This document shows, piece by piece, positions 1 to 44,768 of a DNA stretch of 44,768 nt. The translations under genes and the position numbers were made by a program. The notes beneath the pieces are model-generated. The model did no database searches. It was given only the letters and a program-made list of their open reading frames with translations, and was not told where the DNA came from. Origin of the DNA: BD2-11 clade cluster bacterium bin43 (GTDB lineage: Bacteria > Gemmatimonadota > Gemmatimonadetes > Longimicrobiales > Gaopeijiaceae); assembly GCA_002238605.1 (NCBI GenBank), contig MPMR01000031.1, forward strand, positions 1 to 44,768. The letters run 5' to 3'. Position 1 is the stretch's first letter. Every line of letters begins with the position of its first letter.

Positions 1-50
1 CTGGAGAATCCGGAATGTCGGACTCTGCCGAATCGCGACCTCCGAATCCG

Positions 51-431
51 TCAATGGCAGAATGGGACTCCGCCATGTGAATTCGGGACGGCCGCTCCTG
101 GTCCCCCTGCGTCGGGGGACGCCAAGCCCTTTCAATGGTGGAATGAGACCTTCCCATGTGAACTCTGGACGGGCCGGGATGGCGGGCCGTACCGATGACT
201 GGACCGGCCCGGATGGCAAGCCCAACCGATGATGGGACCGCCACGGATCGCGGGCCATACCGATGACGGGATAGCCACGGATGGCGAGCCGTACCAATTG
301 ACGGGACCGGCCGGAATGCCGGGCAACACCGATGACGGGACCGGCCCGGATGACGAGCTCAACCGATGACTGGACCGGCCCGGATAGCAAGCCCAACCGA
401 TTGACTGGACCGGCCCGGCTGCCGGGCGGGA
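51..431. repeat. Imperfect 34-bp tandem repeat array
   Basis: Seven consecutive units of 34-35 bp run from 192 to 431 (starts at 192, 226, 260, 294, 329, 363 and 397). Each begins CCGAT(T)GAC or a close variant and contains a GGACCGGCCCGGAT-like core followed by GGC(A/G)AGCC. A degenerate extra unit lies just before, at about 154-191. Further left, a looser repeat beginning TCAATGG occurs at 51 and 132. The array ends 27 bp before the stop codon of the minus-strand peptidase gene. Units differ by substitutions and single-base insertions. Open frames across it are artefacts of the repeat. It could act as a transcription end region or be a minisatellite-like intergenic repeat; nothing shows CRISPR-type spacers. 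Confidence 0.8.
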
Positions 432-457
432 CCGCTTGGCGAGTCCGGCGGGTCGCT

Positions 458-2614
458 CTACCCTCCGGTCCGCGCCATCGCCGCGATCAGTTGTCCCAGA
501 TGCTCGAGGTCGCGCAGGTCCAGCACCTCGCCCGGGGAGTGGCTGTAGCGTCCCGGCCATGAGAGTCCCTGGTTGGGGGCGCCCCAGAAGGTGAACTGGG
601 TGCCGTCGGTTCCGCCCTGGGTCAGCCCGATCTGAAGCGGGATGCCGGCCTCGCGGGCAGCGTTGATCACGCGCTGGCGTTCGCGGTCGGGGGACACGGA
701 CGAGTTCTCGATGGCGCGCAGGACCGGGCCCCGTCCGAGGAGGGCGTGCGCGAAGTGGGGCGTCTCCAGCGGGGTGTCGGAGGAGACGAAGGTGTCGACG
801 GAGAATATGCGGTGCGCGCTCCTCGCGTAGCGTCGGGCCATGGCCCCGGCCCCGCGCAGGCCGCCTTCCTCGTGGACCGACCAGGTGAAGATGACCTTCG
901 AGTCGAGCTCGTCCGGGTCGATGGCGTGGATGGCGAGGAGGATGGCCGTGGTGCCGGCGCGGTCGTCGAGGGCGCGCGCGACGAAGCGGTGCCGCCCCAG
1001 GCGCAGGCCCTCCTTGTACATGGTGATCGCGTTGCCCTCGCGCACGCCGCGGGCGGCCAGCTCTTCGGCGTTCATGCCGAACCAGGCGCGCTCGCTGGTG
1101 ACGTTCCTGCCGTCGGCGACGTCGCGGGTGAGGAAGACGCCGGGGATGGGCGGCGGCGCCGTGGCGGCGAGCGACTCCGCCTTCCAGCGCGGGCTGGTGT
1201 CGCTCCCGTCGCCGGTCAGGGCGGTCGGCGCGCCCGGAGAGTCGAAGTGGAGGAGCGCGGTCTGGCCCTCCCAGGCGGTCGCGACCGCTCCGCCCTTGCG
1301 GCGGAGGGTGACGACCCCGTCGGGCGCGATCGTCTCCACCTCGTAGCCGACTTCGTCCATGTGGGCCATGAAGACGGTGGTGTCGCGCTCGGGGCCTGCC
1401 TCCACCATGACGTTGCCCATGTCGTCCACGACGGCGCGGTCGCGGGCCCAGTCGGGGAGCGATTCCAGCACGAACCGGCGCACCGGCCACTCATGGTCGG
1501 GGACGGCGTACAGGTCGACGAGGCTGCGCAGGAGGTCGGCGGTGCCGTCGAGCGATCGGTCGACGTGGCTGGTGCGCAGGGGCGCCGGCGCGGGGGCGGG
1601 CACCCAATCCGCCTGCGGGTCTGCCCGCACCCCCATGGCGCCGGCCGCCGCCGCCAGCAGGGTGGTGGCATCCTCCAGCCGCACCTGCTCCATGTGCGAG
1701 CCGGGGGCGGTGGCCGCGGGGACGATCCAGGTGACCTCGTCCAGCCCCGCCGACGCGAGCACGGCGCCGAAGCGGCCGAACGAGTCCGCCGGCCGGAGGG
1801 TGATGCCGCCCTCCGCCTCGCCGGGCGCGAGCACCACCACCTGGTCGAACGACCCGCCGCGTGCCACGTAGGAGGAGAGCCCCACCCACCCCAGCACCTC
1901 CTGGGCGCTCATCACGAAGTGGGTTTCCCCCGCGGGCGCGCGGCCGTCGCGCGCGGCTTCCGCCAGGGTGGCCACGGCGGCACAACCCACCCGGCGCCCG
2001 GCGTCCGGTCCCGCCACCCCGCCCGCCATCGGCCACGGGGGGAGGTGGCGCGTGATCGGGTCGAGCAGCTCGATCCCGAGGGCCGCCACCTCCGCGGCCG
2101 ACTCGGCCCCCACGTCCACCCACAGCTCGTCCGCGCCCACCACGGCGGTTTCGTGGCGGTGCTGGGCGGAGAAGTGGCCGTTCGAGCGCGCCACCACCCC
2201 CGCGACCGGGCCGGTGCGCGTCATCACCCGCACGTGCTGCGCCTCGAAGGCCTGGTCCCACAGCGGGTGGCTCGACCCGCGGCCGATGCGGTGGACGCGC
2301 AGATACCCGTCCGCGGTGATCTGGCTGGCCGCGTAGCTGGGCCGGTCGAGCGCGCACGCCACGATCCGGCGCGGACTCCCCGACCCCACGACCGCCACCA
2401 GGTTGCCCCAGCGGTCGGAGATCCAGCCGGGCATCGCGTCCGCCACCTGCGGCGTGAGCCGGGTCTCGTAGCCGGTGGGCGCGTCCACCGCCACCCAGGA
2501 GGCCATCGCCTTCAGGCGGGCATCGTCCTGACCCATGAGCGGCCCCGCGTCCGCCGCAGCCAGGGTCAGCAGCATCGCCAGCAGGGATCCAGCAGGTGCG
2601 CGACTCGCCATCAT
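458..2614 (-). CDS. Secreted M42-like aminopeptidase, duplicated domain
   Basis: A 718-residue protein with a hydrophobic N-terminal signal segment (about residues 5-25), so probably exported. The C-terminal half carries the metal-binding pattern of M42/M20-type co-catalytic zinc aminopeptidases: AHMDEVG (His and Asp ligands), ALDDRAG (bridging Asp), SVHEEGGLRG (catalytic Glu pair), FSVDT and GGTDGTQF. The N-terminal half repeats the same fold outline (PTGYE, a SAQEVLGWVG segment like the Glu-pair loop), but the His-x-Asp site reads ALDRPSY, so this half looks catalytically dead. Normal M42 enzymes are about half this length, so this is a tandem duplication with one active copy. The ATG at 2611 is an equally possible start. 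The role is probably hydrolysis of peptides in the periplasm or outside the cell; the substrate is unknown. Confidence 0.8.
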   Translation of the reverse strand: MMASRAPAGSLLAMLLTLAAADAGPLMGQDDARLKAMASWVAVDAPTGYETRLTPQVADAMPGWISDRWGNLVAVVGSGSPRRIVACALDRPSYAASQITADGYLRVHRIGRGSSHPLWDQAFEAQHVRVMTRTGPVAGVVARSNGHFSAQHRHETAVVGADELWVDVGAESAAEVAALGIELLDPITRHLPPWPMAGGVAGPDAGRRVGCAAVATLAEAARDGRAPAGETHFVMSAQEVLGWVGLSSYVARGGSFDQVVVLAPGEAEGGITLRPADSFGRFGAVLASAGLDEVTWIVPAATAPGSHMEQVRLEDATTLLAAAAGAMGVRADPQADWVPAPAPAPLRTSHVDRSLDGTADLLRSLVDLYAVPDHEWPVRRFVLESLPDWARDRAVVDDMGNVMVEAGPERDTTVFMAHMDEVGYEVETIAPDGVVTLRRKGGAVATAWEGQTALLHFDSPGAPTALTGDGSDTSPRWKAESLAATAPPPIPGVFLTRDVADGRNVTSERAWFGMNAEELAARGVREGNAITMYKEGLRLGRHRFVARALDDRAGTTAILLAIHAIDPDELDSKVIFTWSVHEEGGLRGAGAMARRYARSAHRIFSVDTFVSSDTPLETPHFAHALLGRGPVLRAIENSSVSPDRERQRVINAAREAGIPLQIGLTQGGTDGTQFTFWGAPNQGLSWPGRYSHSPGEVLDLRDLEHLGQLIAAMARTGG

Positions 2615-2797
2615 CCGATCTCCGGTTCAAGGTCCAGGGCCGGAACCCGGGCGTCATCCCGCTCCCACGCGCGGACAGCGCGTCGGCGCCTGACGCGCCC
2701 CCGGAGGGCCCGCCCATCGCAACCCGTCATCATGCCGTCTGCGCGGCCTCGCGGCCAGCGCCAACGCCCGGGATCCGGCCCGGCCGGCCGGCCCTCC

Positions 2798-3544
2798 TCA
2801 GGCCGCGGCACCCCTCGAGCGCTCGAACCTTCGACGGTACCGCCGGGTCCAGATGACGATGGCCGGAACGCCGACCACCGTCGGCAGGATCCAGGGGACG
2901 ATCGCGAGCGGGCCCTCGATCTCGTAGGCCCAGAGCCGCTGCGCCCCGAAGACCAGGAACGCGGTGTGGAAGGCGATGCCGCCCCCGAGCATCGAGGCCA
3001 GGTGGCTGTAGAACCAGCCCATGCGCTCGCCGCCCGGATCGCGCATCAGCCGCAGCATGCGCCGTCCCGTGAAGAGGCCGATGGGGCTCATCCCCAGCAG
3101 GATCGGCGAGACGGCGGACCATGCGGCCAGCCCGAATGCGACGACGATGACGCTGCTGGACATCGACGCCCAGACGAGCGCCTCGTGTACCGGGGTGCGC
3201 AGCTTCTCGGGCGCCCGCCGGGTCGCCAGAACGCGCAGGCCCTGGCGCACCATGACGAAGGTCACCACGCCCAGGTATCCCAGGAGTACGGCGAACCCGT
3301 AGCGCTCGGGTTGTTCCGCGACGCCGATGCCCATGTACCGAAAGGATGCGATCCGGCCCGCCGCCGCGACGATCGCCGACAGCGTCACGACATACGCGCA
3401 GTACGCGTAGACGCGGCCCACCACGACGTGCACCCGTCCTCCCTTGCGCGCGAACACCGGGAACCAGAACGCCGCCAAGCCGACGAAGCCGGCCACCACG
3501 TGAATCAGGAGGAGGGCATCGAAGAGAAGATTGAAGACCGTCAT
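2798..3544 (-). CDS. Six-segment integral membrane protein, unknown function
   Basis: A 248-residue hydrophobic protein. I see six likely membrane segments: LLLIHVVAGFVGLAAFW near the N-terminus, then segments around YAYCAYVVTLSAIVAAA, FAVLLGYLGVVTFVMV, SSSVIVVAFGLAAW, LASMLGGGIAFHTAFLVF and IVPWILPTVVGVPAIVIW. The C-terminus is basic (RRYRRRFERSR). Conserved-looking His residues sit in or near segments 1 and 5. The layout resembles small DUF2306-type membrane proteins, but I do not recognise it with certainty. The start is fixed by an ATGA overlap with the stop of the PadR gene upstream, so the two are translationally coupled and the regulator probably controls this gene. Confidence 0.75.
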   Translation of the reverse strand: MTVFNLLFDALLLIHVVAGFVGLAAFWFPVFARKGGRVHVVVGRVYAYCAYVVTLSAIVAAAGRIASFRYMGIGVAEQPERYGFAVLLGYLGVVTFVMVRQGLRVLATRRAPEKLRTPVHEALVWASMSSSVIVVAFGLAAWSAVSPILLGMSPIGLFTGRRMLRLMRDPGGERMGWFYSHLASMLGGGIAFHTAFLVFGAQRLWAYEIEGPLAIVPWILPTVVGVPAIVIWTRRYRRRFERSRGAAA

Positions 3545-4272
3545 GAGCGGCCCTCCCGCTCGCCGGCCATGGTCCGCCGCCTGCCCGTCATGGTCTCCGG
3601 CTCGTGCCGGTGGCTTTCGGCCGCAGCTTCCACGCCGGACCGATCCCCCACCTGCCGCTCGCCGGCCACGGTTTCCGGCTCGCGCGGGCGCGTTCCGGCC
3701 GCAGCTTCCGTCCCGGAGCGGGACGCCACCCGCCGCTCGATCGCGGCCAGGGTCTCGTCGCACCAGGCCACCTTCGACCCGATGGAGTGGATGCCCATGC
3801 GGAGCGTCGCGAAGCGGTGGAACCCCGCGTCGCCGTAGCTCTCCGGATTCCCGTGAGCGGCGATCAACTCCTGCTCGAGCGACTCCAGCTGCGCCAGCCA
3901 GGCGGCAAGATGAGCCCGAAGCTCGGTCATGAACGCGCGCGTCTCCCGGAGGTCTCCGATCGCGTCCATGAAGTAGAGCTGCGCCAGGTATGCGAACCGC
4001 TCCGTGCCGACCGAGGGGCCGCTGCGCAGCCACCGCAGCAACTCCTCGCGGCCCTCCTTCGTCAGCGCGTAGACCTTGCGGTTCGGCCCTTTCGGAGACG
4101 GCTCGATCCGGCTCCGCAGCATCCGGCGCCGCTCGAGACGCTTCAAGCTCGGGTAGATCTGGCTGAGTTCGGCGGACCAGAAGTGCCGGATCCGCTCGCT
4201 GAAGGTGCGCTTGAGCGCATAGCCCGTCGCCGGGTCGCGGAGCAGGCCGAGGAGGATGTGGTCGAGGCTCAT
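3541..4272 (-). CDS. PadR-family transcriptional regulator
   Basis: A 243-residue protein from the ATG at 4272. Residues 1-80 form the PadR winged helix: ILLGLLRDPATGYALKRTF, then FWSAELSQIYPSLKRLERRRML and the wing GPNRKVYALTKEGREELLRWL. Residues of about 90-175 match the helical C-terminal dimerisation part of the longer PadR subgroup. A frame continues 20 residues upstream of the chosen start, but MSLDHILLGLL is the usual beginning. The last ~55 residues are odd: an arginine/glutamate-rich tail in which about 27 residues are repeated (GTEAAAGTRPREPETVAGER, then GVEAAAESHRHEPETMTGRR). The gene overlaps the membrane protein gene by 4 bp. PadR proteins usually repress the adjacent membrane or efflux gene in response to small molecules. 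Confidence 0.88.
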   Translation of the reverse strand: MSLDHILLGLLRDPATGYALKRTFSERIRHFWSAELSQIYPSLKRLERRRMLRSRIEPSPKGPNRKVYALTKEGREELLRWLRSGPSVGTERFAYLAQLYFMDAIGDLRETRAFMTELRAHLAAWLAQLESLEQELIAAHGNPESYGDAGFHRFATLRMGIHSIGSKVAWCDETLAAIERRVASRSGTEAAAGTRPREPETVAGERQVGDRSGVEAAAESHRHEPETMTGRRRTMAGEREGRS

Positions 4273-4349
4273 GATGGGCACCGCCTGCGTGGTAGGAGCC
4301 TGAGTCACCCCAGGAGCGCGACGGGAGCGCACCAGGAGCGCGATGGCTC

Positions 4350-4399
4350 ATGCTATATCAATATCTATATAGCTACTATATCGATGTTTCCATAGCGTG
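4350..4399. promoter_or_regulatory. AT-rich promoter/operator between PadR and PQQ genes
   Basis: A 50-bp island of strongly AT-rich sequence in an otherwise GC-rich stretch, 80 bp upstream of the PadR start. It contains the palindrome CTATATAG (4365-4372) and several ATATC/GATAT-like words. PadR regulators often bind their own AT-rich palindromic operators, so this is the best candidate for the autoregulated promoter. The divergent PQQ gene starts about 260 bp away and may or may not share it. Confidence 0.5.
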
Positions 4400-4654
4400 T
4401 CAAGGACGTGACCGCGGGGCCGGAAGGGCCGTGGCCCCGGAGCCGTCCCGGAGCCGTCGCGGAGCCGTCCCGGGGCCGTCCCGGCGCCGCATCCGGCGCA
4501 TCGACCGGAGGAACCCGGCCTCTCCCCGGATCGGCGAATCGGTCGGGCCAGCCCGTCCGGCGGCGGCTTTCCGAGCCGTCCCGCTACTGGCGCGCGCGGC
4601 ATCGGATGCCGAATTTGCGAGGGTTGATCGACGCACGCTCTCCGGAGGAAATCC

Positions 4655-6691
4655 ATGTCATCGAGTCATCGAGGAAGCTTCGCGCCGGGCCTCGTTCTCG
4701 CCGCGCTGCTTGCGCTGACGACGGCCATCCCCGCGCAGGCGCAGGAACGCGGCAACCCCGACGGCGAGTGGCGCTTCCAGAGCGCGGACTCGTGGGGCAC
4801 CCGCTACTCGCCGGTCGACCAGGTCAACGCGTCCAACTTCGGCGACCTGGAGGTGGCGTGGGTGTGGCGGGCCGACAACTACGGGCCCGAGGTCGACCCC
4901 CAGATGAAGTCGACCCCGACCTACATCGACGGCATCCTGTACACGGTGGCGGGGCAGCGCCGCACCGTGGCCGCCATCGATCCCGCGACCGGCGAGACGC
5001 TCTGGACGTACCGCGAGCCCAACACGACCCGCTGGGAGCGGTCGATGCGCCAGAACTACGGCAAGGGCGTGGCGTACGGCGAAATCGATGGCCGCGGCGT
5101 CATCTTCTACACCTCTCCAGCCTTCTTCCTGCACGCGCTGGACGCGAAGACCGGCCGGCACCTGGAGGGATTCGGGGAACCGGTGCCCATCGAGGACTTT
5201 CCCGCGACCGGCATCGTCGACCTGCTGGTCCCGCTGCTCGAAGGCTGGGGACCGTGGGAGGACTACGATGGCGAATACGATGCCGACTACGGCATCCCGC
5301 GCGAACTCGGCTTCATCACGACCTCCTCCCCGCCCATCGTGGTGAACAACACCGTGGTGGTGGGCAACTCGGCGGAGCAGGGCTACAACCAGACCCGCAT
5401 CGAGAACGTGCCCGGCGACATCCTCGCCTTCGACGCGCGCACCGGCGACCACAAGTGGAAGTTCCACGTGATCCCGCGGCCCGGCGAGTTCGGGCACGAG
5501 ACCTGGGAGAACGACGCCTGGATGTACACCGGGGACGTGTCCTCGTGGGCGCCGATGTCGGCCGACCAGGAGCGGGGCATCGTCTACGTCCCCACCAACC
5601 CGCCGACCATCGACTACTTCGGCGGCTTCCGTCCCGGCGACAATCTTTACGGCACCAGCGTGATCGCGCTGAACTCGGAGACCGGCGAGCGCGTCTGGCA
5701 CTTCCAGACCGTGCACAACGACCAGTGGAACTACGACCTGCCCAACGTGCCGATCGTCGTCGACCTGGAGGTGGACGGCGAGGCGGTTCCGGCGGTGATC
5801 CAGACGTCGAAGACCGGCCAGATCTTCACCTTCAACCGCGAGACCGGCGAACCCGTCTGGCCCATCGAGGAACGGGACGTGCTGCAGACCGTGGTGCCCG
5901 GAAACTGGACCGCAAACACGCAGCCCCATGTGACCTGGCCCGAGCCCATGGAACCCTTCGGGCTGGCCGAGGACCAGGTGCTCGACTTCACGCCCGAGCT
6001 GCGCGCGGAGGCGCTCGAGGTCCTGAGCCGGTACCGGGTGGGCGGGCCCTTCATGCCCCGGCTCTATCCGGACCACAACGAGGACGTGCTGGACAACATC
6101 CGCTGCTACGGGGGGCTGAACATCACGCACCCGGCGACGCTCGATCCGACGACCGGCATCCTCTACGCCGCCAGCTCACGCAACTGCAGCGGGGGCATGG
6201 TGATGCAGGGGATGGACGCGGACGAGCCGGATAATCCCCGGACAACCGGGACGACGATCTCGCAGTGGGTGGCGGGCCGTGGGGGCGCGCTCCCGCGGGT
6301 GCAGGGGCTGCCGATTCCGAAGCCGCCCTACAGCCGCATCTCCGCCTACGACATGAACACCGGCGAGCGGCTCTGGTGGATTCCGGTGGGTGACGCGCCC
6401 GAGGCGGTGGCGAACCATCCGGCCGCGCAGGGGGTGGACCTGTCGCGGGCCGGCAGCGGCGCCAACTCGATCCAGATCGTGGCCGGGGATCTGCTGCTGG
6501 CGACGGAGGGATCGCGCGGGCCGCCGGTGCTGAACGCCTTCGACAAGATGACCGGCGAGTTCGTGGGCGAGGCCGAGATGCCGGGCGCGGGCCAGTACGG
6601 GATGATGACGTTCAGCCACGAGGGCCGCCAGCACATCGTGGTGCAGGTCGGCGATCCCGGACGGCTGGTGGCGCTGAGGCTGCCGATGTAG
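4655..6691 (+). CDS. Secreted PQQ-dependent dehydrogenase-type beta-propeller protein
   Basis: A 678-residue protein with a signal peptide ending near PAQAQE. It reads as an eight-bladed quinoprotein of the glucose/alcohol dehydrogenase superfamily. The propeller repeats show the blade-end pattern AxDxxTGxxxW (AIDPATGETLWTY, ALDAKTGRHLEGF, AFDARTGDHKWKF, ALNSETGERVWHFQ, YDMNTGERLWWIP). The segment WHFQTVHNDQWNYDLPN is characteristic of this family. Such enzymes oxidise sugars or alcohols in the periplasm using PQQ and Ca2+ and pass electrons to the respiratory chain. No cytochrome c CXXCH motif is visible, so the electron acceptor must be separate. A good ribosome site (GGAGGA) lies 6 bp before the ATG. 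It is followed by a short gap and the convergent PhzF gene. Substrate not deducible. Confidence 0.88.
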   Translation: MSSSHRGSFAPGLVLAALLALTTAIPAQAQERGNPDGEWRFQSADSWGTRYSPVDQVNASNFGDLEVAWVWRADNYGPEVDPQMKSTPTYIDGILYTVAGQRRTVAAIDPATGETLWTYREPNTTRWERSMRQNYGKGVAYGEIDGRGVIFYTSPAFFLHALDAKTGRHLEGFGEPVPIEDFPATGIVDLLVPLLEGWGPWEDYDGEYDADYGIPRELGFITTSSPPIVVNNTVVVGNSAEQGYNQTRIENVPGDILAFDARTGDHKWKFHVIPRPGEFGHETWENDAWMYTGDVSSWAPMSADQERGIVYVPTNPPTIDYFGGFRPGDNLYGTSVIALNSETGERVWHFQTVHNDQWNYDLPNVPIVVDLEVDGEAVPAVIQTSKTGQIFTFNRETGEPVWPIEERDVLQTVVPGNWTANTQPHVTWPEPMEPFGLAEDQVLDFTPELRAEALEVLSRYRVGGPFMPRLYPDHNEDVLDNIRCYGGLNITHPATLDPTTGILYAASSRNCSGGMVMQGMDADEPDNPRTTGTTISQWVAGRGGALPRVQGLPIPKPPYSRISAYDMNTGERLWWIPVGDAPEAVANHPAAQGVDLSRAGSGANSIQIVAGDLLLATEGSRGPPVLNAFDKMTGEFVGEAEMPGAGQYGMMTFSHEGRQHIVVQVGDPGRLVALRLPM

Positions 6692-6784
6692 CGCGGAGGC
6701 CCGAGAGCGAGGGCTTTCCCGGAGGCCGCTTCCAGCTCTCGGAGTTGGGGCGGCCTTCGGGCTGTTCGGGGAGCTGGCAGCCGG

Positions 6785-7783
6785 TCAGATCCGTTTGCCG
6801 TAGCGGGCCAGCCAGGACGCGCGGCGGCCCTCCGGCGGCGGTATCGGCGGCCCTGGAATGGTCATCGTGCCGCGGCTGACGAAGGTCGCGGCGCCACCCA
6901 CCCGCACGGCGGTGATGCGGCCGGCGGCCTTGTCGACCTCGACCCTGATGAGGCTGGGCCGGCTGATCTCCTCTCCCTGTGCGACCTGCCAGCTGATGGT
7001 GCCGTTCAGGCGGCGGCTGGCCTCGCCCAGATATCCTCCCAGCACCGCGGCGGCGGAACCGGTCGCCGGGTCTTCGGGCACGCCGGATCCGGGCGCGAAC
7101 ATGCGGACACGCACGTCGCCCCCGTAGAGCGGGCACATCAGGTACACGTGGTGCGCCCAGGAATCGGCGAGCAGTTCCTGCCAGATCGCCGTGTTCAGGA
7201 CGCCGCGGCCGAGAGCGGCGAGGGTGCGCACCGGGATGACGTGAAAGGGGAGGCCGCAGGACATCATGGCGGGGGTGAGAGGACGGGGGGCCTCGCCGCC
7301 GATATCGTCCGCCTCCAGGCCTACCATCGCGGCCAGCTGCTCCAGCGAGTGCGGCGACTCGCGCCGCTCCGGCAGCACCGCCGTGGTGAACTGCGCGAAC
7401 ACCGGACGGCCGCGCCGGTACTCCACCAGCGTGGGCACGAGGCCGACGTTCTCTTCAAGCATCAGGTTGACGTGTCCGTCCTCGCTCCGGCGAATGCCGG
7501 CACGTCGCCGAACGGATCGCGTGCCCGCCAGATAGATCGCGGCCCCCACGGTCGGGTGCCCCGCAAACGGCACCTCTACCTCCGGCGTGAAGATGCGCAC
7601 ACGCGCCGTTCCCTTCGGCGTCTCCGGAGGACCCAGGAACACCGTCTCGGCAAGGTTCATCTCGCGCGCGATCTTCTGCATCAGCTCCGCAGGCAGGTGC
7701 GCCGCGTCGGGAAAGACCCCGAGCGGGTTGCCGCCGAACGTCTTCTCCGTGAAGACATCGAGCGTCCGAAAGTCGAGTTCCAT
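6785..7783 (-). CDS. PhzF-family isomerase/epimerase
   Basis: A 332-residue protein of the PhzF (diaminopimelate-epimerase-like) fold. Family signatures are visible in order: FTEKTFGGNPLGVF at the N-terminus, MNLAETVFL (with the conserved catalytic Glu), FAGHPTVGAA, and GVPEDPATGSAAAVLGGYL in the second half. PhzF isomerises trans-2,3-dihydro-3-hydroxyanthranilate in phenazine synthesis, but most family members are stand-alone and of unknown substrate. No phenazine genes are nearby, so the generic name is safer. I prefer the ATG at 7783 because MELDFRTLDVF is the usual family start; an in-frame ATG at 7801 would add six residues. It converges with the PQQ protein gene. Confidence 0.9.
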   Translation of the reverse strand: MELDFRTLDVFTEKTFGGNPLGVFPDAAHLPAELMQKIAREMNLAETVFLGPPETPKGTARVRIFTPEVEVPFAGHPTVGAAIYLAGTRSVRRRAGIRRSEDGHVNLMLEENVGLVPTLVEYRRGRPVFAQFTTAVLPERRESPHSLEQLAAMVGLEADDIGGEAPRPLTPAMMSCGLPFHVIPVRTLAALGRGVLNTAIWQELLADSWAHHVYLMCPLYGGDVRVRMFAPGSGVPEDPATGSAAAVLGGYLGEASRRLNGTISWQVAQGEEISRPSLIRVEVDKAAGRITAVRVGGAATFVSRGTMTIPGPPIPPPEGRRASWLARYGKRI

Positions 7784-7896
7784 GTAAAGCCGCCCATCCA
7801 CCCAGGTTGAAAAAGGCCGTCTACCAGATGACGGGAAACCTCACTATCTTACACGCCCGATGCCTCCCCGTTCGCAGGTTGGCGGAGAGGCCAGCC

Positions 7897-7935
<39 letters not shown>

Positions 7936-8237
7936 TCCCCTGAGAGGGGACGTTAATCCCGGCAAGAAATCGTCTAAGTCTAACTAGGACTGCACGATCT
8001 GCCATTCTTGCCGTGAGGCCATGATCGGGCCTGTCGTGCTCGAAAAACGGGAAATCCGGGTCGAATAGCGGGCATTTGGCGGGACCGCTGACGCTGCCTT
8101 TCGCAGAGGCGCGGTTCGGTGCGAATGGTAGCGTTGTCGCCGGCGATGGCGCGGCAGCTTGGTGGACTCGCTGGATTTGAGTGCGTTCTACGCGCTGGAC
8201 GAGGCGGCCGTAGCTGCAAGCAGGGCGGCCGTCATTT
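7936..8237. other. Gene-free junction between tRNA fragment and hsdR remnant
   Basis: No convincing gene. It starts with a short hairpin-forming stretch (CCCCT GAG AGGGG) directly at the tRNA breakpoint and otherwise shows no family I recognise. Short frames here are GC-driven. It most likely holds debris of past insertions and the end of the decayed restriction gene. Confidence 0.5.
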
Positions 8238-8945
8238 TCACGTCTCGCCGAATCCCCAGGCCCACGACGCCTTGCCGCGAAGATGCGTGCAGAAGTGGAC
8301 CTCGTTCTCGTCGACCGCGAAGTGCGCCATCCAGCGCCCGAAGCGGAAAAGGGGCTCGCGCGGGTTGCGGTCGCGCTGGTACCAAGAGATGGCGTCGCCC
8401 ACCGTCTGTTTTGTGAGGCGGTTCTTGAGCCCGAACGTGAAGACGGGAAGCCCGTTGATGAAAAGGCCGATGTTCATCAAGCGCTAGCTCTCGTCGTGTC
8501 TGCAGCGAAGCTGGCGGGTGACGGCGAAGCGGTTCTGGTGGAAGCGTTGCCGGGCCGTCGCGTTCTCCGCAGACGGTGTGCTGTAGAACGGGTCGAGGTC
8601 GTGAGGGCCGTGCTGGAGGCCGTCGCGGAGAACGGCGATCGTTCCTTGGTTGTCGATCTCGCCCTCGAGGCGGGCCAGGAACTTGCGGTGGATGGGGCAG
8701 TCCTCCGCCCAAGCGGTGGGCGGGAGCGGTGCCGGGCTGGGTAGCGTCGAGGAAGGCGCGGAGTTGGACGAGATCGACGCAGTACTCGCGGTTGTAGTCT
8801 GATGGTTGCCGGGAGACGAACCGACGCCGTCGTATCCGGGGTAGGGCTCGCCGACAGTGCCGGTGGAGGGTGGGTCGCCGAAGTCGCCAGTCAGCGCCTT
8901 GCAGATTGAGGAGTTCGGGCCGCGTTCGGTCAGGTCAGTGGGCAT
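8238..8945 (-). pseudogene. hsdR: Decayed type I restriction HsdR N-terminal fragment
   Basis: The minus strand reads a classic HsdR N-terminus in pieces. MPTDLTERGPNSSICKALTG is at the start. DYNREYCVDLVQLRAFLDATQPG follows in a shifted frame at about 8745-8802. Then come RRKFLAR-like text, RDGLQHGPHDLDPFYSTPSAEN and RFAVTRQLR. An in-frame TAG at 8484-8486 follows, and the frame then continues as MNIGLFINGLPVFTFGLKNRLTKQTV and FGRWMAHFAVDENEVHFCTHL. So there are at least two frameshifts and one amber codon, and the gene ends before the helicase motor. HsdR is the ATP-dependent translocase/nuclease subunit of type I restriction systems; no HsdM or HsdS is present. This is a dead relic next to the tRNA border. 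Confidence 0.85.
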
Positions 8946-9550
8946 GGCGGTAGGGGAACGGATGGTGCTGCGGACCTGAAGCGGACTGGTTCAACGGGTA
9001 GCGGAAAGGGCGCATCGGTGGCAACTTCCCTACCAGAATCCCCAAGGAAGGGAGGCACGAACGATGGCTCGCGGAGATCTTCTGGTCCGCCTGATAAAGA
9101 CCGGCACCGCCGGTGACCAGCCACCGGTAAACGCGACGGCGTCGGAACTGACAGCCGCGGAGTGGCGAGCCGAAACTGCTTCTCGTCATTCCCGGCCTCG
9201 GCCAGCAACTGATGAGGCATCCACGTCCGAATGGGTGGCACCGGAAGTCGGCCCGCCGGAGCCGCACCCCGTGTCGTTGCAGCAATCCAATTGGATCCTC
9301 CGGCCCGTGAGCACGAATGCCGAAGACCGGACCTTCGTCGGTGTCCTCTGGTCGGTGACCGACCCCTTGATGCCCGCGGCTCGGCCGCATTGCATAGCTG
9401 TGGTGTTCGGGATGCTTGTCGGTCCATTGGAACCTCGACGTGACCAAAGGTCACCCGACCTCCCCAGCACCCTACCCGTTCACGGATCATCCGGCTTCCT
9501 GCCCATCCGCTCGCGTCAGATTCCCCCACGCGCTTCGGAGGTTGTCTGCG
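8946..9550. other. Intergenic stretch upstream of the ATPase operon
   Basis: About 600 bp with open frames on both strands, none of which resembles a protein I recognise. It presumably contains the promoter of the ATPase operon and remnants of older insertions. The proteins in the alternative frames are low in hydrophobic cores and rich in Arg/Pro/Ser, as expected of shadow frames. Confidence 0.4.
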
Positions 9551-10807
9551 ATGCAGCTTAAGACATTCTGTGTTGAACGCTACAAGGGCTACGCCGAGTT
9601 GGCAGAGATGGAACTCGCTCCTCTGACCATCTTGGTTGGATCGAATAACTCGGGCAAATCGGCGTTGGCCCGGTCGATCCAGCTCTTGGCCGGCGGCCTG
9701 GTTCCCTCAGATACCGACAGCTCGGAGCCGCTCCCTTTGGAATCTGGTGGAATCCATCACGCCGAGACATTCGAGGACCTGTTGACCGGGCGGATTCCGC
9801 ATGGATCACTGAGCCTGTCGGCCCACCTAGCCGACGACGACGGCGAGGTATCCCTTTCGACTACTGTTCAGAATGTGATAGCACCGTCCCAGATGTCCGA
9901 ACGTCAGATCAGGGAATGGCGCCTGCACTGCAGCGGCGACAGCGTCGTGGCGACGAGGCAGGGGCTCCACGCGCAATCGCCATACTCGATTGCGGTACCG
10001 GGAAAACCGGAATGCTCGACGACACTCCGTTGGCAAGGCTTGATCCCAAGGCCGTTGGAAGCCCTCCCAACATTTGTTGCCGCACGAGTCAAGGGACTAA
10101 CGGCTTGGGCCGGTCGAGTTCGTCACCTCCAATGCCCACGCAACCTCCGCCCGTCTCCGTTGATCTTGGCTGACAACTCGTTTACGGCACTTGGCCCGAA
10201 TGGGCAATACGCGCCGTTAGCCTTGGCGACCGACGATCAACTGAGAAGGTCGGTGCGGCAGTGGTATCGCACGGCTTTTCAAGTGAATATCGATGTCGTC
10301 GCGCAAGGCCGCTACATTGACGTGGTTGTCGGAACACCCACTAGCTACCATGGCAAGATCCGCATTGCACAATCGGGCCAGGGACTCTCACAGGTACTCC
10401 CGGTTGTGGTGACGGCATTGACAGCTCGCAAGACAGGACCGGGTGTTGACGTTATCGAGCATCCCGAAGCCGAACTCCACCCAGCGGCACATGCTCATGT
10501 CGCCGAGCTAGTGCTCAAAAACCTTGTTGGGCCGATCCGGCCCATGGTGGTTGAGACGCACTCTGAGATATTCCTACTCCGGGCACGACGTTGGATCGCG
10601 GAGGGACGCCTGTCAGCCGACGATGTTCGTGTCTATTGGATTTACACGGAGCCGGACCGTGGATCCAATCTGCGGAAAATCCGAATACGCGCCACCGGTG
10701 AAATGGATAGTTGGCCAGAAGGAGTCTTCATCGAGGAGTACGAAGAAGTAATGGCAATCCGACGCGCTGCCCGGTCGGAGGGAAACGTCGATGCGCATCG
10801 AGATTGA
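9551..10807 (+). CDS. AAA15/OLD-like ATPase of a putative defence operon
   Basis: A 418-residue ABC-type ATPase related to the AAA15/AAA21 ATPases found in OLD, Gabija, retron and PARIS defence systems. The Walker A loop is GSNNSGKSA at about residues 30-38. An ABC-signature-like segment is SGQGLSQVLPVV. The Walker B region reads VDVIEHPEAELHP, and the H-loop is VVETHSEIF. The family normally opens with a 'xxxxFKgy' strand, here VERYKGYAELAEMELAPLTILVG, which supports the ATG at 9551 over upstream in-frame codons. It overlaps the TOPRIM-like gene by 17 bp, so the two are co-translated and likely form a sensor ATPase / nuclease effector pair. Codon use is less GC-biased than in the flanking chromosome, a sign of transfer. 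Confidence 0.8.
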   Translation: MQLKTFCVERYKGYAELAEMELAPLTILVGSNNSGKSALARSIQLLAGGLVPSDTDSSEPLPLESGGIHHAETFEDLLTGRIPHGSLSLSAHLADDDGEVSLSTTVQNVIAPSQMSERQIREWRLHCSGDSVVATRQGLHAQSPYSIAVPGKPECSTTLRWQGLIPRPLEALPTFVAARVKGLTAWAGRVRHLQCPRNLRPSPLILADNSFTALGPNGQYAPLALATDDQLRRSVRQWYRTAFQVNIDVVAQGRYIDVVVGTPTSYHGKIRIAQSGQGLSQVLPVVVTALTARKTGPGVDVIEHPEAELHPAAHAHVAELVLKNLVGPIRPMVVETHSEIFLLRARRWIAEGRLSADDVRVYWIYTEPDRGSNLRKIRIRATGEMDSWPEGVFIEEYEEVMAIRRAARSEGNVDAHRD

Positions 10808-11753
10808 CCTCAACGTAGCCAACGATTCCGATGCGCACCGATGGTTGGACCGCATCTTGGCCATGATCGAAGACGGCTGGCATGTCTGGGACACCACCCG
10901 TGGGCCGGATCCAGACGCGTTCCGGACCACCACATGGCTGACTGACCCTGGCAGGCAAGGCCAACGGGTAGACGAAATGTTGGTCGCTTCGATCCGGCAC
11001 GGGGCCTGGTCACTTGCGCCCCACGGGAGGCGCATCCGGATTACAGCTCATCCGAGAACGGAAGATGACCTGAATCCTGAAGACGCTACCCGCCTTGCCG
11101 AGGAACCTTTGGTCATCCTCGTCGAGAATCGGTTCAGCGATGGTGCATTCGTGAAACGCGTCGCTATAGAACTCGCCAATGGCCTGCGTAGCCTATGGGG
11201 TCGGCGCGGTAATCCCATTAGGTTTGATAGTGTGGGTGGCGCGGGACAGATGCTTCGGGAGATCGAGAGTCGGGTGCAGATGGTGCCGTTTCGACCGCGC
11301 TTGGTTCCCGTAATCGACAGTGACAAGAAGAGTCCCATAGGGGAGGCCAGTGCAGAGTCCAAAGCACTATATCGTCGATGTGAGCAACTGAATTTGCCCT
11401 GCTGGGTTCTAGCCAAGCGGGCGTCTGAAAACTACCTTCCGCGGATTCTCCTCGATGCACGGCCGACCTCCGGTGCCGACTACCGTCGCGTGGTGGAAGT
11501 ATGGGATGACTTGGACGATGATCAGAAGGACTTCTATGACATGAAGAAGGGATTGGCCGAGGAGCCGACCGCCGAGGAAGAGGAGCTTTTTCGGCCACTA
11601 TCGGGGGACGCTTGTAGGGTCTTATCTCGTGGATTTGGCGACAATGTGTACAAATGCTGGGATGTTTGGCGTGTCGATGCTAAGGCCGAACTCGTTCGCC
11701 GCGGACGGGGTGACCTTGAGCGTGGCATAAACCTGATTCGGACGGAAACGTAA
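10791..11753 (+). CDS. TOPRIM-like putative nuclease partner of the ATPase
   Basis: A 320-residue protein. Residues of about 105-215 look like a TOPRIM fold. The acidic residue at the end of the first strand is in LVILVENRF (Glu112). A glycine-rich turn is DSVGGAG. The DxD metal motif is VPVIDSDKK (Asp176, Asp178). It is followed by CWVLAKRASENYLPR, which resembles the 'EIENYL' segment of OLD and DUF4435 TOPRIM proteins, and by FYDMKKGL. An N-terminal ~100-residue domain is not recognised. By analogy with AriB of PARIS or the TOPRIM half of OLD nucleases it may cut nucleic acid when released or activated by the ATPase. The 17-bp overlap with the ATPase gene supports a functional pair. The assignment rests on motif reading only. 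Confidence 0.6.
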   Translation: MRIEIDLNVANDSDAHRWLDRILAMIEDGWHVWDTTRGPDPDAFRTTTWLTDPGRQGQRVDEMLVASIRHGAWSLAPHGRRIRITAHPRTEDDLNPEDATRLAEEPLVILVENRFSDGAFVKRVAIELANGLRSLWGRRGNPIRFDSVGGAGQMLREIESRVQMVPFRPRLVPVIDSDKKSPIGEASAESKALYRRCEQLNLPCWVLAKRASENYLPRILLDARPTSGADYRRVVEVWDDLDDDQKDFYDMKKGLAEEPTAEEEELFRPLSGDACRVLSRGFGDNVYKCWDVWRVDAKAELVRRGRGDLERGINLIRTET

Positions 11754-11757
11754 CGTC

Positions 11758-13419
11758 ATGGCTAACGGTACTCGATCCCGCACCGAGGTATTCTCAGAAG
11801 TTGTCTTTCTCGGTAGACTGGTGGACCGCATCGTGGAGGGGAAAATCCGTGTACCTCGGTTCCAGCGTCCTTTTGTATGGACGCAAGGCGATTTGCACGC
11901 TTTACTGGACAGCGTCTGGCGCGGTTTTCCGATCGGGTCGATCCTGGTCTGGGATACAGATAGACGTGTCGAAACTAGGGACCGCATTGGGCCGATCCAG
12001 ATCGGGGCTCCTCCGGATGGGGAGATTAGCTACGTGCTAGACGGTCAGCAGCGGTTATCTACGTTGGTGGGCACGCTACGGTTGACCGACGACGGCAACT
12101 CCACCGTGGATGGCGTGGATTGGAGTGTGTGTTGCGACCTCGAAACTCGGGAGTTTCTCCGAGTATCGTCGCATGAGATTGAGGCTCGGCATTTTCCGGT
12201 ACGAAGCTTGCTCAGCACCGCAGGATTCTTCGCTGCCTGCCGGCGCATTGAGTCGTCGACTCGTAACGTGAAGAAGGTCCGACGTTGGATCAACGAGGCC
12301 GATCGTCTCGCAGCTGCGTTCCGGAACTACCAACTTCCGCTCATCCATATCCGCGAAGCGGATCTTGACAGTGCGGTCACAGTGTTTGCCCGACTCAACC
12401 GCAAGGGTCGCAAGATGACGGCCGATCAGATGGTTTCTGCGCTGACTTACCGTGAAGGTGCGTTTGATCTTTCTGAAAAGCTAAACGAATGCAAGGAAGA
12501 GCTCTATAGACTGGGGTTTGGCAGCATTGATCGGATACTCCTCCTGAGGGCCGTCCTCGCAGCCCTTGGTCGAGATATCTACGCGAAAGACTGGGCGGAC
12601 CTTATGGTTAAGGCGGAGGTTCGGTCAAAGCTCCCGGAGAGTTTTGATGTAGCGGTGACAGGTATTTTGCGTGCACGGCGATTTCTTCATGAACTGGGCG
12701 TCACGTCCGATCGACTCCTGCCGTATGGACTCCAGCTTGTGCTGTTGGGCGAATTTTGTCGATTGTGCCCGGATCCGCCGCCGAACATTAGAAAGCTGTT
12801 GGAACGTTGGTTCTGGGTAACCTCATTCACTGGCTGGTTTGGTGGTAACAGCACCGCGCAAGTGACACGCGCGTTGCGGGAAATGCAAGACCTTGCCCGA
12901 GGCAACGTGACTAGCCTTCACGTCGTGGATTTCGAAGCACCGGCGCTGCCGTTTCCGAGTCGGTTCGATGGGCGTAGCGCCCGTGTGCGTGCATTTATGC
13001 TTTACCTTGCATCACTTCAGCCCCGCTCCCTTGAGGGTGACCAACTCAACCCAGGAGATCTGCTCTCCGCCCAAGGAACGAAGGCTATGGGATATGTATT
13101 GTCCAGCCCGTCCCAAGTGCCAGAGCATTTTAGTAGCCCCGCCAATCGAATGTTTGTGGACAGTGGCCAGATTGGCCAGACATTTACGGTGTTGGCCAGT
13201 TTAGATGATGACATGTTGACGAAGGTTTTGCCGGGTCACGACTTCCCGCCCAGTGCGCGGGAGCTGTTGCGTAACGATGATCGAGCTAATGTAATTCGAG
13301 TTCGTCTGAATGCACTGATCGCGGGCGAGAGGGCGTTCCTAGAGGAGCGGAATGTGGTGGCGCCCACGGAGCAGATGGCGGACATCATCGCTGACAGTGA
13401 TAGTACAGATGATGAGTAA
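11758..13419 (+). CDS. DUF262 (GmrSD/ParB-fold) protein
   Basis: A 553-residue protein with an N-terminal DUF262 domain. The motif VPRFQRPFVWTQGDLHALLDSV (residues 33-54) and the ParB-like DGQQRLST (residues 95-102) are diagnostic. FARLNRKGRKMTADQMVSAL matches the conserved 'LN..G..L...D' block. DUF262 domains bind nucleotides or act as nucleases in the modification-dependent GmrSD enzymes and are common in defence islands. No C-terminal DUF1524 HNH motif is seen; the remaining ~300 residues are not recognised. It starts four bases after the TOPRIM-like gene stops, so all three probably form one operon. GC content looks visibly lower than in the chromosome to the left. Confidence 0.8.
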   Translation: MANGTRSRTEVFSEVVFLGRLVDRIVEGKIRVPRFQRPFVWTQGDLHALLDSVWRGFPIGSILVWDTDRRVETRDRIGPIQIGAPPDGEISYVLDGQQRLSTLVGTLRLTDDGNSTVDGVDWSVCCDLETREFLRVSSHEIEARHFPVRSLLSTAGFFAACRRIESSTRNVKKVRRWINEADRLAAAFRNYQLPLIHIREADLDSAVTVFARLNRKGRKMTADQMVSALTYREGAFDLSEKLNECKEELYRLGFGSIDRILLLRAVLAALGRDIYAKDWADLMVKAEVRSKLPESFDVAVTGILRARRFLHELGVTSDRLLPYGLQLVLLGEFCRLCPDPPPNIRKLLERWFWVTSFTGWFGGNSTAQVTRALREMQDLARGNVTSLHVVDFEAPALPFPSRFDGRSARVRAFMLYLASLQPRSLEGDQLNPGDLLSAQGTKAMGYVLSSPSQVPEHFSSPANRMFVDSGQIGQTFTVLASLDDDMLTKVLPGHDFPPSARELLRNDDRANVIRVRLNALIAGERAFLEERNVVAPTEQMADIIADSDSTDDE

Positions 13420-14361
13420 TGGAACGACTGGGCGAAATGAAGGATGCGCAGGATCTGTTTGCATCGAGGGCGAGTCGTCGTGAAGCCGATCCGCATTCAC
13501 CCTCAACTGCTCGTCGAGGCGTTCGACGTGCGAATCTGAGCTAGCGGACTCGCGTGCCCAGCGGAGGAGATGGGGACGGAAGGGATACTGCCGAATACAT
13601 GGCAACTCTAATCGCGATTGTGGACAGACCACATGACTTGGGAGAACTTCGGATTCCAGTGATGATGCACCGGCCGAACAACAACCGGATGTCGGAACCG
13701 ACTGAGGGCGATTCATTCGGCAGAACCGCGCCATCTGAGGGTCGGAGCGGCCGCGAGGGACGTGGCGGGCGGCGGGCTGCTCTGGTGAATTCGAAGGACT
13801 CGGTAGCGGGGTGGAGCAACTCAATTAGCGCGCGGATGCGCGTAGAGAAATGGCTGTTGGCTGACTTGTGGGAGCCGCGGTGCGAACGGCTGGGGCTCGA
13901 TGCGAGCGCGGAGGACCCTCCGTTCCTTAAGCCCGCGGGTGCTCGAGTCGGCCAAGTCGGGCGGGGTTACCTGGGGCTTGAGGACCGTAACTCTGAAGCC
14001 GTCGGACGCCAGCGACCGGGGAGTATCGGCGTTCCTACGCAGGAACGGAAGTTGGGTGCTCGCCCAAATCAACCGCGTGGCGAAGCGCCATGCGTTGGAG
14101 GCGACCTCTGCGACCGTACACTGGCGAGAGCTTGTATAGCGGCGTGCCGACCCCAGTGCGCGTGGAATTCTTCGAAGAGAAAGCCTGCGGAACCCGCGTC
14201 GCGTGGAGCGACGGCGAGATCGTCGTTCGTCGCGGAGGCGCAGACGCAAACGCCGGCGGTGCGCGGCCTCGAAAACTGGCTGAGCCGTCATCACGCCGAT
14301 CTTACCGTGGACCTTGCAGCCGCCATCCCAGCAAACGGATGCAGGGCGAGAATCCGTGTCT
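13420..14361. other. Gene-poor spacer between DUF262 and patatin genes
   Basis: About 940 bp. A 292-codon plus-strand frame and a 185-codon minus-strand frame cross here, but both translate to arginine/serine/proline-rich text with no motif I recognise and no good ribosome site. I treat it as non-coding or as remnants. The promoter for the patatin-like gene probably lies at its right end. Confidence 0.4.
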
Positions 14362-15837
14362 ATGACCACCTTCGCCAAAGCTGGATTTACGGAACTTCTG
14401 CAGACCGTGGCAAGAAGGGCGGCGCCTGTTAGCGAAGCGCCGAAACGGCCTGAAGCAATTGGAGCGCGATACCTTATGACCGAAGGGCTGCGACAACGGA
14501 CTCGGAAGATTGCGATCGCTCTCTCAGGAGGAGGTCACCGAGCCTCGTTGTTCGGACTCGGCGTGCTAATCTATCTCACCGACGCGAGTCGGAACCGAGA
14601 TGTCGTTTCTATTTCTTCGGTGTCAGGTGGATCACTTACCAATGCTTACTTGGCCCAAAGGGGAGACTACTCAACCCTCACACCGGAAGAGCTGGAGAGT
14701 CGCATCGCCCGGCCCTTAGCTCGACAAGTGGCGCACCTCGGTACACTCTGGGCGTCCTGGATTACACGGGTCTACGTCGTCACGCTATTTGCTGGAATTG
14801 CGGCGTTGTTCGCGATCTGCTGGCTTCCGGTTGATTTTTTCTCGCGCACGATCTTTTTCGTTCTCGGGCTTACCGCTTGGGGCCTCCTCGCCGGCCTTCG
14901 GGGCAAGATGTGCGCCCTAGCTTTCCAGCGGACCCTCTATTCGGCGGGCAGACGCCCCAAGCTGGTTCGCGAAATCGAACGTAAGAATGTGCAGCACATC
15001 ATTTGTGCGACAGACGTGCGCGCCGGACACCATGTGTATTTCTCGGGTGATTTCGTGTGCTCCTATCGGCTCGGCTGGGGGCGTCCCGCTGATTTCCGCT
15101 TGGCCGATGCCGTACAGGCATCGGCAGCATTCCCCGGTGCGTTCCCACCACGTTGGCTACCCACCAAGCAGCACAGCTTTGCGGACGGTGCTCAGAAGAC
15201 TCCCCGGTACATGGTGTTGTCGGACGGCGGAATCTACGACAACATGGCCGAACAGTGGCCCATCGGAGTCCGTTCCCGCCAGAGACGGTGGCCGACGCAG
15301 TCCGATGCGCTCAAGGCACCCAATTCGCTAGTAGTCGTCGATGCGTCCGGACCGATGCGATGGGCGTCCGTCCGCCGATTGCGCGTGCCGGCGATTGGGG
15401 AGATCTTCGCGTTGCTCCGCGTCATCGGTGTGCTTTACGATAAGACGACAACCACACGCCGGAGCACCTTGGTGGACCGGTTTGATCGCGCGGCACGAAA
15501 GGGGCGAGGCCTCGAAGGGGCTCTTGTCATGATCAATCGTAGTCCGTATTGGACTGCGGACTACTTCAGCAAGCGAACCGAGACTTGGCCTGATCGGGCC
15601 AAGCGCGCGACCCGCGTACTCCAGGTGCTCGGCGACGAGAACCGTGAGAGGTGGGAGAAGCTCGCTGACGAGAATCTCCGCGTGAAGACCACACTCTCGC
15701 GCCTTGGAGGCCAGGTGGCCGCCGGTCTTCTCTACCACGGATACGTATCAGCAATGGCCAACTTGCACGTTATCCTTGGCTTCCCTCTGCTCCCGGTTCC
15801 GCCTGTCGACCGCTTCACGCAGATGGTCGATAGGTAA
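14362..15837 (+). CDS. Patatin-like phospholipase with membrane anchor
   Basis: A 491-residue protein. The oxyanion motif is SGGGHRAS (residues 55-62; canonical GGGxRG, here ending RA). The nucleophile elbow reads SVSGGS with Ser88. The catalytic Asp is in LSDGGIYDN. Two adjacent hydrophobic stretches between the nucleophile and Asp regions (VVTLFAGIAALFAICWL and TIFFVLGLTAWGLLAGL) form a membrane hairpin inside the catalytic domain. Patatins hydrolyse membrane phospholipids and serve as cell-killing effectors in CBASS (CapV) and other defence systems. No cyclase is next to it. It lies between the ATPase operon and the convergent ubiquitin-like operon and may be independent. The start is uncertain: ATG 14362 is preferred; ATG 14314 and 14476 are alternatives. 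Confidence 0.8.
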   Translation: MTTFAKAGFTELLQTVARRAAPVSEAPKRPEAIGARYLMTEGLRQRTRKIAIALSGGGHRASLFGLGVLIYLTDASRNRDVVSISSVSGGSLTNAYLAQRGDYSTLTPEELESRIARPLARQVAHLGTLWASWITRVYVVTLFAGIAALFAICWLPVDFFSRTIFFVLGLTAWGLLAGLRGKMCALAFQRTLYSAGRRPKLVREIERKNVQHIICATDVRAGHHVYFSGDFVCSYRLGWGRPADFRLADAVQASAAFPGAFPPRWLPTKQHSFADGAQKTPRYMVLSDGGIYDNMAEQWPIGVRSRQRRWPTQSDALKAPNSLVVVDASGPMRWASVRRLRVPAIGEIFALLRVIGVLYDKTTTTRRSTLVDRFDRAARKGRGLEGALVMINRSPYWTADYFSKRTETWPDRAKRATRVLQVLGDENRERWEKLADENLRVKTTLSRLGGQVAAGLLYHGYVSAMANLHVILGFPLLPVPPVDRFTQMVDR

Positions 15838-16178
15838 GTAGGCCAACGAGCGCGGCGGTGCTCTCGGATGTGCGCGCATCGGCGAATCTAGGATTGCCCC
15901 GCCCCCAAGTGTCTTCAAGGGCTGGGCAAACACAAGCCAACCGAGGTTCGCCCCCGCACGTCGGCCCGGCGTTGAGGCGCCAAGACATCCTCGTGTGTTG
16001 CCCTTTCGCTCCATGCGGGTTGGTGCAGATCGTCCGAGTCTGGCTGGATGTTCACGTAGCCCTTCTTCAGCGATCAACCTCATGAACCCGGGGACGCAAT
16101 CTGCACCAATGTTGGCTGCCGTGGCCGGATCCCGCACGGGTGATCGGCCTTGGAGAGGATCCCAAGTGCTCAGTGCAG
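15838..16178. other. Convergent intergenic region
   Basis: About 340 bp between the convergent patatin and E2-E1-JAB genes. I see no gene and no clear intrinsic terminator with a U tract. Both operons end here. Confidence 0.4.
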
Positions 16179-18494
16179 CTAGCCAGCGCTTAGGCCGCGC
16201 GCGACCCGGCCATCTCTTGGGGTCAGCGCCAGCGGCCTGGTCCCCTGCTCGGCGAAGATCACCTCAATTCCTATGTCGGTTGCAATCACCATCAAGGCGG
16301 GCGCTGAGTCCATCTCCATAACGGCGGCTAGCCAGTCGATCTGGCGAATATCGCGCGGACTGGGCTGACCGCTTGCGCCCGGAGGATGGGAATGCCATTC
16401 ACCAACGTAGCGCACCTGTCCCGATGTTCTTCTGCGTATCCGGTCGATGTATTCTCCTACCCCCCGCACGCCTCGCTCGAAGCCTCCAATACTCTCGATA
16501 CTATCATCAGGTGCCGCTGCCGCATGCACTAAGCAGATCGACCTCGCGGGAACATCAACTACTCCAAACAGCATGCCCCCAGTCTCAACAGGGAGTTTCT
16601 CTTTGCGCATCGCGAGTATCTGCCGTACAAAACCGGCATCCGTCGTGATCTTCCAATCATTCTTCCCAAGGTAGCGAGTTACTTGATCGGGTGGAGCTGT
16701 ATCGAGAGTCACCTCGCCGTTCGAATCAAGCGTCCACACAGCGAGAACCGCTTCTGGTTGGTCTACCGCGTCACCCAGTTTCATGGCCACCAGCCCCGCC
16801 AACACTGACACGTTTGACTGCGGGAAGCGATTGCTGATCGCCCGACAACCACCTGTGTAGGCGAATGTCTCAACCGACCGGTCCAGATGACTTTTGAGGC
16901 TCCCCGTTTCCAACACAAGACGATAATACTGTGCCTCCAAGTCGCGTAATGTGAGGGCCCGATCGGCGGGCTCCGCCAGCAACACGGCGGCTGCGCCAGA
17001 CGGATTGAAGAACGTACTGATTCGGCGAGCTGGCCCTTCATGATCCGAGATTCTGCGGGCGGCGCCAATAGAAGCTGTCGCGTCAACAATCAGATCCGCT
17101 GCGGCCATCGCCGACGAGATCGACCTGCCGGGCTCACCACCTGCGAATAGATCATTCGGGAGAGCGCGCGCGATTGCCTCTCGCTCCGCGACCACAGCGT
17201 TGAGGTGGTCAGCAAGGACATGTGCCTTGTGGTAGCCAATTCGATCGTTATGCCCGATATGGCGGGCGAGATTGTGGGGCAGCATTCGGTCGGGGTCGAT
17301 CACCGTCCAAGTGAATCGGCCTTCTCGGGCCAAGCAGTCCGCAAGTGCGGAACCCAACGCTCCCGCGCCGATCAAGACAGCGTGCCGCGAATCCGGTTCG
17401 TCCCGGCCAGCGAGGCGAGCAGCTAGGTCATGCTCAAACTCAAGATGCACCTCCGCACACTCGATGGCCACCGGCTTCAAGGCCGAAGCGTCCGCAACCT
17501 TGGCACGGATGTGCTTGACGTATCCGACTGTTCCATCCTGCAGTTGCCTATCGTCTTTCAGTGCAATACCGAGCACGACCCCGATTTCCCCGACTGTCCG
17601 CTCGCTGACAAAGGCCCGCAAATCTGCACCGTCCTGTAGAACGTCGGGTGATGCGCGCACCGGCATTTGAACCATTACTGCAAGAAGTGAGTTGAGTAGC
17701 CACCGCGCGCCCGCATCGGTAAGCAAGTCCGAAAGGAGGCGGTTCAGGTCATCAACAAGGACAATTCCGTTCTCTCCTAGTATGGTCGACAGTTCATACA
17801 AGTTGACCGGCATGTGTCTGAGTGGCCGAACTCCTTGCGCCGGCAGTCTGTATGTCATGACACAGATTGGCAATCGTGGTCTGTCGGTGTCGTCGCAATC
17901 CTGCAACCGCTTGACTCGCAGGATGGGGCTGTGCTCATGCTCCTGTTCGGCGATCAGGACTTCCGTAGTCTCTTCATCCCATACAGACCGCTCGGTTACG
18001 AAGCTGAACTCACTGAGCAAGAAAACCGGATCGAGGGGCTGGCGGGTGTCGTGTAGCTTGCCGACCGACGCACGCTCGAACCAAGAAAGGACACGAGTGA
18101 CTAGTTCAGCCGGCGTCCATCCCAAACTGGCTTCCGCCCACGGACGGTCATCAATACAGATGGCCGCGGGATGTCCCCGGGGAACAAGCATTTGATGCTC
18201 AGTGTCTGGAAAGTCGTCACGTAGCATCACCATCAACGGCATGCTCCCCCTCCCAAAGAGCACGCCAACCCGTTCGACGCGGCGTATTGGATGGACTGGT
18301 TCCTGTGGGGAGCCCGTGCAGATATCAAGAATCACGAGTTCTCCGCCATCATTCCGGCGAAGCTCGACTACATCTGCTACTCCATCGCCGTAGCGTTCCA
18401 CAAACTTCACCAACGCCCCGGCATGCGGATTGCCGAGGCCATTCCAATCGGTGACCAACTCTGCATAGTTGGCCACCCATCTCTCCGTCCTCAA
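16179..18494 (-). CDS. E2-E1-JAB triple fusion, ubiquitin-like conjugation protein
   Basis: A 771-residue single chain with three activities of protein modification. An E2-like domain comes first (about residues 1-160). It ends with GHPAAICIDDRPW, where Cys113 is the candidate thiolester cysteine, followed by a Trp-rich helix. A helical linker of ~200 residues follows. The E1 (ThiF-fold) domain has the nucleotide loop GAGALGS (376-382), VIDPDRMLPHNLARHI, and LIVDATAS (Asp471). The C-terminal JAB/MPN+ domain has a full JAMM set: Glu637 (VETGG), His701 and His703 (EWHSHP), Ser712 and Asp715. Known relatives are Cap2 (E2-E1) plus separate Cap3 (JAB) in type II CBASS. Here all three are on one chain. 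Its start overlaps the stop of the MBL gene upstream by 4 bp (ATGA). It is the last gene of the operon. Confidence 0.85.
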   Translation of the reverse strand: MRTERWVANYAELVTDWNGLGNPHAGALVKFVERYGDGVADVVELRRNDGGELVILDICTGSPQEPVHPIRRVERVGVLFGRGSMPLMVMLRDDFPDTEHQMLVPRGHPAAICIDDRPWAEASLGWTPAELVTRVLSWFERASVGKLHDTRQPLDPVFLLSEFSFVTERSVWDEETTEVLIAEQEHEHSPILRVKRLQDCDDTDRPRLPICVMTYRLPAQGVRPLRHMPVNLYELSTILGENGIVLVDDLNRLLSDLLTDAGARWLLNSLLAVMVQMPVRASPDVLQDGADLRAFVSERTVGEIGVVLGIALKDDRQLQDGTVGYVKHIRAKVADASALKPVAIECAEVHLEFEHDLAARLAGRDEPDSRHAVLIGAGALGSALADCLAREGRFTWTVIDPDRMLPHNLARHIGHNDRIGYHKAHVLADHLNAVVAEREAIARALPNDLFAGGEPGRSISSAMAAADLIVDATASIGAARRISDHEGPARRISTFFNPSGAAAVLLAEPADRALTLRDLEAQYYRLVLETGSLKSHLDRSVETFAYTGGCRAISNRFPQSNVSVLAGLVAMKLGDAVDQPEAVLAVWTLDSNGEVTLDTAPPDQVTRYLGKNDWKITTDAGFVRQILAMRKEKLPVETGGMLFGVVDVPARSICLVHAAAAPDDSIESIGGFERGVRGVGEYIDRIRRRTSGQVRYVGEWHSHPPGASGQPSPRDIRQIDWLAAVMEMDSAPALMVIATDIGIEVIFAEQGTRPLALTPRDGRVARGLSAG

Positions 18495-19624
18495 CAGCCG
18501 GCCCGCGGCGTCTCCGAGGCTACGGACGTGCTGACCATCGAAGCCCCAATAATCGCCGCGACACCTTGCGCCGTGATCTTGAAGCCGAAGGGCCGAGGCT
18601 TGGCCTCTGAGGGCTTCTCCATTGTCACGACGAAGTCGCCGTCAAGGGCCTCCGCTACGGATCGGTAGTAGTTGGCCGCCTGGCGGTGTGGCGGCTGCTT
18701 ATCCTTATCGTCTTCAGTCCCCTTCTCGGGTATCTTCCAGCTCGTCGACACCATTACCCCTCGCTCGCGACCCTGGGTTTCGAAGAGCCACTCCACGTCC
18801 GGCGTAGCCTTGGTCTGGTCTTCGCCACGCTCGGGGCCCAAGGCCTTGTACGAGCAGTGATGGCAGATCTTCAGCAGATCCCAGAGCAGCCGATCCTCAT
18901 TGCCGTGGCTTTTTGTCAGTGAGACAATCGCTGAGATGGTATCGTGGTTGACATCCGACCCGAGTAACAGATAGGAGTCACGCCCTCCCTCGCGGAAGGT
19001 AACCTGCATGACAATTGACTCTTCGTTCCGGTCGATGACCGTGTTCTCGTCAGATCGCCACGCGAATGGACAATGAACAAAGAACTCCGCCTGGGCCGAC
19101 TCTTCCTTCTTATAACCAGGAACCAATGAGCCGGCGGTGACGATCAAGTGCTTGTGTTTCTCGTAGTCCAACTCGTTATCCTCCATCCACTTCTTCATCC
19201 GTTTTGGCCGGGAAAAGACACGCACACCTTTCCCTTTCTTGAAGCGGTGCCGTGCCTCGGCCCGAATGAGCCTCGCATCTCCCTTGAGATTCTCTTCCAA
19301 CACGGCTGCTGCTGGGACCCACAGTTCATCAATCTTGATCCGATCGTCACTCTGGTACTTCTTCGCGTGTTCAAGCCAGAAGAACTCGCCGAATCCCTTG
19401 CAATGATCGCTGTCGATGTGGGTGATGCACACTGCGTCGTAGTGGGTGCGGCCGGCCTTACGGAGGTCGAGCTTTAGTTCCTTCGGAAGATCGCACCGAA
19501 GATCTCCGCTGTCCTGTGAATTGCGTGTGTTAGCGTAGTCCACGAGTATTTTGCGGCCATCTGCCAGGTCGATACGCTGCGTATCGGCGTTTCCGAGCGG
19601 AAAGAAGTGGATTTTTGCTGTCAT
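18491..19624 (-). CDS. Metallo-beta-lactamase-fold hydrolase with intact metal motif
   Basis: A 377-residue MBL-fold protein like the C-terminal domain of ComEC/Rec2. The metal-binding motif is complete: CITHIDSDHCKGF (HxDxDH), with later DSYLLLGSDVN and LKICHHCSYKAL (the HHGS-like block). The family includes nucleases and nucleotide hydrolases, so a phosphodiesterase role is plausible but not shown. Start: ATG 19624, with GAGGAG 7 bp upstream; an in-frame extension upstream has no family character. The stop overlaps the E2-E1-JAB start. MBL-fold proteins recur beside prokaryotic E1/E2/JAB genes. The middle part is rich in Lys/Arg/Glu (FKKGKGVRVFSRPKRMKKW). Confidence 0.8.
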   Translation of the reverse strand: MTAKIHFFPLGNADTQRIDLADGRKILVDYANTRNSQDSGDLRCDLPKELKLDLRKAGRTHYDAVCITHIDSDHCKGFGEFFWLEHAKKYQSDDRIKIDELWVPAAAVLEENLKGDARLIRAEARHRFKKGKGVRVFSRPKRMKKWMEDNELDYEKHKHLIVTAGSLVPGYKKEESAQAEFFVHCPFAWRSDENTVIDRNEESIVMQVTFREGGRDSYLLLGSDVNHDTISAIVSLTKSHGNEDRLLWDLLKICHHCSYKALGPERGEDQTKATPDVEWLFETQGRERGVMVSTSWKIPEKGTEDDKDKQPPHRQAANYYRSVAEALDGDFVVTMEKPSEAKPRPFGFKITAQGVAAIIGASMVSTSVASETPRAGC

Positions 19625-19802
19625 TTCGTGCTCCTCGGGGTTCCCGATGAAAAGTGAGATTGATTGCGTGGAAGACATGTCTCGCCGAGCATCGCTTCCT
19701 TTCGGTTGCTCAGCAAACAGCGATCCGTAGCGGTACAGTGGTGCGGGTCTTGTCGGATGCAGGACATGTCGCCGCTGCCGATGGCTGGGGCGTTCACGAT
19801 GC
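19625..19802. promoter_or_regulatory. Internal spacer with repeated GACATGTC
   Basis: The only sizeable gap (178 bp) in the otherwise overlapping operon. It carries the 8-bp palindrome GACATGTC twice, at 19674-19681 and 19763-19770. This may be an internal promoter/operator, splitting the locus into an upstream six-gene and a downstream two-gene transcription unit. That is inference only. Confidence 0.3.
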
Positions 19803-20627
19803 TCATGCAACGGGTCTCGTCAGCAAGTCACTGCCGCGGCGGTTGGTGAGCAATGAGATTCCGTTGCGCGCGTTGGTCTGGAACACGCGGTCGGCCACGC
19901 GCAGATACAGGGCCACCGCCTTCCTATCCGGGTGGCCGTACTGATTGTCGACGCCAGCGCTGATCACCACGGTATGTGGCCTCACTTCCAGGATCATCCC
20001 CGGGTGGGCCGCGTTCTTCGATCCGTGATGGGGTGCTGCCAGCACATCGGCGGCCAGCGCATCACCGAACAGCGCCACAATGCGGTCCCAACGGGGGTTC
20101 TCCGTGTCTCCGGTAACCAGATACGAGAATCCTCCAGGCCTAGTGCCCTCGATCTTCAGCACGATGCTGCAGTTGTTCGAGTTGTCCATGTCCTCGATGT
20201 GCGGGGAGAACAACTCGAGTTGAAACTCCTCCGTCAGATTGTCGAGATAACGCGACTCCAACCGATCAAGCCGCACGGAGATCCGCTGGAGCGGTTTTGA
20301 GGTGCCCTTCCGACGCCGCTCGTGCTTCCGAATCACATTGAAGACCTGCTGTGCGTTCTCGGTATCCTTGTAGTACTTCGGATACATCACCCAGCCCGGG
20401 ACGTAGTTCTCAAGCAGCCAGTCCAGGCCGACCGGGTCCGCGTGATCGTCATCGAGCCCGGTCAACACGATGCCCGCCAGGTCCCGCCGCTGCAGGAAGT
20501 GGCTCACCTTCAACTCAATATCCTCTGCCCGTTCGGCCAGCCACCGCGTATCCACCGCGATCGCCTGCGTGCCATGGCGGACGACGGTGAGATTCCCTTG
20601 TCCCACGTAGAGCGTCAGCACTTCCAC
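19803..20627 (-). CDS. Second MBL-fold protein with degenerate metal motif
   Basis: A 274-residue ComEC-type MBL-fold protein from GTG 20627 (VEVLTLYVGQGNLTVVRHG). An overlapping ATG at 20669 would add 14 residues, but AAGGG sits properly before the GTG. The fold signature is clear: AIAVDT, then IVLTGLDDDHADPVG, FSYLVTGDTENP and LAAPHHGSKNA. The HxDxDH motif has Gly in place of the first His, while the DDH and HHGS parts remain. So this copy may bind one metal or act as a partner of the intact MBL protein next door. It follows the JAB gene with about 10 bp spacing or overlap and belongs to the same operon. Confidence 0.8.
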   Translation of the reverse strand: MEVLTLYVGQGNLTVVRHGTQAIAVDTRWLAERAEDIELKVSHFLQRRDLAGIVLTGLDDDHADPVGLDWLLENYVPGWVMYPKYYKDTENAQQVFNVIRKHERRRKGTSKPLQRISVRLDRLESRYLDNLTEEFQLELFSPHIEDMDNSNNCSIVLKIEGTRPGGFSYLVTGDTENPRWDRIVALFGDALAADVLAAPHHGSKNAAHPGMILEVRPHTVVISAGVDNQYGHPDRKAVALYLRVADRVFQTNARNGISLLTNRRGSDLLTRPVA

Positions 20628-20637
20628 GTTGCTACCC

Positions 20638-21561
20638 TTACCGCGCCATCGCGGATTCGTAGATTTCACGATTCATCTGCAACTCCAACGCGCGTACCGC
20701 GTGGGCCGCGCTCGCAAATGAGGTCCCGCACAACTCCGCCACTTGTTCGGTGGTCGGCGCGACGATCACGTAGTACACCAGGCTGCCTTCGTCTTCGACT
20801 TCCGCGACCTTGAGGTCGATTGCGGATCCGTCGATCAACGGCAACTGGCCCTTCCAGAAAAAGGTTCCCGTGGAGGTAGACAGCCGAGGTTCCAACGACG
20901 GGAACAACAGCCCGAGCACAACCTCATCGCGCACGCGGACTGCGACTGAGACCGTTCCCAGCGTTTCATCACCTTGCGGGCCGTCGTCTTCTCGATCGTC
21001 GTTCGAAGCACGATGGTCTTGAGGCCAGATCCCCGGGTCGTCGGTGACTTTCACGTCAGCCGGTGTGATTTCGTGTACAGCGTCGTCTCCGCGAAACAGC
21101 ACGTAGTGCCGGACCGCGTACCGGTCCAGCCCTCGCTGTCCGTCGTTCCGGTGCGTCACGAGCAATGCGTAGAAGAAGTCCAGGTTGTGAAGTTCGTGGT
21201 TCACGATCCTACGGTAGGTCGCCCTGTCACCACCGCTCAGCGTCGGGTAACCGTTCACATGATGGGTGTGCCAATTGCCGAGATGTTCGATTGACGGGTC
21301 CTCAGCCTCGATCCGTCTGAACACCTCTGTCTGATAGTCTCCATCCTGAAAGAAGCTCGTGCGCGAACGACGTGCGTTTGGACCCGGCTCGATCACGCCC
21401 CTGGCCTGGATTACGACGGAGTCCCCTTCCTCGGCGAAGTGGCCTATCACCCGCCCCCCTGTTTCCTCGCTGTCGTAACGATCGCATTCCTCGAACACGC
21501 TCTCCAGCACCGCACCGGCGATTTCCACCCGGACCGCCGGGTGCTCACTCCTCTTCTTCAT
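20638..21561 (-). CDS. JAB/MPN+ isopeptidase-like protein
   Basis: A 307-residue protein. Residues 10-130 form a JAB (MPN+) domain with all JAMM ligands: Glu33 (SEETGG), His98 and His100 (GNWHTHH), Ser109 and Asp112 (TLSGGD). JAB enzymes are zinc isopeptidases that remove or process ubiquitin-like modifiers. A second domain (about 190-300, with VSVAVRVRDEVVLGLLFPSL and SLVYYVIVAPTTEQV) is not recognised and might bind the modifier or target. A strong ribosome site (GGAGGAGG) precedes the ATG at 21561. The gene overlaps the end of the E1 gene by 17 bp. Confidence 0.85.
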   Translation of the reverse strand: MKKRSEHPAVRVEIAGAVLESVFEECDRYDSEETGGRVIGHFAEEGDSVVIQARGVIEPGPNARRSRTSFFQDGDYQTEVFRRIEAEDPSIEHLGNWHTHHVNGYPTLSGGDRATYRRIVNHELHNLDFFYALLVTHRNDGQRGLDRYAVRHYVLFRGDDAVHEITPADVKVTDDPGIWPQDHRASNDDREDDGPQGDETLGTVSVAVRVRDEVVLGLLFPSLEPRLSTSTGTFFWKGQLPLIDGSAIDLKVAEVEDEGSLVYYVIVAPTTEQVAELCGTSFASAAHAVRALELQMNREIYESAMAR

Positions 21562-22396
21562 GGCCTCCTCCGCAAACCAAGCATCCGTCCTGCGGGGACA
21601 GAATCATCCGCTGCATCTGGAAGTTCCTCGAAAACGGATGCACAGCTCGGTTGCCCCACACCAGGTAGTTGTCATCGATCGGGGTCATGAACTGCGGTCG
21701 AGATACCGCCGCATCGCCCAGCGCATCCAGGGTAAACCGGGTGTGGAGAGCAGCTATGAACCCGATGTCGACAGACAAGCCCGGCGAGTCTTTGATCTCC
21801 TCGATCTCAAGGTCGTAGACTCTCTGCCGCTCCTCCTCCGACACGAGATCGATCTCCCGCACGCCGTCTCGGAATTGCGTCCGCTCAAGCACTCCCTCGA
21901 GACATGCCAGGCATCCATACTCTCCCGGTCGAAAGGAGTACACTTCGCCTCCGATCCCGCGCGTGAACACGCGACCCACGGTGAATGGCGTCTCCGTCTC
22001 GACGCAGACCTCATTCAGCCGGTACCGGCTTGGTTCGTTGTCCGTGCCCACCACCACGACACTTGCACGCTCGACCTCATCTCTCAGTCCTCGCCACAGG
22101 AGGATGTCCTCGTCGAACATTCTGACTTCCACCTGCGGGTTGCGGTCCCTTATCACGTCGGCGACGGCCGCCGTCTTCCGCCATCCCAGGTACCGGAGTC
22201 CACAGACATGTCGGATGACGTTCTCGACTTCCAGTTCACCCTTGTCCACAAGGATGAAGTTCCGCACGCCAGACATGACGAGATGCTGCGCTACCTGCCC
22301 ACCTCCTGATCCGCACCCCGCGATCAGCACCCAGAGGTCCTCGAACGCCCTCACGTCGAACAGGCGTTCGATCCTCGCGAATAATCGATCCTTCAC
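21545..22396 (-). CDS. E1-like (ThiF/MoeB-fold) activating enzyme
   Basis: A 283-residue ThiF-family adenylyltransferase. It has the nucleotide loop IAGCGSGGGQVAQHL (around residues 26-40), LVDKGELEVENVIRH (the conserved Asp and Asn/Arg), the segment WRKTAAV with the conserved Lys, and VVGTDNEPSRYRLNE. A structural zinc site is likely formed by GCLACLE and GCLVCGG near the end. E1 enzymes adenylate the C-terminus of ubiquitin-like proteins. The start is GTG 22396, whose GTGA overlaps the stop of the preceding E2 gene; in-frame codons upstream would extend into that gene and lack family character. It is a stand-alone E1, separate from the E1 domain of the fusion at the end of the operon. Confidence 0.85.
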   Translation of the reverse strand: MKDRLFARIERLFDVRAFEDLWVLIAGCGSGGGQVAQHLVMSGVRNFILVDKGELEVENVIRHVCGLRYLGWRKTAAVADVIRDRNPQVEVRMFDEDILLWRGLRDEVERASVVVVGTDNEPSRYRLNEVCVETETPFTVGRVFTRGIGGEVYSFRPGEYGCLACLEGVLERTQFRDGVREIDLVSEEERQRVYDLEIEEIKDSPGLSVDIGFIAALHTRFTLDALGDAAVSRPQFMTPIDDNYLVWGNRAVHPFSRNFQMQRMILSPQDGCLVCGGGHEEEE

Positions 22397-22938
22397 GTCT
22401 CGCGTCCCTCTTTCGGCCACGCCCCCGCCCGCCGCCAAACCGAATAGTGCTGGATCCACCGTCGGAATAGCGCTACCGCATGCATCACGTCGTGCTGCCC
22501 CGGATTCCATGCCGCCAGGGCGCCGTAGATGCACAGCGTCCCATCGGGCCACCTGTGCGGGCATCCAGCCTCGATGGGTTCCGCCGCGACCACCGGCGCC
22601 TTGTTGGGATAGCCGTGCGGCAGTGTAACGGTCACGTCGACGACCGTCTCACCACTGAATTCTCGAAAGACGAGTTGAATCTCCCGGTCGGCGCTGATGG
22701 CGATACGGTAGTCCTCGTTCGCGTCGACCATCCTGTCCAGCTCGGCCGTTACGCGGGACGGTGGGATGTCCGGAAGGAAACACCAGATCGGTACAAGACA
22801 GGCCTTCTGTTGTCCGTTCCGCTCGATTACGAAGGCGGCACCGTCCTGAGACACCTCGTCAAGAACCTCACCTGGCCTGCGTCGCAAGGCCATCATCGAC
22901 AAGGCCTTGAATTCGATTTGCGTCGTGTTAGTGCTCAA
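22393..22938 (-). CDS. E2-like protein with Phd/YefM-like N-terminus
   Basis: A 181-residue protein. The C-terminal part (about 60-175) is a prokaryotic E2-like fold: VTVTLPHGYPNKAPVV, then CPHRWPDGTLCIYGALAAWNPGQHD, with Cys136 as the candidate catalytic cysteine, and the helix FRRWIQHYSVWRR. Residues 15-52 (MMALRRRPGEVLDEVS..FVIERNGQQKACLVPI) read like the DNA-binding fold of Phd/YefM antitoxins. That is unexpected on an E2. The start is TTG 22938, preceded by GGAG; it overlaps the upstream gene by 11 bp. An internal ATG (residue 15) would still keep the Phd-like segment. The role is probably transfer of an activated modifier from the neighbouring E1, perhaps with autoregulation. Confidence 0.75.
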   Translation of the reverse strand: MSTNTTQIEFKALSMMALRRRPGEVLDEVSQDGAAFVIERNGQQKACLVPIWCFLPDIPPSRVTAELDRMVDANEDYRIAISADREIQLVFREFSGETVVDVTVTLPHGYPNKAPVVAAEPIEAGCPHRWPDGTLCIYGALAAWNPGQHDVMHAVALFRRWIQHYSVWRRAGAWPKEGRET

Positions 22939-23302
22939 TTCCAGCTCCTGGCCAGTTCCCGGTCTGTCGGTACACCTCGTATTTCGCCAGCCATTTCGCG
23001 GCTCGCTTAATCACGAACGTCAAGTTGTGCCGGCCCGGATTCCACATGTGCGGGTGGAGGTAACAGATTCGGTTCCCGGAGTACCGGTGCTTAGATGGCG
23101 CCAACGCTGGCTTCCTGACATGCACTTCCGGCATGCCATTCGGGTATGATTCCGGGAAGGACACGGCTAGTATGTAGACGTGCCTGCTGGTCTCCAATGC
23201 GACGAGCGCCATCACGCCGCCTTCAGTGGTCGGGTGGCCCTCCACGTAGTCGAAGTACCGCTGAGCGTCAGCGATCTCTCGGCGAATCCTTGGCAGATTC
23301 AT
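22928..23302 (-). CDS. Small E2-like protein
   Basis: A 124-residue protein with the compact prokaryotic E2-like pattern. YILAVSFPESYPNGMPEVHV corresponds to the beta-meander. HRYSGNRICYLHPHMWNPGRHNL follows, with Cys80 as the candidate thiolester residue. A C-terminal helix AAKWLAKYEVYRQTGNWPG ends with the same Trp-Pro signature as the larger E2 next to it. The two E2 proteins share the NPG.H and W....Y.VYR/W..G.WP pattern, so they are paralogues. The start is fixed by an ATGA overlap with the stop of the 64-residue gene; a frame six codons longer is less likely. Confidence 0.78.
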   Translation of the reverse strand: MNLPRIRREIADAQRYFDYVEGHPTTEGGVMALVALETSRHVYILAVSFPESYPNGMPEVHVRKPALAPSKHRYSGNRICYLHPHMWNPGRHNLTFVIKRAAKWLAKYEVYRQTGNWPGAGIEH

Positions 23303-23493
23303 CGTGGGTCGTGCCCCCACCCATACTCGCCACCGAGGTCTTCCTGCATCGTGAGGGGCTTCTTGTAGCCCCGCTCTGACGGATCGCTGCCACCCCGTTC
23401 GCGAATCTCGCCGTTCGGCAGGATCTCGATGGGGGTGTCCTCTTCGGAGTCCAGGAGCCGCTCAAGCTCGCGGATGGTCGGTTTCTTGGCCAT
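23299..23493 (-). CDS. Small acidic protein heading the E1/E2/JAB operon
   Basis: A 64-residue protein with a strong ribosome site (GAGGAGG) 5 bp before the ATG and a 4-bp overlap with the E2 gene, so it is clearly translated. I do not recognise the family. It is hydrophilic: a helix-like start (TIRELERLLDSEEDTP), a short strand IEILPNGEIRERGG, and a flexible Gly-rich end (LGGEYGWGHDPR). It has an internal Gly-Gly (residues 34-35) that a JAB peptidase could in principle expose, but a 35-residue product is too short for a normal beta-grasp. It could be a substrate, adaptor or modifier for the conjugation enzymes. Confidence 0.7.
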   Translation of the reverse strand: MAKKPTIRELERLLDSEEDTPIEILPNGEIRERGGSDPSERGYKKPLTMQEDLGGEYGWGHDPR

Positions 23494-23560
23494 GGAATCC
23501 TCCTCGTAGTCGCGGTCTCTGCATAACTGTAGTAACTACGCACGTAATGATCAAGGGTGC
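23494..23560 (-). promoter_or_regulatory. Candidate promoter/operator of the ubiquitin-like operon
   Basis: On the minus strand, TTGATC and TACAGT are separated by 17 bp, a fair sigma-70-type arrangement, about 35 bp before the first start codon. The same place holds an 11-bp palindrome GTAGTAACTAC. The stretch is clearly more AT-rich than its surroundings. Candidate only. Confidence 0.4.
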
Positions 23561-23998
23561 GCGATCCCGATAGTCGCGGGCCAGTCGCACCACCGGGCTC
23601 CACGGAAGGACGGCTGCTCGTGTGCTCAACCCCCCGATGCTCGCGGATTTCGGGCCGGCTCAGTAGCCACGCACTCCCAGCTTCCTCTCGGAGTTCCTGA
23701 ACCGCGTCAGCGAATGCGGGGTCCCCTTCACGTCGCCGTACCAGACTGCTCCGAGAGACCGACGTGCCAGCCGACAGTCGACCAGTCCGATGGCGCGGGG
23801 ACGGCAAGTGCCGTCGGGCGTCCGACGGCCATGCCCATGCCCATGCCCTTCAGGCCGCTCGTAATGGACCGCACGCTGCACAGGCGAGAGGCCGATGGGC
23901 GCAGAGTTCCTACGCCAGGCCCGGCCTTGCTAAGCGGTAGCCGACCGTGATGCGGGGTCCCCATGGTATGCCCAGTGTTCGGTAGCGAGCTGAGCTGG
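23561..23998. other. Gene-free stretch upstream of the ubiquitin-like operon
   Basis: About 440 bp between the operon promoter and the broken recombinase. It includes a short CATGCC triplication near 23830. No gene or recognisable element seen. Confidence 0.4.
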
Positions 23999-24877
23999 TC
24001 ACTCCTCGCCGTAGAACCGGGCGACCGCGCCGTCCCCGGCCAGTTCGGCGCGGACGTAGTAGGACGGCATCTGGGGCGAGGCCCAGCGTCCGGCGACCTG
24101 GACCGCGGCGACGCCCGCGCCTGAGGCCACCAGGTCCCGCGCCATCCCGATGCGCGGCGAGTGCCCCGAGAAGCGGCCGACCAGCCCGGCAGCCTTGGCT
24201 GCCTTGCCGATCCGCTTCGACACGGCCTTGCCGGTACGCAGCCCGAAGACGCGGGCGCCGGGGGAAGCGTCCGGGCCGTGGATCGCCCGAAGCTCCGCAG
24301 CGGCGTCCCTGCCCACGTACAGGGTGGCCCCGTTGCCGTCCTGGTCACTCTTCGAGCGGCGCACCGTGACCCTGGCGGACCCGTCGCTGCGGAACTACAC
24401 GTCGGCCCAGGTGAGCGCGGCGGCCTCGCCACGCCGGAGCATGGCGTCCCGCATGACCGAGACGAGGGCCACGTCCACGCGCCCGCCGCGGCGGGCCGTG
24501 CGCGCCCCCTCGGTGCGGCCGCCCGGTCCGGTCCGGCGCAGATGGGCGGTCGCGCGGATCGCCTCCAGCGCCTCGGCCGTGAGCGCGGCGGCCTGCCTCG
24601 GGGTGCGGCCCTCTTGCGCCGCCCAGCGGGTGAGCCCGCGCATCACGCGCCGGACGCCTTCGTTGTCGTCCGGATTCGCGTGTCCGGCCTCGCTGTGATG
24701 GTGGCGGATCTTCCGATCCGGTCGGAGTGGCTTCCTCTCGCCACACGTCAACGCGGTTGCCGGTCGCTGCCACCCGCAGAACGCAGTTCCGCCGATAGGT
24801 GGTGGATGACGCTGCGTTCGAGCGATTCTCGCCGATCGTCTTGGCGGACGGCTTGCCGGGTTTTCCGCCACATCCAC
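23999..24877 (-). pseudogene. Tyrosine recombinase interrupted by an amber codon
   Basis: One reading frame codes for a phage-type integrase: EGVRRVMRGLTRWAAQEG, then VALVSVMRDAMLRRGEAAALTWADV (containing the first catalytic Arg). A TAG at 24395-24397 follows. The same frame resumes with FRSDGSARVTVRRSKSDQDG (catalytic Lys region), GHSPRIGMARDL (H-x-x-R) and GRWASPQMPSYYVRAE (Trp and Tyr). The stop most likely replaces a Glu/Gln codon, so a single point change killed the gene. The N-terminal SAM-like domain upstream of about 24720 also looks missing or unrelated. It resembles the intact recombinase at 25542-26525 in its catalytic motifs. Confidence 0.8.
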
Positions 24878-24969
24878 ATCACGCCTTCCGTCCAGCCGTC
24901 AAACCAAGCTCGCCGCAACTCATCATGACGGGCCTCGCACTCAGGGCCGTCGTATCGTATCTCTCCCAT
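24748..24969 (-). CDS. Small hypothetical protein next to the broken recombinase
   Basis: A 73-residue frame with a plausible ribosome site (GGAAG) before the ATG. The text (CEARHDELRRAWFDGWTEGVMWMWRKTRQAV) looks like a real helical protein with several Trp residues rather than shadow sequence. It overlaps the degraded 5' part of the recombinase pseudogene in another frame. Function unknown. Confidence 0.35.
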   Translation of the reverse strand: MGEIRYDGPECEARHDELRRAWFDGWTEGVMWMWRKTRQAVRQDDRRESLERSVIHHLSAELRSAGGSDRQPR

Positions 24970-25367
24970 TCTTCCAGCCTTGTCGTCTCGGTTCCCTCCA
25001 AGTTGTCGCCCGCGGAGCTGGAACTAAATGGCAGCATGAGCCCAAGGGCGTCCCGGGTTATCACCCATGCTCCCCTTCGGCTGCTGCGCGGACCTTTCCG
25101 CAACACCTTGCCCCGGCGCGATGCGAGCGACGGCAAGTGTCGACGGGCATGCTCCTTGCACTAACGCGGTGCGGCCCGGCTGGCCCACGGCGGCTTCAGC
25201 CTGTCGGTCGGACGCCGGTCGCGAAGGAACGCGGCGGCAGTTTCCGGGTCTCAATAACAGTGAGCGACTTGACGGGCACAGTGATTCGACATTGGCCCCA
25301 AAGACGCTTTCAGACGGGAGAGGAGCCCGAAATGGGCGATGTCCTCAGCGATTCTTCGGTCGGTTTT
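24970..25367. other. Gene-free stretch left of the dif-like site
   Basis: About 400 bp with no gene I can support. Its right end runs into the first dif-like site at 25368. Confidence 0.4.
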
Positions 25368-25395
25368 GCGCGCGATAACGGGATTTATCGCGCGC
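25368..25395 (+). other. dif-like recombination site A
   Basis: A perfect 11-6-11 structure: left arm GCGCGCGATAA, 6-bp spacer CGGGAT, right arm TTATCGCGCGC, the exact reverse complement of the left arm. This is the geometry of XerCD dif/pdif sites (arms ending ATAA/TTAT around a 6-bp crossover region). It sits 146 bp beyond the stop codon of the recombinase gene. The matching site B lies in opposite orientation on the other side of that gene. Confidence 0.7.
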
Positions 25396-25541
25396 TACGG
25401 CTATTTGATCGCATCTCTGTGAAGCCCGTCAAAAGATATGTGACCGCAGTCTCGCGCGCCAGTCGTAGGGAGAGGACCGGGAGCAGCGGTCATGCCGACC
25501 GTCGGCCGCAAGTCCTTAAGACCTCTACGAAGAGGCAATCT

Positions 25542-26525
25542 TCAGCGCTGTTGCCTGGCGGCCAATTGTGCCGCGCCGCTACGTCGCGCCAGCAGTCGCT
25601 CGCCGTAGCGTTGCACCATCCGCGCACTCTTCCAGCGCCCGGCCTGCAGGATCGCCGGTAACTCGATTCCGCAGGCGATCATGTCTTGAACCGGCCCCAC
25701 GCGCGTGCTGTGCCCCGCCAAGGCGTCCACGGTGTCGGCGGGAAGCCCGGCACGCAGGGCCATCGACTTGTAGATGCGGGGCACCTGACTCGGAGGGAGT
25801 TGCTCCCCCACCGAGCCGTCCTTACGCACCGAACGGAACAACCGCCCCCCGGCGGTCCCGCTGCGGCCGAGCCATATCTTGACGATCCTCACCGTGTCGC
25901 GCGCGAGAAAGAGCATGGCGCCTGCCCCCTCGGGATCCGTCTTGCTCGTTCGCACGAGCAGCGTCGCGGAACCATCGGCTTCCTCCACGAGGTCGGACAC
26001 GTCCAGCGACACCAGCTCGGATCGGCGCAAGAGCGTGTCGTAGGCCACGGCTAGCAGCGCGCGGTTCCGCGCGTCGATCAGCCGCTTTCCCGCCGCCTTG
26101 ATCAGTCGGTTCCGGAGCGGCCAAGTGAGCCCGGTCACCTGCGTTTGTCTGCGCCCCCGGTTCCGGTACATCCGCTGGAGGGCCAGCTTCACGGCCGTGC
26201 TGTCCGCCGGGTTCGGCAGGCGTAGCGTCTTGTGGAGCGTAGCGATGCTGGACACGTAGCGGCGCACGGTGGCCGGAGCCCTGCTGCTGCCCATGTCCTC
26301 GATGAAGGCGATCAAAGTGGTGGCGCTCGCGGGCACGGCCACCATGCCGTCCTGCTCGCACCAGACCAGGAATACCCGCAGGTCGGCCCTCAGCGCCCGC
26401 TCCGTGTTCCGGCTGAAGGCGCTGCTAACCGTCTCGAAGAAGCGAGCTAACTGCTCCGCCACCTCCGCGTCTGATTCTGCACCGGTCAAGGCATCTATGT
26501 GTGGTTTCGTGTCTGCATCTGGCAT
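25542..26525 (-). CDS. Tyrosine recombinase flanked by inverted dif-like sites
   Basis: A 327-residue tyrosine recombinase. The N-terminal SAM-like core-binding domain covers about residues 25-110 (SRNTERALRADLRVFLVWCEQDG; PATVRRYVSSIATLHKTL). Catalytic residues are visible: Arg in LLRRSELVSL, Lys in RTSKTDPEG, AGHSTRVGPVQDM (H-x-x-R), GRWKSARMVQRY (Trp and the nucleophile Tyr). The start is ATG 26525, with GGAGG 7 bp upstream; a longer TTG-started frame would run through dif-like site B and is unlikely. Site B lies 40 bp upstream, in the gap to the divergent surface-protein gene; site A lies downstream. The enzyme is the natural candidate to act on both sites, which would invert its own gene. 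Confidence 0.88.
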   Translation of the reverse strand: MPDADTKPHIDALTGAESDAEVAEQLARFFETVSSAFSRNTERALRADLRVFLVWCEQDGMVAVPASATTLIAFIEDMGSSRAPATVRRYVSSIATLHKTLRLPNPADSTAVKLALQRMYRNRGRRQTQVTGLTWPLRNRLIKAAGKRLIDARNRALLAVAYDTLLRRSELVSLDVSDLVEEADGSATLLVRTSKTDPEGAGAMLFLARDTVRIVKIWLGRSGTAGGRLFRSVRKDGSVGEQLPPSQVPRIYKSMALRAGLPADTVDALAGHSTRVGPVQDMIACGIELPAILQAGRWKSARMVQRYGERLLARRSGAAQLAARQQR

Positions 26526-26564
26526 CGAGTGGCCTCCGGTTCGATCGCAAGGACCGCGCGTTTT

Positions 26565-26592
26565 GCGTGCGATAAATCCCGTTATCGCGCAC
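26565..26592 (-). other. dif-like recombination site B, inverted
   Basis: Arms GCGTGCGATAA and TTATCGCGCAC around the spacer ATCCCG, which is the reverse complement of the spacer of site A. Including flanks, 33 bp starting GTTTTG match site A in inverse orientation with two differences. The outer GTTTTG is kept on the outside of both sites. The site occupies most of the 101-bp gap between the recombinase and the divergent surface-protein gene, so it overlaps their promoters. Confidence 0.7.
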
Positions 26593-26626
26593 AAAACTCC
26601 CTGCGAAACAGGAGGCGAACTCGAGG

Positions 26627-29218
26627 ATGAACATGATTGGTCAAAGGACTACGTCGGACGGATGGGCGTGCCTCGCACGTCCTTGGCAGGCGACACTCGC
26701 CCTGGCCCTCGCACTGCTGGCGGGCACCGGGACTGCTGCGGCACAGGACACCATGCCCCCGGGGCTGAAGTCCGCGAGGCTCCTCGGGACGAAGCTGATG
26801 CTCGCATTCGATAAGCCGGTGGTGATAAACGAGACCTCGCGGCTGATGAAAGGGTTCACGGTTGACGGGATCTCGGACAGCGCCAGCGTGCATCCGACTG
26901 CGATGACCATGGACAACCGGACGGCCACGCTCGAACTCGGCGCGGGCGCTGATCCGGGGCAGACTGTCACGGTGAGCTTCGACCCGGACAAGGTCCCCAA
27001 CACAGAGCCCTCGTTGCTGTATCCGAACGGTCAGTACATCCCCCTGCGCTACACCGACGGCACCTTAGTGCCGGAGTTCTCCGGCGCGCCGGTGACCATC
27101 GGTCCGGACCCCCCCACCGCCTCGGTTTCGTTCGTGAGCGGGGCGACAGTCGAACTGAGTTGGACGCTTCCTGCCCAGCACCCGGACGTGAGGGTGACCG
27201 CCGTGGAACTTTCTTGGACGTCGCGGACCAAGCCCGACCTCCCGGGGATCCCGGACTTTCGCCCTCATCCAAACAGCCGTTTCCCTTTTGCCGCGACCGG
27301 GCCTAAGACGTGGGCTGTGCGCCACGGGGGCGTCACCCATTACTACCGCGTCCGGCTCGTCACCAACTTCGGCGACGTGGATTCCGAGGTCGTGTCGTGG
27401 ACGAGTGATCAGGATGGCCTGAGACCCGCCACCGGCTTGACGGCGTCGAACGCGACGCAAACGACGGTCGACCTGGCGTGGACGCTGCCCGACCAGCCCG
27501 CGTGGGCAAAGCAGGTGGCGAATTGGATCTGGAGCGAAGTGCAACAGCAGCAGGCGGATGGGACCTGGAGCACGATGGCGAAGCTTGCCGGCGACGCGGT
27601 GGCGCACACCGTTACCGGGCTGAGCACCGGGACCGCCTACAGCTTCCGTGTCAAGCTCATGCACACCACTCATTCCGCACCCTCGGAGCCCGTGTCCGTG
27701 ACCACCTTGGACGACAGGGCACCGCTGACGGCGGCGTTCCACGATGTGCCGGCCACGCACGGCGGCAGGCGCGCCGACTTTAGCTTCGAGCTTCGTTTCA
27801 GCGAGAACTTCCCGGGGAAGCTGCCCTACAAGAAGCTCAGGGACGAGGCGCTTAGTGCGACGAACGGCCGAGTGACGCACGCGCGCCGCGCGGCGCAGAA
27901 CCAGAACCAGCGCTGGATCATCACGGTGCGGCCGCTCTCGTCCGAGGACGTGACCGTGACGCTGGCAGCGACGACCGATTGCTCCGCCGCAGCCGCGATC
28001 TGCACGCCGGACGGTCGACCGCTGTCGAACTCCCCCTCGGCGACGATCCAAGGGGCGTCGGCGCCGCAGGCGACCGGCGTGAAGGTGTCATCGGACGCCG
28101 GCGCGGACAGCACCTATGTCTTGGGCGATACGATTCGCGTGACGCTGACTTTCAGCCAGCCGGTGGAGGTGACGGGCACGCCGCAGCTGAAGATCGACAT
28201 GGACCCGGCGCACTGGGGCGAGAAGTGGGCCAGCTACGAGAGTGGCGGAGGGGACGACATGACGTTCGCCCACGTGGTGGTGGAGCCTAACTTCTCGACC
28301 CAAGGGATCGCGGTGCTCGCGAACACGCTACGGCTCAACGGTGGCACGATCAGGTCGAAGGCGACAGATGCGGCCGCAGACCTGGCGCATGCCGGGCTGG
28401 CCCACGATCCGGCCCACAAGGTGGACTGGCGGCAGTCGGCGAGCGCGGGTGACGTGGCCAGCGGCGACGTGGTGGAAGACCCGTTGGCTGTCGCGGACGA
28501 GGCGCTGGCCGTAGCGGACGGGTTGAGCCCGGACGAGGCCGCCGCGGCGCTGTTCGGTGAGGGGACGCTCAGCGAGGCCCGGCAGGCCGCGCTCGACCGT
28601 CTGGGCAACCGGAACGGCGGCTACGATCTCGGGGACCTGCTCTCCTGGATCGAGCGCTGCCGAAGAGGTGAAGCCCGGTGCGGAGGGACACCTACCGATT
28701 CCAGTCCCACTTCGGGCGCCGCCCTCGTCGGGGCTGCGGCAGCCGGACGCCGGGGGAGCTCCAGGCGCCGCGGACGCTCGCGAGTCCGCGGCACGGGTCG
28801 CCAGGCGGGCAAGGCCGGATGGGCGCTCACCGTGCTGCTTGCCACCGCAATGACCTGGTCATGCACCGGTGATGCGATAGCGCCAACCGCTCCGGCCGCC
28901 ACTGTACCGGATCCGGGTTTCCTGACGGTCGAGTGGAGTGGGCCGGCAGCGAGAGCCGATATCGGCGGCCTGCTGGAGTTGGAGGGTCCGACAATCGACG
29001 CCGTGCGGGCTTCCGGTCTCGAGCTGTACGAATCCGGAACAGGGGAGCGCCATCAGATCGTCGTGGCGGGCGTTCTCCGGCCGGGTCCCCTCATGCAGTT
29101 CCACGTGCCGGACCGCAACCAGTTCGCTATGTACCGGGTCCGCGTCCTACAGGTTACGGGTGAGGGCTACGGGCTCCGGGACCCAACGGAGTACCGGGCC
29201 GTGGTCGTCACGAACTGA
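26627..29218 (+). CDS. Large secreted surface protein with Fn3-like domains
   Basis: An 863-residue protein. The signal peptide ends near AAAQDT. Residues of about 40-140 match SwmB/Ig-like surface domains (LKSARLLGTKLMLAFDKPV). Two fibronectin-type III-like domains follow at about 160-265 and 270-365 (LTASNATQTTVDLAWTLP; TGLSTGTAYSFRVKL). Two more beta domains follow (385-480; 485-605, with YVLGDTIRVTLTFSQPVEVTGTPQLKID). Near 665-685, YDLGDLLSWIERCRRGEARC is dockerin-like. An Arg-rich stretch and a second hydrophobic segment ending in a lipobox-like TWSC (about 745-765) precede a last beta domain, as if two secreted proteins had fused. It is probably an adhesin or envelope protein. AGGAGG precedes the start. 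Confidence 0.75.
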   Translation: MNMIGQRTTSDGWACLARPWQATLALALALLAGTGTAAAQDTMPPGLKSARLLGTKLMLAFDKPVVINETSRLMKGFTVDGISDSASVHPTAMTMDNRTATLELGAGADPGQTVTVSFDPDKVPNTEPSLLYPNGQYIPLRYTDGTLVPEFSGAPVTIGPDPPTASVSFVSGATVELSWTLPAQHPDVRVTAVELSWTSRTKPDLPGIPDFRPHPNSRFPFAATGPKTWAVRHGGVTHYYRVRLVTNFGDVDSEVVSWTSDQDGLRPATGLTASNATQTTVDLAWTLPDQPAWAKQVANWIWSEVQQQQADGTWSTMAKLAGDAVAHTVTGLSTGTAYSFRVKLMHTTHSAPSEPVSVTTLDDRAPLTAAFHDVPATHGGRRADFSFELRFSENFPGKLPYKKLRDEALSATNGRVTHARRAAQNQNQRWIITVRPLSSEDVTVTLAATTDCSAAAAICTPDGRPLSNSPSATIQGASAPQATGVKVSSDAGADSTYVLGDTIRVTLTFSQPVEVTGTPQLKIDMDPAHWGEKWASYESGGGDDMTFAHVVVEPNFSTQGIAVLANTLRLNGGTIRSKATDAAADLAHAGLAHDPAHKVDWRQSASAGDVASGDVVEDPLAVADEALAVADGLSPDEAAAALFGEGTLSEARQAALDRLGNRNGGYDLGDLLSWIERCRRGEARCGGTPTDSSPTSGAALVGAAAAGRRGSSRRRGRSRVRGTGRQAGKAGWALTVLLATAMTWSCTGDAIAPTAPAATVPDPGFLTVEWSGPAARADIGGLLELEGPTIDAVRASGLELYESGTGERHQIVVAGVLRPGPLMQFHVPDRNQFAMYRVRVLQVTGEGYGLRDPTEYRAVVVTN

Positions 29219-29289
29219 CAACCCCCACCAAGATGGGTCCCCCGACGTGCGCGGCGAGGTCCGAGTGCGTCGGGGGAGCCACGCCCACA

Positions 29290-29328
29290 GCGGCCGGGGC
29301 GCGCGCAGGTGTCGCGCGGCCCGGCCGC
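29290..29328 (+). terminator. Strong hairpin after the surface-protein gene
   Basis: A 16-bp GC-rich stem (left arm GCGGCCGGGGCGCGCG, right arm complementary with one mismatch) closes a 7-nt loop, 72 bp after the stop codon. There is no long U tract, only TTAAGG. It probably ends transcription of the surface-protein gene. Confidence 0.5.
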
Positions 29329-29806
29329 TTAAGGGTTGCACCAAGCAGCGCCTTCTTGAGGGGCCGGATGGTGCCGGGTTGTCCGGTAGAGCCCCCGTCA
29401 CCGGCAACCCCGACTTCCCGTCCCGCCATCCCCGCACCAGCACACGTCGGCCTGCTGGCGCCGTAGGGCCGTCCGCCCGCCGCGCATGCCATGAAGCGCG
29501 CGGCCGGTCCGCGAACGCCATCCCTCTCCGGGCCGGGAATCGACTAGCTCCACTAGCGTCGTCCTCTTCCCAGCGGCCGGACCGGCCTCGCGAACGGCAT
29601 CCCCTTCCCGCGAACGCTCGGCTTCCGGCACGCCGCCCGGCGCGTGTCCCGAACCGGTCGCACCTGCGCCGGGCTCCGTCGGTCGAGCCTCGCACGCCAC
29701 CCCCCGCTGTCGCATCCCCCTGCCCCGTGGGGGCGTGCGCCGCCGCACTGGCGGCGGGCTCCCGGGCGTCCCGGACAACATCGGATAACTACTTACACCA
29801 CGGACA

Positions 29807-29848
29807 CTTAGGAGATCTCCTAAGAGTTGACTTCCTGGAAAAGGTCCT
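29807..29848 (+). promoter_or_regulatory. Perfect 18-bp palindrome upstream of the transfer operon
   Basis: CTTAGGAGATCTCCTAAG at 29807-29824 is a perfect palindrome, followed directly by a -35-like TTGACT (29827-29832) and a second small palindrome, AAAGG T CCTTT. This is a typical operator layout, 63 bp before the start codon of the XRE/AlpA-like regulator. It probably serves autoregulation of the transfer operon. Confidence 0.6.
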
Positions 29849-29887
29849 TTCAACGTTACGGGCCTTGACACGGCTGGATCGGCTCTC

Positions 29888-30451
29888 ATGCAGACCCTGG
29901 AGGAGCAATTCAACACACGGCTGAACGCGTTTCTGGGCAGCACGGGCATGTGCCCGACGACGCTCGGCATGATGGCGGTGGGCGACCCGAGCCTGCTGCG
30001 CCAGATCGAGCGGGGACGCTCGCCGTCGCTCAGGACGGCGGACCGGATTCTGGCCTTCCTGGCCGCCTACGAGGCGGATCCGGCCGCTGCGATGGCTCGG
30101 TACGCCCGGCTGGCCCGGCTGAGGCGGACGAGGCGGGCGGCGCGAGACGGGAAGACGAACCGGAGCGAAGCGATGAGTAGAGACCGGAGGACTGAGAGAA
30201 CGAAGCCGGAGATCCGTTTCCTGCGGATCTCGGAAGTCGAGGCGCTGACCGGCCTGTCGCGGACCACGATCTACGACTGGTCGGCGGACGGGCGCTTCCC
30301 CCGGGCGGTCCGGCTGAGCGGGCGCGCGGTGCGCTGGATCGAGTCGGAGGTCCTGGAATGGATGGATGAGCGGATCGAGCACGACCGGGTCGGGGAGGGA
30401 CGCCCCGGCGCCAACACCACAACGGAACCCCAAAAGGAGGAGACCGAATGA
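29888..30451 (+). CDS. Fused XRE-like and AlpA-like DNA-binding regulator
   Basis: A 187-residue protein with two DNA-binding parts. Residues 1-65 (LGSTGMCPTTLGMMAVGDPSLLRQIERGRSPSLRTADRILAFL) match small lambda-repressor-like regulators of integrative elements. Residues 105-165 (RFLRISEVEALTGLSRTTIYDWSADGRFPRAVRLSGRAVRWIESEVLEWM) are an AlpA/excisionase-type helix-turn-helix. At the second locus (41779-42340) the same two parts are separate genes, so this is a fusion, although an internal ATG at 30173 could also release the AlpA part alone. It overlaps the VirB2 start by 4 bp, so regulator and transfer genes share one operon. AlpA-type proteins usually control excision or activate element genes. 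Confidence 0.8.
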   Translation: MQTLEEQFNTRLNAFLGSTGMCPTTLGMMAVGDPSLLRQIERGRSPSLRTADRILAFLAAYEADPAAAMARYARLARLRRTRRAARDGKTNRSEAMSRDRRTERTKPEIRFLRISEVEALTGLSRTTIYDWSADGRFPRAVRLSGRAVRWIESEVLEWMDERIEHDRVGEGRPGANTTTEPQKEETE

Positions 30452-30735
30452 GAACGTTGTCGAGAACGCTGAAGGCGGCGGCCTGGGCCGCGCTGCTGGC
30501 GCTGACGCCGGGTGTGCTGCTGGCGCAGGGCACGAGCCCGTGGGTGGACGCGGTGAACGAGCTACAGACGCAGTTCACGGGACCGATCGCGCGCGGGCTG
30601 TCGCTGATCGCGATCGTGGTCGGCGGGCTGATGTTCGCGTTCGGCGAGGGCGGCAGCAAGCGCACGCTGGCCGGGATCATCTTCGGGATCGGGATGGCCG
30701 TGGGCGCAGTGAACTTCCTGGGCTGGCTGTTCTGA
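30448..30735 (+). CDS. trbC: VirB2/TrbC-like conjugative pilin
   Basis: A 95-residue protein. A signal sequence (ALLALTPGVLLAQG) is followed by two membrane segments (IARGLSLIAIVVGGLMFAFG and LAGIIFGIGMAVGAVNFLGWLF) separated by a short basic loop (GGSKRT). This is the standard layout of VirB2/TrbC pilins, the major subunit of the conjugative pilus. AGGAGG lies well before the ATG. The stop overlaps the next start (TGATG). First structural gene of the operon. Confidence 0.85.
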   Translation: MRTLSRTLKAAAWAALLALTPGVLLAQGTSPWVDAVNELQTQFTGPIARGLSLIAIVVGGLMFAFGEGGSKRTLAGIIFGIGMAVGAVNFLGWLF

Positions 30736-31040
30736 TGCGGTGTCTCACTCGCTGGGCTGGCTACGCGGCGCTGAACCGGCCGTTGACGGTGCTTGGCGTC
30801 GAGCGGCGGCTGTTCCTGCTGGGCGCGACGCTCGCGGTCTCGGTGTGGAACGCGACGGCCTCGCTGGTGGCGGGCGGCGTGATCTTCACCGGCTGCTACG
30901 GCGCGGGCTGGCTCGCCGGCCGGAGGGACCCGGCGATGCTCGCGGTGATCCGTGCTGCGTCGCGCCACCCGGCCAGGTTCGATCCGGGCAAGTGGGCGGC
31001 TGAGCCGTGGCACCTGAACGTCCGGGGAGCCGGCGAGTGA
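30735..31040 (+). CDS. trbD: VirB3/TrbD-like inner-membrane T4SS protein
   Basis: A 101-residue protein with one or two membrane segments (RLFLLGATLAVSVWNATASLVAGGVIFTGCYGAGWL) after the short N-terminal RPLTVLGVERR, typical of VirB3/TrbD. It then has a soluble tail with DPAMLAVIRAASRHPARFDPGKW. Start is the ATG that overlaps the pilin stop codon. VirB3 works with VirB4 at the inner membrane, and the next gene is VirB4. Confidence 0.8.
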   Translation: MRCLTRWAGYAALNRPLTVLGVERRLFLLGATLAVSVWNATASLVAGGVIFTGCYGAGWLAGRRDPAMLAVIRAASRHPARFDPGKWAAEPWHLNVRGAGE

Positions 31041-33484
31041 GGGTCGCCGAGGAGCTTCGGGCGCACGAGGCGGCGGGCTCGCTGGCCGAGGAGCTGCCCT
31101 ACTGGGGCTGGCTCGACGATGGCCGCACCTGCCTGGCGCGTTCGGGCGAGTTGATCGCGGCGGGACGGCTGCGGTCCGCTGCCGTGGACGGGCGCACGCC
31201 GGAGCAGGTCGACCGGGTGCTGGGTCTCTGGCAGCGCCTGCTGTCGGGTCTCGACCCGAGCGCGCGCCTCTACTTCTATCTGCTCCGGCGCCCGGCGGCC
31301 ATCGCGCGGGGGAGCGAAGAGAATGGCTCCGATATCGCGGCCGTCTCGAAGCGGAAGCGCGCCGCGTTCCTCGACCGCCGCGTGCAGCGCCTCGACGCCT
31401 ACGTCGTCTGGTCGCTCGGGTCCGCTCTCCGTCCGGTGGCTAGGCGCACGCGGTCCGGACCGCTGGCCCGGCTCGCCCGGCTGCGGAAGCGCCGGAAGAA
31501 GGGCGCGCCGACGTACCTGGCGTCCGAGATCGAGGCGGCGGCGGACCGGTTCCGCGCGATGGTCGAGGCGGGCCGCTCGCTCGTGGCCGAGCACACGCCC
31601 ATCGAGATGCTGGGGGCCGCCGACGCGTCCCGGCTTCTGTCGGCACTCATCAACCGCCCCGGCACGCCGTGGGACGGCGCGACGGGCAGCGGCATGAACT
31701 GGCGGCTCGCGCTGTCGGAGCTGGAAGCCGAGCGCAGTCACCTGAGGCTCGACGGCGAGCCGGTGATCCTCTACTCGCTGCTGTCGCCACCCGGGCAGGC
31801 GCACGCGAACCTGCTCCGGGACCTGTACTGCCTCGACGCGACGCTGACCGTCTCGCTCGAATGGCGGCCGTGGACCGTGGAAGCGGCCAGGCGCCGGATC
31901 CGGGGCGCGCAGCGTCACTACTTCTCGCGCCGCTACTCGATGATGGCGCACGTGCAGGAGACCGAGGGCACGGCGTCGGCGATGGTCGATTCGGCCGCCG
32001 CGGTCGAGTCGGACCGGCTGGGCGCCGCGCTCGTCGAACTCGAAGCCGACGGCGTGGCCTACGGCGACGCGACGCTCACCGTTGCGCTCCACGGCGAACT
32101 GGACGAGATCGAGCGGCTGGACGGCGACGTGCGCCGCCTGTTCGCCGCGCATGACGCGAAGGCCGTCCGCGAGGGCTACGGCCAGCTGCCCGTCTGGTTC
32201 TCGCGTCTGCCCGCCCAGCCCCGCAAGCGGCAGGTGAGGACGGTGTTCGTCTCGGCCGGCCTCGCGGCTTGCCTCGCGCCCGTGTTCGGGCCGCCCCGGG
32301 GCTCGGCCCGGTGCAGGCACCTGGACCGCGGGTCGCTCGCGGTGCTGGAGACGCCTTGGCGCACCGCGTACCACTACGACCTGTTCCGCGGCGACGTGGG
32401 CCACACGCTGATCCTGGGCGCGACGGGCTCGGGCAAGAGCTTCGCGCTCAACTTCCTCCTGGTCGAGGCGCTCAAGTACGATCCGCGCGTGCTCATCCTG
32501 GACCTCGGGGGCTCGTACCGCTGGCTGACCCGGTTCCTCGGGGGCCACTACTTGGAACTCACGCCCGCGGGCGACGCCGAGACCGGGCTCAAGCTTCAGC
32601 CGTTCGCGCTGCCCGCGGGCACGCGCACGTTTCAGTTCCTCACCGGCTGGGTGCTCCGCCTGCTGAGGCTCGGCGGCTACGAGCCGACAGGCGCGGACAC
32701 GAGCGAGATCCGCTCTCGGATCGAGGACCTGTACGCGCTCGGCGCCGAGCGCCGCACGCTGGGCGTGCTGACCGGCTCCCTCCCGGCCGCCATGTGGCCG
32801 GCGCTCAGCCGCTGGACCGGCGACGGCGTCTGGGGCCGGTTCTTCGACAACGCGCCGGTCGGCGGGGCCGACCTCGAGTTCCGGGATTGGCAGGTGATCG
32901 ACCTGGCGGGCGCGGCGGAGCACGCGGATCTGTGCGAGGCCGCGCTCGCCTACCTGCTCGAACGGTTGCGGCTGGAGATCGAAGACCCCCGGGAAGCCGC
33001 GCGGCTCAAGCTGATGGTCGTCGACGAGGCGTGGCGCTACCTGGCCGACCCGGCGGTGCTCGCCTACCTGGCCGAGGCGGCCAAGACGTGGCGCAAGAAG
33101 AACGCCGCGCTCGTGCTCGCGACCCAGTCGGCCGTGGACATGACCGGGACGTCCGGCGCATCGGCGCTGCTGGAGTCGATCCCGACGAAGCTGTTCCTCG
33201 CGAACCCCGAGTTGCCGGACGGGGTCGGCGACCTGTTCCGGCTGAACGATTCGGAGGTCGGGCGGATCCGGGAGCTGACGCCCAAGCGCGAACTGTATCT
33301 CCGGCGCCCGGACGAGGCGGCCGTGCTCCGCCTCGAAGTCGATCCGGAGAGCTACTGGCTCTACACCTCTTCGCCGCTGGACGCCGAGAGGCGCGCCGAG
33401 GCCGTCCAGAGACACGGCCTCGCCAAGGCGCTCGAAGTCCTGGCGAACCCCAATCCCCAACCCACTACCCCAAGGAGGACATGA
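31037..33484 (+). CDS. trbE: VirB4/TrbE-like conjugation ATPase
   Basis: An 815-residue ATPase that powers pilus assembly and DNA transfer. The Walker A motif is ILGATGSGKSFALNF (about residue 460) and Walker B is LKLMVVDEAWRYLAD (about 660), followed by AKTWRKKNAALVLATQS, the typical VirB4 segment. The N-terminal ~400 residues are the VirB4/CagE domain. I chose GTG 31037 (GTGA overlap with the TrbD stop, GGGGAG 7 bp upstream); a GTG at 31007 gives a longer frame inside the upstream gene. A large antisense open frame covers this gene but is a GC-driven shadow. Confidence 0.9.
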   Translation: MRVAEELRAHEAAGSLAEELPYWGWLDDGRTCLARSGELIAAGRLRSAAVDGRTPEQVDRVLGLWQRLLSGLDPSARLYFYLLRRPAAIARGSEENGSDIAAVSKRKRAAFLDRRVQRLDAYVVWSLGSALRPVARRTRSGPLARLARLRKRRKKGAPTYLASEIEAAADRFRAMVEAGRSLVAEHTPIEMLGAADASRLLSALINRPGTPWDGATGSGMNWRLALSELEAERSHLRLDGEPVILYSLLSPPGQAHANLLRDLYCLDATLTVSLEWRPWTVEAARRRIRGAQRHYFSRRYSMMAHVQETEGTASAMVDSAAAVESDRLGAALVELEADGVAYGDATLTVALHGELDEIERLDGDVRRLFAAHDAKAVREGYGQLPVWFSRLPAQPRKRQVRTVFVSAGLAACLAPVFGPPRGSARCRHLDRGSLAVLETPWRTAYHYDLFRGDVGHTLILGATGSGKSFALNFLLVEALKYDPRVLILDLGGSYRWLTRFLGGHYLELTPAGDAETGLKLQPFALPAGTRTFQFLTGWVLRLLRLGGYEPTGADTSEIRSRIEDLYALGAERRTLGVLTGSLPAAMWPALSRWTGDGVWGRFFDNAPVGGADLEFRDWQVIDLAGAAEHADLCEAALAYLLERLRLEIEDPREAARLKLMVVDEAWRYLADPAVLAYLAEAAKTWRKKNAALVLATQSAVDMTGTSGASALLESIPTKLFLANPELPDGVGDLFRLNDSEVGRIRELTPKRELYLRRPDEAAVLRLEVDPESYWLYTSSPLDAERRAEAVQRHGLAKALEVLANPNPQPTTPRRT

Positions 33485-33488
33485 CGCC

Positions 33489-34325
33489 ATGAGGCTACCG
33501 ATCGTCACCGCCGTACTGACGCTTCTGCTGGCCGCGTACCCCGTGGCCGCCCAGGAACACAAGGCCGCTGAGAAGCGGAATGAGGACGCGACCTTCCTCC
33601 GCGTGCCGGCCGCCGAGGACGGCCAGGACCGGATCCACGGCATACGCGCGCGCGTGCGCCATACTACGGTAATCGTGCTCCCGGCCTCCGAGCGCATCCT
33701 CGATTTCGTGGCTGGCGACTCGGAGTACTGGCACCTGACCGGCGCGGCCAACGTCGCGTACCTCAAGCCACTGGCCGAGGACGCGGCGACCAACGTCGCG
33801 CTCGTCTGCGAGTCGGGCCGCATCTACTCGTTTCTGGTCTCGGAGCACGGCGACGAACCCCCGCACCTGGTCGTCCGGGTCGAAGACGGACCGGATGCCG
33901 CGGGCATGCCAGGCGCAGGCGCGCCCGCGTTCGTCGCCCGGAGCGAGGTCGCCGCATACCGGGAGATGGCCGCCGAAGCGGCCGAGGCGGCGCGCAGCGC
34001 GCAGGCTGCGGCGGACGCGGAGATCGAGGCGTTCCGAGCTTCCTACCCCACCCGGCTCGCGTTCGAGTACCGGCTGGACCGCGACGCTTCGCGCCGTCCG
34101 TTCCTCGTCGAGGCGATGTGGCACGATGGGCAGTTCACGTATCTGCGCTCTCGCGCCCAGGAGGCGCCGGCGCTCTACGAGCTGCGGGACGGCGAGCCGA
34201 GCCTGGTCGCGTTCGATCTGACGGAGGACGGGCTGTACGTCGCCCGCCGCGTGCTGGGCGACGGCTGGCTCCAGATCGGGGACGAGCGGACGGCCTGGCG
34301 GTTCGAGCCCGGGGACGCGCGATGA
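33489..34325 (+). CDS. trbG: VirB9/TrbG-like outer-membrane channel protein
   Basis: A 278-residue secreted protein with signal peptide (TAVLTLLLAAYPVAAQ). It carries the VirB9 N-terminal domain pattern (TVIVLPASERILDFVAGDSEYWHLTGAANVAYLKPLAEDAATNVALVCESGRIYSFLV). The C-terminal domain has TYLRSRAQEAPALYEL and GLYVARRVLGDGWLQIGDERTAWRF. VirB9 forms the outer-membrane core ring with VirB7 and VirB10. AAGGAGG sits about 10 bp before the ATG, and the stop overlaps the VirB10 start by 4 bp. Confidence 0.87.
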   Translation: MRLPIVTAVLTLLLAAYPVAAQEHKAAEKRNEDATFLRVPAAEDGQDRIHGIRARVRHTTVIVLPASERILDFVAGDSEYWHLTGAANVAYLKPLAEDAATNVALVCESGRIYSFLVSEHGDEPPHLVVRVEDGPDAAGMPGAGAPAFVARSEVAAYREMAAEAAEAARSAQAAADAEIEAFRASYPTRLAFEYRLDRDASRRPFLVEAMWHDGQFTYLRSRAQEAPALYELRDGEPSLVAFDLTEDGLYVARRVLGDGWLQIGDERTAWRFEPGDAR

Positions 34326-35584
34326 GCCGCTGGAAGCAGTGGATCAAGGAGCCCAAGGGCGCGCTGCCTGGCGGCATCATCACGAAGGCGGGGATCGCGC
34401 TGATCGGCGTGCTCGTCGCCGGCATGCTGTTCTCGTCGTCGCTCACGGGTCCCGACGAGGACCCGATGGCCCCCGCTCCCTTCGAGGCGCAGGCCGTGGA
34501 CGACCGCGCGGGCCGCTCGTTCGAGGGACGGCTGCGCGCCGAGGCGGAGCGCCATGCCCAGCAGGCGGCGGCCGATGACGCCCGCGCAGACAGGGAACGC
34601 CGCCGGGCCGAGGCCGAGACGGCCGGTGCCGGAGGCGAAGGCGGAGCCGGAAGCGGCGAGCGCGGACCGGGAGGCCGAGGAGACGGGGCCGCCGGCATGG
34701 TCCCGGCCGAGTACGAGCTTCGCGAGGCGCTCCGGCTTGAAGAGATCGAGCGGCGGACGCGCTCGCTTCGCTCGGTCCCCGTCGCCCAGACCTATAGGGA
34801 TCCGAACGAGCCGCGCGACGCCGCCCGTCCGTCGCCGGTTGAGCCCGAGCCGCCCGAGGCCGCACTCGACGCGATGCTCGCGTCCTTCGGACAGTCCGTC
34901 GCCGCCCTCGAGGCGGAGATGCGGGCGGGGCTGGCGGCCGAGGGGCTCGCGCCCGGCTCGCCGCAAGCTGTATCGGAGGGCCATCGCACGCCCGGCCCGG
35001 CGGACCCGACCCTCAGCGTCCGGCCGCTGGACCCGCCGGGCTGGGAGCGGATCCGGGAAGGCTCGTTTCTCGAAGCCGTGCTGCTCACCCAACTCTCGGG
35101 CGAGTTCCCCGGACCCGTGCTCGCGATGGTGTCGGTGCCGCTGTATTCGGCGGACCGGCAACGGGTCCTCGTTCCGCGCGGCGCGCGTGTCGCCGGCACC
35201 GCCCGGGCCGTGCAGAACCGCGACCAGAGCCGGCTGGCGGTCGCGTTCCACCGGCTGCTGATGCCCGGCGGAAGCTGGATCGACCTCGAGTTCGCGGGTC
35301 TGAACCAGGCGGGCGAGGGCGCGCTGAAGGACCAGGTGAGCCGCCACTACTTCTCGACGTTCGCGGCCGCGGGCGCGGTCGGCGCGCTGAGCGGACTCAC
35401 GCTGGCCGGAGCCTCGCCCTACGGCCTTCGGGCCGGCATCGGCCAGGGGCTCGGCGGCAGCGCCACCTCCGTCCTCGACCGGTTCCTGAACCGGATGCCC
35501 GAGATCACGATCCGCGCCGGCCACCGGCTCCGCATCTGGTTCACGGCGGACGCACTGGTCCCAACCCCCACCACACATCGATGA
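34322..35584 (+). CDS. trbI: VirB10/TrbI-like core-complex protein
   Basis: A 420-residue protein. One N-terminal membrane helix (ITKAGIALIGVLVAGMLFSSS) is followed by a long charged Ala/Glu/Arg-rich and Pro-rich periplasmic linker, then the TrbI/VirB10 domain from about residue 235: EGSFLEAVLLTQLSGEFPGP, DRQRVLVPRGARVAGTA, HRLLMPGGSWIDL and IRAGHRLRIWFTADAL. VirB10 spans both membranes and gates the channel. Start by ATGA overlap with the TrbG stop. An apparent longer frame upstream only reads through the VirB9 gene. Confidence 0.88.
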   Translation: MSRWKQWIKEPKGALPGGIITKAGIALIGVLVAGMLFSSSLTGPDEDPMAPAPFEAQAVDDRAGRSFEGRLRAEAERHAQQAAADDARADRERRRAEAETAGAGGEGGAGSGERGPGGRGDGAAGMVPAEYELREALRLEEIERRTRSLRSVPVAQTYRDPNEPRDAARPSPVEPEPPEAALDAMLASFGQSVAALEAEMRAGLAAEGLAPGSPQAVSEGHRTPGPADPTLSVRPLDPPGWERIREGSFLEAVLLTQLSGEFPGPVLAMVSVPLYSADRQRVLVPRGARVAGTARAVQNRDQSRLAVAFHRLLMPGGSWIDLEFAGLNQAGEGALKDQVSRHYFSTFAAAGAVGALSGLTLAGASPYGLRAGIGQGLGGSATSVLDRFLNRMPEITIRAGHRLRIWFTADALVPTPTTHR

Positions 35585-35601
35585 CACGAAAGGACTCTCC
35601 C

Positions 35602-36510
35602 ATGCCTCACCGCATCCTCGCCCCCGCTGTTTTCCTTGCGCTGTTCACCCTTGCGAGCCCCGCGCCCGCGACTGCCCAGTTCGACTTCGGCAGTTGGGTC
35701 CAGCGGGCCACGATCATCGCGAATCAGATCAGGCAGATCTCGCACCAGGTCAGCCAGATCCGGTCGATGGCCCGCCAGCTCTCCGAACTCGAGGACCAGC
35801 TCGACCACATGGAGCGCGCCGCGCGCGGCGAGATCGACGCGCTGCTCCAGCCGTTCTCCCGGCTCGCGGCCGAGCCCGTCGGACTGGTGCGCGACGGACT
35901 CTCCTGGGGATCGGACTTCCGGGGCGCGGCCCGCGAGACGGTCGATGCCGTTCGCGGTATGGGGAGCGGCGGCCGCTCGTTCACCGGACTCTGGCGGAGC
36001 GCCCGAAACACGGCCGACCGGGTGAGCGAATCCGACATCCTCGCGCTGTTCCGCGACCAGCCGCCCGCGGCGGCGGCGCGCGCGGCCGAAGACTATCGCC
36101 GCGCTCGCGAAGCCGCCGACCAACAGCGCGTCCTCGACTACGCGACGCTCGACGCGGCGGCAGAGCTCAGCGAGACCATCGAGAGCGCGCAGGGCTCGTT
36201 CGCCGGACTGACCGCGAACGGCAACCTGTCCAACACGGCCCTCCAGCAGGCCGAGGTCGCGGCCGCGCTGAGCCAGGGCCGGATCAACGCGGGCGTCGCC
36301 CAGGTGCTCGCCCACCAGGCCGCCCAGGAGGCCAGCCGGGCGCAGTTGGCCGAACTCGCGCGGCTAGAACAACTCGCCGCGTGGAGCGAGAGCCGGGCCC
36401 GCGCGAACGCGATGGCGGGCACGCTCCGCGGCGCCGCTTCCCGGAACCGCACCGCGCTCCGCGACGGGCTGCTTCTCAAGATCCCGTCGTTCTACGCGGG
36501 CAGCAACTAG
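35602..36510 (+). CDS. trbJ: VirB5/TrbJ-like periplasmic pilus protein
   Basis: A 302-residue secreted protein. The signal peptide (LAPAVFLALFTLASPAPATAQ) is followed by FDFGSWVQRATIIANQIRQISHQVSQIRSMARQLSELEDQL, the helical repeat typical of TrbJ/VirB5. A long coiled, Ala-rich helical part ends the protein. I prefer ATG 35602 because AAAGGA lies 7 bp before it and the signal peptide begins there; the ATG at 35581, which overlaps the TrbI stop, would add seven polar residues. VirB5/TrbJ is a minor pilus-tip protein. Confidence 0.82.
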   Translation: MPHRILAPAVFLALFTLASPAPATAQFDFGSWVQRATIIANQIRQISHQVSQIRSMARQLSELEDQLDHMERAARGEIDALLQPFSRLAAEPVGLVRDGLSWGSDFRGAARETVDAVRGMGSGGRSFTGLWRSARNTADRVSESDILALFRDQPPAAAARAAEDYRRAREAADQQRVLDYATLDAAAELSETIESAQGSFAGLTANGNLSNTALQQAEVAAALSQGRINAGVAQVLAHQAAQEASRAQLAELARLEQLAAWSESRARANAMAGTLRGAASRNRTALRDGLLLKIPSFYAGSN

Positions 36511-36522
36511 GGGGCGTCCGCC

Positions 36523-37503
36523 ATGCAGCAGTCCATCGACCCGAACGTCCCCACGCAGATCCCCGACGATCAACTCCAGGACTTCAAGAGCTTCCTGGAC
36601 GTCGTGCTCGACACCGTGGTCGGCGGTGCGGCGCCCGACGTGCACACGCTCGGGCTCCAGCTCTGGGGCGGGCTCGCCGCCGTCATGGTCGCCTGGACCG
36701 GCCTCAAGATCGCGTTCAGCGGCACGTTCCAGCCCTGGGAGATCATCAAGCTCGTGATCGGGATCGCCATCCCCCGCACGATGCTGCACTACTACATCGT
36801 GCCGATCCCCGGCGTCGGGCTCACGTTCCCGGCCACCATCGCGGCCGGCGGCGCCTGGCTCCAGAACCTGTTCCTCTCCGACGTGGTGTCGGCCGGATAC
36901 GGCGAGATGGCCGCGCTCGTGCAGGCGTACTCGACGCACCTGAGCACAGCCTGGTCGAGCGGGAACGTGCTCTCGATCCTGACATCGGGCGTGACCGTGA
37001 TCTTCTCCTCGCTGGTCTCGGTCGGGATGGGCGCCTCGCTCGTCGTCTGCCTGCTGGCGCTGTTCTGCATTACCTACGCGCAGGTCATCTGGGCGCAGGT
37101 CGCCATCGCCATCGCGATCCTGCTCGGTCCCGTGTTCATCGCGTTCCTGCTCTTCGAGCCGCTCTCGTTCCTGTTCTGGGGATGGTTCCGCACGCTCCTG
37201 GTCTACACGCTCTACGGCGTCGTGGCCGGCGCCGTGCTGCGCGTCTTCATGGGCGTCGGGCTCGGCTACATCACGACCTACGCTGAGGCCCTCATGGGCA
37301 CCGGCACCGCCGACGCGGGCGAGCTCTGGCTCTGGGCCGTCGTCCTCATGCCGCTCGTCGTCTCCGGCCTCTGGGCCGGACTCAAGGTCGGCGAACTCGC
37401 CTCGATGCTGGTCTCGGGCTCCGGCTCCGCCGGGTCCGGGTTCATCGCACTCGTCATGCAGGGCGCCAGCAAGGCCGCCGTCCCCGCCAAGCCGCCCGTC
37501 TGA
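36523..37503 (+). CDS. trbL: VirB6/TrbL-like polytopic T4SS protein
   Basis: A 326-residue inner-membrane protein with at least six hydrophobic segments (for example LQLWGGLAAVMVAWTGLKIAF, ASLVVCLLALFCITYAQVIWAQVAIAIAILLGPVFIAFLLF, LLVYTLYGVVAGAVLRVFMGVGL, LWLWAVVLMPLVVSGLWAGL). VIWAQVAIAIAILLGPVFIAFLLF is the classic TrbL/VirB6 block. It forms part of the inner-membrane channel. Follows TrbJ by 12 bp with GGGGG upstream. Confidence 0.85.
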   Translation: MQQSIDPNVPTQIPDDQLQDFKSFLDVVLDTVVGGAAPDVHTLGLQLWGGLAAVMVAWTGLKIAFSGTFQPWEIIKLVIGIAIPRTMLHYYIVPIPGVGLTFPATIAAGGAWLQNLFLSDVVSAGYGEMAALVQAYSTHLSTAWSSGNVLSILTSGVTVIFSSLVSVGMGASLVVCLLALFCITYAQVIWAQVAIAIAILLGPVFIAFLLFEPLSFLFWGWFRTLLVYTLYGVVAGAVLRVFMGVGLGYITTYAEALMGTGTADAGELWLWAVVLMPLVVSGLWAGLKVGELASMLVSGSGSAGSGFIALVMQGASKAAVPAKPPV

Positions 37504-37523
37504 AGCCGCTAGGAGATGCACAT

Positions 37524-38192
37524 ATGAAACGAGACAGGAACGCCGGCCGCGAGTACGCCGAAATATGGGGCGAGGTCGTGCAGGCCAACCGGAAGCTGCG
37601 GACGATCCTGATCTTCCTCTCCGCGAGCTGCGTCCTCGGCGTGTTCGTCCTGCTTCGGATCGCGGGCACCGAGCCGCCCAAGCCCATCGTGGTGCGGGTC
37701 GACGAGGTCGGCCGCGCGGAGGCGCTCGCCTACGAGGCCGCCACCGCCCAGGCCGATCCGCTCGATCCGACGACCAAGTACTTCCTGAACCGGTTCGTCA
37801 ACGACTTCCACTCGCGCCGCCGCGTGACCGTCCAGGAGTACTGGACGCGGAGCCTCCGGTTCCTGTCGACCGAACTCGCGAACGCCGCGTTCGCCAGCGA
37901 CGGCGACGAGGTCGCGAGCGTCGCGGCCGGGACCGCCGAGACCGAACGCCAGGTCGAGCGCGTCGTGCTCCGCATCCACCCCTCGCCCGAGCCGCCGCAC
38001 GGCGCCACGGCCGACTTCGAGCTCGTGCATCTCGCGGGCGGACAGGAGGTCCTGCGCGAGCGCTGGTCCGTCGCGCTCCGGTTCGAGTTCCTCGAGTCGA
38101 TCCCGCCCGAACTGGTCGTCCACAACCCGATGGGCATCCTCATCACCTACCTCCAAGCCGACCGGGCGCTCGTCACGGAGGACTCCAGGTGA
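37524..38192 (+). CDS. trbF: VirB8/TrbF-like inner-membrane T4SS protein
   Basis: A 222-residue protein with a short cytoplasmic start (GREYAEIWGEVVQANRKLR), a single membrane helix (ILIFLSASCVLGVFVLLRI) and a periplasmic VirB8/TrbF domain (KPIVVRVDEVGRAEAL, TKYFLNRFVNDFHSRRRVTVQEYWTRSLRFL, LVVHNPMGILITYLQADRAL). The NPMGILIT segment is a good TrbF match. Last core T4SS gene here; its stop overlaps the next start (GTGA). Confidence 0.87.
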   Translation: MKRDRNAGREYAEIWGEVVQANRKLRTILIFLSASCVLGVFVLLRIAGTEPPKPIVVRVDEVGRAEALAYEAATAQADPLDPTTKYFLNRFVNDFHSRRRVTVQEYWTRSLRFLSTELANAAFASDGDEVASVAAGTAETERQVERVVLRIHPSPEPPHGATADFELVHLAGGQEVLRERWSVALRFEFLESIPPELVVHNPMGILITYLQADRALVTEDSR

Positions 38193-39106
38193 TCGCGCAC
38201 CTCAAAGGGCGCGAACAGGCGCTGGAGCCGTTCGGCTGGAAGGGAAGGAAGGCCGAGTGGATCGCGCTCGTCTGCCTGCACAGCGGCGTGTTCACGCGCG
38301 CTCAACTCACCGGCAGGCTCGGGATCCACCGCGGCACGGCGCGCCGGTTCGTCCGGGCCATGTCGGATCGCAACCTGGCCGCCGAGGAGACGGTCGAGGG
38401 CCGGAAGGTCTGCCGGGTCTACGCCCGGAGCCTCTACCGCGCGCTCGGCGCGGAGCACATCCGCCACCGCCGTGCCGCCTCGACCGAGGTGCTCCTGCGC
38501 CGCCTGCTGTCGCTCGACTACGTGATCGGGCACACGGGGCTCCCGTGGCTGCCGACCGAGGACGAGAAGGTCGGCGCGTTCGACGCGCTCGGGATCGACC
38601 GCGCGCTGATGCCCGTCAAGGTGTACCGGGGAGCCGGCGGCACGACCCGGCGCCACTTCCCGCTGAAGCTGCCCATCGCGCTCGACTCGGGCCGCGCGCT
38701 GTTCGTCTACGTCGATCCGGGTCACGAGACCTCGACCGCGCTCCGCTCCTGGGGAGCCGCGCACCGCGGGCTCTGGCGTGCGCTCACGCAGCAGGGCCGG
38801 TCCGTCGAGGTCGTCGCCGTCGTCCGTAGGGATCGGGAAACGGAGCGGGCGCGGAGGGTCATGCGCGGCTGGGCCGAAGCGACCGGACCGGTCGAATCCG
38901 TCGACGGCATCCGCGAGGAGATCACCCGGATCAAGCGGGCCGTCCGGGGCATGGACGACACGCTGGTCGAGGAGCTTGGCGGGCTCCAGGGCTGCCTGGT
39001 ACGGATCGTCGAACTGGAGGACCGGCTCGGGTCCGCCCGCCCTCGAACGGCCATCGACGGCTTCGCCACGTGGCGTTCGCGCCGGGTTTCCGGAGACATG
39101 TATTGA
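38189..39106 (+). CDS. Winged-helix protein of the transfer operon, unknown
   Basis: A 305-residue soluble protein starting at GTG 38189 (GGAGG 7 bp upstream, 4-bp overlap with TrbF). Residues 20-90 look like a winged helix (AEWIALVCLHSGVFTRAQLTGRLGIHRGTARRFVRAMSDRNLAAEE). The middle has a sequence with TGLPWLPTEDEKVGAFDALGI and RHFPLKLPIALDSGRALFVYVDPGHET that could be a small nuclease-like or ligand domain. The C-terminus is helical. I do not recognise the family. Its place between the T4SS core and the coupling protein gene suggests a role in DNA processing (relaxosome) or regulation of transfer. Confidence 0.7.
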   Translation: MIAHLKGREQALEPFGWKGRKAEWIALVCLHSGVFTRAQLTGRLGIHRGTARRFVRAMSDRNLAAEETVEGRKVCRVYARSLYRALGAEHIRHRRAASTEVLLRRLLSLDYVIGHTGLPWLPTEDEKVGAFDALGIDRALMPVKVYRGAGGTTRRHFPLKLPIALDSGRALFVYVDPGHETSTALRSWGAAHRGLWRALTQQGRSVEVVAVVRRDRETERARRVMRGWAEATGPVESVDGIREEITRIKRAVRGMDDTLVEELGGLQGCLVRIVELEDRLGSARPRTAIDGFATWRSRRVSGDMY

Positions 39107-39411
39107 CCGCCGGCTGCCGGATCCTCGTCCCGTGCGGCGATGCCCCATCAGACACGGGGAGTGGCGGTGCACGGGACCGCACCCGGGACGGTGCACGTAC
39201 CCGATTCCGGATGTCGCTGGCCGTTTTGCAGTTGGATCACGGCCGCCTGAGCGGCGGTGCCGCTCGGGAGCAGGCGGCCGTGACCGGAGCGACCCCCCTC
39301 GCCGAAGGCTCGGTACGGCGTAGCGGCGAGTGTGTTTTCACACCACTCGCCCCTCCGCCCTCCAGGGGTCGCTCCCGCAGCATCGATCCCTCCGGGAAGG
39401 GTGTCGGACCG
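39107..39411. other. Spacer with hairpin before the VirD4 gene
   Basis: About 305 bp without a gene. A clear hairpin at 39326-39350 has arms GCGAGTGTG and CACACCACTCGC (one bulged C) around TTTT. It may end transcription of the operon or be a regulatory site, about 60 bp before the VirD4 start. Confidence 0.45.
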
Positions 39412-40140
39412 ATGACGCCGTGGACGCTCGTCCTCATCGGGTTGGCGCTGACGGCGCTCGCCTGGCGCGCGTTCGTCGCGCCGTTCCCCGGTCCGGGCGG
39501 CAACCCGTACCTCGACCTGATCGCCCACCACGATCCCGGCCTGCACCGCGCGATCCACCTCTGGCATTTTCTCGCGCCCGGCGTGGCCGTGCTCCTGGCC
39601 GGCAGCATCATGCTCTCGGTCTCACGGGTCTGGCTCCAGCCGCGAAGAGGACGCGGAGCGCGCGGGCAGCTTCCCGACTGGCCCAACTCGCCCACCGACG
39701 ACGCGCCGTCGCTCGTCGTCGGCGAACTGCACCACCCCACGGTCGCCACCGAGAGCGCGCGGCCGTCCTGGCTCGTCGTCCCCGAGAAGGGACTGTATAC
39801 CGGCATCCTCGTCGTCGGGGCCGTCGGCACCGGCAAGACGACCGCCTGCATGTACCCGTTCGCCCGGCAGCTGCTCACCTGGCAAGCGGACGATCCGCGC
39901 CGCCGTGCGGGCGCGCTCGTGCTCGAAGTCAAGGGCGACTTCTGCCACCAGGTCCGGCGCATCCTGGGCGAAGCCGGCCGAGAGGACGACTACCTGGAGA
40001 TCGGGCTCGGCGGCTCGTGGCAGTGGAATCCGCTCGACGATCCGCTGCTGGATTCCTACTCGATGGCCTACGGCGTCGCGTCGCTCATCAACCAGCTCTT
40101 CGGCAAGTCGCGCGAACCGTTCTGGCAACAGGCCTACACA
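39412..40140 (+). pseudogene. Truncated VirD4/TraG-like coupling protein
   Basis: 243 residues of a T4SS coupling protein. It has N-terminal membrane segments (LVLIGLALTALAWRAFVA and LWHFLAPGVAVLLAGSIMLSV), then SWLVVPEKGLYTGILVVGAVGTGKTTACMYPF (Walker A at about 135-143), GALVLEVKGDFCHQ, and WNPLDDPLLDSYSMAYGVASLINQLFGKSREPFWQQAYT. At that point the family sequence breaks off. Walker B and the all-alpha domain are missing, though the frame happens to stay open far downstream. The breakpoint is followed about 140 bp later by a P4-type integrase, so the gene was probably cut by an integration event. Coupling proteins pump the relaxase-DNA complex into the T4SS. Confidence 0.8.
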
Positions 40141-40251
40141 CGATCCGGTATTCCAGAGAAGTCCTCTGACGTACATAACAGCCTGGCATATCGTAAGTTA
40201 GTGGCGACGCCAAGCGCTTCACACGGTGCACCGACGTTCCATGGCGTCCCC

Positions 40252-40281
40252 TTGCATCCGCCATTAGCTGGTATGTATAAT
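40252..40281 (+). promoter_or_regulatory. Consensus promoter for a probably leaderless integrase mRNA
   Basis: TTGCAT (40252-40257) and a perfect TATAAT (40276-40281) are 18 bp apart. The expected transcription start at about 40288 is directly before the ATG at 40289, so the message would have almost no leader. The surrounding ~140 bp are noticeably AT-richer. Confidence 0.55.
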
Positions 40282-40288
40282 GGTAGGT

Positions 40289-41482
40289 ATGACGCTCCCG
40301 AAACGACTTCCGAAACGCAAGCCGCGCGGGCGGCATCCGCACAACGCGCTCACGCCCGCCTTCGTCCGCAACGTGAGCCGCGCCGGACGGTACTGCGACG
40401 GGAACGGCCTCTACCTCGATGTCCGGCCCACGGGCAGCCGGGGTTGGATCCAGCGCCTGACGATCCGGGGCCGGAGAACCGAGCTTGGGCTTGGCGGATA
40501 CCCTCTGGTCTCCCTGAAGGAAGCCCGCGAGAAGGCGTTCGCGAACCGGAAGCTGGCCCGCGAGGGCGGCGATCCCCTGTCCGAGAAGCGCCGGGCCGAG
40601 TCGATGCCCACCTTCGCCGAGGCGGCGCGGAAGCTCCGGGATCAACTGAGTCCGGGCTGGCGCTCACCCCACCATGCGCGGATTTGGCTGGCCAGCATGA
40701 AGCGCCACGCCTTCCCGCGCATCGGCGAGATACCGGTCTCGGAGGTGACGAGCGCCGACCTGATCGGGGTCTTGGCCCCGATCTGGCACGAGAAGGCGAC
40801 CACCGCCCGGAAGCTGCGCCAGCGCATCCGTGCGGTCTTGCAATGGGCCGTGGCGATGGAGATGCGGCTGGACAACCCGTGCGACCGGATCGGCCCGGCG
40901 CTCGGCGCGCAGAGCTACACCGTGAAACGCATGAAGGCGTTGCCGCACGCCGAGGTCGCGTCCGCGACCGCCAAGGTGTGGGCCTCGAACGCGAAGCCGG
41001 TCTTGAAGCTGGCGTTCGAGTTCCTCGTGCTGACGGCGACGCGCGGCGGCGAGGTCCGGGGGGCCGCTTGGTCGGAGATCGACCTGGACCATGGCGTGTG
41101 GACCATTCCGGCCCCGCGCACGAAGACGAACCGCGAGCACCGGGTGCCGCTCGGTCGTCGCGCGCTGGAGATCCTCGGAGAGGCGAGGGCGTTGGGCCGT
41201 GGAAGTCCGCTCGCGTTCCCGATGCGTGGAAAGCCACTCTCCAATACCGCCCTGTCCAGACTCCTCAAGAGGCTCGGGATCGACGCAGTGCCCCACGGGT
41301 TCCGGTCGTCGTTCCGAGACTGGGCCGCCGAGGAGACCGACCACCCCCGCGAGGTGGCGGAGGCGGCGCTGGCGCACGTGGTTCGCAATCAGGTCGAGGC
41401 CGCCTACCGACGCACCGACCTGTTCGAGCGCCGCCGACGGCTCATGGACGATTGGGCGGCCTATCTGGGGAACGATACGTAG
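40289..41482 (+). CDS. int: P4-type integrase (DUF4102 tyrosine recombinase)
   Basis: A 397-residue integrase with the P4/CP4 layout. The N-terminal DUF4102 arm-binding domain reads RYCDGNGLYLDVRPTGSRGWIQRLTIRGRRTELGLGGYPLVSLKEAREKA. The core-binding domain follows (PTFAEAARKL, about 105-200). The catalytic domain has LTATRGGEVRGAAWSEID (Arg), TKTNREHRVPL (Lys region), VPHGFRSSFRDWAAEE (H-x-x-R), ALAHVVRNQVEAAYRRTDLFERRR (H/Tyr). Enzymes of this family insert elements, usually into tRNA genes. ATG 40280 is in frame but lies inside the TATAAT box, so 40289 is preferred. It follows the VirD4 breakpoint, so it probably marks one end of an inserted element. Confidence 0.92.
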   Translation: MTLPKRLPKRKPRGRHPHNALTPAFVRNVSRAGRYCDGNGLYLDVRPTGSRGWIQRLTIRGRRTELGLGGYPLVSLKEAREKAFANRKLAREGGDPLSEKRRAESMPTFAEAARKLRDQLSPGWRSPHHARIWLASMKRHAFPRIGEIPVSEVTSADLIGVLAPIWHEKATTARKLRQRIRAVLQWAVAMEMRLDNPCDRIGPALGAQSYTVKRMKALPHAEVASATAKVWASNAKPVLKLAFEFLVLTATRGGEVRGAAWSEIDLDHGVWTIPAPRTKTNREHRVPLGRRALEILGEARALGRGSPLAFPMRGKPLSNTALSRLLKRLGIDAVPHGFRSSFRDWAAEETDHPREVAEAALAHVVRNQVEAAYRRTDLFERRRRLMDDWAAYLGNDT

Positions 41483-41778
41483 TCCTTCGCCCGCCTGCTT
41501 CCGCGGTTGCCCGGGAAGCGTCCGCAGCGTTTAGGCACCAAACGGCGAGCCGGGGTCGATCCCCGGCGAGCAACCCGAGTCTGCAATTCGGCTCTCCCCG
41601 GAGCATTCCCACACCCATTGACGGTGGTTCCGCTGCGGACAATGGGGGTGGCCCGCCACGCCGCTGGCAGCGACCGCGAACGGGTCGCGGACGGCATCGG
41701 AACGCCATGGAAGGCTGTGGAAAAGTAGGGAATTTCCGACCGTTGACGCCGTCCCAAATGATCCTCCAGCGTTCAGGC
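41483..41778. other. Spacer after the integrase
   Basis: About 300 bp without a gene. A hairpin GCCGGGG TCGAT CCCCGGC lies at 41549-41567 and may end transcription of the integrase gene. The right end holds a more AT-rich patch before the next regulator. Confidence 0.45.
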
Positions 41779-42006
41779 ATGGAGACGCTGGAAGAGCTAT
41801 TCAGATCGCGGGTTAGCGCGTTCCTCGGGCGTTCGCGCCTGAGCCCGACGGCGTTCGGGAAGAAGGCGCTGGGCGACCCGAACCTGATGCGCCAGATCAG
41901 CCGTGGCCGCTCGCCGTCGCTGAGGACGGCGGACCGGATTCTCGCGTTCATCGCCGAGCAGGACGGGGCATCGGGCGGTGGACGCGATCCCCCTCGACGC
42001 CCGTGA
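41779..42006 (+). CDS. Small XRE-like regulator, second copy
   Basis: A 75-residue protein closely similar to residues 1-65 of the fused regulator at 29888 (shared GRSPSLRTADRILAF and GDP.L.RQI.RG). It reads METLEELFRSRVSAFLGRSRLSPTAFGKKALGDPNLMRQISRG. The helix-turn-helix of small lambda-repressor-like regulators is likely. The frame is the same as that of the truncated VirD4, so the open frame runs through; the ATG at 41779 is the sensible start. The separate AlpA gene follows 46 bp later. Confidence 0.7.
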   Translation: METLEELFRSRVSAFLGRSRLSPTAFGKKALGDPNLMRQISRGRSPSLRTADRILAFIAEQDGASGGGRDPPRRP

Positions 42007-42052
42007 CCCCGGACCGGCGAGAACGTGGAGAACAGCGAGGAGGAGCAGGACG

Positions 42053-42340
42053 ATGACCGAGAACACGATGGAACGGAGGACGAAACCTCCGACCCGGTTC
42101 CTGCGGCTGCCCGAGGTGATGGAGCGCACCGGCCTGTCGCGGAGCACGATCTACGTGCGGCTGGCAGAGGGACGCTTCCCCCGACCGGTCGCCTTGGGCG
42201 GGCGGGCCGTGGGATGGATCGAGGCCGAGGTGGACGAGTGGGTCCGCGAGCGCATCGCCGAGAGCCGGTTCGAGGGCGCGCGGGCCGGTGAGCGCGGCGA
42301 GGTCGCGCGGGCGATCCCCGAGGCCGGCCCGGTTCGATGA
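42053..42340 (+). CDS. AlpA-family DNA-binding regulator
   Basis: A 95-residue AlpA/excisionase-type protein: TRFLRLPEVMERTGLSRSTIYVRLAEGRFPRPVALGGRAVGWIEAEVDEWVRERI. A ribosome site (AGGAGCAGG) precedes the ATG at 42053. It matches the C-terminal part of the fused regulator at 29888-30451. AlpA-type proteins activate or direct excision of integrative elements, and here it follows the integrase. Confidence 0.85.
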   Translation: MTENTMERRTKPPTRFLRLPEVMERTGLSRSTIYVRLAEGRFPRPVALGGRAVGWIEAEVDEWVRERIAESRFEGARAGERGEVARAIPEAGPVR

Positions 42341-42398
42341 GCCGGCGCGCTTCGCGGCGGCCGGGGAACAGCCCGTCGGACGCGTCTAAGGCCGGTAA

Positions 42399-42433
42399 GC
42401 CAGCCGACTCCGTGTTGAACACGGAAGGCTGGC
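42399..42433. other. Nested hairpin, candidate oriT or operator
   Basis: Two nested inverted repeats: outer arms GCCAGCC (42399-42405) and GGCTGGC (42427-42433), inner arms CCGTGTT (42410-42416) and AACACGG (42418-42424). A second hairpin (GGGGGGC and GCCCCCC) follows at 42436-42452. It lies about 100 bp upstream of a ribbon-helix-helix gene. A related, less perfect copy is present at about 44436-44470 before the second such gene. Hairpins next to MobC-like genes are typical of oriT. Inference. Confidence 0.45.
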
Positions 42434-42536
42434 AAGGGGGGCCGCGCCCCCCTTCGAACCCCCGGCCTTGTCGCGCCGCTGCCGGAGCAGCGGACGCGCG
42501 GGGGCGCCGCCCCCGAACCCCGTCTCCGGTGCGCTC

Positions 42537-42690
42537 ATGACTGAGCATCGCACCGTGATGGTCGCCGCCCGGGTCACGCCCGCCGAGCACGCCGCCTGGA
42601 GGGACAAGGCGGCCGCGGCGGGCGTGTCGCCGTCCGAGTTGTTGCGGCGGGCGATGGCGCAGACGCGAACGTGGACCGCGCGGGCGCTCG
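42537..42690 (+). pseudogene. Ribbon-helix-helix MobC-like gene, truncated copy 1
   Basis: Begins TEHRTVMVAARVTPAEHAAWRDKAAAAGVSPSELLRRAMAQTRTW, a ribbon-helix-helix protein like plasmid mobilisation accessory proteins (MobC) or CopG-type regulators. It is nearly identical to the copy at 44578. After about residue 50 the sequence changes to an inverted piece of integrase gene, so the frame that stays open to 42926 is chimeric and the original gene is cut. Confidence 0.65.
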
Positions 42691-42825
42691 AACGGGTCCG
42701 TGCGGCGCCAAGCGGCCTCGACCTGTTTGCGAACCACATGCCAGCGCCCGCCTCCGCCACCTCGTGGGGGTGGTCGGTCTCCTCGGGGCCGCCCATTTCC
42801 CGGAACGACTGTCCTCGGGACCCCT
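42680..42825 (-). pseudogene. Inverted fragment of a P4-type integrase 3' end
   Basis: On the minus strand this matches the end of the integrase at 41290-41450: EETDHPHEVAEA in one frame, then KQVEAAWRRTDPFER after a frameshift, compared with EETDHPREVAEA and NQVEAAYRRTDLFER in the intact gene. Catalytic parts upstream are missing. It disrupts the ribbon-helix-helix gene and is evidence of a second integrase copy and rearrangement. Confidence 0.75.
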
Positions 42826-43054
42826 TACCAATGGGCAGTCGCCGCGGGTTCGTCCGCGCCAACCGCTCACGGAAACGAGCCAACCAGAATACAATCAGAA
42901 CGAGACGGTCGCGGCCATGGATATGATTCGGGGTACCGCACGAGCCAAGCTGCGTGCTCGCGTGGTTGCGAAAGGGGTGTCGAGCTGGCGTTCGCGACGT
43001 TTCGACGCCCCGCACATCCCCCGTTCGTTGAGCCGTGTTTGCCTGCACCCAGGA
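42826..43054. other. Short gap before the DUF2971 gene
   Basis: No gene seen. Open frames crossing it are extensions of the chimeric frames of the preceding remnants. Confidence 0.4.
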
Positions 43055-43804
43055 CTACGAACGGGGCTTCTCAGTCTCCGGTATCAGGACAGGAAGAGTG
43101 AACGTCGGGGCGTCCGACAACGTTGACGGCCGAACTCGGTCGCCGATCCCATAGCGCTCCGCAAGGGATCGCACCAAGTCAACGAACCAATCCTTGGCGA
43201 ACGGAGCGACAACGATCTCTTCCACGAGCCCCGGTAAGTCGACCTCGCAGTATCCAACGTCTGCGTCTTCCTGCCCGTCTTCCGCGGGAATTCGGAGATA
43301 GATGGCACGGACCTCCTGCTCGTGCTGAAAGCTGATCCTCTTGTGGACGAGGGGCAACAGCGCGTTTCCGAAGGGAATCCTTTCGGTCCGGTAATCTCGA
43401 TACCAAACCCGCGATACATTGACGCTCGCCTCGCCGACGAGCGCCTCCTTGAAGCGAGCGAAGACCGTCTTGATCGCGACCCCGTCCCGTTCCCGAGTGT
43501 ACAGCCGCCACATCGCCTCGGATTCGAACTCGCCCATGTGCCAGCAGTTCACGCGAGCCATACGCACGAACTGTCGAAAATCGATGTTGCCTTGGGTGAT
43601 CCGGCTTCCCACCTTTAGTTCCCCGGCGAGGAGAGGGGGCGTCGCTGGCGATATGGACCCTTCGAACGGATCTCCAAGCTGATCGGGTCGGCAGAAGAAC
43701 AGGGCGCTTTTTTCCAGCAGTGACACGAACTTCGTGAAATCCATGTACCGCCAAAGGACTGCGTCGTCGGGCGGAGGACTAAGCTGCGGATGGTCGTGAT
43801 ACAT
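43055..43804 (-). CDS. DUF2971-family protein
   Basis: A 249-residue protein. It matches the DUF2971 pattern: LWRYMDFTKFVSLLEKSALFFCRPDQLGDPFEGSIS near the start, VNCWHMGEFESEAMWRLYTRERDGVAIKT in the middle, and VHKRISFQHEQEVRAIYL. The function of this family is not established; it occurs often in mobile elements and defence islands. Monocistronic; the upstream region (43805-43900) is AT-rich and likely holds its promoter. GC content is lower than in the neighbouring integrase DNA. Confidence 0.8.
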   Translation of the reverse strand: MYHDHPQLSPPPDDAVLWRYMDFTKFVSLLEKSALFFCRPDQLGDPFEGSISPATPPLLAGELKVGSRITQGNIDFRQFVRMARVNCWHMGEFESEAMWRLYTRERDGVAIKTVFARFKEALVGEASVNVSRVWYRDYRTERIPFGNALLPLVHKRISFQHEQEVRAIYLRIPAEDGQEDADVGYCEVDLPGLVEEIVVAPFAKDWFVDLVRSLAERYGIGDRVRPSTLSDAPTFTLPVLIPETEKPRS

Positions 43805-44577
43805 GAGGATACCTCGCGGTTTTTCTTAGGAGGTTTGACGCGATCAATGAGTCGGCGAATCGAATTAGAATAGCCTACTAATGGCAATCGTCGCCTACTC
43901 GGTCTGAGCTCGATCCGCCGGGCTTCCCAAACGATCAAGGGGGGCTCGCCTTCAAAGCGTGCCTAGCCCGAGAGGAATGGGGCCGGGTTCTGTAAGACCC
44001 GCGATCCCGCCGGTGCACCTCGCCAGCTTCCGACGATACCACGATCAAAGGATTGGTGCAGTCGCGTGTAGGATCGCCGCACTGCAAGGTTGGCCGGCAC
44101 GGACGATTCGGGATCGCGGAGGCGAACTGCCGATACTCCCGCCTCTGCCTCGGAAAGGAAACCGCGCCCAGCCTCCGAAGGGCCTCCGCCAATCGATGCG
44201 CGCCGCCCAATCCGGCTACTGGGGCGAAGCGTCGCCAAAACGCTCGTCGGCAGGCGATGAAGGTAGCGTCGCCGGAGGCAGATCCGACTCCGGGACGGTG
44301 CTGGAACCCTTGGGAAATCGCCTGGATCCAAGGTGTTGACACAGCCGGAATCGGGCTTCTCCGTGTACGGGTATGGAGATTCCGCCGACCCAGAATACCC
44401 GGAGCCCGGGGCTGGCTGACGCTCTTGGTATGCGTAAGCTGGCGACGCAGTGTTTGAACACTATGGCTTGGCAAGGACGACGCTGCGCCCCCCTAAACCC
44501 CCCGGCCTTCCGCGTCGCTGACGGATCAGCGGGCGGGCGCGGGAAACCGCGCCCCGAACCCCGTCTCCGGTGCGCTC
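43805..44577. other. Gene-free region with second hairpin copy
   Basis: About 770 bp. The left 100 bp are AT-rich and serve as likely promoter for the DUF2971 gene. No gene is supported in the middle. The right end (about 44436-44577) repeats the sequence that precedes the first ribbon-helix-helix gene, with an inner palindrome of arms AGTGTT and AACACT at 44449-44462. Confidence 0.5.
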
Positions 44578-44768
44578 ATGAGTGAGCATCGCACCGTGAT
44601 GGTCGCCGCCCGGGTCACGCCCGCGGAACACGCCGCCTGGCGGGACAAGGCGGCGGCGGCGGGGGTGTCGCCGTCCGAGTTGTTGCGGCGGGCGATGGCG
44701 CAAACGCGGACGTGGACCGCGCCCGCACGCGCCGTCGAGCGCGAACGGACCCGCCAGATCGCGCGCAT
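44578..44768 (+). CDS. Ribbon-helix-helix MobC-like protein, copy 2 (cut by window end)
   Basis: Starts SEHRTVMVAARVTPAEHAAWRDKAAAAGVSPSELLRRAMAQTRTW and continues with TAPARAVERERTRQIAR up to the window edge. The strand-helix-helix pattern fits MobC-like relaxosome proteins and CopG-type regulators. This copy has no inserted integrase fragment, so it shows how copy 1 should have continued. A relaxase gene would be expected downstream, outside the window, if the mobilisation idea is right. Confidence 0.7.
   Translation, partial: MSEHRTVMVAARVTPAEHAAWRDKAAAAGVSPSELLRRAMAQTRTWTAPARAVERERTRQIAR

Follow-up and report, generated by a model that had tools for sequence, protein, structure and literature searches.

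Why should a gene for a tyrosine recombinase lie between two nearly identical inverted sites, next to the start of a gene for a secreted surface protein? The question is raised by the following features of the window, the whole 44,768-nt stretch of DNA from BD2-11 clade cluster bacterium bin43 that was analysed:

25363-25395, lox_dn: GCGCGCGATAA-CGGGAT-TTATCGCGCGC, a lox-type site, inverted, beyond the 3' end of the recombinase gene
25396-26564: the 1.2-kb segment between the sites, predicted to invert
25542-26525, minus strand: gene for a 327-aa Cre-type tyrosine recombinase (CDS 25545-26525), within the predicted invertible segment (Pfam Phage_integrase, 1.1e-14)
26565-26597, lox_up: GCGTGCGATAA-ATCCCG-TTATCGCGCAC, a lox-type site between the recombinase start and the surface gene, to which a breakpoint maps in relatives
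26627-29218, plus strand: partner gene, divergent from the recombinase, for an 863-aa secreted surface protein with an SWM repeat and fn3

The answer that we favour, with moderate confidence, is that gene and sites together form a Cre/lox-type inversion module, which probably works as a promoter switch and is also exchanged as a cassette. At the level of sequence, it is supported by Cre homology, by paired inverted sites with concerted spacers, and by lox breakpoints in relatives.

As the sequence-only reading had it, two inverted sites bracket the recombinase gene: they are identical at 31 of 33 positions, and their spacers, CGGGAT in lox_dn and ATCCCG in lox_up, are exact inverses. That reading also gave them 11-bp arms around a 6-bp spacer. 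This holds for lox_dn, a perfect 11-6-11 palindrome and the sole 11/11 match at such spacing among 44,741 window positions, and less exactly for lox_up, whose arms match at 9 of 11; the sequence of the window arms, however, extends to 13 bp around an 8-bp spacer, the geometry of loxP. The loxP core ATA-N8-TAT is retained in the sites, which in a close relative (L026) form perfect 13-8-13 palindromes. The genome did not yield the additional sites for which the earlier reading had proposed a search: across all 4.47 Mb, the sole partial match to each site is the other (E 1.8e-6), GCGATAA-N6-TTATCGC does not occur elsewhere, and there is no further exact core that might bracket other cargo in the manner of pdif modules.

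The best PDB relatives of the recombinase are phage P1 Cre structures (phmmer, E about 3e-28, residues 17-313), with a far weaker match to XerD (E 3e-4). Identity to P1 Cre is 30% (BLASTP); homology covers both domains, a symmetric lox-type site adjoins the gene, and the catalytic R-E-K-H-R-W-Y set is present as R167, E170, K195, H272, R275, W298, and Y307 (Cre correspondence from alignments), all invariant in 11 relatives. By comparison with its nearest relative, L057 (dN 0.013, dS 0.14, dN/dS about 0.09), the recombinase is under purifying selection. It is not the only sequence of its kind in the genome. A decayed second Cre-type recombinase lies on the same strand:

24026-24475, minus strand: a 38% identical piece with an internal TAG

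Further decayed or partial Cre-type recombinases are found on contig C33 of the same genome, at 1895-2059 and 9414-10126.

The earlier reading had called the sites dif-like, and one might suppose that host XerCD uses them, the recombinase being unrelated to the sites it lies between. An ATAA-N6-TTAT core is indeed common to dif. The asymmetric XerC/XerD arms of XerCD dif and pdif sites are lacking, however, those of lox_dn being perfectly symmetric; arm sequences vary across relatives along with the adjacent Cre-type gene; and comparison with a chromosomal dif, also proposed earlier, leads to a separate dif-like candidate on another contig. Host XerCD is thus a scarcely credible user of these sites, and dif/pdif membership is ruled out by arm symmetry, homology, and the genome search. 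By the same comparisons, the enzyme is a Cre homologue and the sites are lox-type, not dif-type. The dif-like candidate, GCGCATAATATGTATTATGTATAGT, is at C3:84065-84089 (L106), with three mismatches to the searched consensus.

Conservation of the layout was assessed in a family of 18 loci, which came from a survey of about 2,000 genomes together with a scan of one collection. Two inverted lox-like sites flank the recombinase in 15 of these (Gemmatimonadota, Acidobacteriota, and Gammaproteobacteria), with pair scores of 28-34 vs. shuffled-flank maxima of 16-23; because independent relatives repeat the pair with different site sequences, it is far beyond chance. Distances from the gene range from tens of bp to about 200 bp for the upstream site and are 65-305 bp for the downstream one. 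The remaining loci have one site (L082), none at the recombinase (L083), or are a special case discussed below (L085). In a tree, the paired family forms one clade (support 100/99), L082 and L083 included; further searches, covering Acidobacteriota and the order of G417, added no new members. The lox-cre-lox layout is a conserved anatomy.

The spacers suggest what the second site is for. Eight spacer sequences occur across lineages, matched within each locus in the inverted sense, the sole mismatch being one base in L087. Mean within-locus spacer identity is 0.98 inverted vs. 0.35 direct, a result reached by 4 of 200,000 permutations. Since spacer matching is needed for strand exchange, the two sites have evolved jointly, as recombination partners, and inverted sites with matching spacers are what a Hin-like invertible promoter switch calls for.

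This concerted change also bears on the possibility of multimer resolution, in which a P1-like Cre/lox system would act on dimers of a circular conjugative element and the second site would be a duplicated remnant or an autoregulatory operator. The surroundings would suit such a role: they are those of a conjugative element, with TrbC, VirB4-like, VirB9/CagX, TrbI, TrbL, and VirB8 genes and a separate arm-binding integrase at 40280-41482. So would the homologous plasmid recombinases, six more distant examples of which have a single lox-like site, upstream, as in P1; an inverted pair was sought in 18 viral and 15 other more distant homologues, these six included, and found in none. A passive remnant, however, would not be expected to follow its partner through eight spacer variants, a matching asymmetric spacer would be unnecessary in an operator, and the Gammaproteobacterial cassettes have TonB receptor or transporter genes as neighbours and are not on an evident plasmid. 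We therefore consider multimer resolution improbable. As to phages, a first scan of viral contigs found no near relatives, and an alignment-based viral scan only 27-33% relatives without paired sites. Elsewhere in the window, an island of lower GC content on its left side (9416-22564) carries genes of defence-like type: an AAA_15 ATPase, a GmrSD N-terminal domain, a patatin, and a set of E2, ThiF, and JAB genes similar to those of anti-phage ubiquitin-like systems; RNA families and tRNAs were sought across the window, and none were found.

If the pair does serve inversion, what would inversion change? The suggestion made from the sequence alone, that it would change which sequence faces the surface gene, has gained from the comparative evidence, which favours a switch. 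The upstream site sits between the start codons of the recombinase and the divergent surface gene, the latter 45 bp from the lox_up spacer. The corresponding distance is 28-46 bp in most Gemmatimonadota loci, which leaves no promoter room outside the segment; the partner is usually a large secreted protein in which fn3, SWM, Calx-beta, or cadherin-like domains occur. Two further features lie at the other end of the segment:

25403-25432, minus strand: P_out, a sigma-70-like promoter candidate, TTGACG-N18-TCAAAT, reading outward through lox_dn (p=0.003 vs. random locus windows)
25320-25362: a stretch just outside lox_dn, strongly conserved in subgroup A (alignment of the window, L057, L058, and L027), perhaps an accessory site or leader

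An outward sigma-70-like promoter between the recombinase stop and lox_dn is predicted, promoter calls being consensus matches, in all eight loci of subgroups A (the window, L057, L058, and L027) and C (L080, L081, L084, and L086). Scores are at p 0.003-0.013 vs. random windows of the same locus, the loci within a subgroup not being independent. In L057, L058, and L027 the candidate is at the same place as in the window (in L058 as TTGACG-17-TACAAT); in subgroup C it reads TTGAC[CG]-17-TACAGT, and its -10 box and the lox spacer overlap. No comparable promoter was found at the other end of the segment in these eight loci, and virtual inversion raises the partner-side promoter score in each of them. 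A promoter scan of the window at a stricter threshold reported none. Because no promoter swap upon virtual inversion was seen in subgroup B or L087, the promoter model has good in silico support in the subgroup to which the window belongs but does not extend to the family as a whole.

In the mechanism proposed, the recombinase would bind the two inverted lox-type sites and invert the 1.2-kb segment, which holds its own gene and, at its 3' end, the outward promoter. In the assembled orientation the promoter would face away from the surface gene, whose short leader is broken by lox_up and appears to have no promoter of its own, so that the surface gene is predicted to be OFF. Inversion would bring the promoter to within about 60 bp of the surface-gene start, on its upstream side, and so turn the gene ON. 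Over evolution, the same sites would also allow exchange of the cassette or the partner gene between elements. Active inversion in BD2-11 clade cluster bacterium bin43, promoter activity, and the ON/OFF consequence are what we infer from the arrangement.

Conservation outside the segment is confined to the lox_dn side, where 40-110 bp are conserved in a subgroup-specific manner (the window; L080/L081/L084; L051-L056); the subgroup B stretch carries repeated TCGTGA/TTGTGA motifs. Speculatively, this might be accessory sequence biasing the direction of inversion. An inward ORF through lox_dn (25332-25661) was considered as a shuffled coding end and rejected, as alignments show that it ends at lox in L058. 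Downstream of lox_dn in L051, L054, L055, and L056, and in the same direction as the recombinase, are large GAF/PAS histidine kinase genes, where complete fused to response-regulator and winged-helix domains; the kinase is a possible regulator of the module.

How often inversion might occur can be approached from the orientation of loci in relatives. Among 47 flank comparisons, 45 are same-side and two are swapped, both of the latter involving L085. Frequent random flipping is not supported by this distribution: free flipping at equal rates would not be expected to yield 45 vs. 2. The assembled orientation, predicted to be OFF, may be strongly preferred; alternatively, inversion may be rare, or the sites may serve chiefly for exchange between elements. 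The exception, L085 (G616:C650, 1640-3587), has the outer element of lox_dn in L080/L081/L084 reversed outside lox_up; this element matches the downstream flanks of L081 (E 3e-22) and L084 (9e-16), with no comparable match to upstream flanks. After the truncated recombinase, and reading the same way, comes a surface-gene-like remnant (weak, E 3e-5), so that both flanks are swapped in the manner that inversion predicts. As the recombinase is without its C-terminal catalytic part, L085 is likely a locked, inverted copy, although its junction could alternatively have come from recombination between two copies. A second candidate for an inverted locus, L083, was set aside: its MalT-side match to L086 is unusable, the locus having no site pair.

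Further traces of recombination are found at lox_up. The window and L057 are about 95% identical within the segment, dropping to about 60-88% in the flanks right at lox_up. A three-way comparison places the window with L058 by its flank and with L057 by its cassette. The change is best located between -14 and -11 relative to the lox_up spacer (2dlnL 253), and positions of about -15 to +4 come within 2 log units of this optimum. In L027, a 1.67-kb gene for a MauG-type di-haem peroxidase (L027:3264-4962) is enclosed by two lox copies in direct orientation that share one spacer. At the outer copy the original flank, which is that seen in L028, comes to an end, and the gene starts 46 bp from lox, like the surface genes, one of which it appears to replace. 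These comparative breakpoints are evidence of natural recombination at lox, with the 327-aa protein as the putative enzyme of strand exchange at lox_up and lox_dn.

In Gammaproteobacteria the cassette is found at unrelated loci. In G600, a 2.37-kb stretch that contains a gene for a LuxR-type regulator (weak domain hits) and lox-cre-lox stands between two genes, the downstream one coding for a TonB-dependent receptor; in G601 and G602, counterparts of the flanking genes are 60 bp apart, without the insert. This contrast indicates that the module and its partner move or are exchanged. The self-mobile module proposed earlier as an alternative finds partial support, as cassette exchange (the lox_up breakpoint, the L027 insertion, and the unrelated Gammaproteobacterial loci); this support does not extend to pdif-type mobility by XerCD.

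Could exchange then be the whole function? The site pair would in that case serve mainly for intermolecular swapping of lox-cre-lox, or of the gene adjacent to lox_up, between conjugative elements, with inversion a by-product. This is the main rival, or companion, of the inversion reading: the mosaic breakpoint, the MauG gene between direct lox copies, the loci with and without the 2.37-kb insert, and the single orientation seen nearly everywhere are all in its favour. Against it, the sites are inverted in every paired locus, whereas a second site would be superfluous for one-site exchange; conservation of the outward promoter and the nearness of the partner start codon are left unexplained; and the right edge of the cassette is past lox_dn, not at it. 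Exchange as the main function is on balance unlikely, though less so than multimer resolution. Returning to the favoured inversion module, a bolder form of it may be proposed, though it is less likely than not: a natural Cre/lox inversion switch that is a portable lox-cre-promoter-lox cassette, moving between conjugative elements and across phyla, capturing a new partner at lox_up (surface protein, MauG peroxidase, or LuxR regulator), and bringing its own ON/OFF control.

The Cre-type systems that we found described have one site and are tied to plasmid or phage maintenance; a literature search for sponge or natural Cre inversion switches found none. A Cre between its own inverted lox sites, conserved across three phyla, would give natural Cre/lox a gene-switching role and tie it to the surface proteins of uncultured bacteria. 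It would also be a source of several new pairs of recombinase and site, each differing from the others in spacer, that could be tested as tools for genome engineering.

Among known systems, phage P1 Cre/loxP and its relatives (Dre/rox, Vika, Nigri/nox, and Panto/pox) belong to the same recombinase family as the window enzyme. In the Nigri/Panto survey, each recombinase was matched with one target site (PMC4957104). The 13-8-13 geometry, the ATA/TAT beside the spacer, and a site just upstream of the gene are shared with this group; the window differs in its two inverted flanking sites and candidate outward promoter, many loci have a divergent surface-gene partner, and the paired family comes from MAGs of Gemmatimonadota, Acidobacteriota, and Gammaproteobacteria. 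The pdif modules move as units, their cargo lying between inverted 28-bp sites. They depend on host XerCD, with asymmetric dif arms and no recombinase in the cargo, whereas the window has symmetric lox-type sites with the recombinase as cargo.

When the outward promoter of the Salmonella Hin/hix segment faces a surface-structure gene, it drives that gene. Hin is encoded inside its own invertible segment (PMC5903667), and the likeness to the window lies in this placement together with, in the window, a predicted outward promoter for a surface gene. Hin, however, is a serine recombinase with a Fis-bound enhancer; the window has a Cre-type tyrosine recombinase and lox-type sites. In the haloarchaeal virus phiCh1, the recombinase gene ORF35 is itself the invertible segment and varies the neighbouring tail-fibre genes (PMC4284463). 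In phiCh1 inversion exchanges the 3' ends of two tail-fibre genes, and in the window it would exchange a promoter; the two also differ in host and in the sequences of their sites, the likeness being one of layout. By analogy, then, the window module would combine Hin-like logic with phiCh1-like self-inversion, built from a Cre/lox-type system.
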